From NCBI GenBank assembly GCA_000702085.1, contig JNKP01000001.1, positions 186,001 through 250,000 on the forward strand: a DNA stretch of 64,000 nt, in the 5' to 3' direction. The notes under the pieces are model-generated. The model saw only the letters and a list, made by a program, of their open reading frames with translations. It had not been told where the DNA came from and searched no databases. A program made the position numbers and the translations under genes. The stretch comes from Lachnospiraceae bacterium P6A3. GTDB lineage: Bacteria > Bacillota > Clostridia > Lachnospirales > Lachnospiraceae. Shown one piece after another: positions 1 through 64,000 of the stretch; positions within the stretch are counted from its first letter, which is position 1; every line of letters begins with the position of its first letter.

Positions 1-220
1 TAAATACAAATCCGGTTCCCTTAAAAGAAACCAGAGCAGAGCCGTCATCCGAAACCTTAACGCTGAAAAAGTATCCGTTATTTTCAGCCTCGGCCTTAAC
101 ATCTTCCCTGCTTTCGGGTACAACGGGCTTAATATCCAGTTTTGCATAAAATGACCGGAGAAGTGCCAGAACATCCATTAAAAACTTCTCCGGTTCTATA
201 TATACATAAGTGTTATTCAT
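1..220 (-). CDS. N-terminal fragment, possibly HemZ-like coproporphyrinogen dehydrogenase
   Basis: Open reading frame starting with ATG at 220 and running off the left edge, about 73 residues visible (MNNTYVYIEPEKF...). It begins 5 bases after the stop of the zinc-ribbon gene, so it is probably the last visible member of the leftward relA/metallo-hydrolase run. The fragment has no catalytic motif. In many Clostridia the order apt-relA-metallo-hydrolase-hemZ-hisS is common, and HemZ proteins begin with a short strand followed by a helix like the one here, so HemZ is the best guess from context. The radical SAM cysteines of that family would lie outside the window. The reading frame is well supported; the function is inference. 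Confidence 0.5.
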   Translation of the reverse strand, partial: MNNTYVYIEPEKFLMDVLALLRSFYAKLDIKPVVPESREDVKAEAENNGYFFSVKVSDDGSALVSFKGTGFVF

Positions 221-224
221 ATCT

Positions 225-644
225 CTAACGAATTCTTCCGCTGCACCACTGACAATACGGTCCCCAGTTTCTGAACAGGTACCTTCCGCAGTGCGGGCAA
301 TTATTTACCTTCATGACAAGGATGAGATAAAGAGACATTATAGCGGTGAAAACGGTTCCTATCGTAAATACCGCAAGAGCAGCCTTCGTAAGATCGGCGA
401 ATAAAAGGATGATGAATACGAGATAAAACACGATGACAAATATGATCGTTCCCAGTATCCAGATAGTTCTGAGTGAGGAAAATTCTTCGGCTTTCAGGAT
501 TTCCTCATGAAGTGTTTTTTCATCCTCCTCGCGTTGCTCTTTTGCAATAAGAACACGTTCATAGTCCGTTATCTCATGAAAACAAAAAGGACAGGTTGTA
601 ATGTTATCACCCAACGATTCTTTGCATTTCGGACAATAGATCAT
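225..644 (-). CDS. zinc-ribbon integral membrane protein
   Basis: A 139-residue protein with an N-terminal zinc ribbon (CPKC at about residues 4-7 and CPFC at 18-21), a charged linker, two hydrophobic segments at about 62-85 and 88-112, and a second zinc ribbon at the C terminus (CPHC and CQWC). The start is firm: AAGGAGGG lies 7 bases before ATG 644. It probably sits in the cytoplasmic membrane with both metal-binding knuckles on the same side. It lies between the metallo-hydrolase and the possible hemZ fragment in the same direction. I do not recognise a named family and assign no function. Confidence 0.8.
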   Translation of the reverse strand: MIYCPKCKESLGDNITTCPFCFHEITDYERVLIAKEQREEDEKTLHEEILKAEEFSSLRTIWILGTIIFVIVFYLVFIILLFADLTKAALAVFTIGTVFTAIMSLYLILVMKVNNCPHCGRYLFRNWGPYCQWCSGRIR

Positions 645-665
645 CGCAAGCCCTCCTTATATGTG

Positions 666-1340
666 TCACCAGACTTCATCAGTGAAAAAAGGATTGTACT
701 TTTTCTCGTGGCCTATGGTCGTTGAAGCTCCATGACCGGGAAATACCTGTGTATCATCCGGAAGAGTGAAGAGTTTTTCTTCTATGCTCTTCGATAATGT
801 CTGAGCACTTCCTCCTTTGAAATCCGTCCGTCCTACCGATTCCTGGAAAAGAGTGTCTCCGGAAATAAGGAATCCGCCTTCCTCTATATAGAACGATGTG
901 CTTCCGGGAGTATGACCGGGTGTGAATATTACCTTGATCTTAATGCCTGCGATCTCAAGTTCCTGACCGTCTTCAAGCCATTCATTGGGGCGGACTGTCA
1001 TGGGGGTTCCCATCATCGCAGTCATATTAAAGGAAGAATCGGAAAGCATTTCCTTTTCGGCTTTGGGGGCATAGATCTTAACAGCTTCCTCCCCTCTGCT
1101 CTCCGCAAGTGCGGAAGCGGATGTGCGAAGATCCTGAGCACCCATAATGTGATCGAAATGACCGTGGGTAAGAAGGAGCGCGCGCACATGAAGTCCGGCA
1201 CCTTCTATGCGTCTTACGATCTCTTTGCCGGTATCGGGCGCATCAAAAACGATGCAATCCTTCTCTCCTTCTCTGTATGCGAAGTAACAGTTTGTCTGAA
1301 CGGCACCTATTACCATTCCGCCGATTTTTATTTTACCCAT
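666..1340 (-). CDS. metallo-beta-lactamase fold hydrolase (glyoxalase II-like)
   Basis: A 224-residue MBL-fold protein. The metal-binding motif HGHFDH is visible at about residues 59-64, followed by a histidine in FTPGHTPGS, an aspartate in LISGDTLF and a histidine in VFPGHGAST, the usual two-metal ligand set of glyoxalase II-like hydrolases. Members cleave thioesters such as lactoylglutathione, but many clostridial copies have unknown substrates. The ATG shares one base with the stop codon of the upstream relA gene (TAATG), and AGGAG lies just before it, so the two are translationally coupled. The pairing with relA is common in Firmicutes. The fold is confident; the substrate is not known. 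Confidence 0.9.
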   Translation of the reverse strand: MGKIKIGGMVIGAVQTNCYFAYREGEKDCIVFDAPDTGKEIVRRIEGAGLHVRALLLTHGHFDHIMGAQDLRTSASALAESRGEEAVKIYAPKAEKEMLSDSSFNMTAMMGTPMTVRPNEWLEDGQELEIAGIKIKVIFTPGHTPGSTSFYIEEGGFLISGDTLFQESVGRTDFKGGSAQTLSKSIEEKLFTLPDDTQVFPGHGASTTIGHEKKYNPFFTDEVW

Positions 1341-3664
1341 TATGCTCCTGCTCTTTCGATGTCTACAACGCCCTGCACGGAACGTATCTTGTCGCAGATG
1401 TTCTCGAGTTCATCGCGGCCGTGGATCTCAAACGTAAGCTGAATGGTCGCAATCTGCTGTTTGTTAACACGGGTATTTACACCGAGAAGCGAAATATTCT
1501 TCTCCGTAAATATTCTGGAGATATCGGCAAGAAGTCCGCTTCTGTCATTTGCATATATCCTGATATCGACTTCATAGCTTCCGGTTCCGGAATTGAGAGA
1601 TTCGGGAGCCCAAGAAGCTTCGATGAGTCTGGTTCTCTCATCTGCGGGAAGTGCAAGGATATTGATACAGTCGGTTCTGTGAATCGATATTCCTCTTCCT
1701 CTTGTTACGAATCCGACGATCTCATCACCGGGAACGGGTGAACAGCATTTTGAAAATCTTACCGACAGATCGGTGATTCCCCTTACGGTTATTCCGCCGT
1801 TGTTTCCTTTATTATGTCTGGTTGCGGCGTTCTGATTGGCTTCCGTAATCTGTGCGATGACCTCTTCATTGGAAAGAATCGTAGGATGATCTTTTTCATA
1901 AAGAGCTTCCAGTCTTCCGAGGACCTGGCCCTCTTTCAGGGCCCCTCTTCCGACAGCCGCCAAGATGGAATTCCAATCCTGGTAACAATACTTCGATGCG
2001 ATATCTTCCTGATAATCGGGAGTCATTATCGCATATATATCAATGCCTCTGGACTTGGCATAGGTTAAGAGCATGTCCTTACCCTTGGTAATGTTGTCTT
2101 CCTTGGTAACGCTCTTGAACCACTGATTGATCTTATTCTTGGCCTGTGTACTCTTAACAATGCTGAGCCAGTCCGCACTGGGTCCCTTGATATTGGCACT
2201 GGTAATGATCTCAATACGGTCACCGTTCTTGATACGGTAATCGATAGGGACAAGTTTTCCGTTTACTCTGGCTCCCACCATACGGTTTCCTATAGCGGAA
2301 TGGATCGCGTAAGCAAAATCGATGGGGCATGAACCGGAAGGAAGGTTTTTAACTTCTCCCGAAGGAGTAAAGCAATAAACCGAATCGGAAAACAGATCAA
2401 GGTCATTCTTAAGGAGGTTCATGAACTCCTTATTATCGGTCATATCCTGCTGCCACTCGAGGATCTGTCTGAGCCATGTAAGCTTTTCTTCCTCGCCGGT
2501 TTCGGGAGTCTGTCCGTTAGAAACTTCCTTGTACTTCCAGTGAGCCGCGATACCGTATTCGGCAGCCTTGTGCATTTCAAAGGTTCTTATCTGAATCTCA
2601 AAAGGCTGTCCGTCTTTACCGATAAGCGTGGTATGGAGGGACTGATACATATTTTCCTTGGGCATTGCAATGTAATCTTTGAATCTGCCCGGGATAGGTT
2701 TGTAATTTTCGTGAATTACGCCGAGTGCGGCATAGCAGTCCATGACGGAATCAACAATGATCCTGACCGCAAAAAGATCGTATATCTGATCGAGAGTCTT
2801 ATTCTGGTTCTTCATCTTCTTATAGATGGAGAAAAAGTGCTTGACTCTTCCGTTGACTTTCGCTTTGATACCGGCTTCATCGATATATCCCTTAACGTCT
2901 TTAACGATGGATTCGATGTAAGCCTCACGCTCTGTTTTCTTTTCCGCGATAGCGTTCTTGAGTTCGTTATATGCTTCGGGCTCAAGATACTTGAGGGAAA
3001 GATCGTCGAGTTCAACCTTGATCCTGCTGATGCCGAGACGCTGTGCAATGGGACAATATATATCCATTGTCTCACGTGCAATCCTTATCTGGCTTGCGGG
3101 AGGCTGATACTGAAGGGTGCGCATATTGTGCAGACGGTCCGCGAGTTTGATCAGAATAACTCTGATATCGCGAGCCATCGCATAGAACATCTTACGTAAG
3201 TTTTCTGCCTGAATCTCAAGCTTTTCATCAGACTGATCCGCGGTTCTTGAAAGAGGGATATTTTCCAGCTTGGTAACGCCGGATACAAGAAGTGTTACTT
3301 CATCGCCGAATTCCTGTCTGAGGCTTGTCTCCGACACTTCCGTATCTTCAAGAACATCATGAAGAAGCGCAGCGGCGATGGTCTCTTTATCCATCTCCAG
3401 TTCTGCCAGGATAATGGCCACATTGAGAGGATGGATGATGTAGGGTTCTCCGGATTTTCTGATCTGACCTTTGTGGGCACTGTCGGCAAGAGCAAATGCC
3501 TTTTCGATCATGGAGATGTCGTCGCTGGGATGATATTTATGGACATTACGAACAAGCTCCTCATAGAGGAGCCCGGGATCGGTGAAATCCTGGTTTTCGC
3601 AGATGCCTCCCCTTTCGGTTATGGCTCCGTCTTTAATGTCCGAAATATCCTTCATACGCTGCAA
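1340..3664 (-). CDS. relA: bifunctional (p)ppGpp synthetase/hydrolase RelA/SpoT
   Basis: A 774-residue long RSH protein that makes and degrades the stringent-response alarmone. The N-terminal HD hydrolase domain carries HDVLED at about residues 102-107. The synthetase domain follows, with GRVKHFFSIYKK, the RIIV strand and GRFKDYIAMPKENMYQSLHTT-like signature. Next come the TGS domain (VYCFTPSGEV onward), a conserved-cysteine region (RFSKCCSPVPGD) and a C-terminal ACT domain (DRSGLLADIS). Both catalytic halves look intact. The start is probably TTG at 3664, because AAAAGGA sits about 5 bases upstream; the in-frame ATG at 3655 is further from it than usual. apt lies upstream behind a terminator and the metallo-hydrolase is coupled downstream. 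Confidence 0.95.
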   Translation of the reverse strand: MQRMKDISDIKDGAITERGGICENQDFTDPGLLYEELVRNVHKYHPSDDISMIEKAFALADSAHKGQIRKSGEPYIIHPLNVAIILAELEMDKETIAAALLHDVLEDTEVSETSLRQEFGDEVTLLVSGVTKLENIPLSRTADQSDEKLEIQAENLRKMFYAMARDIRVILIKLADRLHNMRTLQYQPPASQIRIARETMDIYCPIAQRLGISRIKVELDDLSLKYLEPEAYNELKNAIAEKKTEREAYIESIVKDVKGYIDEAGIKAKVNGRVKHFFSIYKKMKNQNKTLDQIYDLFAVRIIVDSVMDCYAALGVIHENYKPIPGRFKDYIAMPKENMYQSLHTTLIGKDGQPFEIQIRTFEMHKAAEYGIAAHWKYKEVSNGQTPETGEEEKLTWLRQILEWQQDMTDNKEFMNLLKNDLDLFSDSVYCFTPSGEVKNLPSGSCPIDFAYAIHSAIGNRMVGARVNGKLVPIDYRIKNGDRIEIITSANIKGPSADWLSIVKSTQAKNKINQWFKSVTKEDNITKGKDMLLTYAKSRGIDIYAIMTPDYQEDIASKYCYQDWNSILAAVGRGALKEGQVLGRLEALYEKDHPTILSNEEVIAQITEANQNAATRHNKGNNGGITVRGITDLSVRFSKCCSPVPGDEIVGFVTRGRGISIHRTDCINILALPADERTRLIEASWAPESLNSGTGSYEVDIRIYANDRSGLLADISRIFTEKNISLLGVNTRVNKQQIATIQLTFEIHGRDELENICDKIRSVQGVVDIERAGA

Positions 3665-3689
3665 AAAAATCCTTTTGTATTCTAAAACC

Positions 3690-3712
3690 GGTCACTTATA
3701 TGGTAAGTGACC
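3690..3712 (-). terminator. rho-independent terminator after apt
   Basis: Perfect 9-bp arms (GGTCACTTA/TAAGTGACC) around a 5-nt loop. On the minus strand the hairpin is followed by a GGTTTTAG tract. It lies between the apt stop and the relA start, so it can separate the two units. Confidence 0.8.
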
Positions 3713-3722
3713 GTAATTTAAA

Positions 3723-4250
3723 TCAATTTCCGGGATAGGTAATGCAAGATTCGAGTCTGTATCCCTTAAGTTTTTCTCTGCCCTTAAGTCCTGCAAGTTC
3801 CATTACGACAGAGATTCCGACAACTACGCCGCCGAGTCCTTCGATCATCTCGATCATAGCCTGGGTGGTTCCGCCGGTAGCGATAAGATCGTCTACGATG
3901 AGAACTTTCTGTCCGGGCTTGATGGAGTCCTTGTGCATCTCGATGGTTGCTGTGCCGTATTCAAGATCATAAGTCTTCTCAACGGTTTCTCTGGGAAGCT
4001 TTCCCTTTTTCCTGATGAGAACAAAAGGCTTATGAAGATTGTAAGCAATGGGCATTCCGAAAATGAATCCTCTCGATTCAGGTCCGACTACGACATCAAA
4101 ATCAAGATCCTTAATGGCATCCTGCATGGTATCGATTGCAAGTCTGAGACCGTCCGCATCCTGAAGAACAGAGGTAATGTCTCTGAACATGATGCCCGGT
4201 TCGGGAAAATCAGGAATTGTTGTTACGTAATCTTCAAGTTTTTTCATCAT
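3723..4250 (-). CDS. apt: adenine phosphoribosyltransferase
   Basis: A 175-residue protein of typical Apt length, converting adenine and PRPP to AMP in purine salvage. The PRPP-binding signature VLIVDDLIATGGT is visible at about residues 116-128. The conserved FRDITSVL segment near residue 22 and GPESRGFIFG near residue 56 are diagnostic of Apt rather than xanthine phosphoribosyltransferase. GGAAAGG lies just upstream of two consecutive ATG codons at 4250 and 4247, and either could be used. It lies directly downstream of the DUF308 membrane protein gene and upstream of relA, as in many clostridial genomes. Confidence 0.96.
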   Translation of the reverse strand: MMKKLEDYVTTIPDFPEPGIMFRDITSVLQDADGLRLAIDTMQDAIKDLDFDVVVGPESRGFIFGMPIAYNLHKPFVLIRKKGKLPRETVEKTYDLEYGTATIEMHKDSIKPGQKVLIVDDLIATGGTTQAMIEMIEGLGGVVVGISVVMELAGLKGREKLKGYRLESCITYPGN

Positions 4251-4262
4251 TTGCCTTTCCGT

Positions 4263-4913
4263 TTATTTATTTGCCTTATCGGCATCACCTGCGTCATCCG
4301 CTTCGGTGTAAGTTGTCTCGATGGTTTCGGTATCGTACTGGCTTCTTACGCCTTCAAAGAATACCGAAGCAACAAGATCGGTCATTCCCGCGATGATAAG
4401 TGCCACTCCGATAAGTCTGAGAAGAAGTATCTCACTCTCAAAAGGATTTGCAACAAGCACCGCTCCGAAAATAATGAAGACAAGTGCAAATATAAGCATC
4501 GGGGTAAACATGGGATGTCCCAGCTTTTTAAGATCTATGGAATCCTGAAGTTTGATACATCCGCTTACGATGATGAGAACTCCCAGCACAATGGGGACGA
4601 TCGTCATCAGTTCTTTCCACTTAAGGAGTATTACTATACCGACCACGATGGATACAACCCCGTTTAAGAAATCATTGTTACCGAGATTGTGTCTCACATC
4701 TCTGGCGAGATACATGATAACGAAGATAACTCCGCCGATTATCGCAGATATTCCCAGAGCATAGGCAATGATATTGAGCATCCTCTCGGGATTGACCAGA
4801 TCTATGATACCTATGATCATGCATATAAGACCATAGAACGCCGCTGTGGGTTTTATCTTAGGCCTTGCACTCTTCTGGGCATTTTCGGGTTTCTTGTCGG
4901 TTTTCTTAGCCAT
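4263..4913 (-). CDS. DUF308 (HdeD-like) membrane protein
   Basis: About 216 residues with a basic N-terminal tail (MAKKTDKKPENAQKSARP) and about six hydrophobic segments in the pairwise pattern of the DUF308/HdeD family: short helices with glycine-rich turns such as GISAIIGGVIFV and GVLIIVSGCIKL. The frame stays open to 4997, but that extension overlaps the SEC-C gene in another frame. ATG 4913 follows the SEC-C stop by one base and fits the family start, so I chose it. The C-terminal tail is acidic. HdeD is linked to acid stress in enterobacteria; the clostridial role is unknown. Confidence 0.85.
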   Translation of the reverse strand: MAKKTDKKPENAQKSARPKIKPTAAFYGLICMIIGIIDLVNPERMLNIIAYALGISAIIGGVIFVIMYLARDVRHNLGNNDFLNGVVSIVVGIVILLKWKELMTIVPIVLGVLIIVSGCIKLQDSIDLKKLGHPMFTPMLIFALVFIIFGAVLVANPFESEILLLRLIGVALIIAGMTDLVASVFFEGVRSQYDTETIETTYTEADDAGDADKANK

Positions 4914-4914
4914 A

Positions 4915-5421
4915 TTAAGCCTTTCCGCAACACTTCTTATACTTCTTGCCGCTTCCGCAAGGGCAGGGATCGTTGGGATAAACCTTTGCTCCCTCACGCT
5001 TTACGGTTCCGGAGATCTTCTGCTCATGATAAAGAGCCTTTCTCTTATCCTCATCGAAAATGGAATTCCACTCCTCAAGACCATAGAGCCAGTCAGCGCC
5101 TGCGCCTACCATGTTCTTGTAAAGAAGCTCCTTATCGAATGCAAGAGACACCTCGGTATCCTCTGTCATCTCCTCGATGGGATTGGGAGTCTTAAGGGAA
5201 TCATTTATTCCGTCAAGGAAACCGGTCATAAACATAAGGTCGATGCCGTACTTTGCGGCAAGATCCTTAACGGTTCCTTTTACTTCTTCATCAGGATTCT
5301 TAAGAAGCTCTGCGTAAATCTCTTTCTCCTTAAGGAAATAATCTCCCCAGAGTTTCTGAATCTTTCCTTTATCAGCTTTGTCGTCATATGCGAGTTTTCG
5401 CCAATCTTCAAGCAGTGCCAT
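4915..5421 (-). CDS. SEC-C motif protein
   Basis: About 168 residues ending in a SEC-C zinc-binding motif ([18 protein letters not shown]), the same C-terminal knuckle found on SecA. The preceding part is a helical domain without a recognised catalytic motif, as in many stand-alone SEC-C proteins of Firmicutes. ATG 5421 is preferred because GAAAGGGG sits 8 bases upstream; the ATG at 5427 is too close to it. The DUF308 gene follows after one base, so the two are probably co-transcribed. The terminal motif could bind zinc and contact the ribosome or SecB-like partners by analogy, but the role is unknown. Confidence 0.85.
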
Positions 5422-5513
5422 TTTCATGCCCCTTTCTATCAAAAAAATCACCGTTTATTATATATCAAAACCTTTGGTTTAACAAGAAATTCCCACATTC
5501 CCCATAAGAAAAC

Positions 5514-5546
5514 GGGGACGGCTTTTACTGTGCAAAAACCGTCCCC
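5514..5546 (-). terminator. terminator hairpin with GGGGACGG stem
   Basis: GGGGACGGCTTTT pairs with AAAAACCGTCCCC across a short loop, almost perfect over 13 bp. It sits just after the EAL gene on the minus strand. Similar GGGGACGG or AAGGACGG stems recur at 6441 and 29653. Confidence 0.75.
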
Positions 5547-5574
5547 GAAATACATATTTTGTTTTGCCTCTGCA

Positions 5575-6282
5575 TCAGGCGGGACGAGCGAGATAATAAC
5601 CCTGGTAAAGGTCAACTCCGAGACCCACAAGATAATCAAACTCAGCCTTTTCCTCAACGCCCTCAGCAACAACAAGCATTCCCTTTGAATGGAATTTAAG
5701 AACAAGATTCTCAACATTGTCCTGTTTTTCGGTATCGTGATCTATTCCGGAAATAAGCTCTCTGTCCAGCTTAACGATATCGGGCTCCATGAGATCCACT
5801 CTTTCAAGATCGTTGATGCCGCTTCCGAAATCATCGATCGAGAGCATATTGTTCATGGACCTTACGCTTCTGCTCTTTTCCTGACAGTGCTCCGCAGAAT
5901 AATAAGGATACTCAAGATTCTCAACTATCAGCTTTCCGCGCACCTCTTCACCGAAGTAATCGTAGAACGCAGCGGCTTCTTCGTTATTCATACAATCCGA
6001 AGGGAACGAATTAATGGATACTTTCTGGGGATATCCTCTCAGGCAAAACTCCTGCATAGCTCCGAAAAATGTTGCAACTTCCAAAACGTGAAGCTTATCT
6101 TTCTTGGTATATTCTTCTATCAGCTCCGTAACCGTCTTGTCGGCGGGGCGCATCAATGCTTCCCATGCATAAGTTGTCTTTCCGTCAGCCTGAAAGATCG
6201 GCTGAAATACATAATTGATGGAAAGCTCGCTTAACGCATCCAATATTTCCTTGTCCAAGGGCAAATGGTCGTAATAAATCAT
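5575..6282 (-). CDS. stand-alone EAL-domain cyclic-di-GMP phosphodiesterase
   Basis: A 235-residue protein consisting of one EAL domain, which hydrolyses c-di-GMP to pGpG in intact members. The signature residues are present: EALMRP near residue 41, an asparagine in SINSFPSD, the glutamate in IVENLE, DDFGSG near 152, VKLDRELI and AEGVEEKAEF, ending with QGYYLARP. There is no membrane segment or sensory domain. The loop after the ENLE strand is unusual (EYPYYSAEH), so activity should not be taken for granted. It is flanked by terminators and appears monocistronic. Two more EAL proteins are at 32116 and 35669. Confidence 0.88.
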   Translation of the reverse strand: MIYYDHLPLDKEILDALSELSINYVFQPIFQADGKTTYAWEALMRPADKTVTELIEEYTKKDKLHVLEVATFFGAMQEFCLRGYPQKVSINSFPSDCMNNEEAAAFYDYFGEEVRGKLIVENLEYPYYSAEHCQEKSRSVRSMNNMLSIDDFGSGINDLERVDLMEPDIVKLDRELISGIDHDTEKQDNVENLVLKFHSKGMLVVAEGVEEKAEFDYLVGLGVDLYQGYYLARPA

Positions 6283-6440
6283 TTAAAACTTTTAACCTTC
6301 CGTTTTCGTCAAGTAACTATTCCCCGCAATAGTTATACAGAAACTGTTTTCTTATACCCACGAAGCGGTATTCTAACATAAATCAAATTAAAATCTACCG
6401 TCTGAAACAAATCTTTAGTAATTTTTAATTTTCACATGTA

Positions 6441-6478
6441 AAAAGGACGGGGTTTTCAAGAGAAAACGCCGTCCTTTT
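6441..6478 (-). terminator. terminator after GH43 gene
   Basis: Arms AAAGGACGG (6442-6450) and CCGTCCTTT (6469-6477), with further TTTT/AAAA pairing inside. It lies 22 bases after the GH43 stop. The 218-base gap at 6283-6500 holds nothing else that I can support. Confidence 0.75.
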
Positions 6479-6500
6479 GTGTATATTGCCTATGATCAGA

Positions 6501-7487
6501 TCAGTCATCGTAAGGATGGATTGTCTCGATGGTTCCGTCCTCTGCGATGTTGAGCTTGGTGTACTTAACGCATCTTTCGTGGGTAATACCCTTTGAAAGC
6601 TCACAGTCATGATAGAAAATATACCACTCTCCGTCGATCTCAAGAATGGAATGATGTGTGGTCCAGCCGAGAACGGGCTCCATTATCCTTCCCTTATAGG
6701 TGAAAGGACCGTCGGGCTTGTCACTCTCCGCATAGCAAAGGTAGTGAGTGGTTCCGGTTGAATATGAGAAATAATACTTTCCGTTAAACTTATAAACCCA
6801 GGGATCTTCGAAATATCTGCGATCCTCGTCACAAGCCTTAATGGGTTCTCCGTTCTCATCGAGAATCTCGATGTGCTTGGGAGCTGCTTTAAATCCGGTC
6901 ATATCCTGCTTAAACTCTGCGAAAAGGGGTCCGAGTGCGGGAACATCCCCTTCCGGTCTGGGCTCATCGGGATTAAACTCTCCGGACTGCCACATTTCAA
7001 GCTGTCCGCCCCAGAGTCCGCCGTTATAGCAGTAAATTCTTCCGTCATCATCTACAAGAACAGCGGGATCGATGCTGTAGCTGCCTTCGATGAAATTCTC
7101 GTGAGGCTTGAAAGGACCTACGGGGCTGTCGGATTCCGCAACTCCGAGTCTGAACTTCAGCTCTTTATCCTTTGCGGGGAAAATAAGATAATACTTGCCG
7201 TTTACATGTATGCAATCGGGAGCCCACATCTGCTGCTTAACCCAGGGGATATCCCTATAGTCAATGGCAACACCGTTGTCAACACAGGGGGAATCAAGGT
7301 TATCCATGGATAATACATGATAATCTTCCATCATGTACTGCGCTCCGTCGTCATCGTCGGGAACGTCAAGCTCTATATCGTGTGAAGGATAGATATAGAT
7401 CTTACCGTCAAAAACGTGAGCCGAAGGATCGGCAGTAAACATATGGGTTACCAAAGGTTTTCTTTCGTTAGGTCTTCTCATAATCAT
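6501..7487 (-). CDS. glycoside hydrolase family 43 (xylosidase/arabinofuranosidase type)
   Basis: A 328-residue five-bladed beta-propeller hydrolase. The three GH43 carboxylates are visible: the general base in TADPSAHVF (about D20), the pKa modulator in YSIDPAVLV (about D140) and the general acid in RRYFEDPWVYKF (about E227). The repeated blades GKYYLIF and GKYYFSYS are typical. No signal peptide is seen, so it probably acts on imported xylo- or arabino-oligosaccharides in the cytoplasm. GAAAGAG precedes two possible ATGs at 7487 and 7481; spacing favours the second. A short inverted repeat AAGTTATTT/AAATAACTT at 7501-7550 lies in its upstream region. Substrate within GH43 cannot be read from sequence alone. 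Confidence 0.88.
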   Translation of the reverse strand: MIMRRPNERKPLVTHMFTADPSAHVFDGKIYIYPSHDIELDVPDDDDGAQYMMEDYHVLSMDNLDSPCVDNGVAIDYRDIPWVKQQMWAPDCIHVNGKYYLIFPAKDKELKFRLGVAESDSPVGPFKPHENFIEGSYSIDPAVLVDDDGRIYCYNGGLWGGQLEMWQSGEFNPDEPRPEGDVPALGPLFAEFKQDMTGFKAAPKHIEILDENGEPIKACDEDRRYFEDPWVYKFNGKYYFSYSTGTTHYLCYAESDKPDGPFTYKGRIMEPVLGWTTHHSILEIDGEWYIFYHDCELSKGITHERCVKYTKLNIAEDGTIETIHPYDD

Positions 7488-7583
7488 TTCTCTTTCAGAA
7501 AAGTTATTTGGTTACCCGTTTATTGTTGCACAACTTGCAGAAAATAACTTATCAAAACTTGCCATGAAGTGCGTAATCTATGC

Positions 7584-8492
7584 TTATCTGCTCCAGATAT
7601 AGTCGCAGTAATCTCCCGTAAACATTTCGGCATTTTCTTCGGGATCGGTCACGTCCATATCAGCCAAATCTCCGCCTGAGGAGGGTTTATTCTGCCATCC
7701 TTCGGTATTCTCAAAATATATGTTCTCAAGATTATCACAGCCTTTAAAAGCATTATCATTTATCTTCACTACTGAAGCCGGAATCGTAATTTCGGTAAGA
7801 GAACTACATGATGCGAAAGTGTGATTTTCTATATATTTAAAGCTTGAATTTTCACTGAATGTAACACTTCTGAGATTCTCACATTCTGCAAATGCATAAG
7901 CTCCTAAACTGATGAGGCTGGCGGGCAGCTCAATTGTTTCTATTTTCGAATGTTTAAAAACACCCTGTCCGATCCACCCCAGGCCTTCATGAAGGGTTAC
8001 CGAAGTAACGTTATGTGCATTATGCAGAAAAAATCCTTGTATTTCCCATATAAATGAAGGTACATCTATTTCCGTAACCTCATCATTGATTACTGCACCA
8101 TATATAATTACAGGATACTCTTTTCCATTAAGCTCGACCGTCTCTTCAATGCTGTTCGGATCATAAGCAGTAACTTCTGCAAATTCTATAGGTTCATCGG
8201 TAAACAGGTCTTCAGAACTGTATACAGTATAAACATTTTCACCCACAGTTACTTCTCCGATGATATATTCGGGTAAAATTAACGGATATCCCCAGTCCTT
8301 GACAGGCTGCTGAGACTCACCATCAGCGTCCTGGGATTCTCTGTCTACATCTTCCCTGTCTTCGTCCTCTCTGTCGTCCTCTTCTCTTTCGGTTCTGTCA
8401 CTGCGTTCACTTCCGGCTGAAGCATTGTTTCCGCAAGCGGATAATGCTAATGCGCCTGCAAGAACAAGTGATAATAATTTGAACTTTCTCAT
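7584..8492 (-). CDS. secreted lipoprotein with BspA-type leucine-rich repeats
   Basis: About 302 residues. The N terminus is a lipoprotein signal peptide (MRKFKLLSLVLAGALALSAC) with lipobox LSAC, giving lipidated C20. A very acidic low-complexity linker of D, E, R and S follows at about residues 28-57. The C-terminal half has cell-surface LRR_5/BspA repeats: VTLHEGLGWIGQGVF, IELPASLISLGAYAF, VTFSENSSFKYIENHTF and ITIPASVVKINDNAF. ATG 8492 is chosen because TTAGGAGA lies 8 bases upstream and it begins exactly at the signal peptide. It is probably anchored on the outer face of the membrane. BspA repeats bind proteins or surfaces in other species; the ligand here is unknown. Confidence 0.85.
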   Translation of the reverse strand: MRKFKLLSLVLAGALALSACGNNASAGSERSDRTEREEDDREDEDREDVDRESQDADGESQQPVKDWGYPLILPEYIIGEVTVGENVYTVYSSEDLFTDEPIEFAEVTAYDPNSIEETVELNGKEYPVIIYGAVINDEVTEIDVPSFIWEIQGFFLHNAHNVTSVTLHEGLGWIGQGVFKHSKIETIELPASLISLGAYAFAECENLRSVTFSENSSFKYIENHTFASCSSLTEITIPASVVKINDNAFKGCDNLENIYFENTEGWQNKPSSGGDLADMDVTDPEENAEMFTGDYCDYIWSR

Positions 8493-8629
8493 AACTAAAA
8501 ATCTCCTAATAACAAATTCGTGGCCGGATGGTATCTCAGCCACGAATCGCTATTTTATCACATGCAATTAAGAAATCTTCAGGTGATATATGTTTTTTAT
8601 AGAATTTTAATGTAACCCTCGTTCACTGA

Positions 8630-10621
8630 TCATTTTGCAAACGGGCCCGCGATCACTTCACCTTCACGCTTGTTTCCGTAAATATCGATATCAAATACAA
8701 TGCTGCTTCCGTCCGGATTTTCAAAGCGCTGCTCGGGCTCAAATGCCATACCGAGGCTTTCGGTGTTAATCATGCCGCAGTTCTTGGGAAGGTAATCAAA
8801 GAGATTTGTATCAAGCTTCCATTCATCGCCATCTGTAGTAAGCTCGATCTTTATCTCGTGTTCGGTGTCGACGAAAGAATCCTTCTCCTTGCTTATAGGC
8901 TTAGCACCGTTAAAGTATGCATTGCCTCCTGTCCATACGGGCAAAGGAATATAGTATCTGTCGCTGGGCGCACTTCCCATTCCGCAATAGCCGTCAAATT
9001 CGCTCTTCCATTCCTCTTCAGTCATATAAGACTCAAAGGGAATGGTTCCTGCAATCAGATTACCGTCATCCCATTCGTCGTTTGCAAAGCCCTTGCAAAT
9101 CTCCTTCATCTTATCCCTAAGGTCTCTTTGTACAAAAATATTGTTATAGAAACGCATATCTCCGTGAAGGATGGTCATGAATCCCGCAATCTCAGTTCTG
9201 TGAGGAACATGATAAGGAGTGTATCTGGGAGATCTGATGGATTTGGATCCGTTATCAACTCCTCTTCCGACTGCTGTAAGTGAACCTGCGATCAGATTGT
9301 GAACGAATGCAACACCCTGTGTGGGAAGCTTAAATGCTCTATCAGATAATAGGATATTATTATCTATGAGCGTAGGTCCGTGGCTAACTTCGATGAAGAT
9401 GTCTTCTCCGAGACCAAGGTTAGCAAGGTTTTCTTTTCTCAGAAGATAATCATGAGGCAATGCATTATCGTGGAAAAGATTACCGGTAACTCTTGTGCCC
9501 TGTGCCTGCCAGTCAAGCCAAAGGCCTCTGGTGCAGTGGTGGAAATGATTGTTCTTGATAAGCACATCAATTGCAGCGTGCATCTTGATACCGCCTATTT
9601 CCGCACCTGCAAGATTCTGCTTATTGTTAATGTGATGGATGTGGTTATTTTCAATAACGGAAAAGACACCGCCCAGGTGGCCCACAATACCTGTTTGTCC
9701 GCAATCGTGGATGTCGTTGTTTCTGACGATATGTGAACCGATATTTTCTTTGGTCCAGCCTTCAGTCTGAGCCTGGCATATGCAGTCACGCTCGGTCTGG
9801 GTGCCGTCCTTGTATTTCCATTTAAGCCACTTGTTGTCGTTAGCAGGCTGCAGGTATTTTCCGAGCGATATACCGGAGCACTTCGATTCGGATATATCAC
9901 AGTTTTCGATGATCCATCCCTTTGACCAGTGAGGACCTATCATTCCGTCCTGATATGCAGTCGGAGGTGCCCACTGCGTTGCCGCCTTGCATACTGTAAA
10001 GCCGTCCAGGGTAATGTATCCGATACCTTCTTCAAGAGGGTAAAAACAATTCTGTCTTACAGTTATTTCAATAAGCGCATCTTTTGGATCGGTATCCTGA
10101 AAGTTTGCGTAAATGATCGTTTTGTTTTCATCGGATTCGGTATACCAGGTATAAACAGTGAAATCCTTATCCCATGAAGACAGATTCTCTTTGGGATCAT
10201 ATACACCGTTAATATCAGTTACTTCGTACATGGATTTGCCGTTTAAGAAAACATCTCCTGTGTGCGCCGTAAAATTCGCATCAAACCAGTCACCCGATAC
10301 AGCTGTTTTAAACGGATTGTAATTTCCGAAAAAAGAATTATCTATAACCGTCTTCCATACGTGAGGTCTTTCTTCGGTCCAATCGGTAATGATCTCCGCG
10401 CCTGTAATGACTGCTTTTAATCTGTTTTGGGCGCGGTAAGTGATCCTTGCATCTTCTTTGCCGGCATTCTTCGGATTTACATGTTCTCTGTAAATTCCGT
10501 CGCTTACTATAACTTCATCACCGGGAAGTGCAATCTCCGCTGCTTCCGAAATAGTTTTGAAAGGAGTGCTCTCCGATCCGTCACCCGAACCCGCAACTTT
10601 ACAATCTACAAAATATTTCAC
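8630..10621 (-). CDS. GH120 beta-xylosidase (right-handed beta-helix)
   Basis: About 663 residues. It opens with a DUF1565-like segment (GSGDGSESTPFKTISEAAE) and continues as a parallel beta-helix. Segments recalled from Thermoanaerobacterium saccharolyticum XylC, the GH120 type enzyme, are conserved: WAPPTA, GPHWSKGWIIE, IVGHLGGVFS, HAAIDV, GLWLDWQAQGTRV and IFIEVSHGP. By that alignment the nucleophile is the aspartate in GLWLDW (about D370) and the acid/base the glutamate in IFIEVS (about E411). No signal peptide is seen, so it probably works on imported xylo-oligosaccharides. The start is GTG 10621: AAAGGAGG lies 7 bases upstream and the codon overlaps the YdcF stop as GTGA. ATG 10627 is too close to the ribosome site. 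Confidence 0.87.
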   Translation of the reverse strand: MKYFVDCKVAGSGDGSESTPFKTISEAAEIALPGDEVIVSDGIYREHVNPKNAGKEDARITYRAQNRLKAVITGAEIITDWTEERPHVWKTVIDNSFFGNYNPFKTAVSGDWFDANFTAHTGDVFLNGKSMYEVTDINGVYDPKENLSSWDKDFTVYTWYTESDENKTIIYANFQDTDPKDALIEITVRQNCFYPLEEGIGYITLDGFTVCKAATQWAPPTAYQDGMIGPHWSKGWIIENCDISESKCSGISLGKYLQPANDNKWLKWKYKDGTQTERDCICQAQTEGWTKENIGSHIVRNNDIHDCGQTGIVGHLGGVFSVIENNHIHHINNKQNLAGAEIGGIKMHAAIDVLIKNNHFHHCTRGLWLDWQAQGTRVTGNLFHDNALPHDYLLRKENLANLGLGEDIFIEVSHGPTLIDNNILLSDRAFKLPTQGVAFVHNLIAGSLTAVGRGVDNGSKSIRSPRYTPYHVPHRTEIAGFMTILHGDMRFYNNIFVQRDLRDKMKEICKGFANDEWDDGNLIAGTIPFESYMTEEEWKSEFDGYCGMGSAPSDRYYIPLPVWTGGNAYFNGAKPISKEKDSFVDTEHEIKIELTTDGDEWKLDTNLFDYLPKNCGMINTESLGMAFEPEQRFENPDGSSIVFDIDIYGNKREGEVIAGPFAK

Positions 10622-11568
10622 CGGCATTCCTCCTTTGTGTAGAAATTTAACAGTTCCTCCATCCAGTAAACCTGATCCTTGATTCTGAAGGTTGTTGGGG
10701 TTCCGGGATGGCAAGCGTAATTGGAAATAACTCTGAGGTCGGAGTTTGTCATGATAAACCAGCCTTCAAATATATGGCTTGCCATGGGTACATGATAATC
10801 GCTGGTTACTATGAAAAGGTCTCTTATCTGCGGATAATCGCTTCTTAAAAGCCTTCCCGAATAGACGGCGTTTTCCGATGTGGACAATGAATCGTTCTCC
10901 ACGATGATCCTCGAAGGATCAATACCGTTTTGAATAAGATATTCAGCCATTTTATCGGCTTCTTTGATCGCGGGTGCCAAAAGAGCCGTTCCTCCGCCGG
11001 TTACCAGTATGTATGCATTCGGATATTTACCTGCAGCTTCAATTCCTGCATCAAGACGGCACATCAGCTCATCTTTGACATCGCCATGAGGTGACAGTGA
11101 ATAACCGAGGATCACTATACACAGACTGTCATCATCCGGAAGGTCTGAGGGTATTTCGCCCGAATTGACGAAGTCCTTTTCGTTTGCTCTGTCCCAATAC
11201 GAAAACAGATCCTCCATAACCAGCAGATCCGCATTCAATTCTTCATCGCTTCCTGCAATATCGGCTAACAGAGGTTTTACTTCTTCAAGTGTTTCTTCGG
11301 CATTACACTTTTTCTCATAAATATCAAAAGAAGCTCTCCAGATATCAGCAGGGATAAAATAATCTTCCTCGGAAAATATTTCCGTGGTAACTATTGACTC
11401 TGCGGGTGTCGAAGCATCGGAATCGATATCGTCTGAAGGCTGTACATCAGAAACTTCATCCAAGGCCAAAGCTTCATCCGTGATCACATCTTCGGATGAA
11501 CATCCCGAAAGCAAAAGAAGTGATAAGGAAAGAATTAATGAAATTGTCTTTTTCAAATCTTTCATCAT
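10618..11568 (-). CDS. YdcF/DUF218-family lipoprotein
   Basis: A 316-residue protein with a lipoprotein signal peptide (lipobox LLSGC, lipidated cysteine near residue 23) and an acidic linker. Its DUF218 domain shows CIVILGYSLSPHGDV, ILVTGGGTALL, MAEYLIQNGIDPSRIIVENDSLSTSENA and FIVTSDYHVPMA. DUF218 proteins are surface or membrane proteins, some linked to envelope biogenesis; the biochemical reaction is unclear. Its last codons overlap the GH120 start by 4 bases (GTGA), so the two are translated together. The ribosome site before ATG 11568 is weak. The pairing with a cytoplasmic xylosidase has no obvious explanation. Confidence 0.85.
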   Translation of the reverse strand: MMKDLKKTISLILSLSLLLLSGCSSEDVITDEALALDEVSDVQPSDDIDSDASTPAESIVTTEIFSEEDYFIPADIWRASFDIYEKKCNAEETLEEVKPLLADIAGSDEELNADLLVMEDLFSYWDRANEKDFVNSGEIPSDLPDDDSLCIVILGYSLSPHGDVKDELMCRLDAGIEAAGKYPNAYILVTGGGTALLAPAIKEADKMAEYLIQNGIDPSRIIVENDSLSTSENAVYSGRLLRSDYPQIRDLFIVTSDYHVPMASHIFEGWFIMTNSDLRVISNYACHPGTPTTFRIKDQVYWMEELLNFYTKEECR

Positions 11569-11585
11569 CTAATGTTGCTTTCGAA

Positions 11586-12185
11586 TTAACACTGCTCAGC
11601 TGCCATTTCCTCGTTAATAGTATCTTCGGTTGCAGCCATAGCCTGAAGTGTCATCTCAAGTAATTTGTCGAGTTCCCAGCCAAGCTGATCCGCACCACGC
11701 TCGATAACTTCCCTGCTGCATCCTGCCGCAAAGCCTTTGCTCTTGTATTTCTTCTTGAGCGATTTAAGTTCCATGTCCTTGGTGCTCTTTGACGGTCTCA
11801 TAAGAGCCGCAGCACCGATAAGACCGGTAAGCTCATCCGCAGCAAAAAGAACCTTTTCCATTTCATGTACAGGCTCAACATCGATCGTGGTTCCGCAGCC
11901 TACGGTTATTCCATAGCCATGCGAACATACGCCATGAATAATATCTTCACTGACTCCGCCTTCCCTGAGAAGTTCCGGTGCCTTCAGACAATGCTCATCG
12001 GGATACAGTTCAAAATCGATATCATGGAGAAGTCCCACAATGCCCCAGTATTCGGCATCATCTCCATATCCCAGTTCATTCGCATACCACTTCATTACAG
12101 CCTCAACAGTAAGTGAATGCTGTATATGAAATGAGTCCTTGTTATACTTTTTCAAAAGTTCAAACGCTTCGTCTCTTGAGATCAT
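11586..12185 (-). CDS. HD-domain phosphohydrolase-like protein
   Basis: About 199 residues with the HD metal site: HIQHSLTVE for the first histidine, LLHDIDFE for the HD pair, a further histidine in VCSHGYG, and the helix AADELTGLIGAAALMRP, which carries the late aspartate. This is the layout of the short HDIG-type proteins common in Clostridia, whose substrates are mostly unknown. ATG 12185 is preferred because AGGA lies 8 bases upstream; TTG 12191 is also open. It ends 17 bases before the YdcF gene begins and may be co-transcribed with it. Hydrolysis of a nucleotide or phosphate ester is likely but unproven. Confidence 0.82.
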   Translation of the reverse strand: MISRDEAFELLKKYNKDSFHIQHSLTVEAVMKWYANELGYGDDAEYWGIVGLLHDIDFELYPDEHCLKAPELLREGGVSEDIIHGVCSHGYGITVGCGTTIDVEPVHEMEKVLFAADELTGLIGAAALMRPSKSTKDMELKSLKKKYKSKGFAAGCSREVIERGADQLGWELDKLLEMTLQAMAATEDTINEEMAAEQC

Positions 12186-12239
12186 TTTCAAATTCCTATA
12201 TCAATTTATGAGTGACTTCCTCAGGGAAAACATCTTTGT

Positions 12240-12692
12240 TTAAGTTAAGACAGTTTTACATTTACTTCTGGGCACGCTGTTTGCCACCGCATTAAGTACC
12301 GTATCTTCAAGATTGTCCATGGATGCATTATAAAAACTGTCCGCCGAGCAGAATGTCATAAGACTGGTTTCATCATCCGTTATCTGGACAACAACAATGG
12401 GTTTCTTATTGGCATACATATAACCCTGTTCCCAGTTGGTTCCCGCCGTGCCGTTCCTGCCGGGTGTGATCATCAGAAACAGCTCAGCCCTGTTAAGAGC
12501 ATCCAGATCCGCATCGAAAACCTTCTGCGCCCAGTCTTCCTGAGAATAATCCCATGCATTTTCAATCTTGAGTTCAAACGGACAATACAATTTGTATCCG
12601 TTATCTCTTAACAGCTTCGCAATTCTTTCCATTACCTGACGCTGGTCCTTCGAACAGCTTCCGGCCAGGTATATCAATTTCTCTTTATCCAT
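12240..12692 (-). CDS. nucleoside 2-deoxyribosyltransferase-like protein
   Basis: A 150-residue Rossmann-like protein. Visible features are the N-terminal strand and loop LIYLAGSCS, the segment FDADLDALNRAELFLMITPGRNGTAGTNWEQGYMYANKKPIVVV split by a gap, and a glutamate (NWEQGY) at the place of the nucleophile in nucleoside deoxyribosyltransferases. GGAG lies 7 bases before ATG 12692. Related proteins include true deoxyribosyltransferases of nucleoside salvage and members that only bind nucleotides. It stands alone, with the 73-bp repeat array upstream. The fold is fairly clear; the activity is inferred. Confidence 0.75.
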   Translation of the reverse strand: MDKEKLIYLAGSCSKDQRQVMERIAKLLRDNGYKLYCPFELKIENAWDYSQEDWAQKVFDADLDALNRAELFLMITPGRNGTAGTNWEQGYMYANKKPIVVVQITDDETSLMTFCSADSFYNASMDNLEDTVLNAVANSVPRSKCKTVLT

Positions 12693-12753
12693 ACATATTC
12701 TCCGTAAATCTGATATCTATGATTATATATCAAACAGCCCCACATTCATACGT

Positions 12754-13010
12754 GGCAAATAAAAGTGTGGTTTTGGGGATTTTATTAGCCCATAGCTTCT
12801 ATTTTCAGGCCTTTCATTTTCAAATCGGCTAATAAAACTGTGGCTTTGGGGTTTTTATTAGCCCATAGCTTCTATTATCAGGCGTTTAATTTCCAAAGTG
12901 GCTAATAAAACAGTGGTTTTGGGTGTTTTATTAGCCCATGACTTTTATTTCCGGGTCTTTCATTTCCAAAGTAGCTAATAAAACTGTGGTTTTTGTTTTT
13001 TTATTAGCCC
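12754..13010. repeat. four-unit 73-bp tandem repeat, each unit a hairpin
   Basis: GGCTAATAAAA-type left arms start at 12754, 12827, 12900 and 12973, a period of exactly 73 bases. Each is followed 26-27 bases later by TTTTATTAGCC, which pairs with it over about 11 bp. The loop keeps TGTGG-TTTGGGG and the 36-base linkers also resemble each other (catagcttctat, ttcatttccaaa). No protein is encoded. The linkers are conserved, so this is not a CRISPR array. Function unknown. Confidence 0.9.
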
Positions 13011-13059
13011 ATTGATCCTTCGTGCGAAAGACGAAGTGAGCGAAAAGATTATAGACTTA

Positions 13060-13189
13060 TGCGGAATGCGGGGTGAGGCGGAAATAGAAAAAGATTCAGC
13101 GAATCTTTTTCCCGCCGAACCGACCGAGTGATGCGCATGCGCATCACGACACAGAACCCGCTACGGGTTCTTTTGGGTCGCCTTCCGCA
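13060..13189. other. 130-nt four-stem palindromic element, possible structured RNA or DNA element
   Basis: An outer stem (TGCGGAATGCG 13060-13070 with CGCCTTCCGCA 13179-13189, 10 of 11 paired) encloses three hairpins. The first is GGCGG..CCGCC with inner AAAAAGATTC/GAATCTTTTT at 13077-13116. The second is the perfect 20-base palindrome gtgatgcgcatgcgcatcac at 13128-13147. The third is AGAACCCG/CGGGTTCT at 13153-13171. A smaller hairpin CTTCGT/ACGAAG lies at 13018-13036. No open frame or promoter is evident. It lies on the original 3' side of the tRNA-Leu locus. Confidence 0.6.
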
Positions 13190-13200
13190 CACAAAATAAA

Positions 13201-13225
13201 AACCCTCAGGCTTTTGCCTGAGGGT
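13201..13225 (-). terminator. original tRNA-Leu terminator, now separated from its gene
   Basis: Arms AACCCTCAGGC and GCCTGAGGGT around TTTT, followed on the minus strand by TTTTTATTTT. It is 12 bases from the tRNA 3' fragment at 13238, so it must have served the tRNA before the element inserted. Confidence 0.8.
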
Positions 13226-13237
13226 CTTTATTTTGGA

Positions 13238-13260
13238 TGCGGAAGGCGGGACTTGAACCC
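13238..13260. repeat. attL core (distal att site)
   Basis: 23 bases beginning tgcggaaggcgggacttgaa, identical to 23497-23519. They equal the T-arm half and acceptor end of tRNA-Leu, up to the discriminator base. Flanking bases differ on both sides. Confidence 0.9.
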
Positions 13261-13398
13261 CATTCGGGCACTTTTTGAGAGATTCCCGAATTTCCTACAA
13301 GAGAGCCACATTCCTTGAAAAATCAAGGTTTGTCGGCTCTTTTGTTATGGAATTAATTCCGCTATAGAATAACATTTTTTGATAAAAAATAAGATTGA

Positions 13399-13417
13399 GT
13401 GCACACAAAGTGCACAC
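13399..13417. promoter_or_regulatory. paired GTGCACAC boxes, left end of element
   Basis: GTGCACAC at 13399-13406 and 13410-13417, 11 bases apart, 139 bases inside the attL core. The same pair with the same spacing is at 23439-23457. They probably are arm-type sites for the integrase or an excisionase (inference). Confidence 0.55.
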
Positions 13418-13430
13418 GGATTTCACTTTT

Positions 13431-14255
13431 TCAATTAAACAATTGAGATATCTCATATAATTTGACCCCTGCCCACTCCGTGTGCGATTCTCCCGAATAA
13501 TGCCAATTATACCCCCGTGACAATATTCCTTCTTCAATCGCAAGTCTGTATATCTCTTTATCAGACCGAAGATGCCTCATCCCATTACTGTATATCTTTC
13601 GGGATGTTTTCTCATCCGTTCCGATGGATTTTATCTCTTCACCGTTAAAATAATGCCTTGATATAATCTCGGCTTCATCTTTCGGCAAACGTTTTACCGC
13701 TTGGCGGACTATTTGACGAGTTTCATCCCTGCATATATCATCCATAAAGTCTGATGAATCATCTGCAATGCTGTCCTGAATCGTGACATCAGTTCCAGGA
13801 ATCAATTCATCAAGGGATATTGTATTTGCTCTTTTGACCTCTTCCCTTATCTTCTCAAGCTCATATTCAGATATTCGCATATGACAAGCAATCTGCATAT
13901 CTGACGGAAGGAAACCGTACTTGCTGAAGAAATTATCTTCAAATTTCCTTATCCTGATGTAATCATCCATCGCTGATGTTTGGCTCTGTGATAGAAATCT
14001 CATCAGATGCCATACAATACGCTTCTGAACGTAATATATAAACCTACTCTTATTCGGGTCATAATCCATCAATGCAAACAGTATTCCGAAGTATGATTCT
14101 TGGGTCAGATCATCGATTTCCGCATAATTCGTGAACCTATTGCAGATTTTAAATATCATCGGTTTCAATGTCCGATATATATTTGCGATGATATCCCTCC
14201 TGATCAGATCATCCGTTTCTGCAAGATACTCCCTTGCAAGCTGTTCAATATCCAT
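13431..14255 (-). CDS. sigma-70-family-like RNA polymerase sigma factor of the element
   Basis: About 274 residues. A region 2-like segment is visible (EIDDLTQESYFGILFALMDY, then FIYYVQKRIVWHLMRFLSQS). A middle linker resembles region 3, and a region 4-like helix-turn-helix near the C terminus reads LPKDEAEIISRHYF then IYSNGMRHLRSDKEI. ATG 14255 is preferred because GGGGG lies 5 bases upstream; an upstream ATG at 14267 lacks one. It is the last gene of the leftward packaging unit and stops 170 bases before the att core. It may direct transcription of the element's own or its helper's late genes, or be an ArpU-like activator. Family membership is likely; the target is unknown. Confidence 0.7.
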   Translation of the reverse strand: MDIEQLAREYLAETDDLIRRDIIANIYRTLKPMIFKICNRFTNYAEIDDLTQESYFGILFALMDYDPNKSRFIYYVQKRIVWHLMRFLSQSQTSAMDDYIRIRKFEDNFFSKYGFLPSDMQIACHMRISEYELEKIREEVKRANTISLDELIPGTDVTIQDSIADDSSDFMDDICRDETRQIVRQAVKRLPKDEAEIISRHYFNGEEIKSIGTDEKTSRKIYSNGMRHLRSDKEIYRLAIEEGILSRGYNWHYSGESHTEWAGVKLYEISQLFN

Positions 14256-14288
14256 ATGCACCCCCATAAATGATGATTAATAACTACA

Positions 14289-14477
14289 TCACGAAGGGTT
14301 TTCCCGGGATTTCATCTGCTTTACGAAATTTGCACACGATTGACAGAGTGCCTTCCCTGCAGATTGCTTTCCGCATATCCTGCAATAATATTTATGTTCA
14401 GGCTTTCGTCTTATCGGCTTTACACCTTCTTTATTTCTGCTTACAAGCATTTGTTTCCATCCCAAACTGAAGCCCAT
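14289..14477 (-). CDS. small zinc-ribbon protein
   Basis: 62 residues with two cysteine pairs (CRICGKQSAGKALCQSC) that make a plausible zinc knuckle, and a very basic composition. It starts 4 bases after the TerL stop, with GAGGA about 12 bases upstream of ATG 14477, and is followed by the sigma-like gene. Similar small zinc-finger proteins are common in phage packaging regions. It might bind nucleic acid; nothing more specific can be said. Confidence 0.6.
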   Translation of the reverse strand: MGFSLGWKQMLVSRNKEGVKPIRRKPEHKYYCRICGKQSAGKALCQSCANFVKQMKSRENPS

Positions 14478-14481
14478 TCTA

Positions 14482-15924
14482 TTAACATATCCTCATTTTT
14501 CTTTGAGGATTCCGCTTTGAATTCCGGCATCCGTAAAGGGCAAGGCTACAAGCTTCTATCAGCTCCGAGCCCATTCCACCGAATCCCCATCCTCCTGCAA
14601 TGGGTCTTTTCACAGCAGAGAGAGCAGATTCATTGAGCCCATCTTGCCCCTCAAACCATGTGACGGATTGCTCATTGATTTCATTTATCAATAAAGCCGT
14701 GGCATTGACCACATCCCTTGCACTCGGTTTCATAACGGAATCTTTGAATTTCCATGTATCGTGAATCTTATCGACAAGAAGATCTGCACCGTTCTTTCCA
14801 TCAATGACAACAACAGATGCAATCTTGTATCTTTCATTGAGCCATTCCGCAAGCCATGTGATGCCGTGCCCGGTCTGTCTGACCTCAATGACAGTTATTC
14901 TTCCTTTTCCGTTTGTCGGAATCGTTGCTCCTGCTAATACAACAAGTGAACCATCTGCAGAAAACTTGACCCCGTATGCTGTCTTGCCCTCGGGCTTCTG
15001 CTCACTTGATTTGCAGGCATTCCATGCTCTCGGGTCAATTGCTTTGTCGCTTTGCTCGGATGCAGGCTTTGACCACATCCCCAAACGCTCACGGGCAAAC
15101 CCGAGCGGACTTAATGTCTTAAACTCTTCCTCTGTGAATTCTTCCGTTAAGCGATAACCGAGAGCAGGATTCGTTTCAAACCATAATTCACGATTTGAAA
15201 AATCAATCTTATCAAGGTTATCGGATGAAATACTCCATTCATGCCATGAATTGTGAATCTCTTCATCCTTCCCGGATGCCGTGATGCAAGCTTGTCTGAA
15301 TCTTCTGAACACTTCTCCATTGCATCCCGTATAGGGCGGAGTGCCTGCATAAATGATCTGCCTTGTTCCCGTTGCACTTGCTGAAAGCACGGACAATATT
15401 GCTTCTGCTTGCTCATCAGATGCCTCCTGTGCCTCATCAAAGACCACAAGGGATATCCCGTCAAAACCTCTTGCGGATTGTCTGCTTCTTGCTTTGAACT
15501 CTATAAGCCCACCGTTTACAAGCTCAATGGATTCCTCGCCGACACCCTCTCTGATCTTCTTAACCGCTTTGACGATTTCAGGATGCTTTTTATCACGAAA
15601 CATTGCCATCAATCTTCTGAACGCTTTTTTGTATGTGCTGACCTGATGGGCTGTGTGCAGAATCTTTTCTCCATTGATAACAAGTCCGTAAAACTCCCGG
15701 GCTTCAATGCAAACATTCTTCCCGTTCTGCCTTGGTACGGAGAGCCCTGCAGAAGTAACGGTATATTCTCCCGATTCATCTTTACCGAGCCAACAATCAA
15801 TTATCAATCTTTGCCATTCATCAAGTTCAACCCCGTATGCTTTCATAAGCATCGAAGCACCCTTGCCATCTGTGGCTGTTCTGTTTGGCTCAATTTTTAT
15901 TCTTGGAATCTGATTTCCTTTCAT
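14482..15924 (-). CDS. terminase large subunit
   Basis: 480 residues: the ATPase-nuclease motor that cuts and pumps phage DNA into capsids. The Walker A-like motif is VPRQNGKN at about residues 63-70; Walker B with catalytic acid is SLVVFDEAQE at about 160; the coupling motif is YAGTPPY. The C-terminal RNase H-like nuclease keeps an acidic centre in VVVIDGKNGADLL. Length is slightly short but complete for the HNH/P27-associated class. Its ATG overlaps the small-subunit stop by 4 bases. A satellite would not be expected to need its own motor, which makes this gene notable. Confidence 0.92.
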   Translation of the reverse strand: MKGNQIPRIKIEPNRTATDGKGASMLMKAYGVELDEWQRLIIDCWLGKDESGEYTVTSAGLSVPRQNGKNVCIEAREFYGLVINGEKILHTAHQVSTYKKAFRRLMAMFRDKKHPEIVKAVKKIREGVGEESIELVNGGLIEFKARSRQSARGFDGISLVVFDEAQEASDEQAEAILSVLSASATGTRQIIYAGTPPYTGCNGEVFRRFRQACITASGKDEEIHNSWHEWSISSDNLDKIDFSNRELWFETNPALGYRLTEEFTEEEFKTLSPLGFARERLGMWSKPASEQSDKAIDPRAWNACKSSEQKPEGKTAYGVKFSADGSLVVLAGATIPTNGKGRITVIEVRQTGHGITWLAEWLNERYKIASVVVIDGKNGADLLVDKIHDTWKFKDSVMKPSARDVVNATALLINEINEQSVTWFEGQDGLNESALSAVKRPIAGGWGFGGMGSELIEACSLALYGCRNSKRNPQRKMRIC

Positions 15925-16289
15925 GTTGCCTTCTTCATCCTCTGAACTTGCGACAATATATCTGCTGTTTCTGATTGCACTTCTTCCTGCATCTCTTTCG
16001 GCAGATATGACGTAAACTTTTCAAGCCCTATCATGTATGACCGCCACAAAGAAACGTAACCCTTGAAAATGGGATTTTCTCTTGTTCCACTCTGTCCGCC
16101 TCCGTTGTCATATTCACATACAACAGAGGCATCCTTTATCTCTTCACGGGTCTGATCAAGTTTGACCTTCATCCATGCAAGATTATCAATCACAGGAGCT
16201 AAAACCTCCCTTTGTTTCTGTGGCACTTCTGCACGCTCTAATATGTCATATAGCCTTTTATATTCGCTTTTGATACTTTTATCGTCCAT
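15921..16289 (-). CDS. terminase small subunit, P27-like
   Basis: 122 residues, mostly helical. The C-terminal half (ENPIFKGYVSLWRSYMIGLEKF) is the signature stretch of P27-family small terminases, which recognise the cos site and regulate the large subunit. AAGGGTGG lies about 9 bases before ATG 16289. It overlaps terL by ATGA and lies next to an HNH gene, the usual trio of cos-type Gram-positive phages. A satellite-specific small subunit is the classic means by which SaPI-type islands redirect helper packaging. Confidence 0.8.
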   Translation of the reverse strand: MDDKSIKSEYKRLYDILERAEVPQKQREVLAPVIDNLAWMKVKLDQTREEIKDASVVCEYDNGGGQSGTRENPIFKGYVSLWRSYMIGLEKFTSYLPKEMQEEVQSETADILSQVQRMKKAT

Positions 16290-16389
16290 AATAAGAAACC
16301 ACCCTTATTGACCGAATATGAGCCCTATAGATTATCGCTGACCGGCTTGGGAGCAATTAGGGCATCCCCAGGGATACTCCCCCACCCTA
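16290..16389. other. non-coding gap between terS and HNH, candidate cos region
   Basis: About 100 bases without a gene inside the packaging unit. It has an inverted pair GCCCTATA/ATTAGGGC (about 16322-16365), the small palindrome TCCCCAGGGA and C-rich tracts. In HNH-type cos phages the cohesive-end site lies in just this gap. This is positional inference only; the nick sites cannot be read from the sequence. Confidence 0.35.
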
Positions 16390-16728
16390 TCACCACTTAC
16401 CATCGAGCCGATTCATTTTCAATTTTGCTTTGGGGTCATCAATGATCTTGAACCCGACCTTGTTTCCCTTGAGAGCATTACAGTATCGATGAGCAGGGAA
16501 AACATTATTGGGATCATCCGCACACTCCTCCGGGCTTGAATATCCAAACTCTTTCCATTTGCTCACGGGACACCGTTCATCTATTACAAAACTCCATTTT
16601 TCTTGCGGAGTTGATGGGATTGAATAATCAATAGGCTTTCCGCATATGCTACACGGTAGATTCATCGCCCTGAACCGTGCCTGAAATTTTCTCCGCTTAC
16701 CGCTTTTCCATCTCGGGTTTGTTGCCAT
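16390..16728 (-). CDS. HNH endonuclease
   Basis: About 112 residues. CSICGKPID at the N-terminal side and the later pattern VIDERCPVSKW ... NVFPAHRYCNALKGNK match the HNH fold of phage packaging nucleases, with a CxxC zinc site and histidine and asparagine in the second half. The motif is a divergent HNH: an aspartate-glutamate pair replaces the usual first histidine region. GAGGGGG lies 3-4 bases before ATG 16728. HNH proteins next to terminases are needed for cos cleavage in HK97-like phages. It lies directly upstream of terS across the candidate cos gap. Confidence 0.8.
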   Translation of the reverse strand: MATNPRWKSGKRRKFQARFRAMNLPCSICGKPIDYSIPSTPQEKWSFVIDERCPVSKWKEFGYSSPEECADDPNNVFPAHRYCNALKGNKVGFKIIDDPKAKLKMNRLDGKW

Positions 16729-16736
16729 AGTCCCCC

Positions 16737-16955
16737 TCAAAATATTCTCATCGTTTGATTCCTGCTTGCTTGGGGTACGGTCACTTCGACAAGTTCTTTA
16801 ATGTCATTGATGTTGTACCATGTGGGGCTGATATCAGAAGATTCAGAATCTACAACAAGAAAGCCGTTATAAATCATGCAATCCTTTTCCGTTATCGGCT
16901 CTCGGTCATAAAATACAATTGTCTTAACATGAAAGAGCTTTCCTATGTTCATCAT
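16737..16955 (-). CDS. small hypothetical element protein
   Basis: 72 residues (MMNIGKLFHVKTIVFYDREP...), predominantly beta-strand pattern, no cysteine cluster or membrane segment. Its ATG shares a base with the stop of the preceding gene (TAATG), so it is translationally coupled, and it ends 8 bases before the HNH start. I do not recognise it. Its place in a tight operon argues that it is real. Confidence 0.6.
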   Translation of the reverse strand: MMNIGKLFHVKTIVFYDREPITEKDCMIYNGFLVVDSESSDISPTWYNINDIKELVEVTVPQASRNQTMRIF

Positions 16956-17530
16956 TACTCTTCAACCGGGAATGTCTGATCAATGTGCAGGTTATACAAA
17001 GCAATAAGTCCATCACTTACCTTGTCATTGTGAGGAACAAGTGCCTTATTAAGTGAATGTGCCAGATCATCAATCATCTGCATCTGTACTTCTGCAGGAT
17101 GCTTTCCGAAAACATAAATGCCGTGCTCTTCAGCAATCGAGCTGATTGCCTTATATGCCTGCACATTGTCCCCGTATCTATCAACCAAATCTTTCAGCTC
17201 ATCTTCCTTCACATCGTTTCTGATCTTCAGAAGTCCGATTGAATTAACCGCTTCTGCAGAAGGTGCATCCGTGACCTTTGTCTTGAGTTTGCTCATGCAA
17301 TCAGAGAGAGTGTTTCTTGCTCTTTCACGAAGCTTTGCACAATCAACCTCATATGCATTCTTGCACTCTTCTGTATAGATTCTTCCCTCTGCAGGAATGG
17401 GAGAACCGGGGCGGAGTGTTTTCATGTACTGTTCACGGGATGCACGGCAATGAAACTTATATGATTCATTGAAATCATGCATGATATCCTTGAGTTCCTT
17501 ATTGATTCTTGCAATATCGTACTTATCCAT
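16955..17530 (-). CDS. hypothetical element protein, helical
   Basis: About 191 residues, strongly charged and mostly helical, with a likely coiled region at about 1-110. No catalytic motif is recognisable. The start is ATG 17530, with AAAGGAG 9 bases upstream; a longer frame to 17608 would overlap the next gene and has no ribosome site. It is coupled to the small downstream gene by TAATG. A role in DNA processing or in helper interference is possible from position only. Confidence 0.65.
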   Translation of the reverse strand: MDKYDIARINKELKDIMHDFNESYKFHCRASREQYMKTLRPGSPIPAEGRIYTEECKNAYEVDCAKLRERARNTLSDCMSKLKTKVTDAPSAEAVNSIGLLKIRNDVKEDELKDLVDRYGDNVQAYKAISSIAEEHGIYVFGKHPAEVQMQMIDDLAHSLNKALVPHNDKVSDGLIALYNLHIDQTFPVEE

Positions 17531-17565
17531 TCTTTTAATCTCCTTTTGAAATGTTTGTTGATCTG

Positions 17566-17766
17566 TTATGAATTTTCTTTTGATTCGGATTCCGCTCGCT
17601 TGTTCCAATACTGAACACGATTCTGCTTTATCTTTTCTTTGTGCTCCTGATAGTATTTGCGATGGTATTCATTCCGTTTGGCTTTCTGCTCGGGGGTCAT
17701 ATTCTTTCGCCATTCTCTTAAATATTCCGCCCTTGCCTGCCTTGCCTCTTCCGTCAAACGCTCCAT
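17566..17766 (-). CDS. small basic element protein
   Basis: 66 residues (MERLTEEARQARAEYLREWR...), almost entirely charged helix rich in R, K and E, with a YHRKYYQEHKEKIKQNRVQYW stretch split by basic residues. Such proteins are common in clostridial phages and resemble the short arginine-rich helices next to HNH genes. TTGAGGT lies just before ATG 17766. A nucleic-acid-binding role is plausible, not shown. Confidence 0.6.
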   Translation of the reverse strand: MERLTEEARQARAEYLREWRKNMTPEQKAKRNEYHRKYYQEHKEKIKQNRVQYWNKRAESESKENS

Positions 17767-17939
17767 GATTAACCTCAATTAATTAAGCAAGTTTCTTGTC
17801 ACTTTTAATCATTTGAATATCTATAAATATCTTATATATGCGGTATCCTTCAATCAATCATGTGAGGGTAACGGGTTTATTTTTTTCTCGGTTACGCTTA
17901 CCGACCTCCCTTCTTTTTGCCGTTATAAAAAAGATTCAT

Positions 17940-18048
17940 GGAGAATATGGAGAGGATGGAGAGCCTTTTTCTAACTCCTATTTATTTTTGTTATGTTAAA
18001 AATATTTTCTAACTCAAAAATACCTCTCCATTCTCTCCATTCTCTCCG
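17940..18048. other. purine/pyrimidine repeat pair around AT-rich core, candidate replication origin
   Basis: 17940-17963 holds three GGAGAA/GGAGAG-type units spaced by ATs. 18023-18048 holds the inverted set CTCTCCATTCTCTCCATTCT. Between them lies a very AT-rich stretch with the direct repeat TTTTCTAACTC at 17967 and 18006. The interval 17767-18059 has no gene and lies just downstream of the primase unit, where P4-like elements often keep their origin. Confidence 0.4.
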
Positions 18049-18059
18049 TAAAAATAGAA

Positions 18060-18281
18060 TTAAAACTGTAATAGCCATTCATTGTGCATCTTCATCTGAA
18101 GTCTGCTGATATAGCTTTGAATATCAGGCTTGTAATATTCGCATATATCGTGGCATCCCTTCTTCTCAAGTGTGTTAAACAGCATAAGAACTCTTGAAGC
18201 ATTCTCTTCCGTTGCATCTGATTTCAGGAGCATAAGCATCACAGAAGTGATCTTAACTATTTCCATTTTGTTATCATCCAT
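18060..18281 (-). CDS. small hypothetical protein coupled to primase
   Basis: About 73 residues (MDDNKMEIVKITSVMLML...), helical, with no recognised domain. ATG 18281 lies inside the last codons of the primase gene (overlap of 8 bases), a normal arrangement in this element; the frame is open upstream to 18308. It may be a regulator or accessory factor of replication by position. Confidence 0.55.
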   Translation of the reverse strand: MDDNKMEIVKITSVMLMLLKSDATEENASRVLMLFNTLEKKGCHDICEYYKPDIQSYISRLQMKMHNEWLLQF

Positions 18282-20553
18282 AGTTTGCCTCCATCTTGCT
18301 TTGTTCAATTGGTCTTAATCCTCGATATACAGCAATCCTTCTTCTGTCCCCTACATCACCGATTCCGCTCACGATTCCGAGCCCTTCCATCCTTGCCGGG
18401 AGATTTCTTCTCTCAACCTCTCGGATTGAATCATCCATGACCGCCCATCCGTGATATATGTTTTCGAATTCAGATTTTGAAATCGTGTCATGATAATTGA
18501 GAGTGATTTCATAATTGTCCGTAACAAAGCGGTAAACATTATCCATCTGCCTTCTATACTCTTCTTTTGAAAATTCACTTGATGCACTTTGTGTGAAGTT
18601 ATAACCATTTTCAATAAGTCGATGCAGACCATCTATCGCCCATGAAACGATATCGGGAATCTCTCTCTTGAGCTTTTCATCCATCATGGCATCCTTGTTC
18701 TCGGCTGTTATGTGATGCTCAAAGGGAATGATCAAAAGTCTGTCGAATAAATGTCCGCCTTTATCATCTGTGAAGCAGGGCAAGCCATTGCAGGCAATCA
18801 GGAATCCGCCTCTGTATTCATACGATATAGGCTGAACACCCTTCGGCTCGATCTTGACGGCATCGCCCCCGGTCAAAGCTTTAAAGGTTGATGAATCTGT
18901 GATGTTTGAATTGCTCTCGTCACCGCAAGCAATCAAGCGACAGTTTGGAAGATTTCCGAGAATGAATCTGTTTTGTGGTACAAGCTCCAACAGTTTTATT
19001 GATGCGGTTCTTTCCATTCCGAGAATTGAAACAATCAATCTGATGAGAACACTCTTCCCGGAATCACCGAGCTTACTCCATAGAACAAGGCATTTCTTTA
19101 TTCGTGACATTGGAATATTGCTCAATATGAAGCCCATGTATTCCTGAATGATAAGAATCTGATCTTGATCAACAGAACCATCCGGCTTTGTGCAGGCATC
19201 CGTGATATACTTTTCAAACACCTTCGGGCACTTGTCACAAGGCTTGTAATCAAATGGGTATTGGAACGTGCTCACGATATCAGGAGAATGAGGTTCAAGA
19301 TGCTTTGTTGTGATGTTGTATAGACCATTCCTGAAATTGATATATTCCGAATCGGAATTCAGATCACTTATCTTTGCAACATTGTCATAAGTCGAAAATA
19401 TAATTGCCCTGGTATTATTCAGCATCGTGTCAGATATCTTATAAGCAGGGACATATCTGCTGATCATTGCTTTCATCTCACTTTTGTTTTGCGGAGTATA
19501 AACACCGTTTCTGTAAAGCAAGAATGATTCCTTATCATCAAGCGGATTTCGCACAATCTTATATGATTCATTTTCGCTTATTACATCTGCAAGGATTCCC
19601 GAATTGATGCTTATAGATTTCTTATCACCGTTTACCCATGGGGCATAATTCACGGGAGCATTCTCAATCATGGACTTAAGCTTTTCTAATGTTCCATCTT
19701 CTTTTTGGAGATAGTCCGTCACATCGCCATGATCTAATTGAGAGGGATTCACAATTGCTATGCTGAATGCATACCGCTTCAAATCCTTCATGATGATTTC
19801 TGCATTCTTAAGCCCTGCAGAATCATTGTCCCGAAGTATGACAACGTTAAGCCCTTTAAAATAAGGTGCAAACGATTCTCTCCAATCCGATGCACCGCCT
19901 GCCGTTGTCACACACATGAAATAAGAATCTCTTAAGCCTCTTAAGGTTTCTACATCCTTTTCACCTTCAACGATAAAAACCTTTTGAGCCTTGCACCCAT
20001 ACTTCAGAAGATCAGGTAATCGATATAAAACCTTTTCAACCTCGGATGCCATGCAAGCCGTTGCGGTTTCCGTTGCTTCATTTATCACATAGTAACGAAT
20101 AAGCTTTCCGGGAATCCTTCCGCCCTCGAATCTTACTTTGCTGTATAGATAATTCCTTTGCTCGTCATAATAGCTATACACCGCAACAACGTGCACACCT
20201 TCACCATATCCCTTGCACTTGTTGCCGTTCTCATCCTCCCATTCGTATTCGTGGGAGTAATACCAAACCTTTTTATCGAGAGCGGTCAATTTCTTGTTTT
20301 CTTTTCTATCAGCAAATAAGTCCGACATTTTTACACCGAGAGCAGATGCAATCTCTTCCGTTTCACATCCTGCATGATCTCGAATAAGAATCTTGCCCTC
20401 GGATGATAAGCTGACCGTTAAGGATGCTTGCTTGTCATTGTGGCACGGGCACTTTGCCTGATAGGATTCAATGATTCCATCCTTGCAAGGCAATCTCTTT
20501 ACCCTTCCCAAACGATTCAAAATATCATGAAATAATTCTGTATTATCGCCCAC
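18274..20553 (-). CDS. phage/plasmid primase-helicase (P4/D5 family)
   Basis: About 759 residues. In order: a CHC2-like zinc finger (CPCHNDKQASLTV) near residues 30-45; a Toprim domain (VFIVEGEKDVETL and VVILRDNDSAG) at about 185-290; a D5_N-like region; and a superfamily 3 helicase with Walker A GDSGKS near 490, Walker B LIACGDESN and the sensor/arginine segment FIACNG-like LIACNGLPCF ... FDRLLIIPF. It would prime and unwind the element's DNA. The start is GTG 20553: AAGGAGG lies 7 bases upstream, while TTG 20559 is too close. This gene makes the element a probable autonomous replicator after excision. Confidence 0.9.
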   Translation of the reverse strand: MGDNTELFHDILNRLGRVKRLPCKDGIIESYQAKCPCHNDKQASLTVSLSSEGKILIRDHAGCETEEIASALGVKMSDLFADRKENKKLTALDKKVWYYSHEYEWEDENGNKCKGYGEGVHVVAVYSYYDEQRNYLYSKVRFEGGRIPGKLIRYYVINEATETATACMASEVEKVLYRLPDLLKYGCKAQKVFIVEGEKDVETLRGLRDSYFMCVTTAGGASDWRESFAPYFKGLNVVILRDNDSAGLKNAEIIMKDLKRYAFSIAIVNPSQLDHGDVTDYLQKEDGTLEKLKSMIENAPVNYAPWVNGDKKSISINSGILADVISENESYKIVRNPLDDKESFLLYRNGVYTPQNKSEMKAMISRYVPAYKISDTMLNNTRAIIFSTYDNVAKISDLNSDSEYINFRNGLYNITTKHLEPHSPDIVSTFQYPFDYKPCDKCPKVFEKYITDACTKPDGSVDQDQILIIQEYMGFILSNIPMSRIKKCLVLWSKLGDSGKSVLIRLIVSILGMERTASIKLLELVPQNRFILGNLPNCRLIACGDESNSNITDSSTFKALTGGDAVKIEPKGVQPISYEYRGGFLIACNGLPCFTDDKGGHLFDRLLIIPFEHHITAENKDAMMDEKLKREIPDIVSWAIDGLHRLIENGYNFTQSASSEFSKEEYRRQMDNVYRFVTDNYEITLNYHDTISKSEFENIYHGWAVMDDSIREVERRNLPARMEGLGIVSGIGDVGDRRRIAVYRGLRPIEQSKMEANYG

Positions 20554-20607
20554 AAGCAAACCTCCTTCCCGATTCCGTTATCTTTAACGGATGCAGAATC
20601 ACTTTCT

Positions 20608-20865
20608 TCATGATTTCTTGTCCTCCATTGCCTTGGTTAGTTCTGCAGGATTAATCTTCAAGAAATCAAATATCAATGTGATCTGCTCAAGCCTGAAGAG
20701 CCCCGGGTCTTTCCATGCCTTATAGAAATTTGCAGAGCTCATCTGACTTGCTCTGACCGTTTCTGATCTTGGAAGATTCAGCCTTGCTTCTGCCCCTGCA
20801 ATCAAAGAGCGGATGGTCTGTGCATAAAGATCATTGGGCTTTTTTGATAAATATGTTCTCGGCAT
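20608..20865 (-). CDS. small HTH-like regulator of the element
   Basis: About 85 residues. A helical pattern (SLIAGAEARLNLPRSETVRASQMSSANFYKAWKDPG, broken here) fits a lambda-repressor-like or XRE-type helix-turn-helix, with the recognition helix around SSANFYKAW. TAGGAGGG lies 6 bases before ATG 20865. It lies between the Cro-like gene and the primase, where early phage operons keep a replication regulator. Function inferred. Confidence 0.6.
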   Translation of the reverse strand: MPRTYLSKKPNDLYAQTIRSLIAGAEARLNLPRSETVRASQMSSANFYKAWKDPGLFRLEQITLIFDFLKINPAELTKAMEDKKS

Positions 20866-20875
20866 ATCAGCCCTC

Positions 20876-21082
20876 CTATTCTTCAGAATCAAAATCAATA
20901 AGTTCCTGCACCGGGATGTTTAAAACCTTTGATATTTTCTTTGCCATCTCGAAGGTGGTATTTGCACCCTGCTTTATGTTTGAAATCCTTGTTATTGAAA
21001 TCCCTGATTCTTCAGCAAGCTTTTTATTGTTAATGCCTGCATCAATCATTCCGCAAACAAGTTTTTTCTTGTTGATTTTCAT
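20876..21082 (-). CDS. Cro/XRE-family repressor
   Basis: 68 residues with a clear XRE helix-turn-helix: GMIDAGINNKKLAEESGISITRIS then IKQGANTTFEMAKKISKVLNIP, and the usual tail VQELIDF. ATG 21082 has AGAAAGGG 8 bases upstream. It is the first gene of the leftward replication unit and is divergent to the rightward repressor at 21263, a typical lysogeny switch. It probably represses the rightward promoter. Confidence 0.8.
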   Translation of the reverse strand: MKINKKKLVCGMIDAGINNKKLAEESGISITRISNIKQGANTTFEMAKKISKVLNIPVQELIDFDSEE

Positions 21083-21262
21083 TTGCTTCACCCTTTCTAA
21101 AATTTGTTATTGAAATTTCTTACCATCGATGATATTTTTATAACGTAGCGGACTTCATGCTCGCTTTGCATGACAATAATATAAAATGCCGTGCGAATAA
21201 CGTGCAATAGTCCGAGCGTGACCAAAAAATCTTTTTTCAAGTTACTTTTGGAGGATTAGCCA
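21083..21262. promoter_or_regulatory. divergent control region of the element
   Basis: 180 bases between the two divergent regulators. It has a dyad TCATGC/GCATGA at 21155-21173 and two direct GTGC(G)AATA boxes at 21191 and 21202. CGGACT at 21149-21154 is inverted as AGTCCG at 21208-21213. Promoter boxes cannot be assigned with confidence; operators for both regulators are likely here. Confidence 0.5.
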
Positions 21263-21859
21263 ATGGCAAAGAATGATGAAGCATATGAAGAATTAGCCAT
21301 GCGAAAGAAAACACTCGGTGAAAGATTAACCGAATTGATGAATTACAGAGGTTATGAACGCACATCTATTCGCAAAGCCTACAAAGAAAAATTCGGTTTA
21401 GATATTCAGAGGCAGACGTTTGCAAAATATCAAAAAGGTGAAGTTCATCTCCCCAAAGACATAGCAGAAAACATTTCACAGATACTTGATTATGATTCCG
21501 GGTATCTTCTTGGGAAAGATAGGTGCTTCTGCAAGACATACGCTGAATATCAACAATTGATGCACATCGTAACAAAAGAAGGGCTTATATTCAGCAACTT
21601 ATTAAGAGAGCTCGGTTTCGGATGGACTTTTGACCCTGATGATGATTGTTATTCCATCTGTCCCGGTGTAGATATCAAGCACGCTAAAGATTTCACATAT
21701 TCCGAGCTTGAAGCATTTTGCAATCAGATCAAGGAATATGCCTTGAAACTACTCAATGAGAAGGGAGGCGGTCAAGATGAAAGCATGAAGGTTTCCGTGC
21801 CTGATATCACGGAATCAGCTCCAAAGAAACGTAAAACAAGCAAATCAACAAGAAAGTGA
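21263..21859 (+). CDS. CI-like repressor with N-terminal HTH
   Basis: 198 residues. The N-terminal part (TLGERLTELMNYRGYE, KAYKEKFGLDIQRQTFAKYQKGEVHLPKDIAENISQIL in pieces) is a lambda-repressor-like DNA-binding domain. The rest is not a LexA/S24 peptidase: no serine-lysine pair context is seen, so it is probably not RecA-cleaved and may be derepressed by a helper protein, as Stl is in SaPIs (inference). The C terminus is a lysine-rich tail. TTGGAGGA lies upstream of ATG 21263. It is the first gene of the rightward unit that ends in the integrase. Confidence 0.7.
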   Translation: MAKNDEAYEELAMRKKTLGERLTELMNYRGYERTSIRKAYKEKFGLDIQRQTFAKYQKGEVHLPKDIAENISQILDYDSGYLLGKDRCFCKTYAEYQQLMHIVTKEGLIFSNLLRELGFGWTFDPDDDCYSICPGVDIKHAKDFTYSELEAFCNQIKEYALKLLNEKGGGQDESMKVSVPDITESAPKKRKTSKSTRK

Positions 21860-21867
21860 GGGTAATT

Positions 21868-22356
21868 ATGGCATTACAAGTAATCATGATGATTGATGAG
21901 GGATATCCCAAAAGTGAGGTTTATGCTCATGCAAGCAAGAATGATTCCGGCATCGTTATAAAGGCAAAGTCCCTTGATGAAGCAAAAGCCCTTTTGCCTC
22001 AAGGTGAAGAGCTCGAAAAGAAAGCCCGTCAGGAATACAGCCCGGAGAACGACAACGAAGAATTACCTCTTGAGCACACATATAAAGCACCCATGAGCTC
22101 CGAGCAGGCTCAAAGGGAAATCGAGAGATATATGCAGGACAAAGAAGGTGCACGATTCGTTAAAGCCCTTAATACCGCTTGGGACTTCTCCGAGAAAAAG
22201 GACAAAACGGGATTCTTTAACATATGGCAATACAGATATCTTGCATTAGTGGCAAGTGCGACAGACCCCCATGAGGCAATTATCAAATCTTATACATATG
22301 GATATCACAAAGGCTATAAGAAGGCAAAGAACGAGCTGAAACAAAGGAAGGAGTGA
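21868..22356 (+). CDS. hypothetical element protein between repressor and integrase
   Basis: About 162 residues, charged and helical, beginning MALQVIMMIDEGYPKSEVYA. No known domain is recognisable. GAGGG lies 6 bases upstream of ATG 21868 and spans the repressor stop; the integrase starts 4 bases after its stop, so the three rightward genes form one operon. An excisionase would normally be smaller and basic, which makes that role unlikely. Confidence 0.65.
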   Translation: MALQVIMMIDEGYPKSEVYAHASKNDSGIVIKAKSLDEAKALLPQGEELEKKARQEYSPENDNEELPLEHTYKAPMSSEQAQREIERYMQDKEGARFVKALNTAWDFSEKKDKTGFFNIWQYRYLALVASATDPHEAIIKSYTYGYHKGYKKAKNELKQRKE

Positions 22357-22360
22357 TTAT

Positions 22361-23419
22361 ATGGCTAAAGCTGTACAGCTCAAATCAGGAAAATGGAGGA
22401 TTCAAGTCTACATAGGCAAGGACAATCAAGGGAACACGATTCGGAAATCCGTTACCGCAAGCACCAAACGTGAGGCGGAAGAACTTGCCAAAAGGATGGA
22501 GCTCCAACAGAGAAAGAATCAGAACATAGACCGCAAGGATATGACCGTTCGTGATGCGGTTCAAAGATTCCTTGAAATCAAACGTAATGAAGAGAAAATA
22601 GGCAAGATATCGCCTGCCACAATGAGAGGATATCAGACCATATATGACAATGCTCTTAATGGCATCGGAGATTATGGGGTTTTGAAGCTCAATGACAAGA
22701 TAATTAACGGATGGATAACTGATCTGCAATATGTTGACCATTATTCCGCAAAGTCCGTTAAAAATGCATGGTCACTTGTCAGGAGCTCATTGATGGAAGT
22801 TCTTCCCCGGTCTGTGGTAATTGATTGGAGAATCGATCTCCCATCCCTCGGAAAAAAGAAGGTTAATGTTCCATCGGAGGATGATATTGATGCCGTTATC
22901 GATTATCTCAAGGAAAAAGACCCTGATCTCTTCCGGGCGGTTCTGTTATCTGCTTTTGGAACTTTGAGAAGATCAGAGATTTCAGCTTTGACCGCTGATG
23001 ATGTTTCCGGGAACGTGATTCACATCAACAAAGCCATTGTTAAGAGCTCAAACGGAGAATGGATTCTCAAGGGAACTAAAACTGATATGAGCACCCGTGA
23101 TGTTGTACTCCCTCAATTTGTCATTGATGAATTACCAAAAGAGGGACACATTGTCGATATTGACCCTGCTCGAATTACTGACCGCTTCATTAAGGCTCTT
23201 AAAAGGCTCGACAGGAGGACTTTTCGCTTTCATGACTTAAGACATTACTCTGCATCCATAATGCACGCTCTCGGGGCTTCTAACGAGATTATAATGAGCC
23301 GTGGCGGATGGAGTAACGATCAGACCCTTAATGCACATTACAGAGGAACTATTTCGGAATATGAGAAGGATTTCACAGAAAAATTAAATGATCACTTTAC
23401 AGAAAGATTCGGGGCATAA
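22361..23419 (+). CDS. int: tyrosine-recombinase integrase
   Basis: 352 residues. The N-terminal arm-binding AP2-like segment (SGKWRIQVYIGKDNQGN) is followed by a SAM-like core-binding domain (RDAVQRFLEIKRNE ... SPATMRGYQTIYDN). The catalytic domain follows, with R in GTLRRSEI (about 208), K in LKGTKTDMSTRD, HxxR in FHDLRHYS (about 289), W in RGGWSND and nucleophile Y in LNAHYRG (about 328). All catalytic residues are present. It lies 78 bases from the att core at the intact tRNA end, as expected for this class. Confidence 0.95.
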   Translation: MAKAVQLKSGKWRIQVYIGKDNQGNTIRKSVTASTKREAEELAKRMELQQRKNQNIDRKDMTVRDAVQRFLEIKRNEEKIGKISPATMRGYQTIYDNALNGIGDYGVLKLNDKIINGWITDLQYVDHYSAKSVKNAWSLVRSSLMEVLPRSVVIDWRIDLPSLGKKKVNVPSEDDIDAVIDYLKEKDPDLFRAVLLSAFGTLRRSEISALTADDVSGNVIHINKAIVKSSNGEWILKGTKTDMSTRDVVLPQFVIDELPKEGHIVDIDPARITDRFIKALKRLDRRTFRFHDLRHYSASIMHALGASNEIIMSRGGWSNDQTLNAHYRGTISEYEKDFTEKLNDHFTERFGA

Positions 23420-23438
23420 TATGAACATTTCCGCATTA

Positions 23439-23457
23439 GTGCACACGGAGTGCACAC
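23439..23457. promoter_or_regulatory. paired GTGCACAC boxes, right end of element
   Basis: GTGCACAC at 23439-23446 and 23450-23457, 11 bases apart, 39 bases inside the attR core. They match the pair at 13399-13417 in sequence and spacing. Confidence 0.55.
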
Positions 23458-23465
23458 AAAAAAAT

Positions 23466-23492
23466 AAAACCCCTGATTATCTCAAGGGTTTT
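23466..23492 (-). terminator. element-borne terminator downstream of tRNA-Leu
   Basis: AAAACCC and GGGTTTT with TGA/TCA inner pairing; on the minus strand it ends in GGGGTTTTATTTTTTT. It lies 5 bases from the tRNA 3' end and replaces the native terminator left at 13201. It can also end the rightward integrase transcript. Confidence 0.7.
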
Positions 23493-23496
23493 ATCG

Positions 23497-23519
23497 TGCG
23501 GAAGGCGGGACTTGAACCC
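23497..23519. repeat. attR core inside tRNA-Leu
   Basis: The 23 bases are identical to 13238-13260 and form the last 23 nt of the tRNA gene including the discriminator A. Integration therefore restored a complete tRNA. Confidence 0.9.
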
Positions 23520-23580
23520 GCACGACCGTGAAGCCACAAGAACCTTAATCTTGCTTGTCTACCAATTCCAACACTTCCGC
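23497..23580 (-). tRNA. tRNA-Leu (probable anticodon AAG)
   Basis: 84 nt from G 23580 to A 23497. The acceptor stem GCGGAAG pairs with CTTCCGC, discriminator A, and CCA is not encoded. The D-arm holds TTGGTAGAC, the anticodon stem is CAAGA/TCTTG with 7-nt loop TTAAGGT (anticodon AAG after the invariant T33), the long variable arm marks class II, and the T-arm has GGTTCAAGTCC. Loop register gives AAG; a one-base shift would read TAA, also leucine, so Leu is secure. Confidence 0.93.
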
Positions 23581-23780
23581 GAACAAATGGTAATATACCA
23601 AAGATAAAACTTCTTGTCAATCATCTTTTTTATCTTTTTTCAAAAAAAATTTTACACCTCTGAAGGCCGCATGAATACAGGCTTCTTTAACATTGATTTT
23701 CCATGAAGTCATTTACAATTTAATACTCTTTACGATAAATTAGAATCACTTTGTAATTTTATTGTTTAAGGAGATTTTAT

Positions 23781-24695
23781 ATGTGGTTATTTTTCACACT
23801 CGCCACTACCCTTATCTGGGGTCTGGCGGAACTGTTCTACAAAAAGGGCGCACGCCCCGATGAGAAATACTCTCATCTCAAGATCACCGTGTGCGTAGGT
23901 GTCGTCATGGGTCTTCATGCGGTATTCGTACTCATTACCGAAGGACTTGCGTATGATCCCAAAAACCTTCTTCTGTATGCACCCGTATCGCTTTGTTATA
24001 TCCTCTCCATGGCTCTTTCCTATTTCGGAATGCGTTTTGTCGAAGAGTCGATATCGGACCCCATAGAAAACACGTCAGGTGCTCTCGTTGCACTCATGTG
24101 TGCGGTCATATTACATGAGTCCATTGATGCTCCTTCGATCGCCGCGATCCTTATTATCTTAGTCGGTATCCTGGGGGTAGGTTTCCTCGATACACACGGC
24201 GATACCGACCGCAGTAAAAAGCTCGGTAAGAAGATGGCATTTGTCGCATTTGCAATGCCCTTCTGCTACGCGATAATCGATGCCGTAGGATCGTTCCTTG
24301 ATATATACTGGCTCGATATCGAGACCACTTATCTCACCGGTGTCACCGAAGATAATATAGAGCTCATCGCAAACACATCTTATGAGTTCACCTTCCTCAT
24401 CGTTGCGATAGTTCTTTTCATCTTCATGAAAATAAAGAAGGTCAAATTCGAACTTCCGACCCAGCGCGACAAAATCCTTGCAGCAATTTTTGAAACCGCA
24501 GGTCAGTTCACTTATGTATATGCAATGAGCGGAAACGGTGCCATAGCGGCTCCCATCATCTCTTCCGTATGTGTCGTATCACTGGTGCTTTCCAGAATAT
24601 TCCTGAAGGAAAAGCTGACAAAGAAACAGTACTTCTTCATCTTCCTGGTAATCCTCGGAATCATTATCCTGGCTGTTGTCGAAGGTGATGCATAA
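23781..24695 (+). CDS. DMT-superfamily (EamA-like) transporter
   Basis: 304 residues with about ten hydrophobic helices in two EamA-like repeats: TTLIWGLAELFYKKG at the start of the first, and a second half ending APIISSVCVVSLVLSRIFLKEKLTKKQYFFIFLVILGIII (in pieces), the classic C-terminal signature. It is a metabolite exporter or importer in the cytoplasmic membrane, with unknown substrate. AAGGAG lies 8 bases before ATG 23781. It is monocistronic between the tRNA and a bidirectional terminator. The 200-base gap before it holds only AT-rich promoter-like sequence (TTTACA at 23712). Confidence 0.87.
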   Translation: MWLFFTLATTLIWGLAELFYKKGARPDEKYSHLKITVCVGVVMGLHAVFVLITEGLAYDPKNLLLYAPVSLCYILSMALSYFGMRFVEESISDPIENTSGALVALMCAVILHESIDAPSIAAILIILVGILGVGFLDTHGDTDRSKKLGKKMAFVAFAMPFCYAIIDAVGSFLDIYWLDIETTYLTGVTEDNIELIANTSYEFTFLIVAIVLFIFMKIKKVKFELPTQRDKILAAIFETAGQFTYVYAMSGNGAIAAPIISSVCVVSLVLSRIFLKEKLTKKQYFFIFLVILGIIILAVVEGDA

Positions 24696-24716
24696 TCTGA
24701 AATAAAGCAAGCAAAA

Positions 24717-24748
24717 AGCCGGTCGCTTCACATCCGAAGCGGCCGGCT
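24717..24748. terminator. bidirectional terminator
   Basis: AGCCGGTCGCTTC/GAAGCGGCCGGCT, 13 bp with one wobble, 6-nt loop. A-tract before and T-rich tract after, between convergent genes. Confidence 0.85.
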
Positions 24749-24762
24749 TATTTTATTTATTC

Positions 24763-25455
24763 TTATCCGACTATTATGGTCATGCCTTTGGCCCACATAG
24801 CTGCAAACAAAAGGAGCTCTGCCCACAATATCATCGCCTGTGGGGCTTTTTCATCCGTTACTCTCAGTTTATTCCAGCAATCGGATATGATGACGACCAT
24901 TATAAGAGCAATACCGTATTTAAAGAGATTTACGGTTCCTTCAAATACATAAAGCAAAAGCGCAAGTATTACGGCACATATAAGAAGTATCTTATACCAC
25001 TTGGGAAGCTTGTCATGAATCGTGGCACCCATCATAAGGATCATCATGGGAACAAGTATCCTCAGATATTCCGAAACGTCTGATGTCCAAAGTGCAAGCG
25101 CACCCTTCCACTTTCCGCTGAAGCTGTGATCTCTCAATCCGAAGGTATATGAAAAATCAGCCATTCTGAGCAGATAGTTAAGTTTCAGATGAGGAACAAA
25201 TGCGATGTACAGGATCATAAAACGGACATATGATCCGATACTTCTCGAACCTGCCAGATATGAAACGCTGAAGGTCAGTATCGCAAACAGAGAAACACCG
25301 ATAAGTCCGTTGGTCAGATCAAATGAATAAACATCACTTCCGAACTGATAGAATTTCAGAATGAAATTCAGGACCAGAACCGAATTGATGACCGGAGTCC
25401 AGAACTTTGCGAACAGATCCTTGGGTATGTTTTTGTCAAATGAAAAGATTCCCAT
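24763..25455 (-). CDS. polytopic membrane protein, unrecognised
   Basis: About 230 residues with six to seven hydrophobic helices. No transporter or enzyme signature is recognised. ATG 25455 shares one base with the stop of the preceding gene (TGATG), so the two membrane proteins are translationally coupled and probably work together. The C terminus (LLLFAAMWAKGMTIIVG) ends in a membrane helix. It could be a partner in envelope polysaccharide handling, but this is only a guess from topology. Confidence 0.75.
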   Translation of the reverse strand: MGIFSFDKNIPKDLFAKFWTPVINSVLVLNFILKFYQFGSDVYSFDLTNGLIGVSLFAILTFSVSYLAGSRSIGSYVRFMILYIAFVPHLKLNYLLRMADFSYTFGLRDHSFSGKWKGALALWTSDVSEYLRILVPMMILMMGATIHDKLPKWYKILLICAVILALLLYVFEGTVNLFKYGIALIMVVIISDCWNKLRVTDEKAPQAMILWAELLLFAAMWAKGMTIIVG

Positions 25456-26549
25456 CACTCGACTCCAAGCTGTGATTCAAGAATCACAAATACATCATAT
25501 ATAAGTGCAATCGAACAAAGAATATATCCGTAGATACGATATCTTCCGACAATCTTGTTGAGCGTATAAAACAGTGAACAAAAAGCAGAAATGCCGAGGA
25601 CCATGGTGCAAAGAAGCGTTCCGTTAGGCGCTACCGGCAGTATGAATACACAGATAATGCACAGAAGAACGCTGCACAGCATAGCGTAGCATTTCAGATA
25701 CTGTGAGGGCTTAAGCTGGCCTCCCATTCTGAGGAAAATCGCAAGTACCAGAAGTGCCAGAACTACCGAAGGATATACATCGGCACTGATATAGTTCGTA
25801 ACAAGTACGGAACCTTCCGTGTAATTGCCGGGAGTTACCAGATAAAGGATGACACCGATAATGGAGAAAAACAGAGCGGTCACAAATCCCGCATTTTGAG
25901 GTTCTTTGCTGACCTTAGATCTGTAGAAGATCACACTCCCGAGAATAATAGAGCACATGATTCCGTAGGAAGGTGACCATACTCCGGCTGCAAGTCCGGC
26001 AAGTGATAATACGGCACATCTTACGGGGCCGAGAGTTTTGTAGTCATCACTGTTATCGACAATAACCGCACAGATATTCAAAAGTGCGAGCATTATAAGC
26101 GAGGGATAAAAGAAATACACCGCTCCGAACTGTCTGAAATATGAATTATTCCAGTCAGCATTGAGAGCTATCAGAAGGAAGAATGAGAATACGGAAAAGA
26201 ATATCTTCTGATGAGACCTTTTTGCGGGTGCGAAAATAAGAAAAGAACAAAGCAACATAACAAGTATGTTGATGACGTCGGCAACATAACCGCCGGTAAG
26301 CAATATGACCTGAAGAACAAATCCCGCAACAACGCTTCCGCCCTTCCAGAAGAATATACAGCCGATGCTCTGGGAAATGTCATCAAAACTCTTAAGAGGT
26401 TCACCTGTTACAAGATTCTTGGCGTATTCCAAATCCTCCAGCATGAAAGGTACTTTGAGCTGCTGGAGAAATATTATAAGAACCATGGCTGCAAAAGCTG
26501 CAAGTATCAGGATCTTTATTATATTCGGTGTTTTGGTTTCTTCATTCAT
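25455..26549 (-). CDS. polytopic membrane protein, DUF6056-like
   Basis: 364 residues with roughly ten to eleven hydrophobic helices and a first extracytoplasmic loop (LKVPFMLEDLEYAKNLVTGE), then FFWKGGSVV. The pattern of an early acidic loop after the first helix is like that of DUF6056 and other GT-C-like membrane proteins, which would make it a candidate lipid-linked sugar transferase. I am not sure of that. It is upstream of and coupled to the 24763 gene, and lies 48 bases after the kdgK terminator... on the same strand. Function open. Confidence 0.7.
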   Translation of the reverse strand: MNEETKTPNIIKILILAAFAAMVLIIFLQQLKVPFMLEDLEYAKNLVTGEPLKSFDDISQSIGCIFFWKGGSVVAGFVLQVILLTGGYVADVINILVMLLCSFLIFAPAKRSHQKIFFSVFSFFLLIALNADWNNSYFRQFGAVYFFYPSLIMLALLNICAVIVDNSDDYKTLGPVRCAVLSLAGLAAGVWSPSYGIMCSIILGSVIFYRSKVSKEPQNAGFVTALFFSIIGVILYLVTPGNYTEGSVLVTNYISADVYPSVVLALLVLAIFLRMGGQLKPSQYLKCYAMLCSVLLCIICVFILPVAPNGTLLCTMVLGISAFCSLFYTLNKIVGRYRIYGYILCSIALIYDVFVILESQLGVE

Positions 26550-26567
26550 ATTATAAAATCCATAAAA

Positions 26568-26597
26568 CAGGCTTGCCCGATCAATCGAACAAGCCTG
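26568..26597 (-). terminator. terminator after kdgK
   Basis: CAGGCTTG/CAAGCCTG, perfect 8-bp arms, followed by TTTTATGG on the minus strand. Ends the SDR-aldolase-kinase operon. Confidence 0.75.
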
Positions 26598-26658
26598 GGA
26601 AAATTATATTTCCATTATGAAAATATGTCAAATTACGGGCATTTTTATAACATTTATA

Positions 26659-27690
26659 TTATCTCTGTACTCTTCCCGATGCATCTCCGCCCGCAAGGGT
26701 CTCAACCTCTTTACGGGTTACAAGGTTAAAGTCTCCGGGAATGGTATGTTTAAGCGCGGATGCGGCTACACCGAATTCAAGTGCATCCTTGAAATCCTTA
26801 CCGTCGAGAAGTCCGCAGATAACTCCGCCTGCAAAAGAATCCCCGCCGCCTACACGGTCTACGATCGGACGGATGGTATATTCCTTGGAGTGATAGAACT
26901 CTTTGGTATCGCGTGAATAAATGCATGCAGACCAGCCGTTGTCGGATGCGGAATGACTTACTCTGAGAGATGATACGCAGTACTCGAAATTGTAATCGGC
27001 AACCATCTGCTCGAAGATGCTCTTATATCCGGCAAGTTCGAGTTCTCCGCTGGTTACATCGGTATTACCGGGCTTATATCCGAGAACAAGATTTGCATCC
27101 TCTTCGTTTCCGATACATACATCAACATACTTCATGAGGTTCTTCATAACCTTCTGAGCCTTCTCTGAGGACCAGAGCTTCTTACGGAAGTTAAGGTCAC
27201 ATGATACCTTTACGCCATGCTTCTTGGCAGCTTTAAGAGCTTCCTCGGTAAGAACAGCAGCGCTGTCGGATATTGCGGGAGTGATACCGGTAAAGTGGAA
27301 CCAGTCGGCTCCCTCAAAGATCTTGTCGAAATCAAAATCAGCTGCTGTTGCGGTTGAAATTGATGAGTGTGCTCTGTCATAGACAACCTTGGAAGGTCTC
27401 ATGGCGCTTCCGCTCTCGAGATAATAGATACCTACTCTCTCACCGCATCTTGCGATATTTTCGGTCTTAACGCCGTACTTTCTGAGAGCTGCGATCGCAC
27501 AGTCACCGATCTCATTTTCGGGAAGTGCGGTAACATACTCGGCATCGTGTCCGTAATTGGCAAGCGAAACCGCAACATTGGCTTCACCGCCGCCATAATT
27601 GATGTCGAACTCGTCGGCCTGGATAAACTTTTCGAAGTTGGGAGTTGAAAGGCGGAGCATGATCTCGCCCATGGTTATTACTTTTGCCAT
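26659..27690 (-). CDS. kdgK: 2-dehydro-3-deoxygluconokinase (PfkB family)
   Basis: 343 residues, phosphorylating KDG to KDPG. The N-terminal PfkB signature is GGGEANVAVSLANYG at about residues 33-47. The C-terminal signature DRVGGGDSFAGGVICG at about 287 holds the catalytic aspartate in GGGDSF. The active-site region resembles sugar-acid kinases of the KdgK group (RPSKVVYDRAHSS). TGAGGA lies 8 bases before ATG 27690. It is the last gene of the SDR-aldolase-kinase operon, 15 bases after the aldolase. It is consistent with uronate degradation together with uxuA and uxuB at 46323-49075. Confidence 0.93.
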   Translation of the reverse strand: MAKVITMGEIMLRLSTPNFEKFIQADEFDINYGGGEANVAVSLANYGHDAEYVTALPENEIGDCAIAALRKYGVKTENIARCGERVGIYYLESGSAMRPSKVVYDRAHSSISTATAADFDFDKIFEGADWFHFTGITPAISDSAAVLTEEALKAAKKHGVKVSCDLNFRKKLWSSEKAQKVMKNLMKYVDVCIGNEEDANLVLGYKPGNTDVTSGELELAGYKSIFEQMVADYNFEYCVSSLRVSHSASDNGWSACIYSRDTKEFYHSKEYTIRPIVDRVGGGDSFAGGVICGLLDGKDFKDALEFGVAASALKHTIPGDFNLVTRKEVETLAGGDASGRVQR

Positions 27691-27705
27691 TATATTTTCC
27701 TCACA

Positions 27706-28671
27706 TTATTTATTTACAAGATGTACGGCAAAACCGCCGATCTCTTCTTTCATATAAATTGCTTTGAGATTGCCCTTGGCATCTTTCTTGGCAGTCGATT
27801 CATCAAACTCTACACCAAGAACAGAGCTGAGATAATTAACAGCTCTGTCAATGTAATTGGTTCTTATGGCGATGTGGCCGTTCTTTCCGAGATAGGGTGC
27901 TTTCATATACTCAACCGCACCACCCGCAAATACGGATGAATTGCCGTTCTTAACAGGCATTCCGAAAATAAAAGCAAATCTCTGTGCCGCTTTAAGAGCC
28001 TCGTCCTCACTGCCCATATTTACACCTACGTGGGCAAGTTCGAATCCGAGCATTGTCTTAACCGCTTCTCTTGTAAGCTCTTCGATCTTATCGAATTCTC
28101 CGTTTGAAATAAGATCTCCGGGAACCATCCATGATCCGCCGCATGCGATAACCTTGGGGAAATCAAGATATGAATTGATGTTTCCTGCATTGATACCGCC
28201 GGTGGGCATGAACTTCATATTTACATAGGGAGCTGCCATTGCCTTGATCTTGGCAATGCCGCCGCTCTGCTCTGCGGGGAAGAACTTAACCACTTCAAGT
28301 CCGAACTCTATGGCTGTCTCAATCTCTGAAGGAGAATTTACTCCGGGAGTGATGGGAATGTTCTTATCAACGCAGTACTTTACAATCTTGGGATTAAGGC
28401 CGGGACTTACGATAAACTTTGCTCCGGCTTCTACAGCCTTATCTACCTGCTCGGTTGTAAGAACGGTTCCGGCACCTACGATCATGTCGGGATGAGTCTG
28501 AGTCATGATCTTAATTGCCTCTGCTGCGGCACCGGTTCTGAATGTAACTTCCGCACAGGGTATTCCTCCTTTGCAAAGTGCATCCGCAAGAGGGGCCGCA
28601 TCTTTTGCATCGTCGAGTTTTACAACGGGAACGATTCCAATTTTGCTGATTGTTTCAAGTATCGGTAACAT
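27706..28671 (-). CDS. KDPG/KHG aldolase with C-terminal VOC-like extension
   Basis: 321 residues, about 110 more than a classical Eda. The first 205 residues form a class I aldolase: EVTFRT with the catalytic glutamate, VGAGTVLT, the Schiff-base lysine in VVKFFPAE (about 130), FMPTGGIN and the final ACGGSWMVP. It splits KDPG to pyruvate and glyceraldehyde 3-phosphate. Residues 210-321 (ELAHVGVNMGS ... GHIAIRTNYIDRAVNYLSSVLGVEF ... GGFAVHLVNK) look like a vicinal-oxygen-chelate or glyoxalase-like fold, possibly regulatory or an additional catalytic unit. The fusion reads through without a stop and the ribosome site AGGAG is good. It sits between the SDR and kdgK. Confidence 0.88.
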   Translation of the reverse strand: MLPILETISKIGIVPVVKLDDAKDAAPLADALCKGGIPCAEVTFRTGAAAEAIKIMTQTHPDMIVGAGTVLTTEQVDKAVEAGAKFIVSPGLNPKIVKYCVDKNIPITPGVNSPSEIETAIEFGLEVVKFFPAEQSGGIAKIKAMAAPYVNMKFMPTGGINAGNINSYLDFPKVIACGGSWMVPGDLISNGEFDKIEELTREAVKTMLGFELAHVGVNMGSEDEALKAAQRFAFIFGMPVKNGNSSVFAGGAVEYMKAPYLGKNGHIAIRTNYIDRAVNYLSSVLGVEFDESTAKKDAKGNLKAIYMKEEIGGFAVHLVNK

Positions 28672-28717
28672 CTTCTAATCTCCTATATATAAGCCGCAAA
28701 CTGCGGTAAAATGCATC

Positions 28718-29530
28718 TTAAATCTCCATGGGATCCTTACCCATATAGGAAAGGAGGCCTCCGTCAGCATATATGATCTGACCGTTTATAAAATCGGATG
28801 AAGGGGAGGCAAGAAAAACGGCAAGTCCGGTAATATCTTCCGCTTCGCCCCAGCGTCTTGCGGGAGTTCTGGAGATGATGAAGTTATCATACGGATGGCG
28901 TGATCCGTCTTTTCGCTTACGCTTTAAAGGCTCGGTCGCTTCACTCGACATATATCCGGGGCCGATGGCGTTACACTGTATATTGTCGGGACCGTACTCG
29001 GCACATATATTCTTGGTGAGCATCCTGAGTCCGCCTTTAGCGGTAGCATATGCGGAAACTGTCTCTCTTCCGAGTTCGCTCATTATGGAAAGCATGTTTA
29101 TGATCTTGCCGCCGCCTCTTTTTACCATCGAGGGAATGACAGCCTTCGAACAGATAAAAGGCCCCGTCAGATCCGTGGAAACAACAGACTCCCACTGTTC
29201 AACGGTCATTTCCGCAAGAGGAACTCTTCTGATGATCGATGCGTTGTTGACAAGTATATCTATTGGGCCGGCTTTTTCCGCAGCAGCCTTTACGAATGCT
29301 GTAACCTGCTTTTCATTGGTTACATCACATGCTGCCCCGTAAACCTCAATCCCAAGTTTTTTATATTCATCCAGACCTTTTTTGACGATTTCTTTATTCA
29401 CATCATTAAAAACGATCTTCGCTCCGGCCTCATGATAAGCTTTGGCAATTTCCAGACCGAGCCCCGAAGAAGCTCCGGTTATCCAGGCTACTTTTCCGTC
29501 AAGTTTAAATCTGTCCATTATTGAAGACAT
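28718..29530 (-). CDS. gluconate 5-dehydrogenase-like short-chain dehydrogenase
   Basis: 270 residues. The Rossmann motif TGASSGLG (about 19-26), NNAS (about 94) and the catalytic S...YxxxK (YATAKGG near 160) are all present. The segments IIRRVPLAEMT, DGSRHPYDNFIISRTPARRWGEAEDI (in parts) and YADGGLLSYMGK match the streptococcal gluconate 5-dehydrogenase rather than KduD, and the length (270) also fits. It would interconvert 5-ketogluconate and gluconate with NAD(P)H. GGAGGA lies upstream of ATG 29530. It is the first gene of the operon with the aldolase and kdgK, under a cre-like site. Confidence 0.85.
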   Translation of the reverse strand: MSSIMDRFKLDGKVAWITGASSGLGLEIAKAYHEAGAKIVFNDVNKEIVKKGLDEYKKLGIEVYGAACDVTNEKQVTAFVKAAAEKAGPIDILVNNASIIRRVPLAEMTVEQWESVVSTDLTGPFICSKAVIPSMVKRGGGKIINMLSIMSELGRETVSAYATAKGGLRMLTKNICAEYGPDNIQCNAIGPGYMSSEATEPLKRKRKDGSRHPYDNFIISRTPARRWGEAEDITGLAVFLASPSSDFINGQIIYADGGLLSYMGKDPMEI

Positions 29531-29586
29531 ATCAGTCCTCCGTTATCCCAAAACTCAAAATCATATTAGCACAGGTGTTAAAAATA

Positions 29587-29600
29587 TGAAAGTGCTTACA
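29587..29600. promoter_or_regulatory. catabolite-responsive element (cre-like)
   Basis: TGAAAGTGCTTACA matches the CcpA consensus TGWAARCGYTWNCW at 13 of 14 positions (one mismatch on either strand). It lies about 60 bases upstream of the SDR start, so CcpA repression of the SDR-aldolase-kdgK operon is likely. Confidence 0.6.
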
Positions 29601-29652
29601 TGACTTATTTTTTGCGTTTTTTCCACTATCCGATCACAGCAGTCCGACCAAT

Positions 29653-29703
29653 GGGGACGGTCCCTTACGGCATCCTAATCAAGCGCCGAAAAGAACCGTC
29701 CCC
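29653..29703 (-). terminator. GGGGACGGT/ACCGTCCCC inverted repeat after hybrid kinase
   Basis: 9-bp perfect arms with a 33-nt interior. It lies downstream of the hybrid kinase on the minus strand and belongs to the same GGGGACGG stem type as 5514. The 303-base gap 29531-29833 otherwise holds the cre site and a weak TGCCGG/CCGGCA pair; no gene. Confidence 0.5.
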
Positions 29704-29833
29704 ATATTATCCTGATATAAAATGCCGGCCGGAGCGTGTTCTCAGGGTTAATCTTTAGTATTCGCAACTGGACACCTCCGATTACTTCCTCCCGGAACCG
29801 GCACCTTTACAATATGACCTTAAAACAATACGG

Positions 29834-32113
29834 TCAAGTTATATTTGGAACAATAAGATCCGCGGGTATACTCTTTCTGACCGCTTCCTCCAGTTCAAGC
29901 GGATCCACGGGTTTTGAGAGATATCCGTCGAAACCCGCGTTCAGATACATCTCCATACTTCCCGAAACCGCATTTGCGGTAAGTGCCATTACCGGAGTCT
30001 CCTTATTGGGGTTACCATTATCCTCCCTGATCATATGAAGTGTTTCGATGCCGTCCGGCGCAGGCATCATATGATCCATGAAAATCACTTCGTACTTATT
30101 TATCTTGGTAAGTTCAAATGCTTCTTTTCCGCCGAATGCTTTGTCTATACATACTTTGGTATTTTTCAAAAGCGATACGAAGACTTCCAGATTCATCTCA
30201 TTATCATCAACTATGAGAACATGCGCATTCGGTGCAGTAAACGATGCTTCGTATTTTTTTCTCTTGGTGTTCTCTGACTGCCTGCTTAACTTAACGGCAC
30301 CGACCAGGGTTGAATCTCCTATCTTCTGAGGTATCTTTACCGTAAATACGGAACCGTCTCCGTAATGACTGGACACCTTAATGGTGCCGCCCATACCTTC
30401 GCAAAGTCTTTTAGTAATGGCAAGTCCCAGGCCTGTTCCTTCTATGTGACGGTTCTTTCTCAAATCGGCTCTGGCAAAGCTGTCAAAGATATGCTCGATA
30501 TCCTCGGCCCTGATACCGATTCCCGTATCGCTGACCGACAGTTCAAGATCATAACCCTCATCGGTATATTCACCGGTAACCGAAATCCTGATATATCCTT
30601 CGTTTGTGTATTTCACCGCATTTGTGATCAGATTTACGAGTATCTGTTCTATCTTATCCGAATCACCTATAAGGCCCGAAGGCATGCCGGGATCCACATC
30701 AAGTGCAATTCGCAGGTTCTTCTCGGACGCTCTCTTTTCCAGCATTTTGCCGGAGGTGCGTGCAAGCTCCGCAATGGAGTATTCCTTTTCATCAAGTTCG
30801 AAATTTCCCGCTTCAATCTTGGAGAAATCAAGAACATCGTTTACCAGATTCAGAAGAAGATGACCTGCTTTTTCAACATCCCTGGAATAGCCCAGAATAA
30901 CCAGATCATTCGATTCTCTCGAGATCATCTCGTTCATTCCGAGTATGGTGTTTATGGGCGTTCTGATCTCATGTGACATTGCGGAAAGGAAATCACTCTT
31001 TGCATTGGAAGCTTCGAGCGCTCGTTTTTCGGCAGCCGCAAGTCTTTCGTTTTTTTCTTCGATGGATGCGATGTATTCGTTGTCTTTTGTCACATCATAA
31101 AACTCGATCAGATATCCGTAGAGAGCATCTCCGAAAATTCCGAAGGCTCTTTTTCTGCTGAGGAATTTTACTTCGCTTTTCAGGACTCTTCCCGACAGCT
31201 TGATGGTCTCGCGGTAAACTACTTTCCTGTTGTCTTTGCTTAAGGAATACATTTTGTCAAAGCTTTCAAGAAGATCCGTAATCTCGGGAATATCATCGGA
31301 GAGTTTCCTGTCTATCTCCTGCAATTTCAGCTTTTCAAAATACTGGCGTGCAAGGGCATTCGAACCCAGATAATTCTTATTCCTGTCAAAAACGATATAG
31401 GCATACTCTTCCATCTTTTCCCATATGCTCATAACGTTATACGACATATCATACATACTGACCCTTTTGTATATCGCAAGGATGGTAATCTCGGTCAGCA
31501 GATACGCAATGGCATTGAATTCGAACGGAATGCCGAGAATTCTGTCGATTATATAGATGGTGATATTGGAAAAAAGAAATACGGAATAAAGCAGAGTGGT
31601 TTTGTATGAAACGATATTTCTTCGTCTGATGGCAAAGCCGCATACGTGGGCAACCGCCAGAATATACAGTCCGAGCATCACATAATAAACCGCATGGAGC
31701 GGACCGTATTCTTTAATCATGACCGTATACCCGCCGGCATCGACTATATCAACACTTCTGTAATAAACAGGGGATCTTCCGACGGTTAATGTAGAGCAGA
31801 AAACAAATGTGGATACAAATACAAGAAACAGTTTGATCCTTTGAGGGAGATGAATCGATGCAAGATCGGCACCGATGCAGAAAACAAAATAGGGCAGATA
31901 ACATCCGCCCATATAGATCATTGAATTACCTACTATAACCGCATCAATACTCTTCGAAACGGCAATACACAAGTAGCCTCCGTTAGCAACTACGACGGCA
32001 CTCATTAAAAGAACTGTGTAGATGTCGGGTCTGATGCCAGATTCGATCAGCAGTACAATGTTCAGCACTGCAAGTATTAAAGCAATCAGATAAATGCAGG
32101 TGACAATATTCAA
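29834..32113 (-). CDS. 7TM hybrid histidine kinase/response regulator
   Basis: About 759 residues. An N-terminal seven-helix membrane sensor (about 1-220) is followed by a PAS-like domain (about 235-345) and a short coiled linker. The HisKA H-box is MSHEIRTP (H381). The ATPase has the N-box NLITNAVKYT, G1 DTGIGI and G2 GTGLGLAI. The receiver domain shows VLIVDDNEMN, phospho-acceptor IFMDHMMP (about D690), ALTANAV and LSKPVD. There is no output domain and no Hpt, so phosphate must pass to another protein; a REC-Hpt protein lies at 63455. The start is probably TTG 32113, two bases after the previous stop. It is the last gene of the VYGPP/c-di-GMP cluster. Confidence 0.9.
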   Translation of the reverse strand: MNIVTCIYLIALILAVLNIVLLIESGIRPDIYTVLLMSAVVVANGGYLCIAVSKSIDAVIVGNSMIYMGGCYLPYFVFCIGADLASIHLPQRIKLFLVFVSTFVFCSTLTVGRSPVYYRSVDIVDAGGYTVMIKEYGPLHAVYYVMLGLYILAVAHVCGFAIRRRNIVSYKTTLLYSVFLFSNITIYIIDRILGIPFEFNAIAYLLTEITILAIYKRVSMYDMSYNVMSIWEKMEEYAYIVFDRNKNYLGSNALARQYFEKLKLQEIDRKLSDDIPEITDLLESFDKMYSLSKDNRKVVYRETIKLSGRVLKSEVKFLSRKRAFGIFGDALYGYLIEFYDVTKDNEYIASIEEKNERLAAAEKRALEASNAKSDFLSAMSHEIRTPINTILGMNEMISRESNDLVILGYSRDVEKAGHLLLNLVNDVLDFSKIEAGNFELDEKEYSIAELARTSGKMLEKRASEKNLRIALDVDPGMPSGLIGDSDKIEQILVNLITNAVKYTNEGYIRISVTGEYTDEGYDLELSVSDTGIGIRAEDIEHIFDSFARADLRKNRHIEGTGLGLAITKRLCEGMGGTIKVSSHYGDGSVFTVKIPQKIGDSTLVGAVKLSRQSENTKRKKYEASFTAPNAHVLIVDDNEMNLEVFVSLLKNTKVCIDKAFGGKEAFELTKINKYEVIFMDHMMPAPDGIETLHMIREDNGNPNKETPVMALTANAVSGSMEMYLNAGFDGYLSKPVDPLELEEAVRKSIPADLIVPNIT

Positions 32114-32115
32114 AA

Positions 32116-34098
32116 TTATTCAACCTTCATGAAATCCAGATAATCTCTTTCACACATGGGTTTTGCATAATAGAATCCCTGGATGAAATCACAGCCCTGT
32201 GCCTCAAACCAGTCGGATATCTCTTTAGATTCTACACCTTCTACGACGATTCTTGCACCCATACTCTTGATAAGTTTTATTGCCTCTTCAAGAATACGTC
32301 TCTTTTCGGGATCCGCAGCCTCATCCGTGAGAGATTTATCAAGCTTGATAACTTTGTAAGGAAAGGACATGACTCTGTGGAGGTTCGAATACCCCGAGCC
32401 GTAGTCATCAAGTGAAAATCTGACGCCCTCCGCGGAAATCTCGTTCATGGTTTCCAGGACTCTTTCGTAGGCTCCGTCAGTAGCGGTCTCGGTTATCTCG
32501 AAATTGATCCAGCTTGGATCTATATGGTATTCAGCCATATATTTCTTGATCTTGCCCGCCATATCGGCCTGCATACACTGAATGATGGAAAGGTTGACTT
32601 CGATGTAATCGACTCCCAGTTCTTCGGGAGAATGCTGTGATAAGAACCTGCATACATCCTTTATGACGAAATCTCCGATGTGCACGATCCTGCCGGTCTT
32701 CTCTGCGGCAGGGATAAATATCGAAGGCGAAATAGATCCGAATTCTTCGGAGTTAAGTCTTATAAGAGCTTCCGCGCATTTATACGTCTTATCCTTAAGC
32801 GAATAAATGGGCTGATAATACATCTCAAATCTGTTATGTCTGATGGCATCTTCAATAATGGAATCGATAGAATTGAGGATTACGAATTCCCTGTCAAAAG
32901 AAATCTCCGAATACTGAACGGGCTTCCAGGGCTCGATAAGATTCTGTATGCGCTCGGAGAACTTCATCAGTTCTTCTTTGTCGGAAATATCATCGGGAAC
33001 AAGAACCGAGCAGATGCACATATCAAGCTGAACATCATAACCCGCTCCGGAATAACCTTCGCAATATCTGTCTACAAGCTTATCGACCTGTTTTCTGATC
33101 AGATTACGATCGAATCTGCCCTGGATGATATTGGCATATAGACCGCCTCTGAGATAATAGAAATCGGATGATGACAGAAGGCCTCTGTATCTTTCTTTTA
33201 CAAGAATGTCACCGACGGATCTTAATATCTTTCTGTAAACACGGATGTCGGTAAGACTTCTGATCTCGGAATCATTGGAGATCTTACAGAAGATTACGAT
33301 TCCTCTTCTGCCGCTTAAGATAAGATTCTCGATATCGTTTTCAAAGGGAACGAAGGATGACAGTCCGGTCTCAAGATCGATGGACTCATCGGGTCTGAAA
33401 ACAAAGAACGCAAGTATAAGAACCGAAAGTGCCGCGCCGAACATGCCGGTCATCAGTTCCGGATAAACATCCTGGATCAGTATGGCAAGTACATTGACGG
33501 GATATACAAGAAGCATCGCAAGGAACTTCTCGACACTGAGTCTTTTCCTGATGATGAAAAGCTGCACCAGCGAAAATACCATGAAATAAAAACCGAAGTA
33601 ATCAAAGAGCGACATAAGATCACCGCGGACATACATGATGCCCTCGGAAGTAAGCGCATAATTAAAGATCCGCTGATTGAAGAAGTTGGAATAAACCAGG
33701 ATCAAATATCCCATTACGGGGAAGAAATAGAAGAAACCGATCCTGAAGTCAGACTTAATGCGGCTCCAGGTACCGCTCATGATACCGTAGAGACGTATGA
33801 GCAAGGGCATCTGCAAAGCCCTTAAGAAGCAGAATATATAACCCATCACAAATCTGAAAACAACCGAAGAACCAATGGCAGTGTTTTCATTGTAGGGAAT
33901 CGCTCTGAGAATATCAAAAATACAGCTTAAAATCATAAGGATTGCAAGCTGTATAAATGCCCTGTTCAATCCTCCGCGATACATCTTGCGAAGAAGCAGC
34001 GATACAAGTATCGCAAGAAGAACGAAGATGGAACAAATGTCAAAATAATTTACTCTGTCAATGATCTGCAACTGTAGGATTCCCCCCATGTGATCCAC
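32116..34098 (-). CDS. 7TM sensor, degenerate GGDEF, EAL phosphodiesterase
   Basis: About 660 residues. Seven or eight hydrophobic segments at about 20-235 are followed by a GGDEF-fold domain whose signature has decayed to LRGGLYANI, so it cannot be an active cyclase and may bind GTP or be structural. The EAL domain (about 405-655) looks active: AEALIRL, IEVNLSIIQ, FEITETATD, SLDDYGSGYSN, IKLDKSL, VEGVESKE and QGFYYAKP. GTG 34098, ATG 34089 or TTG 34074 could start it; GGGGGGA favours the last. It lies 50 bases after the radical SAM gene and 2 before the hybrid kinase. Confidence 0.88.
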   Translation of the reverse strand: MDHMGGILQLQIIDRVNYFDICSIFVLLAILVSLLLRKMYRGGLNRAFIQLAILMILSCIFDILRAIPYNENTAIGSSVVFRFVMGYIFCFLRALQMPLLIRLYGIMSGTWSRIKSDFRIGFFYFFPVMGYLILVYSNFFNQRIFNYALTSEGIMYVRGDLMSLFDYFGFYFMVFSLVQLFIIRKRLSVEKFLAMLLVYPVNVLAILIQDVYPELMTGMFGAALSVLILAFFVFRPDESIDLETGLSSFVPFENDIENLILSGRRGIVIFCKISNDSEIRSLTDIRVYRKILRSVGDILVKERYRGLLSSSDFYYLRGGLYANIIQGRFDRNLIRKQVDKLVDRYCEGYSGAGYDVQLDMCICSVLVPDDISDKEELMKFSERIQNLIEPWKPVQYSEISFDREFVILNSIDSIIEDAIRHNRFEMYYQPIYSLKDKTYKCAEALIRLNSEEFGSISPSIFIPAAEKTGRIVHIGDFVIKDVCRFLSQHSPEELGVDYIEVNLSIIQCMQADMAGKIKKYMAEYHIDPSWINFEITETATDGAYERVLETMNEISAEGVRFSLDDYGSGYSNLHRVMSFPYKVIKLDKSLTDEAADPEKRRILEEAIKLIKSMGARIVVEGVESKEISDWFEAQGCDFIQGFYYAKPMCERDYLDFMKVE

Positions 34099-34148
34099 TG
34101 TGCATATTATACAATTTCAGAGTAACTTAAACAACTTAAAAAAACTCC

Positions 34149-35273
34149 TCAAAAAAGAACATCTTTAAGGCAAATTAAGGGTTTATTTGCATCATAGTCC
34201 CAGCTGTGATGTGCGCCTCCCGCACACCATTTCTCAAATTCACATTCTTTACAGTCTTTATTCAATTCCGAAAGATGTTTTCTGAAAATTTGAAATCTGT
34301 TGTTCCAGGACTCGGTGAACGAATCTGTATTTACATTTCCGTAGATGACTTCATCTCTGGGCATAATGTCCAGGCATGCGGTAATTGATCCGTCAGCCCT
34401 TATGGAAGCCGTAAAAACTCCCGCATTGCAGAGGAACATCTTATCTCTGACATTTCCTTCAAGATCAAGTCCGAGGAAATGTGAGCAGCCGTATTCTACG
34501 GGAAAACCCGCTCTTCTTTTCTCAAGTATAAAAGAAAACAGTCTTCTCTGATCATCGGGAGTAAGGAGCATGTCGGGGTATTCCAGAGCTCGTCCTATGG
34601 GCTCAATGCCAATGACTCTCCAGGAATCCACATCAATACCGTCCACCACTTTAAAGAGCTCATCCAGCTCGGAGATGTTTTTATGATTTATTACCGTGGT
34701 TATCTGGATCGCATGGAAGAAATTCTCGTCTATGAGATTCTGAATTCCTCTCATTGCAAGCCTGTATCCGCCTTTAAGTCCTCTTTGTCTGTCATGGGTT
34801 TCTTCAAGGCCGTCTATGCTTACGGAGATGGTAGCCATTCCGCATTCTTTTAAACGATGTGCGGCTTCCTTGGTGATCAGAGTTGCATTTGAGGTCATGC
34901 CCCAGGTAAAGCCCTTTTCATGGATGTAAGAAACGATATCAAAAAAGTCCGGACGGAGCATGGGCTCTCCTCCGGTGATACATATCATGATGCGCTTTTT
35001 GTCAAAATTCTCGGAAACCTCATCTATGACTTCTTTGATCTTGTCAAAAGAAAGCCCCGTGGGAATTCCGGGCTCACATCTCGATCCGCAGTGGAAACAC
35101 TTTTCGTTACACGAGAGTGTGAGTTCAAAAAAAAGATGCCTGAGGTCAGGCCTTTCATAAAGCCTTTCCCTGACCTCAGACCTTTTATCAAGAATAGTCT
35201 TCTTAAGCTCCAGTACTTCGGGAGCTTCGGCGGAAAATTCTTTGAATTCATTAAGATTCATCGCATACCTCAT
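34149..35273 (-). CDS. radical SAM/SPASM enzyme, probable modifier of the VYGPP lipoprotein
   Basis: 374 residues. The radical SAM [4Fe-4S] motif is CNEKCFHC (C55, C59, C62), followed by the GGEPMLRPDF SAM-binding segment and SIDGLEETHD. The C-terminal SPASM domain holds CNAGVF, ACLDI, CKECEFEKWCAGG and a final CL. This is the architecture of peptide-modifying maturases such as those of sactipeptides, ranthipeptides and cyclophane-forming systems. The start shares one base with the lipoprotein stop (TAATG), so both are made together. I recall NCBI models for an rSAM/lipoprotein system in Bacteroidetes (TIGR04133/TIGR04134); whether this is that family cannot be tested here. Substrate assignment to the neighbour is inference. 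Confidence 0.85.
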   Translation of the reverse strand: MRYAMNLNEFKEFSAEAPEVLELKKTILDKRSEVRERLYERPDLRHLFFELTLSCNEKCFHCGSRCEPGIPTGLSFDKIKEVIDEVSENFDKKRIMICITGGEPMLRPDFFDIVSYIHEKGFTWGMTSNATLITKEAAHRLKECGMATISVSIDGLEETHDRQRGLKGGYRLAMRGIQNLIDENFFHAIQITTVINHKNISELDELFKVVDGIDVDSWRVIGIEPIGRALEYPDMLLTPDDQRRLFSFILEKRRAGFPVEYGCSHFLGLDLEGNVRDKMFLCNAGVFTASIRADGSITACLDIMPRDEVIYGNVNTDSFTESWNNRFQIFRKHLSELNKDCKECEFEKWCAGGAHHSWDYDANKPLICLKDVLF

Positions 35274-35665
35274 TAAGGCTCGGGCGGTCCGTAAACAGGA
35301 GCAATCGGCTGGGACAGATTGTCAGTCTCATCCGGAGCTTCGGATGTTTCTATCGAATCGTCGTATGAGAAATCTTCGGGTGGGCCGTAAACCTCCTCTA
35401 TAGGATCTTCTATATCGGGTGGAGGTCCGTAGACAGGCTCCGTCGGCACATCGATATTATTATCAAAGTATTCGGGAGGGCCATACACCGTTTCAATCGG
35501 ACCGTCTATGTCTTCCTCGTTTACAACGGGAGGTCCGTATACATCAGGCTGAGGATCATCGGGGGGACCGTAAACGTCACTGAGCGGGCATCCGGTAAGA
35601 CCAACCAGTGCTCCCGCAGCAAGAACAGATGATGCAAATGTCAGTTTTTTCTTACTTTTTTTCAT
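35273..35665 (-). CDS. lipoprotein with six VYGPP motifs, putative RiPP-like substrate
   Basis: 130 residues. A lipoprotein signal peptide ends with the lipobox LTGC (C26). The rest is low-complexity, acidic and proline-rich, with VYGPP centred on Y32, Y43, Y61, Y79, Y93 and Y125, the first four residues after the lipid and the last two residues before the C terminus. Acidic runs separate the motifs. There is no folded domain. The next gene is a radical SAM/SPASM enzyme overlapping by one base, and this gene starts 3 bases after the GGDEF-EAL stop with AGAGGA in between. The likely reading is a surface-anchored peptide with repeated tyrosine-based modification sites. The pattern is seen; the modification is inferred. 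Confidence 0.85.
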   Translation of the reverse strand: MKKSKKKLTFASSVLAAGALVGLTGCPLSDVYGPPDDPQPDVYGPPVVNEEDIDGPIETVYGPPEYFDNNIDVPTEPVYGPPPDIEDPIEEVYGPPEDFSYDDSIETSEAPDETDNLSQPIAPVYGPPEP

Positions 35666-35668
35666 AAA

Positions 35669-37345
35669 TTATCCTCTTGAAGAATAATCGGGGTTACCCA
35701 GAACTTTCTCGAATTCATCTTTAGTAAGCGGCTTGTCAAAGAAATATCCCTGGCCGCGCAGACATCCGTATTTTTTGAGGATTTCAATCTGCTCCCTGGT
35801 CTCTACTCCTTCCGCTATGGTGTTCATCCCCAGGTCTTCCGCCATGGAAATGATATGCTTCATCATGATCATGTCGCGGTCACTGATGGATTCGCTGCTG
35901 ATAAAGCTTCGGTCTATTTTGATCTCGGAAAAAGGAATATCCTTGATCATACTCATGGACGAATATCCTACACCGAAGTCATCCACGGATACATCGAATC
36001 CGGCTTTTCTGAATTCTGCCACGCACTCCGCAAGTCGTATGAGATCTGCCTCCGTCGTAGTTTCGGTAAGCTCAATGACTATGAGTGAACGCGGGACCTT
36101 ATATTCATCCACAATATTGATAACTTCATGTACGAAGTTCGGATTTCCCAAATGTTTTCTGGAGAAGTTGGTCGAAACCCTGACAGGTGTGATTCCTTTG
36201 TCCATCCAGCTTGCAATATCTTTGCAAACGGTCTCAAGCATGTAGTAGTCAAGGGAACAGATTCTGTTACTCTTTTCGAGAATCTGTATAAAAGCATCGG
36301 GAGTCAGTATCTTCTTGCCCCTGTTCCATCTGCAGAGAGCCTCCGCACCGATAAGCATATTATTCTCAAGATTAACTTTAGGCTGATAATATGCTATGAA
36401 CTCGCCCTTTACGATCGCATCTTTAAACCTTGATTCGATCTTCCTGGTATTATTGACGATGCGTACCATCTTCTCATCGTAAAGCTGAACGTTTGCGTGA
36501 TTTGTATTCTTGGCAATCAGCATCGATGCCTGTGCATAATCGATACATTCGGAAAAACTCTTTTCCTTTCCGGTGCAATGATATACTCCGCAGTAAGCAC
36601 TCATTCTGATGGTTTCCCAGAATGCGGAGTCACCGGTCATATCGGTTCCCTTCAGTATCTTAAGCAGATGATCGGTGTGTTCATGTCTTGCGACCATTAC
36701 AAAGTTATCACCGCCCATTCTGCAAAGACACTCGGGCTGTTCGAGAATTTCGGAAAGCATATTTCCGAATTTTTTGATCATTTCATCAGCTTCTGATCTT
36801 CCGATCATTGAGTTGATGCCGGATACGTTGACCAGGTTGAAAAAAATTATGGAATATTCGGAAAGCCTTTCGAGTTTTTGGATCATCGATAGTGTTTTTC
36901 CGAGATAAAAGCTGTTAAAAAATCCAAGTTCACGTTCATGGAATGTGGCGTATTCGGTGAACTCTTTCATCCTGATACGGCTTTTTAAGATTGAGATGAT
37001 GAGAAGGAATTCTCCTACAAGCTTTCTTTCCTCCTCATTCCATGTATAACCCGCAACAGGGAATATGCATACTCTGACGACATTTCCGCTGGGTACGACA
37101 GAGCGGTTCATTACATAATCGTCTTCGTTAAAACTGTCGCCCTCATATCTGACGTTAACAATGGCCGGTTCGTCACGAAGTTCGGCAGACATATCCTTGT
37201 ATTCGAAAAAAACTATCCTGCCGATCTTAAGCTCACCGATTATTTCGGCCGAAGCAGCATTATCCCTGTCTGATTCATACAGAACGATGGCCGCTTCTTC
37301 ACAGAAAAGATCATGTAATTTAACTTTAATCTTATCAATATCCAT
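35669..37345 (-). CDS. GGDEF-EAL protein of the VYGPP cluster
   Basis: 558 residues, no membrane segment. The N-terminal 150 residues are an unrecognised sensory region of GAF-like pattern. The GGDEF domain carries RMGGDNFVM, with N for the key glutamate, so cyclase activity is doubtful. The EAL domain looks complete: GAEALCRW, STNFSRKHL, IELTETTTE, SVDDFGVGYSS, IKIDRSFI, AEGVETRE, QGYFFDKP. Thus it probably is a c-di-GMP phosphodiesterase with a modulatory GGDEF. AGGAAAG lies 10 bases before ATG 37345. It is the first gene of the cluster and ends 3 bases before the lipoprotein. Confidence 0.88.
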   Translation of the reverse strand: MDIDKIKVKLHDLFCEEAAIVLYESDRDNAASAEIIGELKIGRIVFFEYKDMSAELRDEPAIVNVRYEGDSFNEDDYVMNRSVVPSGNVVRVCIFPVAGYTWNEEERKLVGEFLLIISILKSRIRMKEFTEYATFHERELGFFNSFYLGKTLSMIQKLERLSEYSIIFFNLVNVSGINSMIGRSEADEMIKKFGNMLSEILEQPECLCRMGGDNFVMVARHEHTDHLLKILKGTDMTGDSAFWETIRMSAYCGVYHCTGKEKSFSECIDYAQASMLIAKNTNHANVQLYDEKMVRIVNNTRKIESRFKDAIVKGEFIAYYQPKVNLENNMLIGAEALCRWNRGKKILTPDAFIQILEKSNRICSLDYYMLETVCKDIASWMDKGITPVRVSTNFSRKHLGNPNFVHEVINIVDEYKVPRSLIVIELTETTTEADLIRLAECVAEFRKAGFDVSVDDFGVGYSSMSMIKDIPFSEIKIDRSFISSESISDRDMIMMKHIISMAEDLGMNTIAEGVETREQIEILKKYGCLRGQGYFFDKPLTKDEFEKVLGNPDYSSRG

Positions 37346-37387
37346 TGTGATCCGGCTTTCCTGATATTTTTTTACATACTTTATGAG

Positions 37388-37416
37388 ATTTTAACATTTT
37401 TTGTTAGAATATTCAA
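37388..37416 (-). promoter_or_regulatory. sigma-A-type promoter for the VYGPP/c-di-GMP cluster
   Basis: Minus-strand TTGAAT (37411-37416), 17-base spacer, TAAAAT (37388-37393), about 43 bases upstream of ATG 37345. Confidence 0.6.
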
Positions 37417-37445
37417 AAAAATTTGTACAAATTGGTTAACAATTG

Positions 37446-37480
37446 AAAACAGGCTGCCCCTTTCGGGAACAACCTGTTTT
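37446..37480 (-). terminator. terminator after GH3 gene
   Basis: AAAACAGG/CCTGTTTT outer stem with inner CCC/GGG pairing, followed by T-rich sequence on the minus strand. It lies 35 bases after the GH3 stop. Confidence 0.7.
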
Positions 37481-37514
37481 CTAAGGATTAGTATGTGATA
37501 AACATATTAAAAAC

Positions 37515-39647
37515 TCAGGGAAGCTCGATCTCTATGGCTGAAACCTTTCTTCCGAGAAGCTTTTCACTTCTTGCATCGGGCTGCTGGCCTCCTACATATA
37601 CGACAGCTTTGCCCTTTGAAACAACAAATTTACCGTCTTTATCGAAAAGTCCGAAAGCCTCCTTAGGAAGATTTACGGATACGCTCTTCTTCTCACCGGC
37701 CTTAAGTTCAACCTTCTTAAATGCCTTCAGCTGGTAGTTGGGGGCATTTTCGAAATCACAGATCTTTACATAGACCTGAACGGTTTCTCTTCCGTCTGCC
37801 TTACCGGTATTTGCAACATCGAAATCCAGAGTGATTCCGTCATCGCCAAGAACGGTCTTGTCGGCTTTTACATCAGAATACTCATATGTGGTATATGAAA
37901 GTCCGTATCCGAAGGGATAAAGGGCATCCTTCGTCATATATCTGTATGTTCTGCCCTTCATGGAGTAATCGGTGAAATCGGGAAGCTCTTCGACGCTCTC
38001 ATAGAAAGTAACAGGGAGCTTTCCTTCGAAGTTTCTGTCGCCGAATACAGTCTCCGCAATGGCTCTTCCGCCCATTGCACCGGGATACCAGCACTGGATG
38101 ATCGCATTTATCTTATCGGCATTCTTAACGGTGATTGCAGAACCCACAAGCTGGAGAAGTACTACGGGTTTGCCGCTTGCTATTGCAACATCGAGAACTT
38201 CCTGCTGAAGTCCGGGAAGACTGAGATCCACTTTATCTCCGCTGGCAAACTCGTTACCTGCGTCTCCCTCTTCTCCTTCGATTCCCGCATCAAGTCCGAG
38301 TGCCACGAAAATGATGTCGCTGTCAGCACAAACACTCTTAACCTCGGAGATTCTGTCATCACCGGTGGAGAGTCCGCTTATCCTGTCTTTGACAAGGTGG
38401 CACGCTTCGGAGTATCTGAAATCCACATCATCTCCGAGATAATCCTCAAGTCCTTCGAGAACGGTTACGTATCTGGATGCGGTACCCTCATAATTACCTA
38501 CAAGTGCACGCCTGTTATCTGCATTGGGTCCGATAACGCCGACGGTCCTTATCTTATTCTTATCAAGAGGAAGAATGCCGTCATTTTTAAGAAGTACAAG
38601 GCTTCTTGCGGAAGTCTCAAGATTGAGTTTCTTGCTTGCCTTGGTATCAACCTGATCCATTCCGATATTGTCGAAGGCGGTCTTTTCGCCGTCGAACATA
38701 CCGAGCTTCATTCTTGTAGTGAAGAGGTTAACAAGAGCTTCGTCCAGTCTCTCCTCCTTAACCTTGCCCTGCTCTACCGCATCCTTGAGATATACAAAGA
38801 GGTCACCGCAGTTAAGGTCGCATCCGTTGTTCATTGCAAGGCTTACGGACTCTACTTCGTCGGAAGTAACCATGTGTCCGGTATGGAAATCTTTGATAGC
38901 CCAGCAGTCGGATACTACATGTCCCTTGAATCCGTACTCATCTCTCAGGATATCCTTAAGAAGAGTCTTGGAACCGCAGCAAGGCTCACCGTTTGTACGG
39001 TTATAAGCACCCATTACGGTCTCTACATTGGCTTCCTGCACGCAAGCCTTGAATGCGGGGAGATAAGTCTCACGCATATCCTGAATTGAAGCTACTGCAT
39101 TGAATCTGTGTCTTTCGGGCTCGGGACCTGAATGAACCGCAAAGTGTTTTGCACAGGCAGCCGCCTTCAAATGGTCCTCGTCATGCCCCTGAAGACCTTC
39201 TATGTATCTGACTCCGAGTCTGGAGGTGAGGTAAGGATCCTCTCCGTAGGTCTCCTGTCCTCTTCCCCATCTGGGATCACGGAATATATTTACATTGGGA
39301 GCCCAGAAAGTGAGTCCCTTATAGATATCTGTATCCGAATAACGCTGCTGCATGTTGAACTTGGCACGCCCCTCGGTGGAAACGACATCTCCAAGCTCTT
39401 CCATGAGGTCTTCGTCAAAGGTAGCGGCAAGTCCGATAGCCTGAGGAAATACGGTAGCCGTGCCGGCTCTTGCGACACCGTGAAGTGCCTCATTCCACCA
39501 GTCATATGCCTTGATTCCCAGATGCTCGATGGCAGGTGCATGATTCAAGGTCTGAGAAACCTTCTCTTCAAGTGTCATCTTGGAAACAAGTTCCTCGGCT
39601 CTTTTGCGAAATTCGCTTATTTTTGCCTCATTTTTTACAAGCTCCAT
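37515..39647 (-). CDS. glycoside hydrolase family 3 (beta-glucosidase/beta-xylosidase)
   Basis: About 710 residues. The N-terminal TIM-barrel has KHFAVHSGPEPERH and the nucleophile in VVSDCWAI (about D247). The alpha/beta sandwich (RTVGVIGPNADNR onward) and a fibronectin-III-like C-terminal domain complete the usual architecture. The YDWWNEALHGVAR stretch resembles the xylosidase/arabinofuranosidase branch. No signal peptide. ATG 39647 is chosen because GGGAG lies 6 bases upstream; the frame is open to 39758 through the promoter region. It is divergent to an AraC regulator that very likely controls it. Confidence 0.92.
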   Translation of the reverse strand: MELVKNEAKISEFRKRAEELVSKMTLEEKVSQTLNHAPAIEHLGIKAYDWWNEALHGVARAGTATVFPQAIGLAATFDEDLMEELGDVVSTEGRAKFNMQQRYSDTDIYKGLTFWAPNVNIFRDPRWGRGQETYGEDPYLTSRLGVRYIEGLQGHDEDHLKAAACAKHFAVHSGPEPERHRFNAVASIQDMRETYLPAFKACVQEANVETVMGAYNRTNGEPCCGSKTLLKDILRDEYGFKGHVVSDCWAIKDFHTGHMVTSDEVESVSLAMNNGCDLNCGDLFVYLKDAVEQGKVKEERLDEALVNLFTTRMKLGMFDGEKTAFDNIGMDQVDTKASKKLNLETSARSLVLLKNDGILPLDKNKIRTVGVIGPNADNRRALVGNYEGTASRYVTVLEGLEDYLGDDVDFRYSEACHLVKDRISGLSTGDDRISEVKSVCADSDIIFVALGLDAGIEGEEGDAGNEFASGDKVDLSLPGLQQEVLDVAIASGKPVVLLQLVGSAITVKNADKINAIIQCWYPGAMGGRAIAETVFGDRNFEGKLPVTFYESVEELPDFTDYSMKGRTYRYMTKDALYPFGYGLSYTTYEYSDVKADKTVLGDDGITLDFDVANTGKADGRETVQVYVKICDFENAPNYQLKAFKKVELKAGEKKSVSVNLPKEAFGLFDKDGKFVVSKGKAVVYVGGQQPDARSEKLLGRKVSAIEIELP

Positions 39648-39729
39648 ACATTTCTCCCTGTATTTTTTTTGATCGGAAAAATCCCCCCAAAAGCTTGATT
39701 TTATTGTATCTTTTCCTCTTTTTGGCCTT

Positions 39730-39800
39730 CCTATGATATTTTGCTCATATCCATTCACATTTTGCTTTTAATTTTCCGCAAAAAGCAATAAAATCATAGG
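39730..39800. promoter_or_regulatory. AraC-type operator repeats between GH3 and regulator
   Basis: ATTTTGCT at 39738-39745 and 39759-39766, spaced 21 bases (two helical turns). The first lies in CCTATGATATTTTGCT, which is inverted as AGCAATAAAATCATAGG at 39784-39800. The divergent promoters lie in the same 190-base gap. Confidence 0.6.
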
Positions 39801-39836
39801 TACATAAGCACTGTTCACCAAATATGAGGAAATAAT

Positions 39837-40760
39837 ATGTTACCCGTACTTGAACACGGACGAGAGACAGTTAAATATGCCGAAATCCAGGGCGTAAGAC
39901 TATACCACAATGACATTGCGGAGGATTACCCTCTTCATTGGCATACCGCAACCGAGATAATCGCACCCACGGAAAATGATTACACCATAGAGATCGGTAC
40001 GGACAAGTACACCATCAGCCCCGGTGACATTGCAGTCATCATGAGTGGTACTCTCCACAGACTCTATGCTCCCAAAAACGGAAAAAGGATCATAATCCTG
40101 TTTGACTACAGCCTTATCGGAAATGTCACCTCCCTTAACTCACTCCTCCATTCCCTTGGTGAGTGCGTTATTATCCGTAAAAAAGAAAACGAAGAGCTTT
40201 CCGAAAGACTCATGTACTACATCAATCAGACCAGCAATGAGTACGAGGCACAGAAACCCTATGCGGGTGCTGCAATCTACTCTCTCCTCATCAGATTCAT
40301 GGTGGACGTGGGAAGAAGCTGCATGGAAGAAAGAGTTCCCCAGCTCGGCAAATCTTCCGCGAAAAACAAAGAATACATCGGCAGGTTCATGGATGTATGT
40401 AACTATATATCCGAACACTGTACCGAAGATATCGATATGGATGCCCTGGCCGAAATGGCAGGATTTTCAAGATTCCATTTCGCAAGACTCTTCAAGGAGT
40501 TTGCTCATGTATCATGCTATGAGTATCTGACTCAGAAGAGAATCCTTCTTGCGGAGATGTACTTAAACCAGCCGGATCTTTCAATCCTGGATGTTGCACT
40601 CCAGTCCGGATTTAAATCTCTTTCTACTTTCAACAGAGTATTTAAGTCTTACAAGAACTGTACCCCTTCGGAGTACAGAAAGATGAACCGCCGCTACACT
40701 CCGGCACCCATCTTTGAAGAAAAAGAATCCCCCGCATCCGAAGACACAGGGGATAAATAG
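39837..40760 (+). CDS. AraC-family transcriptional regulator
   Basis: 307 residues. The N-terminal cupin sugar-sensing domain (LHWHTATEIIAPTENDYTIEIG in two parts, then SPGDIAVIMSGTLH) is followed by two C-terminal helix-turn-helix units: MDALAEMAGFSRFHFARLFKEF and SILDVALQSGFKSLSTFNRVFKSYKNCTPSEYR (in pieces). The latter is the AraC signature. GAGGA lies 7 bases before ATG 39837. It is transcribed away from the GH3 gene with operator-like repeats between them, so it probably activates the GH3 gene in response to a sugar. Its effector cannot be read. Confidence 0.93.
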   Translation: MLPVLEHGRETVKYAEIQGVRLYHNDIAEDYPLHWHTATEIIAPTENDYTIEIGTDKYTISPGDIAVIMSGTLHRLYAPKNGKRIIILFDYSLIGNVTSLNSLLHSLGECVIIRKKENEELSERLMYYINQTSNEYEAQKPYAGAAIYSLLIRFMVDVGRSCMEERVPQLGKSSAKNKEYIGRFMDVCNYISEHCTEDIDMDALAEMAGFSRFHFARLFKEFAHVSCYEYLTQKRILLAEMYLNQPDLSILDVALQSGFKSLSTFNRVFKSYKNCTPSEYRKMNRRYTPAPIFEEKESPASEDTGDK

Positions 40761-40762
40761 GA

Positions 40763-43700
40763 TCATTCGAATCTGAATGATCTCATATCAAAACAGCTTC
40801 CGGGCATGAAGACGAAAGAAACGTTCTTCATGCCTGTTTCTTTATCTATCTCAAATGCTCTCTCCGCATACTCATCACTCTGAGAAAACTCGATAACATT
40901 CCTTGCCTCATAACCGTTTTCATCAAAGAATCGTACATGAATGGTATTGGTTCCTTTGGGCGCCCTCCCGCATATGGTAACTTTGGATGTTCCCTTTTCT
41001 CCGAAATCCATTCCGGAAAAGTTAATGGTCACGTTGTTACCGATGCCTTCGACGCAGGGGGCATTTATCTTATAATCATCACCGTATATCTCATCCGCAT
41101 CCGAGGCATTAAGATTCATGAACGCTCTCTCATACTTCGTAAAAGAAAAACCTTTGACATGAACCTTGTCATAGAATTCAAATGCGATAGTATGCACGCC
41201 CCTGAGTACTGCAGGAATCTTCCAGGTATCTTCCTGATATACATTCCAGATCACGGGTTTTTGATACAGCAGTTCGGCAATAAGTTTTCCACCCTTTGAA
41301 GGAATACCGTCGTAGATCTTAAAAGGATGTTCATCCGAATCAAGTGCAAATACAGATATAGTTATCTCATCACTTCCGGCCTGTCCGAAATCTATATTTT
41401 CGAATGCAATTAGAGACCTCTCGCCCTTTGATGATGAGAATCCCATCTCATTTCCCGTTCCTACTCCGCCCTCAAAATACGAATATGAGCTTCCATAGAT
41501 AAAATCATAGGGATCTGCAAATTTTGTTCCGAGCCCTTGAACGGTAAATTCCAGTTCGGATATAACCCTGACGGATGAGGAGCCTGATTTAGACATTGCT
41601 CTTAATCTGAACGGGCCATCGCCGAGAGCTCTGACAAGAACTTCGTTTCCCGTTCCGTTTACTTCCGCTATATTAAGAGGAACTCCCTTATCCGAGACTA
41701 TTGCATATTCGATATCCTTATCAGTTGCGTTTTCCGGATATATTTTTACAGTAGCCTTTACTTCAGTGTTTTCGGGCGTAAGTTTTCTTTCACCACATAC
41801 AATCTCGAGCTTTCTGACAGGAATGTCACTGTCCTTTCCAAGATTTATTTTCCTCTCACAACAGGATTCATAAACATACTCTGTGCCCTTATCAAAGGGA
41901 GAATCCTGTGACTTTTCGCCTTGCAGACAATCAATCTCCGTTTCACATGATTTAAGGCCTTTGGCACTTACACCTATATGGACTTTACCCGCTTTTTCAC
42001 CCGCTGCGATAACAGCAAGCAGTTTTCCGTTAAATAGTCTTCTGCTCACAGCTTTGTAGGAATCGGTATCGGTGCTGTCACCGTTATCAAGGCCGACAAG
42101 CCTTCCTGCACCGGTTACCTCCACACAGACTCTGTCACTTGCATTTTTTACCGGATTACCGTCTTTATCAAGAGCCGTTATCTCCGCAAAAACAAGATCC
42201 TCGCTTCCCGAAGTAAGAGCTCCGTATGTGATATCGATCTTAAGGGATACGGAATCTCCGAAGGACCTTTCCTCACATTCCGCAACTGCCTTACCGTTAT
42301 CATAAGCAACAGCCCTGAGAACACCCTTTTCATAAGGCGCTCTGTAATTAGCGATTATATGATCTCCGCTTCCGGGTTTATGAGTAAGGTTTTGTTTTCC
42401 GAGGCTTTTACCGTTTAAAAAGAGCTCAACTTCATCGGCATTTGAGCAGACCCTGATATCTATGATCTGTCCGGGATTAAAATCCCAATAGGGGAATATA
42501 TATACAAAAGGATCATCTTTAAGACCTGTCCACGCAGACTTAAAAACATGATAATAATCCTTGGCAAAACCTGCGGTATCCAGCATTCCAAAGTACGAAT
42601 TCTTCGTATGATAAGGAGTGGGTTCTCCTATATAGTCAAAGCCCGTCCAGAGAAACTGTCCCGCTGAAAACTCCATGTCCCTGTCATCACAGATACAGCT
42701 TTCTACACTGTTTGCACCCCAGCTCGTATTACAATTTCCAAGTGAGGAACATTGCTCATCAACATCGGTAAGTTTGGTAACATCAAGAGGGAATTTGTAT
42801 ACGCCCCTGCTCTGTACAAGTGATGCGGTTTCGCTTCCGTATATTGTCCAGTCCGGATATTTCTCATGATGTTTTTTATAGATTCTCTCGGAATAATTGT
42901 ATCCAACAAGCTTCAGTACATCCGCACACCTTTGGGCACCTTCCCAGGGCAGATAATTGGATGCAAAAGTGCATACCGCATTTTTATAAGGATCGAATCT
43001 GTATACCACATCCATCAGATGCCTGACTGTGTCCGGAGCAGATTCGTCGGCATGTGCATCATAGATCTCATTACCTATGCTCCACATTATGACCGAAGGG
43101 TGATCTCTGTTTTGCTTAACCCAGCTTTCCATATCCCTCTCATGCCAATCCGCAAAGAAACGGGCATAATCATATTCGGTCTTGGGTCTGTACCACATAT
43201 CGAAATTCTCTGTCATTACAAGAATTCCCATCTCATCGCAAAGGTCCAGCACTTCAGGTGCAGGCATATTATGAGATGTCCTGAGAGCATTAACTCCCAT
43301 CTTCCTTAGAAGTACGAACTTCCTTCTCATGGCGGAAGTATTGAACGCCGCACCGAGGGAACCGAGGTCGTGGTGTTCACATACTCCGTTTAATTTCACC
43401 ACTCTTCCGTTCAGCAAAAATCCTTTATCGGGATCAAAAGCAATATCACGGATTCCGAAACGGACCTTTGTTTCATCCGTATCTTCGCCGTTATCTCCCG
43501 GTGCCGTCATTACAGCCTTAAGAGTATACAGATACGGATCGCATATGTCCCAGATATGAGGCTCCGATATAATAAAATCATTGCCGGAGATTCTTTCTGT
43601 ATTTACGACATTACCCTTGAGATCGTATATTTCATAATCAACCCGGGCGCTTGCCGCTTTATCCCCAAGAACTTCTGTCTCTATGTGAAGTATTCTTTTA

Positions 43701-44179
43701 CCATTTTCGTTACGTGTTGATACATATACTCCGTCCCTTGCTATATATGTATCGCCCGTCTGTCTGATATATACATTTCTGTAAATACCTGCGCCCGAAT
43801 ACCATCTGGTGTTGGGAGACTGATAGGTAGCACTTACCGCGATCCGGTTTACACCTTCATGAATGTACTGTGTTATCTCGCATCCGAATGCGGAATATCC
43901 ATATTTCCATTCGCAAGCTTTTACACCGTTTACATATACAGTGCTGTCCATATAGACGGCATCAAACTCCAGGAAATATCTGCCTTTTACTTCATCAAGA
44001 ACAAGATCTCTTATATACCAGCCGGTTCCGTCACGGTACAGATCCGTGGAATCATATATAAGCCAGTCATGGGGAAGCTGAACAGGATTAAATTCAGTGT
44101 CTCTGTTCATGGCTTCATCAAGTGAAGTACCGACTTTTGTTTCAAGAAACTTCCATCCATTATTAAACAGATATCTCAT
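40763..44179 (-). CDS. large glycoside hydrolase family 2 enzyme
   Basis: 1138 residues. The sugar-binding domain (PHDWLIYDSTDLYRDGTGWY), immunoglobulin-like domain and TIM-barrel contain the acid/base in WSIGNEIYDAH (E371) and the nucleophile in IYGSETAS (E450). The C-terminal 550 residues hold an Ig-like DUF4982-type domain and malectin- or CBM-like beta domains. Members are beta-galactosidases, glucuronidases and related enzymes; the exact sugar is not clear. No signal peptide is seen. AGAGGGA lies upstream of ATG 44179. It ends 3 bases before the convergent AraC stop, with no separate terminator visible. Confidence 0.9.
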   Translation of the reverse strand: MRYLFNNGWKFLETKVGTSLDEAMNRDTEFNPVQLPHDWLIYDSTDLYRDGTGWYIRDLVLDEVKGRYFLEFDAVYMDSTVYVNGVKACEWKYGYSAFGCEITQYIHEGVNRIAVSATYQSPNTRWYSGAGIYRNVYIRQTGDTYIARDGVYVSTRNENGKRILHIETEVLGDKAASARVDYEIYDLKGNVVNTERISGNDFIISEPHIWDICDPYLYTLKAVMTAPGDNGEDTDETKVRFGIRDIAFDPDKGFLLNGRVVKLNGVCEHHDLGSLGAAFNTSAMRRKFVLLRKMGVNALRTSHNMPAPEVLDLCDEMGILVMTENFDMWYRPKTEYDYARFFADWHERDMESWVKQNRDHPSVIMWSIGNEIYDAHADESAPDTVRHLMDVVYRFDPYKNAVCTFASNYLPWEGAQRCADVLKLVGYNYSERIYKKHHEKYPDWTIYGSETASLVQSRGVYKFPLDVTKLTDVDEQCSSLGNCNTSWGANSVESCICDDRDMEFSAGQFLWTGFDYIGEPTPYHTKNSYFGMLDTAGFAKDYYHVFKSAWTGLKDDPFVYIFPYWDFNPGQIIDIRVCSNADEVELFLNGKSLGKQNLTHKPGSGDHIIANYRAPYEKGVLRAVAYDNGKAVAECEERSFGDSVSLKIDITYGALTSGSEDLVFAEITALDKDGNPVKNASDRVCVEVTGAGRLVGLDNGDSTDTDSYKAVSRRLFNGKLLAVIAAGEKAGKVHIGVSAKGLKSCETEIDCLQGEKSQDSPFDKGTEYVYESCCERKINLGKDSDIPVRKLEIVCGERKLTPENTEVKATVKIYPENATDKDIEYAIVSDKGVPLNIAEVNGTGNEVLVRALGDGPFRLRAMSKSGSSSVRVISELEFTVQGLGTKFADPYDFIYGSSYSYFEGGVGTGNEMGFSSSKGERSLIAFENIDFGQAGSDEITISVFALDSDEHPFKIYDGIPSKGGKLIAELLYQKPVIWNVYQEDTWKIPAVLRGVHTIAFEFYDKVHVKGFSFTKYERAFMNLNASDADEIYGDDYKINAPCVEGIGNNVTINFSGMDFGEKGTSKVTICGRAPKGTNTIHVRFFDENGYEARNVIEFSQSDEYAERAFEIDKETGMKNVSFVFMPGSCFDMRSFRFE

Positions 44180-44272
44180 AATTTTCCCTCTAACTTTTGT
44201 TTTGAAAAATACAGTGTGAATTCGCTTATCTATATATAATCACAACATGCCGATTAAATATAGTTAAAAAAT

Positions 44273-44310
44273 CGGCAGATATACCGCAACTAAATGCGAT
44301 ACATCTGCCG
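44273..44310 (-). terminator. terminator after uxuA-uxuB-esterase operon
   Basis: CGGCAGAT/ATCTGCCG outer stem with inner CCGCA/TGCG, followed on the minus strand by GATTTTTTAAC. Confidence 0.85.
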
Positions 44311-44319
44311 CCCAAACAT

Positions 44320-46311
44320 TTACACCTCCATCACAAAGGGTCCGAGCAATTTGCAGGGAACCTTTTTCTTATTTTCAATAAAGCTGTTGTAGATAATGTC
44401 TCCGGTATATGTATTGCTTTGGAGATACATTATCTTCTCGGGAAATTCCGGTGTTGCAATTCTAAGAAGGATTGTATTGTTATCGATAAGCTCCGCAATA
44501 GCGGGATAGATCTTTCCGCCCGCCTGAGCCGTGAAATCTTTTATCCTGCCTGATTTTGCTTTATCGGGAGAATAAGCGATCAGCCCGTTTCCTATGCCTT
44601 TGAATTTAAGTATTACCTCATAGCCCACAAACGTTTTGTTGACTATGGTTTCTTTGACTTCCGGACCCGTAGAAGGAATGAAAAGCTTTCCGGGATATTT
44701 AACATCAAGTGCGATATCCGCAAGCCTTCTTCCTACCAGCTCTTTATTCATGGGATGAAGATCATTGTCCTCACCCGCATCGATAAGAACCGCCATATGG
44801 GAATTGGGGACTTCCTCGGTAATGCACCTCTGCACTTCTCTGAACTCCCACCAGGAATCGTAGGATTCGCAGTCGGGATCTCCGCAGTCTATCGTAAAGT
44901 TCGGAAGCTGTGCAAATATAAAAGGAATGTCATCATCGCCCCAAAGTTTTCTGTATCCTTCGATCTGAATCTTACTCATTTTAAGATAATCGTCAAAATG
45001 AGAATCGGATTCCCCCTGATACCAGATGATTCCTTCGATGGGATATTTGGTACAGGGTGCTGTCATGCAATTATATAATCCGGTTGCTTTCCAGTCGATA
45101 AAATCTATATCGGGATAAGGGAGATCGTTTTTAGCACCGATACTGTACTTCCACTCTCCGCTAAGATCAATGGCACCTTCGGGAAGAACATTGCTCCAGG
45201 CATCGGGCTTGCACGAATCGTTAAAGATCATCATGCGCTTACCGGGAGTGATCCTTCCGGTTCCGTGATTTACAGTGATCCTGATGACCACGGTATTTTT
45301 TCCTTCGACTATAACGCCTTCGGGAATGGTATATTTTCTGGGAGGATACAGATACCCGATGGAACCGACAAGAGTTCCGTTAACATATACTTCATCGGAA
45401 TCGGTAATGGTTCCGAGCCATATCTTCGCTTCTTTTCCGGCAAATTCTTTGGAAGCGTTGAACTTTTTCGCAAACCAGACCACACCGGAAAAACCGTCAA
45501 GAGCGGTGCCTTCGAAAAATCCAGGCATTTCAAGTGTGTCTTTTACATCTTCGGGAAGTCCGTTCTGCCAGCCATCTATTCTGCCTTTGTCGCCATCATC
45601 GCAAACGGAAAACCATTCCGCGGAAAGTTCTTCGTTACGCTTAATACGCATGGCACGGTATTCGGGATCTGCGTACCGGGAAGCCTCTTCCAAAAGCTCC
45701 GGATAATCTTTAAGCATCTCCTTACTCATCCATGAATAAATATGGGATCCCCCGAGACTTGCGTGAACCATGCCCACGGGAAGTCCCGTCATCTCATGGA
45801 GACGCTTCGCAAAAAAGTACGCCGTCCCGGAAAATCCGTACATATTCTCGGGGCATGCTTTCTTCCACGAACCGGTTCTGGTATCTTCCTGAGGGCCCGA
45901 ATATTCGGTCTCCGATACGATGTCAAAGCATCTGATATTACTGTTTTCCGAAGATGCGATCACTTCCGGATAATTGTCTCTTAATCTGTCAAAAGTAAGA
46001 TCCATGTTTGACTGACCGGAAGCGAACCAGACAGCACCGGTGATTATGTCATTGACAGCCGCTTCGTTTCCGGTTTCATCAGTGATTTTCAAGGCAAAAA
46101 CTCTTCCTGCTTCAAAAGCAGGAAGAGTCACGTTAAAACGTCCGTTATCGTCTGTGATGCATTCAGCCGATGCAGCCAAAGAATCATCTGCATTGTAGAG
46201 CTTGCATTCTACTTTAAGACCCGCATCGTCAAATCCCCATATATTAATGGGCTTATCCTTCTGGAATACTGCGCCGTCGGATAATAACCTGGGGAGCACC
46301 AAATTGCTCAT
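44320..46311 (-). CDS. SASA-family sialate/acetylxylan O-acetylesterase
   Basis: 663 residues. The serine-nucleophile block FASGQSNMDLTF is at about residue 96 and the second block SHIYSWMSKEML follows. The late catalytic block WYQGESDSHFDDY and DAGEDNDLHPMNKELVGRR supply the aspartate and histidine. The insertion of a jelly-roll domain in the middle (about 260-395) is typical of the 9-O-acetylesterase (SASA) family. In a xylan setting the likely substrate is acetylated xylan or uronate rather than sialic acid. The gene starts 11 bases after uxuB. No signal peptide, so it acts inside the cell. Confidence 0.87.
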   Translation of the reverse strand: MSNLVLPRLLSDGAVFQKDKPINIWGFDDAGLKVECKLYNADDSLAASAECITDDNGRFNVTLPAFEAGRVFALKITDETGNEAAVNDIITGAVWFASGQSNMDLTFDRLRDNYPEVIASSENSNIRCFDIVSETEYSGPQEDTRTGSWKKACPENMYGFSGTAYFFAKRLHEMTGLPVGMVHASLGGSHIYSWMSKEMLKDYPELLEEASRYADPEYRAMRIKRNEELSAEWFSVCDDGDKGRIDGWQNGLPEDVKDTLEMPGFFEGTALDGFSGVVWFAKKFNASKEFAGKEAKIWLGTITDSDEVYVNGTLVGSIGYLYPPRKYTIPEGVIVEGKNTVVIRITVNHGTGRITPGKRMMIFNDSCKPDAWSNVLPEGAIDLSGEWKYSIGAKNDLPYPDIDFIDWKATGLYNCMTAPCTKYPIEGIIWYQGESDSHFDDYLKMSKIQIEGYRKLWGDDDIPFIFAQLPNFTIDCGDPDCESYDSWWEFREVQRCITEEVPNSHMAVLIDAGEDNDLHPMNKELVGRRLADIALDVKYPGKLFIPSTGPEVKETIVNKTFVGYEVILKFKGIGNGLIAYSPDKAKSGRIKDFTAQAGGKIYPAIAELIDNNTILLRIATPEFPEKIMYLQSNTYTGDIIYNSFIENKKKVPCKLLGPFVMEV

Positions 46312-46322
46312 ATATACACCTC

Positions 46323-47942
46323 TTATAAAGCTTCGTGGAGAGTCTTTCTGACAGCTCCGGGAGCAGACATCTCTTTTACAAAATACTTTACTATCTTTTC
46401 CGACAGTCCTGCTTTTTCAAGATCTGTCGCAAATATCACTTCATCGGTAAGGATGGGATGAAGTACTTCTGCAGTCTTAACGGGGTCAAGTTCGGTTCCG
46501 AATTCAAGAGAAGCGATCATCTCCTGAACCTTGGAAAGCATGGGATCGGGACTGCATTCAAACTTCTCTCCCTTATCATCGATTCCCTTTGCATATCTTA
46601 GCCATCCTGCAAGAACAAGAGGGATTGCATTAAGATCGGATGCATTGCGGTCAGGATCCGCAATATAAGATTTAATGGTCTCACCGAATCTGATGGGAAG
46701 CTTCTGAGAAGTATCACATGCGATTCTCTGAGGAGTATCCGGCATAAAAGGATTGGGAAGTCTCTTACCTACTACAGTGTCGATGAAATCCTTGGGATTG
46801 ATAACTCCGGGATCGGTAACAACGGGAAGACCCTCCTTGTAACCGACGGTATCAATGAGTTTAAGGAGATCTTCGTCCTTCATCTCTTCGGAGATTCTGG
46901 TATATCCGAGAAGACATCCGTAAACCGCAAGTGAAGTATGAAGAGGATTAAGGCATGTGGTAACCTTCATTCTCTCCACATTATTAACGGTATCGCGATC
47001 GGTGAAGATAACTCCTGCCTTTTCAAGTTCGGGTCTTCCGTTAGGGAAATCATCTTCAATTACAAGATATTCACTCTCCTCAGCATTTACAAAGGGAGCA
47101 ACATATGTATGGAATCCGGTGATGACAGGCTCGGGATTTTCAACACCGTCTGCTGCAATCATATCTTTAACGGAATCATCGGGTCTGGGAGTGATCTTAT
47201 CGATCATTGACCAGGGGAATGATACGCTCTTCTTGTCCTCAACATAATCAAGAAATCCCTTGTCAGCCTTTCCGTTCTCAGCCCATTTTGCTGCGAATTC
47301 GTGAATCGCATCAAAAAGCTTCTGTCCGTTGTGAGAACAGTTATCGGTACTTACCATTGCAATGGGGAATCTTCCCGCCTGATATCTGGCATAGAGAAGT
47401 GATACTACTTTTCCGATATAGCTTACGGGCTTTTCGGGGCCGTTCTCCATATCCGCAGATACTGCCTTGGTATACTCTCCGTCATTTCCCTTAAGAGAAT
47501 AGCCCTTTTCGGTAATGGTGAAAGTTGCAAGCTGAAGTGATTTATTTTCAAATGCTTTTTTGAGATAAGCAAAATCATCTTCAACTTCGGTATCAAGCTT
47601 GACCGAAGCGGTTACTGATGCGATGACATTCTTATCAACCTTGCCGTCAGCTTTAAGGATTGCAAGGATGGAAAGGTTATCGTAAGGCTTGTACGCCTTG
47701 TCGATGATCTCATAATCGAAGCCTTCGGCAACGACGATACCGGTATTCATAAGTCCTTTTTCGATCAGTTCCTGTGCAAGTCTCGCATGATATGCCCTGA
47801 AAATATTACCTGCACCGAAATGAACCCACGCAGGTGATGCATCGGTGTTTTCGGTAACTTTGGCAATATCATATGCAGGCAGATGATATCCTGCCTTCTC
47901 CCACTCTGCGGAATTTGCAATACCGTTTATTGAAAGCTTCAT
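46323..47942 (-). CDS. uxuB: fructuronate reductase (mannonate oxidoreductase)
   Basis: 539 residues of the mannitol dehydrogenase family, interconverting fructuronate and D-mannonate with NADH. An N-terminal Rossmann region (WVHFGAGNIFRAYHARLAQE in two parts, then TGIVVAEGF) and the C-terminal helical domain are complete. The lysine-asparagine-histidine signature appears in RMKVTTCLNPLHTSLAVYG. It overlaps uxuA by ATGA. With uxuA it moves fructuronate to KDG; uxaC is not in the window. Confidence 0.92.
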   Translation of the reverse strand: MKLSINGIANSAEWEKAGYHLPAYDIAKVTENTDASPAWVHFGAGNIFRAYHARLAQELIEKGLMNTGIVVAEGFDYEIIDKAYKPYDNLSILAILKADGKVDKNVIASVTASVKLDTEVEDDFAYLKKAFENKSLQLATFTITEKGYSLKGNDGEYTKAVSADMENGPEKPVSYIGKVVSLLYARYQAGRFPIAMVSTDNCSHNGQKLFDAIHEFAAKWAENGKADKGFLDYVEDKKSVSFPWSMIDKITPRPDDSVKDMIAADGVENPEPVITGFHTYVAPFVNAEESEYLVIEDDFPNGRPELEKAGVIFTDRDTVNNVERMKVTTCLNPLHTSLAVYGCLLGYTRISEEMKDEDLLKLIDTVGYKEGLPVVTDPGVINPKDFIDTVVGKRLPNPFMPDTPQRIACDTSQKLPIRFGETIKSYIADPDRNASDLNAIPLVLAGWLRYAKGIDDKGEKFECSPDPMLSKVQEMIASLEFGTELDPVKTAEVLHPILTDEVIFATDLEKAGLSEKIVKYFVKEMSAPGAVRKTLHEAL

Positions 47943-49075
47943 CTTACGCCTCCGTGATTTTTATCGATTGCTTCCCAAAGCCCGTTGATATAAGCCGCAC
48001 CGAGTGCTCTGTCATAAAGACCGTAACCCGGCATAGCCTCTTCTCCCCAGATCATTCTTCCGTGGTCGGGGCGGATGGGGCCGTTAAATCCTGACTCATA
48101 AAGCGCTTTGACGATCTCATACATATCAAAGCTTCCGTCGGATGAAAGATGTGCTGCCTCTTCAAAATCGGGAGCGCCGACAGGAATGTCATTACCCGTC
48201 CAGGCTTTTACCGCGCTTCCGTCCTCTCTGCAGAAGGAATTAAACTGAAGATTTCTTACATGAGCAAAATGTACTCTTCCCGCAAAAGATCTGATCATAT
48301 CGGGAAGATCGTTTTCGGGATTGGTTCCGAAAGATCCTGAACAGAAAGTAAGTCCGTTATGTACGTTATCAACCGACTTAAGCATCTTTTCGATGTTAGC
48401 TTTGTTGTTGATGATCCTGGGAAGACCGAAAACGCTCCATGCGGGATCATCGGGATGAATCGCCATATTGATATCGTACTTATCACATACGGGCATTACT
48501 GCTTTGAGGAAATATACGAGATTATCGAAAAGCTTCTGCTCATCGATGTCCTTATACATCTCGAAAAGTTCCTTGATCTTAACAAGTCTCTCGGGCTCCC
48601 ATCCGGGCATTACGGTTCCGTTCATCTGATCCTTGATGGAATCAAACATGTTGGCGGGATCGATGGCATCGATCGCAGCCTGGGAATATGCAAGAACGGT
48701 GGACTTATCATGTCTGGACCTTGCAAGTTCGGATCTGGTCCAGTCGAAAACAGGCATGAAGTTATAGCAAACCATGTGAACATCCTGTTTTCCGAGATTC
48801 TCAAGAGTCTTGATGTAATTATCGATATGCTCGTCTCTTAACGGACCTGCCGTCTTAATATCATCGGAAATATTCACCGATTCGATACCTGCAATATGCA
48901 TGTTCTCCTCAGCGACATCATTTTTTAAAGAAATGATCTCATCTTCGGTCCAGAGCTCGCCGGCCTGTTTGTTATATAAAGTGGTTATTACTCCCTTTAC
49001 TCCGGGAATCTGTCTGATCTGCCATAATTTTACGGTATCGTATGCTTTACCGTACCATCTGAGGGTCATTTCCAT
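47939..49075 (-). CDS. uxuA: mannonate dehydratase
   Basis: 378 residues, dehydrating D-mannonate to 2-keto-3-deoxygluconate. Family segments are MTLRWYGKAYDTVKLWQIRQIPGV (in parts), VCYNFMPVFDWTRS, IHPDDPAWSVFGLPRI, and the metal-binding HFAHVRN plus the final RPDHGRMIWGE. Length and layout match UxuA. AAGGAGA lies upstream of ATG 49075 and a second ATG at 49069 is possible. It is the first gene of an operon with uxuB and an esterase. The product joins the pathway at kdgK, 20 kb away. Confidence 0.95.
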   Translation of the reverse strand: MEMTLRWYGKAYDTVKLWQIRQIPGVKGVITTLYNKQAGELWTEDEIISLKNDVAEENMHIAGIESVNISDDIKTAGPLRDEHIDNYIKTLENLGKQDVHMVCYNFMPVFDWTRSELARSRHDKSTVLAYSQAAIDAIDPANMFDSIKDQMNGTVMPGWEPERLVKIKELFEMYKDIDEQKLFDNLVYFLKAVMPVCDKYDINMAIHPDDPAWSVFGLPRIINNKANIEKMLKSVDNVHNGLTFCSGSFGTNPENDLPDMIRSFAGRVHFAHVRNLQFNSFCREDGSAVKAWTGNDIPVGAPDFEEAAHLSSDGSFDMYEIVKALYESGFNGPIRPDHGRMIWGEEAMPGYGLYDRALGAAYINGLWEAIDKNHGGVR

Positions 49076-49142
49076 GATATTATGTCTCCTTAAATTGACC
49101 TATAGTCATTTCATTAAAACAGTCTTTTATGTTCATACCCGG

Positions 49143-49208
49143 AAGTACAGTATTCAACTGCACTTCGGATCCCGAATCCTGAAAAAGGATTGTTGACTCA
49201 CTGTCAAC
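49143..49208. promoter_or_regulatory. dyad symmetries upstream of uxuA
   Basis: AAGTACAGT/ACTGCACTT at 49143-49165 (one mismatch), AATCC/GGATT at about 49175-49192 and GTTGAC/GTCAAC at 49192-49208. The first and last resemble GntR- or LacI-type operators. No regulator gene is adjacent, so binding is unproven. Confidence 0.4.
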
Positions 49209-49231
49209 GCATACGGCAAATCCTGTAAACA

Positions 49232-49990
49232 TCAGTCTTTGCTGATGGTCACCGTCTGATAAGGAATGGTTATTCCGTTTGCCTTAAACTCCGCAACAAG
49301 CTGCTTTCTGATATGTCCGCACGCTACAAAATTCTCTGCAACGTTAGCGGTCCAAACGGTGGTCTTGATAACAGGACCGTCCGCATCAAACCTGCATACC
49401 AGAGGCTTTGTGCAATCAAGTACTTTGGGAGTCGATCTTACGGTCTTCTCAACTATATCGATGGCAAGATCAAGATCGTCATCATATCCTACAGTGATCT
49501 CCAGGAAGTTTCCGACTTTATCTCTTGAGCTTACATTAATAAGCATGCTCTCGTTCATGGTGCCGTTGGGGATGATGCACTCCTGTCCGTCGTAAGTCAT
49601 GATAACGGTATGACGAAGCGTAATATCGCTTACGGTTCCCTCTGCGATTATGGTACTTCCGCTGAGCACCTTTATCTTATCCCCGAGGTTAAAGGGGCGT
49701 GAAAACGAAATGGATATTCCGGATATAATATTATTCAGGGCTTTCTGTGCCGCAAAAGAAAGGATGGCAAGGATAAGTCCTCCTCCTGTCAGCACGGCGG
49801 TAATAGCCTTGTTGATATCGTAATATATATTAAGAATGGCAATCAGACATCCGACTATGTTGAGTGCCTTGAGAAGCGCACAAATAAAGCGTACATGCAC
49901 CTTTTTCTGTTTTCCGGATATGAGCCGGAGAACAAGCCACAATGTAAGCCCTACCACAACAATTATTACTACTTTGATGGTATCATTCAT
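49232..49990 (-). CDS. MscS-type small-conductance mechanosensitive channel
   Basis: 252 residues. Three N-terminal membrane segments end in a pore helix-like TM3 (GGGLILAILSFAAQKALNNIISG in parts), followed by the MscS beta domain (SRPFNLGDKIKVL, IMTYDGQECIIPNGTMNESML). It opens on membrane tension to release solutes during hypo-osmotic shock. It is read toward uxuA with only a weak hairpin at its stop (CATCAG/CTGATG), so some readthrough is possible. The 297-base gap at 49991-50287 contains the short direct repeat GGCAATATTT (twice, 22 bases apart) and a TATAAT at 50246. Confidence 0.9.
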   Translation of the reverse strand: MNDTIKVVIIVVVGLTLWLVLRLISGKQKKVHVRFICALLKALNIVGCLIAILNIYYDINKAITAVLTGGGLILAILSFAAQKALNNIISGISISFSRPFNLGDKIKVLSGSTIIAEGTVSDITLRHTVIMTYDGQECIIPNGTMNESMLINVSSRDKVGNFLEITVGYDDDLDLAIDIVEKTVRSTPKVLDCTKPLVCRFDADGPVIKTTVWTANVAENFVACGHIRKQLVAEFKANGITIPYQTVTISKD

Positions 49991-50287
49991 GGTTTTTATT
50001 TTAGCATACTAGTATATCTGTTACAAGAAACGCTCCGTATTCTATTAATTTTGGCAATATTTACCAAGATTACGGCAATATTTGATATGCTATTATCCTC
50101 CTTATTTTTTGTTTTTATGAAAACAGTTACATTTTCACATTTCCGCTTTATAATAACGGCTATATATTAGCAGATTTTCGGTATCCGGGCAAAATCTGAG
50201 GCATTTTTAATAAACATTTAAATAGGAATTGTCTGATAAAAATAGTATAATCAGAGGGAATACAGTACATAATTTGGAGTTTTGTTT

Positions 50288-51700
50288 ATGTACAAGAAGC
50301 AAAAAAGAAGTTGGCTTAAGCATCTGGATTTCACGATCCTGGATATCCTCTGTATCCAGATTGCATACTGCCTTGCATACATAATCAAATTCAGAAGTAT
50401 GGAGCTCCCCTATGCCATCGGCAGTTACAAGGGTCTTGCTATCATAATGATACTTCTGCAGATTTGTGTTATCTTTTTTTCCGAGCCTTACAAGAATATA
50501 TTGAGAAGAGACAGGGTTGAGGAATTCAAAAAATCACTCAGCAGCTGTTCGCTTGTTGCACTTTCCGTAGTCGTATATATATCGGCCAATAAATTATGGG
50601 AGAATTATTCCCGTACCGTTATCGGTCTTCTCTGGATCCTCTCCATCCCCATCTGTTATGCCGCCAGGATCATTTGGAAATCCACAGTAAGAAAAGCTAT
50701 ACAGGGTCAGAAAAAGAATACTATCATGATCCTGCTCACCAATGATGAAGCAGTAGAACGCTGCATCATCAATTTCGAGCACGATCCTTACAGAACTTAT
50801 GTAATAAAGGGCATCGTAATAATGGATAAAAACCGTAAAGGCGATATCATAAGAGAAGTTCCGGTTGTCGCCAACGCTGATGACTTCCTGGATTATATAA
50901 GGACAAACGTTGTCGATGAGGTCTTCATTAACGGAAACAATCTGACCGATAACGAGCAGCTCGCAAGAGAGCTTCTCGAGATGGGTGTTACCGTTCATTT
51001 CAAGCTTATGAGAAGTTCCGGTATCTCGGAAAACAAGGTTATCGAAACCTATGCCGGATATACTGTTCTGACAACCAGCATCAATATGGCAACACCGAGA
51101 CAGCTCTTTATCAAAAGAGTTATGGATATTGTGGGATCGCTTGTGGGTCTTGTTTTTATGCTGATTGCATTCGTCATCTTCGCGCCCATCATCAAAATAC
51201 AGTCTCCCGGCCCTATATTCTTCAAACAGCTCAGAGTCGGAAGAAACGGAAGGCGCTTTAATCTCTACAAATTCCGTTCCATGTATAAAGATGCCGAGGA
51301 ACGCAAGAAAGAGCTTATGGAACAGAATAAGATCGACGGAAATATGTTCAAGCTCGACAACGATCCCAGAGTCACTCCCATCGGACGTTTTATGAGAAAA
51401 TATTCGATAGACGAGCTTCCTCAGTTTTGGAATGTTTTAAAAGGTGAAATGAGCCTTGTGGGAACCAGACCTCCCACGGAAGACGAATTCGAACTCTACC
51501 AGGCGCACCACCGGGCAAGACTCGGCATAAAACCCGGAATTACCGGCATGTGGCAGGTTAGCGGGCGAAGTGATATTACCAATTTTGAGGATGTTGTCGC
51601 ACTGGATACACAGTATATATCAAACTGGAATCTCAGCATGGATCTGAGAATCCTGATCAAAACCATCATGGTAGTCATCAAGGGCGAGGGTGCTTCATAA
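50288..51700 (+). CDS. polyprenyl-phosphate sugar phosphotransferase for exopolysaccharide
   Basis: About 470 residues. Four or so N-terminal membrane helices (about 10-115) are followed by a CoA-binding-like domain and one further helix. The bacterial sugar-transferase domain follows: SPGPIFFKQLRVGRNGR, LYKFRSMYKDAEE, DPRVTPIGRFMRKYSIDELPQ (in parts), GTRPP and the tail SMDLRILIKTI. It moves a sugar phosphate to undecaprenyl phosphate to start exopolysaccharide or capsule units. ATG 50288 has GGAG 8 bases upstream; an upstream TTG at 50282 is less likely. It is followed after 2 bases by a GT2 gene. Confidence 0.93.
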   Translation: MYKKQKRSWLKHLDFTILDILCIQIAYCLAYIIKFRSMELPYAIGSYKGLAIIMILLQICVIFFSEPYKNILRRDRVEEFKKSLSSCSLVALSVVVYISANKLWENYSRTVIGLLWILSIPICYAARIIWKSTVRKAIQGQKKNTIMILLTNDEAVERCIINFEHDPYRTYVIKGIVIMDKNRKGDIIREVPVVANADDFLDYIRTNVVDEVFINGNNLTDNEQLARELLEMGVTVHFKLMRSSGISENKVIETYAGYTVLTTSINMATPRQLFIKRVMDIVGSLVGLVFMLIAFVIFAPIIKIQSPGPIFFKQLRVGRNGRRFNLYKFRSMYKDAEERKKELMEQNKIDGNMFKLDNDPRVTPIGRFMRKYSIDELPQFWNVLKGEMSLVGTRPPTEDEFELYQAHHRARLGIKPGITGMWQVSGRSDITNFEDVVALDTQYISNWNLSMDLRILIKTIMVVIKGEGAS

Positions 51701-51702
51701 GC

Positions 51703-52455
51703 ATGAAGGATTTAACCGTCTCAATCGTAGCATTTAATGATGAAGAGGATGTGCTTAATGCGGTCTCATCGATCGAAGAGCACACCCCTTCTTTAATTGC
51801 AAAGACGATTTATATCGTCGACAACAGTGACCGGACGAACACTCTGGATTCATCACTTAAAAAATTCGATGATGTCGTATACATCAAGCAGGCCGAGAAT
51901 ACAGGATTCGGGGCAGGTCATAATAAAGTCCTTGATATCATCGATTCGAAATACCACGCAATAGTCAATCCGGATATCATCCTGAAGGAGGATGCTTTTA
52001 CTCCTCTCCTCAATTACATGGAAAATAGTGAAGCGGGAATGGCCGCTCCGAAGATTCTTGATGAAAAGGGAGAAATGATAAAAGCATACAGGCTCGATCC
52101 CACTCCCTTTGATATGTTTATCAGAATGTTTCTGAAGGGAATGTTTAAGAAGCGCAAAGCCCGCCACACCATGCAGGATATGGATTACTCCAAGCCTTTT
52201 AAAGTTCCTTTTGTCCAGGGAAGTTTTCTATTGATCAGAACAGATCTGTTCAAGCAACTGCACGGCTTCGATGAGAGATTTTTCCTGTACATGGAAGATG
52301 CCGATCTTTGCAGACGAGTGAACTCCGTATCAACCCTCATGTATTGTCCCGATGCATCGGTAATACATAAATGGGGACAGGGATCACACAAAAGCCTTAA
52401 GCTGTTCAGGATGCATGTAAGTTCCATGATCAAATATTTCCGGAAATGGAAATAA
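51703..52455 (+). CDS. family 2 glycosyltransferase (rhamnosyltransferase-like)
   Basis: 250 residues with the GT-A fold: VSIVAFNDEEDV, VDNSDRTNT, ENTGFGAGHN, IVNPDIIL (DXD-like acids) and the C-terminal acceptor region FDERFFLYMEDADLCRR. The ENTGFGAGHN block is characteristic of rhamnosyltransferase-like GT2 proteins (RfbN type). It starts 2 bases after the phosphotransferase, and the pair very likely builds a surface polysaccharide. The sugar is unknown. It ends at a strong terminator. Confidence 0.9.
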   Translation: MKDLTVSIVAFNDEEDVLNAVSSIEEHTPSLIAKTIYIVDNSDRTNTLDSSLKKFDDVVYIKQAENTGFGAGHNKVLDIIDSKYHAIVNPDIILKEDAFTPLLNYMENSEAGMAAPKILDEKGEMIKAYRLDPTPFDMFIRMFLKGMFKKRKARHTMQDMDYSKPFKVPFVQGSFLLIRTDLFKQLHGFDERFFLYMEDADLCRRVNSVSTLMYCPDASVIHKWGQGSHKSLKLFRMHVSSMIKYFRKWK

Positions 52456-52460
52456 TAAAA

Positions 52461-52480
52461 CCCCTGCCTTTCGGCAGGGG
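52461..52480. terminator. bidirectional terminator
   Basis: CCCCTGCC/GGCAGGGG with a TTTC loop, AAAA before and TTATTTTATTT after. It lies between convergent genes. Confidence 0.88.
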
Positions 52481-52486
52481 CTTATT

Positions 52487-53305
52487 TTATTTGGTGAGGT
52501 TGATCTCAAATGTGGCATTTGAATTGTTCTTGTCTTCCATCTCTTTACCGTAAAGAGCCTCTTTAACGAGATCCTGCTCTTCTCTGGTCTCATAACCCGC
52601 TCCGAAATTCTCCCCGGTTACGTTCCTGGTAAGATTTTCGTTAGCTTCGAGTCCGGCCTGAGCAGCCACTCCCTCGCGGGAAAGATCCTCATTTTCATCC
52701 TTCGCATTATCTTCCCGGTCTTTGCGGGATTCTATCTCCTGGTTATATGCATAACTGGAAATCTGTCCGGTAAGATACATTCGCTCAAGTTCGGAATCCG
52801 ACATGGATGAGTAATTGATCTCTGTCGCAGCCTTGCGTTCGGCAGCTTTGTCATCCGATTCCTTCTCCTTGATCTGATCCTGAAGGATATCCTTTGCTTC
52901 GGACGCCTTGTCCTGTGCGTCCTTAATTGCTTCCTTGATCCTTGCTTCCTTTTCTTCTTCCTGAGCGGAAGCATTCTTTTCAGCTTCCTGTGCGGCTATG
53001 TCCCTCTCCTCGTTAAGAGGTCCTTTTGACTTATTGTCTTCCTGCTTATTATCTGCGGTAACCTCTTTGGTCTTGTTGAAAACAAAACCGTCGGAAAGTC
53101 TGTCATAGCTCTCGGGTCTTGCCTGAACCGTGTCTCCGTCGTCCGAGACAGATACGATATTATCATATGCGGGTGCGGCGTCGGGTTTTTGTTCCGGGAT
53201 GTTTACCGCAGTGCTCGCATTATCAAAATCGGAGGACGGTTTATTAACCGGAGTAACAGGCTGGGCATCAACAAAAATTGTTTTGGTTATATTGATATCT
53301 GACAT
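52487..53305 (-). CDS. acidic coiled-coil protein downstream of flagellin
   Basis: 272 residues, highly charged. Residues 1-90 are low-complexity with TVNKP-like segments; a long charged helix (about 90-165) is rich in E, K and A; a final part SMSDSELERMYLTGQISSYAYNQEIESRK (in pieces) resembles short helical repeats. No membrane segment or enzymatic motif. AAGGAGGA lies before ATG 53305. It starts 21 bases after the flagellin-like gene and is probably co-transcribed. A role as chaperone or regulator of flagellin is only positional inference. Confidence 0.7.
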   Translation of the reverse strand: MSDINITKTIFVDAQPVTPVNKPSSDFDNASTAVNIPEQKPDAAPAYDNIVSVSDDGDTVQARPESYDRLSDGFVFNKTKEVTADNKQEDNKSKGPLNEERDIAAQEAEKNASAQEEEKEARIKEAIKDAQDKASEAKDILQDQIKEKESDDKAAERKAATEINYSSMSDSELERMYLTGQISSYAYNQEIESRKDREDNAKDENEDLSREGVAAQAGLEANENLTRNVTGENFGAGYETREEQDLVKEALYGKEMEDKNNSNATFEINLTK

Positions 53306-53326
53306 ATCCGGTCCTCCTTTCTGAGA

Positions 53327-54097
53327 TTAATTAAAAAGTCTGGTTGCTTTATCTTCCTCGTCCTCTTCACGTTTCTTCTGCATCATCACGGAAATTGTAT
53401 CGAGGAGTCTCTGTTTATCAAGATTGCCTACCGCTTTTTCGATATCAAGATCTTCAAGTCTCGATTCGGATGCGGTTACGTTGTACGCGCTTGTCTGATT
53501 AATATTGTAAAGATGCTCCAGAGAATTCTGTGTTGCACCGGAATCGCTTCTCATGGAAGATACTTTCTCAAGCGCTTTGTCGATATCCTTAAGATCGAAA
53601 TCTTTCGTGACATCGAAATCTTTAAGTCCCAGTGCTTCAAGAGTAGAATTTGCTCCTGCAATCTTGGCAGCTCCGCCGTTTCCGTCGGTAGTGATATTCA
53701 GATCACCCGTGCTTCCGTCAAGGAGATTCTTCTCGTTATAGGTGGTAATATTCGCAACCCCTGCGATTCCCTCTTTAAGCTGATCTATTTCTTTCTGATA
53801 GATTGCTTTGTCGGAATCGGTTACCGTAAAGGAATTCGAAGCTGCAAGTGCCAGTTCTTTTATTCTCTGAAGATAATCCGTCACTTCGCCGAGAGCACTG
53901 TCCTGAATCTTGATCGCATCAATTCCGGAAGAAACATTTCTGCTTCCCTGCTCCAGACCGCCGGTCTGAGATTTCATCTTCTCGGATATCGCAAGTTCCG
54001 CAGCACCGTCCGCAGCATTCTGAAGTGCTTTTCCGCTTGAAACTTTTCCGTACAGCGGCTGATAGCCGCCCTGATTAATTCCACCGATAGGGCTCAT
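53327..54097 (-). CDS. flagellin-like protein with atypical C terminus
   Basis: 256 residues. The N-terminal flagellin D0/D1 core is visible (KVSSGKALQNAADGAAELAISEKMKSQ in parts, then IQDSALGEVTDYLQRIKELALAASN and TYNEKNLLDGS). The C-terminal helix (SAYNVTASESRLEDLDIEKAVGNLDKQRLL in parts) is also recognisable. The usual hydrophobic tail ANQxPQxVLxLL is absent, replaced by a charged tail MQKKREEDEEDKATRLFN. The variable domain is short. AAAGGAGG lies before ATG 54097. It may be a structural flagellin or a cap/minor component. Confidence 0.8.
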   Translation of the reverse strand: MSPIGGINQGGYQPLYGKVSSGKALQNAADGAAELAISEKMKSQTGGLEQGSRNVSSGIDAIKIQDSALGEVTDYLQRIKELALAASNSFTVTDSDKAIYQKEIDQLKEGIAGVANITTYNEKNLLDGSTGDLNITTDGNGGAAKIAGANSTLEALGLKDFDVTKDFDLKDIDKALEKVSSMRSDSGATQNSLEHLYNINQTSAYNVTASESRLEDLDIEKAVGNLDKQRLLDTISVMMQKKREEDEEDKATRLFN

Positions 54098-54243
54098 ACG
54101 TACCTCCTTTACTATAATCCATACATCCTTGTATTTATGGTTATAACGAGATCGGTCATATGATTTCGTTCGTAACCTGTATCAACAGACATGTTTTCAC
54201 TCTGAATTATACAACACGCTATAAAAAAACAAAACAAAAAAAT

Positions 54244-54267
54244 CCCGAAGCCCTAAAAGGCTCCGGG
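54244..54267 (-). terminator. terminator after SH3 protein gene
   Basis: CCCGAAGCC/GGCTCCGGG, 9-bp arms with one mismatch, followed by T-rich sequence on the minus strand. Confidence 0.75.
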
Positions 54268-54290
54268 ACGCTCATCTCGTATGATGCATT

Positions 54291-55289
54291 TTAATACAAA
54301 ACATATGCCAGTCGGCTGACAGGACCTCGCTTCAAAAACCAGTTTCTGAATCCGGTATACTTATACTGATATACATACAGGTACACAGTCTCGCCTTCGG
54401 AATAAAACTCCAAAATTTCCGTTTTATTTATATCAACAGTTAATTCTTTCTCCTTACCTTTATCATTTACGCAGGTAATCGTGTATTCCTCATTTCTGGA
54501 ATCATATTCAATATTTGTTACGGTAACATAATTCTTATAAATATATTCCCCTTTTGTTTTGTTCGGGCCAACCGCAAAAATCAAAACCAAATAAACGATC
54601 AAAAATATAATAGGACGGCTGAATGTCTCGACTTTCCTCACCCAAAGTACAAAAACTATCAACAGTACAAAAAGCAAACGTGTAACCCACCCTATGTCAA
54701 AACCATTTTTGTAATCTTTTCTGTCATATGAAAAATAGCAATTCGAAACGTAATTTGATAACTCATTTCGGTTCATTCCGCGAATTTCGGGATCTTTAAC
54801 TGCATTTGATGAATGAATCGAGATTATTTCTTCCTCTTCAGCCGGTTCGTCTTCAACAGGTGTTTCAACAGCAACTGATTCTACAACTTCTTTTCTCTCA
54901 AACCACTGACTGTTCACCCACCCCGTCTTTGTACGTTCATCATCCAGATATATTTCCGTATAGCCCGACCCGGGATCCTCATTACCGGTGAGCACATATT
55001 CTTCGCCCTGAAATACCTGCGAAAGCATTTCGGAATTCATTGACGGTTCCGATCTTACATTGGCAAATTCATTCGTGATCAACGCAACAGATACAATCTG
55101 CTCTTCGATGCTTTGATTTGTAGAATTTGCAGGGTCACCCTGATCTGAACCGGATGCTTCGGATACATTACTGCTTTGATTTGGACCATGAAAAAAATAA
55201 CGAGTTTTTATATCGCCAAAATTCAGTATCAGATCAGTAATAAGAACTATGAATGAAATAGCCGGAACAATAATCTTAAAAGCTTTCAT
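54291..55289 (-). CDS. membrane protein with bacterial SH3 domain
   Basis: 332 residues. A membrane segment near the N terminus (about 5-25), then an extracytoplasmic linker rich in S and N, and an SH3b domain (ITNEFANVRSEPS ... GWVNSQWFE) at about 70-130. An acidic linker leads to two further membrane segments at about 205-245 and a C-terminal beta region (VTVTNIEYDSRNEEYTITCV). SH3b domains often bind cell-wall peptides, so it may be an envelope sensor. It stands alone between terminators. Not a recognised named protein. Confidence 0.75.
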   Translation of the reverse strand: MKAFKIIVPAISFIVLITDLILNFGDIKTRYFFHGPNQSSNVSEASGSDQGDPANSTNQSIEEQIVSVALITNEFANVRSEPSMNSEMLSQVFQGEEYVLTGNEDPGSGYTEIYLDDERTKTGWVNSQWFERKEVVESVAVETPVEDEPAEEEEIISIHSSNAVKDPEIRGMNRNELSNYVSNCYFSYDRKDYKNGFDIGWVTRLLFVLLIVFVLWVRKVETFSRPIIFLIVYLVLIFAVGPNKTKGEYIYKNYVTVTNIEYDSRNEEYTITCVNDKGKEKELTVDINKTEILEFYSEGETVYLYVYQYKYTGFRNWFLKRGPVSRLAYVLY

Positions 55290-55512
55290 TTCTCACACCC
55301 GAAAATATACTGTGCAACCGCACCTAATGAATAACTCAAAAAGAAAAGACATACACCGGTATGTCGTTTTCGAATATCAGTTTATATCAAATCTTTGTAA
55401 AGAACAATATAACTTTCCTATGCATTTATGTAAACCGAATGAACGTGCGCATACGATCTATAACATCAATTGCTTCAATGCACTTCAAGTCCGCAGATTT
55501 ATGAAAATAAAA

Positions 55513-55540
55513 ATCCCGAAGTTCATTTGAACTCCGGGAT
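55513..55540 (-). terminator. terminator after histone-like gene
   Basis: ATCCCGAAGTTC/GAACTCCGGGAT, 12 bp with one mismatch, loop ATTT, followed by TTTTTATTTTC on the minus strand. Confidence 0.8.
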
Positions 55541-55562
55541 CTTTGTTTTCTGTTATAACAGA

Positions 55563-56018
55563 TTATTTAGCTGCCTTCTTAACGGTTGCTTTCTTAGCAG
55601 GTGCCTTCTTAGCAGGTGCCTTCTTAGCGGTGGTAGCCTTCTTTGCTACGGTTGCCTTCTTAGCAGGTGCCTTCTTAGCAGTGGTAGCCTTCTTTGCTAC
55701 GGTTGCCTTCTTAGCAGTGGTAGCCTTCTTTGCTACGGTTGCCTTCTTAGCAGGTGCCTTCTTAGCGGTGGTAGCCTTCTTAGCAGTGGTAGTCTTCTTT
55801 GCTACGGTTGCCTTCTTAGCAGTGGTAGCCTTCTTTGCTACGGTTGCCTTCTTAGCAGTGGTAGCCTTCTTTGCTACGGTTGCCTTCTTAGCAGGTGCCT
55901 TCTTTGCTACGGTTGCCTTCTTAGCGGTGGTAGCCTTCTTAGCAGGTGCCTTCTTTGCGGTAGCTGCCTTCTTAGCAGGAGCTGCCTTCTTTACTGTTTC
56001 CTTTTTTGCTGTAGCCAT
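55563..56018 (-). CDS. histone H1-like lysine/alanine-repeat protein
   Basis: About 151 residues made almost only of A, K, T, V and P. The repeat unit is AKKA with TT, TV or PA spacers, five or six residues per turn, from MATAKKETVKK to the end. The eukaryotic histone H1 C-terminal tail, and Hc1/Hc2-like and AlgP-like bacterial proteins, have this composition. It probably binds DNA non-specifically and compacts the nucleoid. GGAGGA lies 6 bases before ATG 56018. The DNA itself is a near-perfect tandem array, so copy number may vary by slippage. It has no partner in the window. Confidence 0.85.
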   Translation of the reverse strand: MATAKKETVKKAAPAKKAATAKKAPAKKATTAKKATVAKKAPAKKATVAKKATTAKKATVAKKATTAKKATVAKKTTTAKKATTAKKAPAKKATVAKKATTAKKATVAKKATTAKKAPAKKATVAKKATTAKKAPAKKAPAKKATVKKAAK

Positions 56019-56212
56019 TTTTTCCTCCTCCGATTTTGGAAATAAATTTTTTTCAAACAACTACTAAAAAAAATATACTACATTATTTTATAGAATACAA
56101 AGGTTTTTTAATATTTTTTAAAAAAAATTTTCGGAGGTGATTCGCTGCAGCGTTTGATTTTACTGGCTTTGAAGAAAAAGGCACGCGTGTCATATTTTTG
56201 TTTTGATTTTTA

Positions 56213-57571
56213 TTACCTCTCGTCAATTGGCTTGTAGTCTGCGTTTTCCTGGATTCCGATGTATGCGGGACGTATGATCTTGTCTACATTTATGAGCTCT
56301 TCCATTCGGTGTGCACTCCATCCTACGATTCGTGCAATCGCAAACATCGGAGTATATAATTCGAGCGGAAGTTCCAGCATACTGTAAACAAAACCGGAAT
56401 AAAAATCTACATTGGCACTTACTCCTTTGTAAATTTTTCTTTCCTCTGCGATAACCTCGGGGGCAAGTCTTTCGATCATCGAATAAAGATCGTACTCTGC
56501 TCTTCTGTGTTTTGAATCCGCAAGCTTTTCAACAAACTGTTTAAAGATAAGAGCTCTGGGATCGGATACGGAGTAGATCGCATGTCCGAAACCATATATG
56601 AGCCCCGCTTTATCAAAGGCTTCTTTGTGCAATATCTTCTTGAGATATTCTTTTACTTCTTTCTCATCCTTGTGGTCTTTTACATTCTTGCGAATGTCCT
56701 GGAACATTTTTACTACTTTGATATTTGCTCCGCCGTGTTTAGGTCCCTTAAGTGATCCCAGTGCTGCTGCAACAACGGAATAAGTATCGGTACCCGAAGA
56801 AGAAATAACATGAGTGGTAAATGTGGAATTATTTCCTCCGCCGTGATCCATATGAAGAACAAGTGCGATATCAAGAACCTGTGCTTCAAGCTGCGTATAT
56901 TTCATATCGGGTCTCAGCATTCTGAGTATATTCTCCGCAGTGGAAAGTTCAGGATCGGGTCTGTGAATATAAAAACTCTTATCCTTGTAATAGTGATTAT
57001 ATGCATGATAACCGTAAACGGATAACATCGGGAAAACGGATATCAGCATAAGGCACTGACGCATTACATTATCAATGGATGTATCATCCGCATTTTTATC
57101 ATATGCGTAAAGAGTAAGGACACTTCTTGAAAGAGTATTCATCATGTCCTTGCTGGGAGCTTTCATAATAACGTCACGGACAAAATTCTTGGGGAGTGAT
57201 CTTGAATCCGCAAGTACCGATTTGAAATGATCCAGTTCTTCATGCGTGGGGAGCTTTCCGAAAAGGATAAGATAGGCCGTTTCTTCAAAGCCGAATCTTC
57301 CTTCATTATAAAAACCTGCCGTAAGATCTCTTACGTCGATTCCGCGGAAATATAAACGTCCCGCACAGGGTACGCTCTCTCCGTTTATCTCTTCCTTGGC
57401 AACAATAGTCGATATTCTGGTAAGGCCCGCTCTTACACCGTTACCGTTAACATCACGAAGTCCTTTTTTTACATCGTATTTGGTAAACAGCTCCGGAGCG
57501 ATGCCGGAATTTTCCCTACAAACATCTGCAAGTGCCGATATTTCGGGAGTGGGTTCCATCTTAAAACTCAT
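56213..57571 (-). CDS. citrate synthase
   Basis: About 452 residues, condensing acetyl-CoA and oxaloacetate. The citrate synthase signature is HMDHGGGNNSTFTTHV (first catalytic histidine) and GFGHAIYSVSDPRA (second). The aspartate lies in the late segment NVDFYSGFVY. AGGAGG lies 6 bases before ATG 57571; the frame is open upstream to 57640 without a ribosome site. The length and the N-terminal extension match clostridial type citrate synthases. It is monocistronic. It would support glutamate synthesis by a partial TCA cycle. Confidence 0.94.
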   Translation of the reverse strand: MSFKMEPTPEISALADVCRENSGIAPELFTKYDVKKGLRDVNGNGVRAGLTRISTIVAKEEINGESVPCAGRLYFRGIDVRDLTAGFYNEGRFGFEETAYLILFGKLPTHEELDHFKSVLADSRSLPKNFVRDVIMKAPSKDMMNTLSRSVLTLYAYDKNADDTSIDNVMRQCLMLISVFPMLSVYGYHAYNHYYKDKSFYIHRPDPELSTAENILRMLRPDMKYTQLEAQVLDIALVLHMDHGGGNNSTFTTHVISSSGTDTYSVVAAALGSLKGPKHGGANIKVVKMFQDIRKNVKDHKDEKEVKEYLKKILHKEAFDKAGLIYGFGHAIYSVSDPRALIFKQFVEKLADSKHRRAEYDLYSMIERLAPEVIAEERKIYKGVSANVDFYSGFVYSMLELPLELYTPMFAIARIVGWSAHRMEELINVDKIIRPAYIGIQENADYKPIDER

Positions 57572-57679
57572 ATCCACCTCCTGATCAGACGCGTTAACAA
57601 ACAACAAATTTATTGTAACAAAAATATATTTCAAACGCACATACTATAATATTAAATAATCGTTAACACATAGAAAAAA

Positions 57680-57698
57680 CACCGGCTAAAAGCCGGTG
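57680..57698 (-). terminator. terminator after chemotaxis receptor gene
   Basis: CACCGGCT/AGCCGGTG with a 3-nt AAA loop, followed by TTTTTTC on the minus strand. Confidence 0.85.
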
Positions 57699-57733
57699 CC
57701 TTTTCTCTATATAAAATCTTTTCCTTTTAACAA

Positions 57734-59416
57734 TTAATGGAAGAATGCTACCGCATTTACAAGATTGTCTGCGTTTGCTTTGGTGCCTTCCGCATTCTCG
57801 GCAATCTCATCTACGGATGCTGCAATGCCGGTAATGGATGCACTTACTTCCTCATTGGAAGCTGCATTCTCTTCGGAGATTGCACTCAGTGACTGAACCG
57901 CATCGGTAATGACTCCCTGAATCTTCTCAAGTTCCTTGGTGTCATGAGATACCTGTTTGATGTGATTGAGAGATTCCGCAATTTCGGAATTAAGTATTTC
58001 GAACTTGGACTGAGTCTCTTTGATGTATTCCTGTTCCTGTCTGATAAGAGTTGCAACATTTCCGGACAGTTCAACGGAAGCTTCGGAATTCTTGACGATC
58101 TCTCCTACAATGTTTCTGATCTCATCCGCGGACTGGCTGGACTGATCGGAAAGGTTACCGATTTCGGATGCAACAACCGCAAATCCTCTTCCCGCCTCAC
58201 CCGCACGTGCTGCCTCGATGGAAGCATTCAGTGCAAGAAGATTGGTCTGGCTCGCAATCGAAGTGATCATATCGACAGCTTCCTTGATCTTCTGTACCGC
58301 ATCATTGGTTGAAGAAATCTGTCTTGTAATATTATCTACAGCCTCTACGGTCTGCTCGGAAGAATCGGATACTCTTCCGATGTAGTTTCTTGCCTCGTTA
58401 TTTGCATTCTTGATATTCTCGGATGAAGTTGCAAGCGCATCGGAACTGTCTGCAAGAACGGTAATGGTATCGTTAAGCGTTCCGACCGACTTGGAGATAT
58501 CCTGAACATTACTTGCCATCTCGGTAGCACCGTTTGCAAGATCTTCCATGGCACTGGAAATCTGGTTAATACTCATGGAAGAATTATCGGAAAGCGAATG
58601 AACATTTTGCGCATCATCGTTAAGATTGTGGCTTATATCCTTTATGTTACCGATAATCTCGCTGAGCTTGTCTTTAAGAATGTGCGACGAAGAAATAAGA
58701 TCCTTGGTCTCGGCAATAATGGATTCCGTCTCCTCCTGTGCGCCGAGATCTCCTTCGGAAAATTTTCTGATGTTGACAGAGCATGATTTAAGCACTTTTG
58801 AAATCTTATTGGAGAAATAAATGCAAAGAGGAATGAATATTGCAAGAAGAAGCGCTGCGATCATAATGTCAATATTGACCATTCTCTGAAGCATACGCTG
58901 AACGGCTTCCTGCGTCTTTCCTGCAAATACCATACCGATGACGGTACCGTCGCCGGCTTTAAGAGGAATGTAATATACATAGTAATCTTTTCCGTTGATA
59001 ACCACATCATCGGAATAGAATTCTTTTCCTTCGTTTATTACGGTCTGGATAACCGCATCGGATGCTTTGGTACCTTCAATTCTCTTTCCGCTGTCATCTT
59101 TGATGGATGTAAGGAATCTTGTATCGCCCTTGAAGAGAGTAAGATCTACATCCATGTCCTGAAGGTGATCGATATATTCCGTATCATAGTCGAATACTTC
59201 ATCGAGCTGCACATCATCGCCCGCATCAACAAGATCGTATGCGTAATATTCATACACACCCGCACATGAAACCTGAAGCAGCTGCTTAGTCTGCTCTTCA
59301 AGCGATGACTTCATGTATAAGACACATGTAACCGTCATTATTCCGATGGAAACAAAAAGCGGAATAAGACAGAACATCATCAGCATTTTTCGCATTGTAA
59401 AACTTGATTTCTTCAT
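57734..59416 (-). CDS. methyl-accepting chemotaxis protein
   Basis: About 560 residues. TM1 (about 10-32), an extracellular Cache-like domain (about 35-185, with [16 protein letters not shown] and the FVAGK-like [10 protein letters not shown] end), TM2 (about 190-212), a HAMP region and a long methyl-accepting signalling domain. The highly conserved hairpin tip ([32 protein letters not shown] in parts) is intact. It lies in the membrane and feeds CheA. ATG 59416 has AGGAGG 8 bases upstream; the ATG at 59422 is too near. Ligand unknown. Its 5' region has a promoter and a hairpin leader. Confidence 0.93.
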
Positions 59417-59441
59417 AGACATATCCTCCTGCGGTAGATTT

Positions 59442-59461
59442 CCGCAATCATATAATTGCGG
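59442..59461 (-). promoter_or_regulatory. hairpin in the chemotaxis-receptor leader
   Basis: CCGCAAT/ATTGCGG, perfect 7-bp arms, 14 bases before the ribosome site. The leader up to the promoter at 59562 also has CTACCG twice and a GCGC pair. No known riboswitch core is seen. Confidence 0.4.
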
Positions 59462-59561
59462 AGAAGACTTCGGTAGAACGCGCCATCCTTGGCTGTGCGC
59501 CGGAGTTAACGAGCGTTATTTCAAATGTAAAAAAAATACAGCGAAGTCTCTTATTAATGGA

Positions 59562-59590
59562 ATTATAATACAAAATATATATCGTCATAA
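59562..59590 (-). promoter_or_regulatory. sigma-A-type promoter of the chemotaxis receptor
   Basis: Minus-strand TTATGA (59585-59590), 17-base spacer, TATAAT (59562-59567). It gives a leader of about 140 nt. Confidence 0.5.
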
Positions 59591-59718
59591 GTGAGAAAAA
59601 ACTAAATATAGCGTTTTTTAGGCATAATTTCCGTTGTGGCAACGATTAATCCATTTTCCAAAAGACAGTATATTTTACGTTTAAATAAAATTATTTAATG
59701 TTTTTCGATAATTTTGTG

Positions 59719-59747
59719 TTGACAAACATAAAAAGTGCTGTTATAGT
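59719..59747 (+). promoter_or_regulatory. strong sigma-A promoter of the DUF2975/HTH pair
   Basis: TTGACA (59719-59724), 17-base spacer, TATAGT (59742-59747). It is the best promoter match in the window. Confidence 0.75.
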
Positions 59748-59753
59748 CAATTT

Positions 59754-59780
59754 ATCGTTAAACATTAAATTTTTAACGAT
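59754..59780 (+). promoter_or_regulatory. dyad at the transcription start of the DUF2975/HTH pair
   Basis: ATCGTTAA (59754-59761) and TTAACGAT (59773-59780) are perfect 8-bp arms, 11 bases apart, placed where transcription from the promoter would start. A likely operator for the HTH protein encoded at 60405. Confidence 0.55.
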
Positions 59781-59843
59781 ACACACTCTGCAGGTGTTTT
59801 GTGACAAAAAAGGAAAACTTACATACAAAAGAGGTAAATAACT

Positions 59844-60392
59844 ATGACAGAACAAATGAAAAAACTTGAAGCAGTAAAAAACCGTTGCTCAACTTTAGCT
59901 AAGATCGTCGGAATATTTGAAGTAATCTGTATCGTACTTGCATTAATCACCGGAACCGTTGCTCTTACCTTCCTGCTTCGCGCGGAAAAATTGAATCCGA
60001 TGATTGAGGAAGGAATCAGCCGGGGTTACATCAATTATGATCTTTCCGTAAATATCGGCGGTGTAATGGGATTCAGCAATCTTCTTCCCCAAAACGAAAA
60101 TTATGCACTCGGAATCGGTATCACCTGTCTCTTCGCCACTATCGCCGTTGCTTTCGTGGTTGTGATCCTTGCTTTTATCAAGAAGATCTTCACCATCATC
60201 AAAGAAGAGAACTCTCCTTTCTCGGATAAATGTCTGAAGAGCATTAAGATCAGTTTTATCGTCATCACAATCGCCACGTTCCTCGGAGGATCCATAGGCG
60301 TCACTCTCATAACCGGCTTCATCCTCTTCTGCATCTATTCCGTATTCGAATACGGTGCTGCACTTCAGGCTGAAATCGATGAGACACTTTAA
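59844..60392 (+). CDS. DUF2975-type membrane protein
   Basis: 182 residues with four membrane helices (about 19-45, 90-115, 130-150 and 152-172), the N-terminal charged helix MTEQMKKLEAVKNRCS and a central SNLLP-like loop. The family DUF2975 is very often next to a small YozG-like HTH protein, as here, and the pair may act as a membrane-sensing regulatory unit. AAAGAGG precedes ATG 59844. Function is unknown beyond that. Confidence 0.8.
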   Translation: MTEQMKKLEAVKNRCSTLAKIVGIFEVICIVLALITGTVALTFLLRAEKLNPMIEEGISRGYINYDLSVNIGGVMGFSNLLPQNENYALGIGITCLFATIAVAFVVVILAFIKKIFTIIKEENSPFSDKCLKSIKISFIVITIATFLGGSIGVTLITGFILFCIYSVFEYGAALQAEIDETL

Positions 60393-60404
60393 GGAGGTGA
60401 GGTT

Positions 60405-60620
60405 ATGGGTAAAATCGTTTTAAGACTTGACCGTGTCATGGCCGACAGAAAAATGAGCCTTAATGAGCTCTCCGAAAAAGTCGGGGTATCCAATGTAAAT
60501 CTGTCCAAGATTAAGACCGGTAAGATAAGTGCCATCAGGTTCTCCACCCTCGAATCAATATGCGAAGTTCTTCAGTGTCAGCCCGGAGATATCCTGGAAT
60601 ACGATACCGATGCAAAGTAG
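60405..60620 (+). CDS. YozG-like XRE-family transcriptional regulator
   Basis: 71 residues with one helix-turn-helix: RVMADRKMSLNELSEKVGVSNVNLSKIKTGKISAIRFSTLESICEVL (in pieces), then QCQPGDILEY. This is the Cro/C1-type HTH_26 family paired with DUF2975. AAGGAGG lies 6 bases before ATG 60405 and the gene starts 12 bases after the membrane protein. It probably regulates its own operon through the dyad at 59754. Confidence 0.9.
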   Translation: MGKIVLRLDRVMADRKMSLNELSEKVGVSNVNLSKIKTGKISAIRFSTLESICEVLQCQPGDILEYDTDAK

Positions 60621-60634
60621 TATCAGGCAGATAT

Positions 60635-60662
60635 AAAAAGAGGCCCATAAGGGCCTCTTTTT
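60635..60662. terminator. bidirectional terminator
   Basis: AAAAAGAGGCCC/GGGCCTCTTTTT, perfect 12-bp arms, ATAA loop. Separates convergent genes. Confidence 0.9.
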
Positions 60663-60667
60663 AAAGC

Positions 60668-61093
60668 TTATGAATTCATAGAACGGATCTTATCATTCAT
60701 GTCATTAACTTCTTTTCTGTAATATCTCATGAAGCAAAACCATATGATAAATGCAACCGCAAGCTGGATACAGGCAATGAGAATTCCTTGTGATACGGAT
60801 GCCGTTCCTCCCAGCCAGCCTACGGAGAAAGCTGCGATGGTATAAATGATACAGCCGATTCCCATATGAACCAGAACTTTGACCGGCATGGGAAGCTTAT
60901 CACTCCTGTAAATAAGAGACGGAATTCCGAACCCCAATCCAACGATCACAGATGCGATAACCATCTTGGTATATCTGTAATCTTCGAGAGAATAAACTCC
61001 CCCGCCGGAAATATCAAAAATCACACCCACAAAACTGAATATGGCAAGTGCCATTCCTATACTGATAACAATGCTCTTAAATAATTCCTTCAT
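60668..61093 (-). CDS. DUF3021 membrane protein
   Basis: About 141 residues with four membrane helices and a conserved loop GGGVYSLEDYRYTKM, the usual form of DUF3021 proteins. Such genes are almost always next to a LytTR regulator, as here, and act with it, perhaps as a membrane-bound inhibitor. AGGAGG lies 7 bases before ATG 61093. It starts 11 bases after the LytTR gene. Confidence 0.85.
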   Translation of the reverse strand: MKELFKSIVISIGMALAIFSFVGVIFDISGGGVYSLEDYRYTKMVIASVIVGLGFGIPSLIYRSDKLPMPVKVLVHMGIGCIIYTIAAFSVGWLGGTASVSQGILIACIQLAVAFIIWFCFMRYYRKEVNDMNDKIRSMNS

Positions 61094-61104
61094 ATAATCA
61101 CCTC

Positions 61105-61542
61105 CTATAATCCGAGATACTTTTTGAATTCCCGTAAATATGTCCTGGACACATAATCTTTGCATCCGTTCTTCATGACGAGAAGAAGTGTTCCGCTGAA
61201 TCCCGGTTCTATATGATCCATGTACGACAGATTGATAAGTGTCGTCTTTGATATTTGCATAAAGCTTTTTCCCAGCATCATCGCCAGTTCATATAATCTT
61301 TTCCGGGAACGGAATGTACTTTTTTCACCGTATATGACTGTATCCCCGTTTTCAACTCTGATCATATAAATGTCCGAAACCTGAAGAACAACAAGATCTT
61401 CTTCATTCCTGAATGCGGTTATCGGAGTTTCACTCGTGCCGAGTACATCGATCATACGCTGTATTTCATCCGTAACCGCATCGGTATGAATGACTGCGAA
61501 AGGCTCTTTGTATTCAGGTGAGATATCAACTCTTACTTTCAT
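61105..61542 (-). CDS. LytTR-domain transcriptional regulator
   Basis: About 145 residues. The N-terminal 40 residues are a helix-rich dimerisation part; the C-terminal LytTR DNA-binding domain (DIYMIRVENGDTVIYG, LGKSFMQISKTTLINLSYMDHIEPGFSGTLLLVMKNG in pieces, YVSRTYLREFKKYLG) is typical. No receiver domain. AAGGAGG lies 8 bases before ATG 61542. The small dyad CGCCA/TGGCG at 61611-61622 is a candidate operator. With the DUF3021 partner it forms a LytTR regulatory system, often autoregulated. Confidence 0.9.
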   Translation of the reverse strand: MKVRVDISPEYKEPFAVIHTDAVTDEIQRMIDVLGTSETPITAFRNEEDLVVLQVSDIYMIRVENGDTVIYGEKSTFRSRKRLYELAMMLGKSFMQISKTTLINLSYMDHIEPGFSGTLLLVMKNGCKDYVSRTYLREFKKYLGL

Positions 61543-61769
61543 TAAATCTGCCTCCTTTCTTATCTCTGAGGCAATAATACACAATAGTTTCCTGCTTGTA
61601 CCTTAATATGCGCCAAGTGGCGAAAAATCGCATGTGAAATGCATAATTCAGGTCTTCGAATAACATTATCAAGTATAAAACAATAATGAATTTACGAAAA
61701 TAATTATTATATGCGTGAATCGAAACAAAAACAGTGATACAATGCTCTAGGTTTAATAAGGAGACAAAT

Positions 61770-62564
61770 ATGGGTAATTTACGTGAAGATACACTGGAGC
61801 AGCTGAAAGAAATGAAGGATAAACCCTTCAAGCAGAAGCTGGAATATTTCTGGGAGTATTACAAATTTGCAGCTCTCGGAGTTATCGGCGGAGTCGCAAT
61901 CATAATAGCAATAATCCACGCTATCGTATCATACAGGTCATATGCCATAAGCATAATCATGGTAAATCCCGACAACACCATATCGGATGAGATATGTCCC
62001 GAATGGGAAAGTGATCTGGCAGAGATTCTTCAGATAAATACCCGAAAAGAAGAGATCAATATTGATACATCCATTCAGTACGGAAACAATACGCAGCAGC
62101 AGATAGAATATACGGCGCTTCAAAAACTCGTGGCCTTTTTCACCTCAAGAACCGCTGACGTATTTATATCAAATACCCCTCTCTACGAAGAGTATTCACA
62201 AAACGGTAATCTCTCCGACCTGAGAAATTTTTATACAGACGAAGAACTCGAAGCACTTTCCGATATTATCTACTACACAGATGGCGCCACCTTCTCGGAT
62301 TATCAGGATATTTCAAATCTTGATGCCAAGGAAGACCAGGAAAAGTACACTATAGATCACAGAGATCCCGATTCGATGACAGATCCCATACCTACCGGTT
62401 TTTATATCACGGATTCTTCACGCCTCGGCAAAACCGGCGTATATGCTTACCTGAGCGCATACGATAATTACCAGGGATACGAACAGGAGGCAATTATCGG
62501 AATACCCGTTGTTGTAAACGATTATGAAGATGCAAAACTGGTCATTGATTACTTCCTGAACTGA
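61770..62564 (+). CDS. membrane-anchored extracytoplasmic protein, unrecognised
   Basis: About 264 residues: a basic N-terminal segment (LKEMKDKPFKQKLEYFWEYYKF), one membrane helix at about 35-55 and a large soluble part outside the cell. The outer domain reads like a substrate-binding-like mixed alpha/beta fold (VNPDNTISDEICPEWESDL, VFISNTPLYEEYS). AAGGAG lies 6 bases before ATG 61770. It is monocistronic with a strong terminator. I do not recognise the family. It is common in Lachnospiraceae by my memory, unnamed. Confidence 0.75.
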   Translation: MGNLREDTLEQLKEMKDKPFKQKLEYFWEYYKFAALGVIGGVAIIIAIIHAIVSYRSYAISIIMVNPDNTISDEICPEWESDLAEILQINTRKEEINIDTSIQYGNNTQQQIEYTALQKLVAFFTSRTADVFISNTPLYEEYSQNGNLSDLRNFYTDEELEALSDIIYYTDGATFSDYQDISNLDAKEDQEKYTIDHRDPDSMTDPIPTGFYITDSSRLGKTGVYAYLSAYDNYQGYEQEAIIGIPVVVNDYEDAKLVIDYFLN

Positions 62565-62575
62565 GATACACAAAA

Positions 62576-62610
62576 AGCCCGCTCTCACACAAACACGGTG
62601 AAAGCGGGCT
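62576..62610. terminator. bidirectional terminator
   Basis: AGCCCGCT/AGCGGGCT with inner TCAC/GTGA pairing, flanked by AAAAA and TAATATT. Convergent genes on both sides. Confidence 0.85.
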
Positions 62611-62638
62611 AATATTGCAATTTATAAACTCAGAAGTA

Positions 62639-63301
62639 TCAGAAATTATCTTCGTGTACTTCGAAGAAGCTCTGAGGATGCTTACATACGGGGCAAACCT
62701 CGGGTGCTTCGGTTCCGACTACGATATGTCCGCAGTTTCGGCACTCCCAAACGGTAACGCCGGCCTTCTTGAACACTTCCATAGCCTTAACATTCTCAAG
62801 AAGCTTACGATAACGCTCCTCATGCATCTTCTCGATGGCCGCAACGCCTCTGAACTGCTCTGCAAGTTCATGGAAGCCTTCCTCATCGGCTTCCTTAGCC
62901 ATTCTTACATACATATCGGTCCACTCATGATTCTCGCCGGTAGCTGCTGCAAGAAGATTCTCTTCGGTGGTTCCCAGCTCACCGAGAGCCTTGAACCAGA
63001 GCTTAGCGTGCTCCTTCTCATTTTCAGCGGTCTTAAGGAAAAGAGCTGCGATCTGCTCATATCCGTTCTTTTTTGCAACTGATGCAAAATAGGTGTACTT
63101 ATTTCTGGCCTGAGACTCGCCTGCGAATGCTTCGCGAAGGTTCTGCTCGGTCTTGGTTCCTGCGTAAGGATTCTTGGATTCCTTCTCTATTTTCTCAAAA
63201 TCGGAAGCGGGATGGTTGCATCTGGGACAGGTGAAATCATCCGGAAGAGTCTCTCCTTCATATTCATATCCGCATACTTTACATTTCCAAACTGTAGCCA
63301 T
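62639..63301 (-). CDS. rubrerythrin with two rubredoxin domains
   Basis: 220 residues. An N-terminal rubredoxin ([10 protein letters not shown] ... [11 protein letters not shown]), a central ferritin-like di-iron domain with two ExxH-type helices ([39 protein letters not shown]-like [20 protein letters not shown]) and a C-terminal rubredoxin ([24 protein letters not shown] in parts). It reduces hydrogen peroxide in anaerobes. AAGGAGG lies 6 bases before ATG 63301. It is monocistronic with its own promoter. Confidence 0.94.
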
Positions 63302-63370
63302 AATTCCCTCCTTAAAGTTTATTTATCCTCTACACTTGATCTGTCGCCGGATGTGACAGTCACTTCTTTG

Positions 63371-63399
63371 ATTATATCCGATAAACGATCGGTTTCCAA
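63371..63399 (-). promoter_or_regulatory. rubrerythrin promoter with spacer dyad
   Basis: Minus-strand TTGGAA (63394-63399), 17-base spacer, TATAAT (63371-63376). The spacer contains the dyad CCGAT/ATCGG (63378-63392), a possible stress-repressor site. Confidence 0.6.
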
Positions 63400-63454
63400 C
63401 AAAAACCGAAGGCTTAAGTCTAAAAATTCAATAAATCTTTGTCCGTTTCGGATT

Positions 63455-64000
63455 TTACGCTTTCAGAACGCTTTTCAAAGTGCAGATCAGATTCTTATAA
63501 TCCTCGGAGAGCTTTCCATGATGGCCGGATACAAATGACTCATCTCCGCCTTTGGAAGCTTTCTCAAGTTCAAGTGCAAGATCCGATAATTCACCTGCAC
63601 CGATAGTCTTTGAGGTGCTCTTGAGCGAATGAACAAGCGTCTCGTAGTCTTTCATGTTATGAGCTGCCAGAAATGCGTTTAAATCCGAAATCCTGGCTTC
63701 ATAAGACGATATATATTCCGTCAGCATCTCGATATAAAAATCCTTATCTCCGCCGCAATATCCGAGACCCGATTTTACATCTATTCCCTCAAGCGCAAGC
63801 TTAGCCAGTATAACATCATTGTTTTCACCGTCAGAGGTATTCACCGCTTTTTCCTCCGCGGGAGCAAATTCAAGTATTTCTTCTTCAGGCTTTTCCTGCG
63901 AATCGGAAGATCTCAGATGCGTAAGATTTTCCGGAAGATATTCCGAGAGCATGGATTCAAGATGCTCCGTCTCAATGGGTTTGGACAAATAATCGTCAAA
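63455..64000 (-). CDS. C-terminal part of REC-Hpt signalling protein
   Basis: The open frame continues past the right edge. Its first visible residues (FDDYLSKPIETEHLE) are the end of a receiver domain, with the conserved lysine-proline in LSKP. An acidic linker follows, then an Hpt domain with the phospho-acceptor histidine in LVHSLKSTSKTIGA (about residue 119 of the visible part). The whole is probably a hybrid histidine kinase. Such an Hpt could receive phosphate from the Hpt-less hybrid kinase at 29834, but this is only a possibility. The 153-base gap at 63302-63454 holds the rubrerythrin promoter and no clear terminator. Confidence 0.85.
   Translation of the reverse strand, partial: FDDYLSKPIETEHLESMLSEYLPENLTHLRSSDSQEKPEEEILEFAPAEEKAVNTSDGENNDVILAKLALEGIDVKSGLGYCGGDKDFYIEMLTEYISSYEARISDLNAFLAAHNMKDYETLVHSLKSTSKTIGAGELSDLALELEKASKGGDESFVSGHHGKLSEDYKNLICTLKSVLKA

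Follow-up and report, generated by a model that had tools for sequence, protein, structure and literature searches.

On the minus strand of Lachnospiraceae bacterium P6A3, a small gene for a lipoprotein carrying six copies of the pentapeptide VYGPP runs directly into a gene for a radical SAM/SPASM enzyme. The pair lies in the window, by which we mean the whole 64,000-nucleotide stretch of DNA that was analyzed, and it raises two questions: is the repeated motif a substrate of the enzyme, and if so, what reaction takes place there? A first-pass annotation of this DNA proposed repeated, tyrosine-centred modification of a peptide anchored at the cell surface. Genomic evidence supports such modification of the motifs by this enzyme, with the chemistry itself being a prediction.

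The lipoprotein and the adjoining enzyme gene

The proposed substrate, as read from its ORF and translation, is a protein of 130 aa (35273..35665, minus strand) with a Lys-rich N-terminus, a hydrophobic stretch, the lipobox LTGC and a tail rich in Pro, Asp and Glu. The signal peptide and lipobox (35588..35665, minus strand) are predicted from the motif, by the lipobox rule, and from the class assigned by our script, with Cys26 as the predicted site of lipidation. The composition of the tail suggests that it is unfolded. VYGPP begins at residues 31 (35561..35575), 42 (35528..35542), 60 (35474..35488), 78 (35420..35434), 92 (35378..35392) and 124 (35282..35296), all on the minus strand. This confirms the six copies first reported; their even distribution does not strictly hold, the spacings being 11, 18, 18, 14 and 32 residues. 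Each copy is written in its own codon string, six different strings in all, and when the mature lipoprotein was shuffled 20,000 times, VYGPP appeared at most once per shuffle (in 53 shuffles). Together, the codon variety and the shuffles argue that the repeats are under protein-level constraint. Chance can be ruled out as their origin by the shuffles, the codon variety and the relatives' loci described below, and recent DNA duplication by the six different codon strings. Searches of Pfam and NCBIfam with the lipoprotein gave zero family matches.

The enzyme (374 aa; 34149..35273, minus strand) matches Radical_SAM (3.8e-23, 82.9 bits) and SPASM (5.4e-08, 33.5 bits) in Pfam, both above the gathering cut-offs, and also has matches in NCBIfam. 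Its CxxxCxxC cluster motif (C55, C59 and C62; 35088..35111, minus strand) is invariant in 15 of 15 aligned rows, and its SPASM region, delimited by Pfam and the alignment, extends from C282 to C368 (34170..34430, minus strand). With both the motif and the domain, the protein belongs to the SPASM radical SAM enzymes. Its AlphaFold model has a mean pLDDT of 93, and the nearest solved structures are those of SkfB, anSME, BlsE and SuiB, a set of neighbours that does not decide the chemistry. The stop codon of the lipoprotein overlaps a possible start codon of the enzyme in the sequence TAATG, just as the first-pass annotation stated. An alternative Met four codons in (35261), preceded by GAGG, lines up with the position where close relatives begin; the true start may be this one instead of that in TAATG. 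Stop/start overlaps were also seen, in a reading by eye, at the relatives' loci L034-L036, and because such junctions recur, translational coupling of the two genes is likely with either start.

Three bases upstream of the lipoprotein gene is a gene for a GGDEF-EAL protein (35669..37345, minus strand; Pfam), a probable operon mate of the pair. It is outside the conserved system, as other loci give such genes no fixed position. The pair is set among signalling genes (29834-37345) that also include those for a hybrid histidine kinase and an EAL protein. Elsewhere in the window, positions 13431-23419 look like an integrated phage-type element, with terminase-like and primase-like genes (named by reading) and, at its end, an integrase beside tRNA-Leu (23496-23580). 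At 55563-56060 there is a Lys/Ala-rich protein with AKKATVAKKA repeats, similar to histone H1-like bacterial proteins, and long ORFs are present on the opposite strand there too. An Rfam scan of the window at gathering scores returned no matches.

Distribution of the enzyme and of tagged proteins

A wide scan confirmed at least 567 relatives of the enzyme in other genomes, and we analyzed the best 80 of these, most of which come from genomes of the rumen and gut that are labelled as Clostridia or as related groups. The first-pass annotation had pointed to VYGPP proteins beside SPASM enzymes, and the expected association was found: an ORF containing XYGPP, where X is any residue, lies near the enzyme in 72 of these best 80. 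It is within 1.5 kb upstream on the same strand in 70 cases and only downstream in 2, and the richest upstream ORF at these loci holds 1-7 copies. For controls, we scored opposite-strand ORFs (1/80) and distant radical SAM loci (0/18).

No other gene accompanies the enzyme in this way. At the 80 loci there was no recurrent neighbour of at least 70 aa at a fixed position, and no untagged family was present in more than 14; the commonest, GGDEF/EAL proteins (14/80) and ABC-transporter ATPases (10/80), occur at scattered offsets and on both strands. Likewise, no family of small same-strand ORFs within 1.5 kb was found in more than 4 of the 80 loci, and no RRE-like small gene recurs. The search of these locus neighbourhoods gave no recurrent candidate for an RRE partner of the PlpY kind. 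A RiPP-type cluster with an RRE, transporter or protease was considered and rejected, as none of these genes recurs in a constant position across the 80 loci.

Eight of the 80 relatives have no XYGPP ORF nearby, and two of these (L071 and L098) are at contig ends. Seven of the eight genomes encode a carrier-like protein elsewhere, with 3-5 repeats in four of them (L050, L056, L059 and L061) and a single VYGPP, on a lipoprotein or a zinc ribbon, in the other three. The carrier found for L071 may be the missing neighbour of its enzyme on another contig. L103, besides its carrier-like protein elsewhere, has an adjacent lipoprotein with GYGPS. A search of the L098 genome for the VYGPP pattern gave no match.

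In the bacterial family to which the window belongs, the enzyme was detected at E <= 1e-40 in 19 of 397 genomes. When these 19 were read singly, an adjacent XYGPP protein was found in 12, an adjacent variant (YGPAP, YGPMP, YGPKP or YGCP) in 4, and tagged proteins only elsewhere in the genome in 1 (L014). In the last two (L020 and L021), the stretch read contained no such protein or nothing beyond a degenerate LYAPP, and the enzymes look damaged, that of L020 being apparently split between frames and that of L021 lacking CxxxCxxC. One diverged enzyme (L023) has on either side a small lipoprotein-like ORF that combines YYGCPNS with a basic tail (L023:1300-1536 and 3107-3295).

A DNA pattern for VYGPP gave 46 matches in 13 of the 19 enzyme-positive genomes, 44 of them in the carriers that we read, but only 4 in the 19 enzyme-negative genomes, spread over 3 of them. 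These four are unconvincing: none falls within a lipoprotein or repeat protein, and one (L156) is HVYGPPQ, present once in what is plausibly a membrane protein. VYGPP proteins occurring routinely without the enzyme, the observation named at the outset as counting against the proposal, were thus looked for in this family and not seen. In a tally by eye, clusters of at least two same-strand matches within 1 kb were present in 10 of the 19 enzyme-positive genomes and, among the matches listed, in one enzyme-negative genome (G295). That cluster was examined as a possible carrier and proved to be a DNA repeat encoding no such protein. The plain pattern matches 144 of the 397 family genomes, and a reversed control pattern is commoner by eye; we discarded the idea of VYGPP as a common enzyme-free motif, taking these 144 DNA matches as background.

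To describe the tag, we collected 105 carriers, consisting of 104 ORFs from 72 of the best 80 loci and the lipoprotein of the window. They contain 292 YGPP motifs, of which 217 are exactly VYGPP and 75 depart from it at X only (47 Leu, with the rest Ala, Ile, Met, Thr, Asp, Glu and Ser). Single changes from VYGPP number 0 at Tyr, 0 at Gly, 1 at the first Pro and 5 at the second; carriers were picked for having at least one YGPP, such that one copy in each is conditioned and the remaining 187 are not. GPP without a preceding Tyr does not occur in the 105 carriers. Degenerate copies do (EYGAP, 4; VYSAP, 2; EYEAP, 2).

A rough script sorted the 105 carriers into lipoproteins (44), dockerin-like proteins (25), others with a signal or TM segment (25) and proteins in which none of these was recognised (11). 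Pfam found domains in 7 of ten carriers searched: dockerin type I in three, and Lgt, Big_2, DUF805 and a zinc ribbon in one each. The carriers are otherwise unrelated, with only the tag and the enzyme in common, which argues that the tag is the substrate. XYGPP looks like a portable substrate tag that is used in trans as well. In the window's own genome, ~230 kb away, a second tagged lipoprotein of 283 aa (L030:765-1616, in the C1:453313 region, outside the window) has VYGPPEMYG soon after its lipobox; the domain after the tag has no Pfam match, and an orthologue exists in a genome of the same genus (L157). In G120, whose enzyme has no carrier within 1.5 kb, VYGPP occurs three times in a DUF805 membrane protein and once in a zinc ribbon. 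Cultured strains with carriers include [Eubacterium] cellulosolvens LD2006 and Lachnospiraceae bacterium AC2028. Anchoring at the cell surface, as first proposed, would apply to the lipoproteins, which are only one kind of carrier. Some carriers, among them the zinc ribbons and that of L067, have no evident export signal, and surface display is therefore not universal.

Several individual loci are worth recording. At L084:2503-3552, two genes upstream of the enzyme, the prolipoprotein diacylglyceryl transferase Lgt has a VYGPP tail. L095 and L109 each have six consecutive XYGPP ORFs, mostly dockerin-like, ~4 kb upstream of the enzyme. At L159:1400-1558 (G007), ~5 kb from an enzyme, an open frame of 53 codons, which has NMNVEVYGPPEWFG close to its end, resembles a short stand-alone substrate.

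Kinship to known radical SAM systems

The best NCBIfam match of the enzyme is TIGR04133 (rSAM_w_lipo), at 266.7 bits versus a cut-off of 425, and so it is not a member; three true members score 451.4-617.5 bits. TIGR04133 matches all 15 rows of the enzyme alignment, with a best single E of 5.7e-94. In a tree of 43 proteins, the window enzyme falls in a clade of 29 rows (support 97/91) that is sister to the three TIGR04133 enzymes (99/96). The next branch, leading to TIGR04103 and TIGR03913 enzymes, is weak (82/52), and several outgroups are long. The partner lipoprotein family, TIGR04134 (lipo_with_rSAM; cut-off 39.8 bits), does not match the window lipoprotein and has no match in the window's own genome at E <= 0.001, while three true members score 207.1, 138.8 and 43.7 bits.

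In these three TIGR04134 examples, all neighbours of TIGR04133 enzymes, the lipidated end bears EYGSP, EYGTP or CYGMP. The window lipoprotein has the same layout, a lipobox followed by YGxP in a gene adjoining that of the enzyme, and to go by the three examples these features may be what defines TIGR04134. The systems of Bacteroidota and Treponema thus resemble ours in having sister enzymes, a lipoprotein beside the enzyme and YGxP at or after the lipobox Cys. They differ in that each example has one motif, compared to up to seven here, followed by a larger lipoprotein domain. The suggested tie to the NCBI rSAM/lipoprotein system accordingly stands as kinship, in both profile score and tree, and fails as membership. 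The suggestion that the VYGPP form is undescribed fares similarly: a single-motif form exists in TIGR04134 (YGSP, YGTP and YGMP), and we found no paper on the repeat form. Nor did our literature search return a paper on the function of TIGR04133/TIGR04134.

A second comparison is with the splicease PlpX. We take TIGR04103 to be the family of PlpX and IPR026482 to be the same family. According to excerpts of PMC11002830, PlpX (IPR026482) cuts tyramine out of Xaa-Tyr-Gly and rejoins the chain, in a system with an RRE protein and precursors of the Nif11 or nitrile-hydratase type. Excerpts of PMC10533398 add that natural sites include MYG and LYG, that ketoamide formation does not require the leader, that tags with PIRPGYGLPI were accepted in two FtsZ constructs whereas most tested constructs were not, and that 27 other characterised and 939 predicted splicease systems exist. 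Our system is similar in its SPASM radical SAM enzyme, in having Tyr-Gly fixed with X variable, and in its core, compared with PIRPGYGLPI and with the ALYGLPPELF that ends the Nif11 precursor adjoining a Nostoc TIGR04103 enzyme (853.1 bits). It differs in having anchored many-copy proteins as carriers, with no RRE partner or Nif11-type leader seen. With respect to leaders of the Nif11 or nitrile-hydratase type, the window lipoprotein has no Pfam or NCBIfam match, and the other carriers were judged by sequence.

The window enzyme is 29% identical to the Nostoc enzyme and scores 134 bits against TIGR04103 (cut-off 725), and hence is not a member. Heme b synthase (153.7), mycofactocin maturase (143.9) and TIGR04053 (135.1) all score higher, and in the best 25 of 83 NCBIfam families it is below every curated cut-off. 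PlpX-type enzymes above the cut-off were found in 0 of 398 genomes of the phylum. One weak TIGR04103 relative in the phylum (L211, 221 bits) lies beside a leader-type precursor (1094-1480) with the core TTAYGIARPGG. Some copies in TIGR03913-type precursors have LYG, PYG or MY near the N-terminus, which is no more than suggestive.

G63 and E272 are common to the window clade, TIGR04133 and four TIGR04103/TIGR03913-type enzymes, and are not found in the MftC, PqqE, PeaB and TIGR04053 examples. S64, T193 and R276 are common to the same three groups. One caveat here is that these residues recur in other enzymes, making the evidence thin: G63 in an Agathobacter enzyme, E272 in another radical SAM protein of the window's own genome, S64 in MftC, T193 in TIGR04053 and R276 in both PeaB and TIGR04053. 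On sequence criteria, the enzyme and lipoprotein are outside the curated families tested, resembling a splicease or the rSAM/lipoprotein system and being members of neither.

The predicted reaction at the tag

We envisage a two-gene system for post-translational modification, made up of a radical SAM/SPASM enzyme and a tagged carrier. The enzyme almost certainly acts on the XYGPP tag. It would recognise X-Y-G-P-P, with X mostly Val, next Leu and rarely Ala, Ile, Met, Thr or others, and would act at every copy, presumably while the carrier is still in the cytosol, ahead of its export and anchoring. It would apparently need no separate RRE or leader peptide, and the tag, being portable, would serve in trans on lipoproteins, dockerin proteins and others. 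As for the reaction, we put the chances as evenly balanced that it is a splicease-like tyramine excision, leaving ketoamide β-amino acids at each XYG. This is our best guess because an X-Y-G-x-P core, with free X and nearly fixed Tyr-Gly, is present in three related enzyme groups; a variable X with fixed Tyr-Gly is also the published splicease rule, as the excerpted sources give it, and counts for tyramine excision. Several points count against it: the low TIGR04103 scores, the weak 82/52 branch, the thin residue evidence, the RRE and Nif11 leader not seen, the degenerate copies in carriers, and the nearly fixed prolines, which plain XYG recognition does not require.

The main rival to tyramine excision is a cross-link within the tag, either a cyclophane joining Tyr to X or the first Pro, or a mycofactocin-like Val-Tyr bond, with only hydrogens being lost; we regard it as unlikely. 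Cross-linking peptide maturases (triceptide/cyclophane) are SPASM enzymes that work on short aromatic motifs, and WgkB, DynA and HxsB, presumably cross-linking enzymes to go by their names, are among the best 25 of 83 NCBIfam matches. Their scores (114.6, 80.2 and 68.2 bits), however, are far under their own cut-offs (650, 450 and 370) and below the score against TIGR04103. A cross-link would suit the prolines, which are nearly as conserved as Tyr-Gly, and the mostly aliphatic X, yet Ala, Thr, Ser, Asp and Glu at X would make odd partners, and Tyr followed by a fixed Gly is what characterises spliceases. The substrate Tyr of MftC is C-terminal and without Gly. Mycofactocin maturase, which joins Val and Tyr according to excerpts of PMC8326336, does resemble our enzyme as a SPASM enzyme working on Tyr beside Val, and its family, TIGR03962, outscores TIGR04103 (143.9 versus 134 bits), albeit below its own cut-off of 265, so that the window enzyme is not a member. 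MftC differs in having a separate chaperone, MftB, and a free redox cofactor as its product, and the MftC example lacks the G63 and E272 that TIGR04103-type enzymes share with ours.

A chemistry not yet known, in the form of some other single-residue reaction on the tag (backbone or side-chain cleavage, hydroxylation, epimerisation or another change to Tyr), is rather improbable. The extended YGPP preference, which departs from the published splicease rule, and the scores below every cut-off in the best 25 families speak for it; nothing specific speaks against it, and kinship and the XYG rule favour tyramine excision. Very unlikely indeed is a purely functional link, with VYGPP serving to bind, for example, a polysaccharide or another protein, and the enzyme having a different target. 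Proline-rich tyrosine motifs can serve as ligand motifs, and 1-7 copies per carrier would suit avidity, but besides surface proteins the tag is borne by an Lgt and by zinc ribbons that show no evident signal for export, the loci have no conserved third gene, and the carrier-poor L020 and L021 are those with an enzyme apparently frame-split or devoid of CxxxCxxC.

If tyramine excision is correct, the window lipoprotein would expose as many as six electrophilic ketoamides on the cell surface. On flexible anchored tails, these could capture amines, trap nucleophiles or inhibit proteases, and dockerins could bring them onto cellulosomes. More broadly, and at somewhat short of an even chance, these enzymes may be undescribed leader-independent spliceases that edit a tag of five residues in many unrelated proteins across Clostridia of the gut and rumen, including ketoamide-studded lipoproteins and dockerin proteins. 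Our literature search found no paper describing the enzyme/tagged-protein system, although the clade may be among the 939 predicted spliceases surveyed in 2022; the excerpts of PMC8939145 and PMC10352776 held nothing on it, and among the texts searched IPR026482 was met only in PMC11002830.

A splicease for which a few residues suffice, without a leader or RRE, would offer a compact way to place reactive ketoamides in proteins, and the tag provides a testable substrate rule for TIGR04133-like enzymes, on which no paper was found. If the tag is modified at all, it marks a portable modification, mostly in gut and rumen Clostridia genomes, placed on lipoproteins of the cell surface and on dockerin proteins, which could be built into cellulosomes. 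If the enzymes are leader-independent spliceases, they would provide a general means of backbone editing of the bacterial surface, as opposed to a route to one released product.
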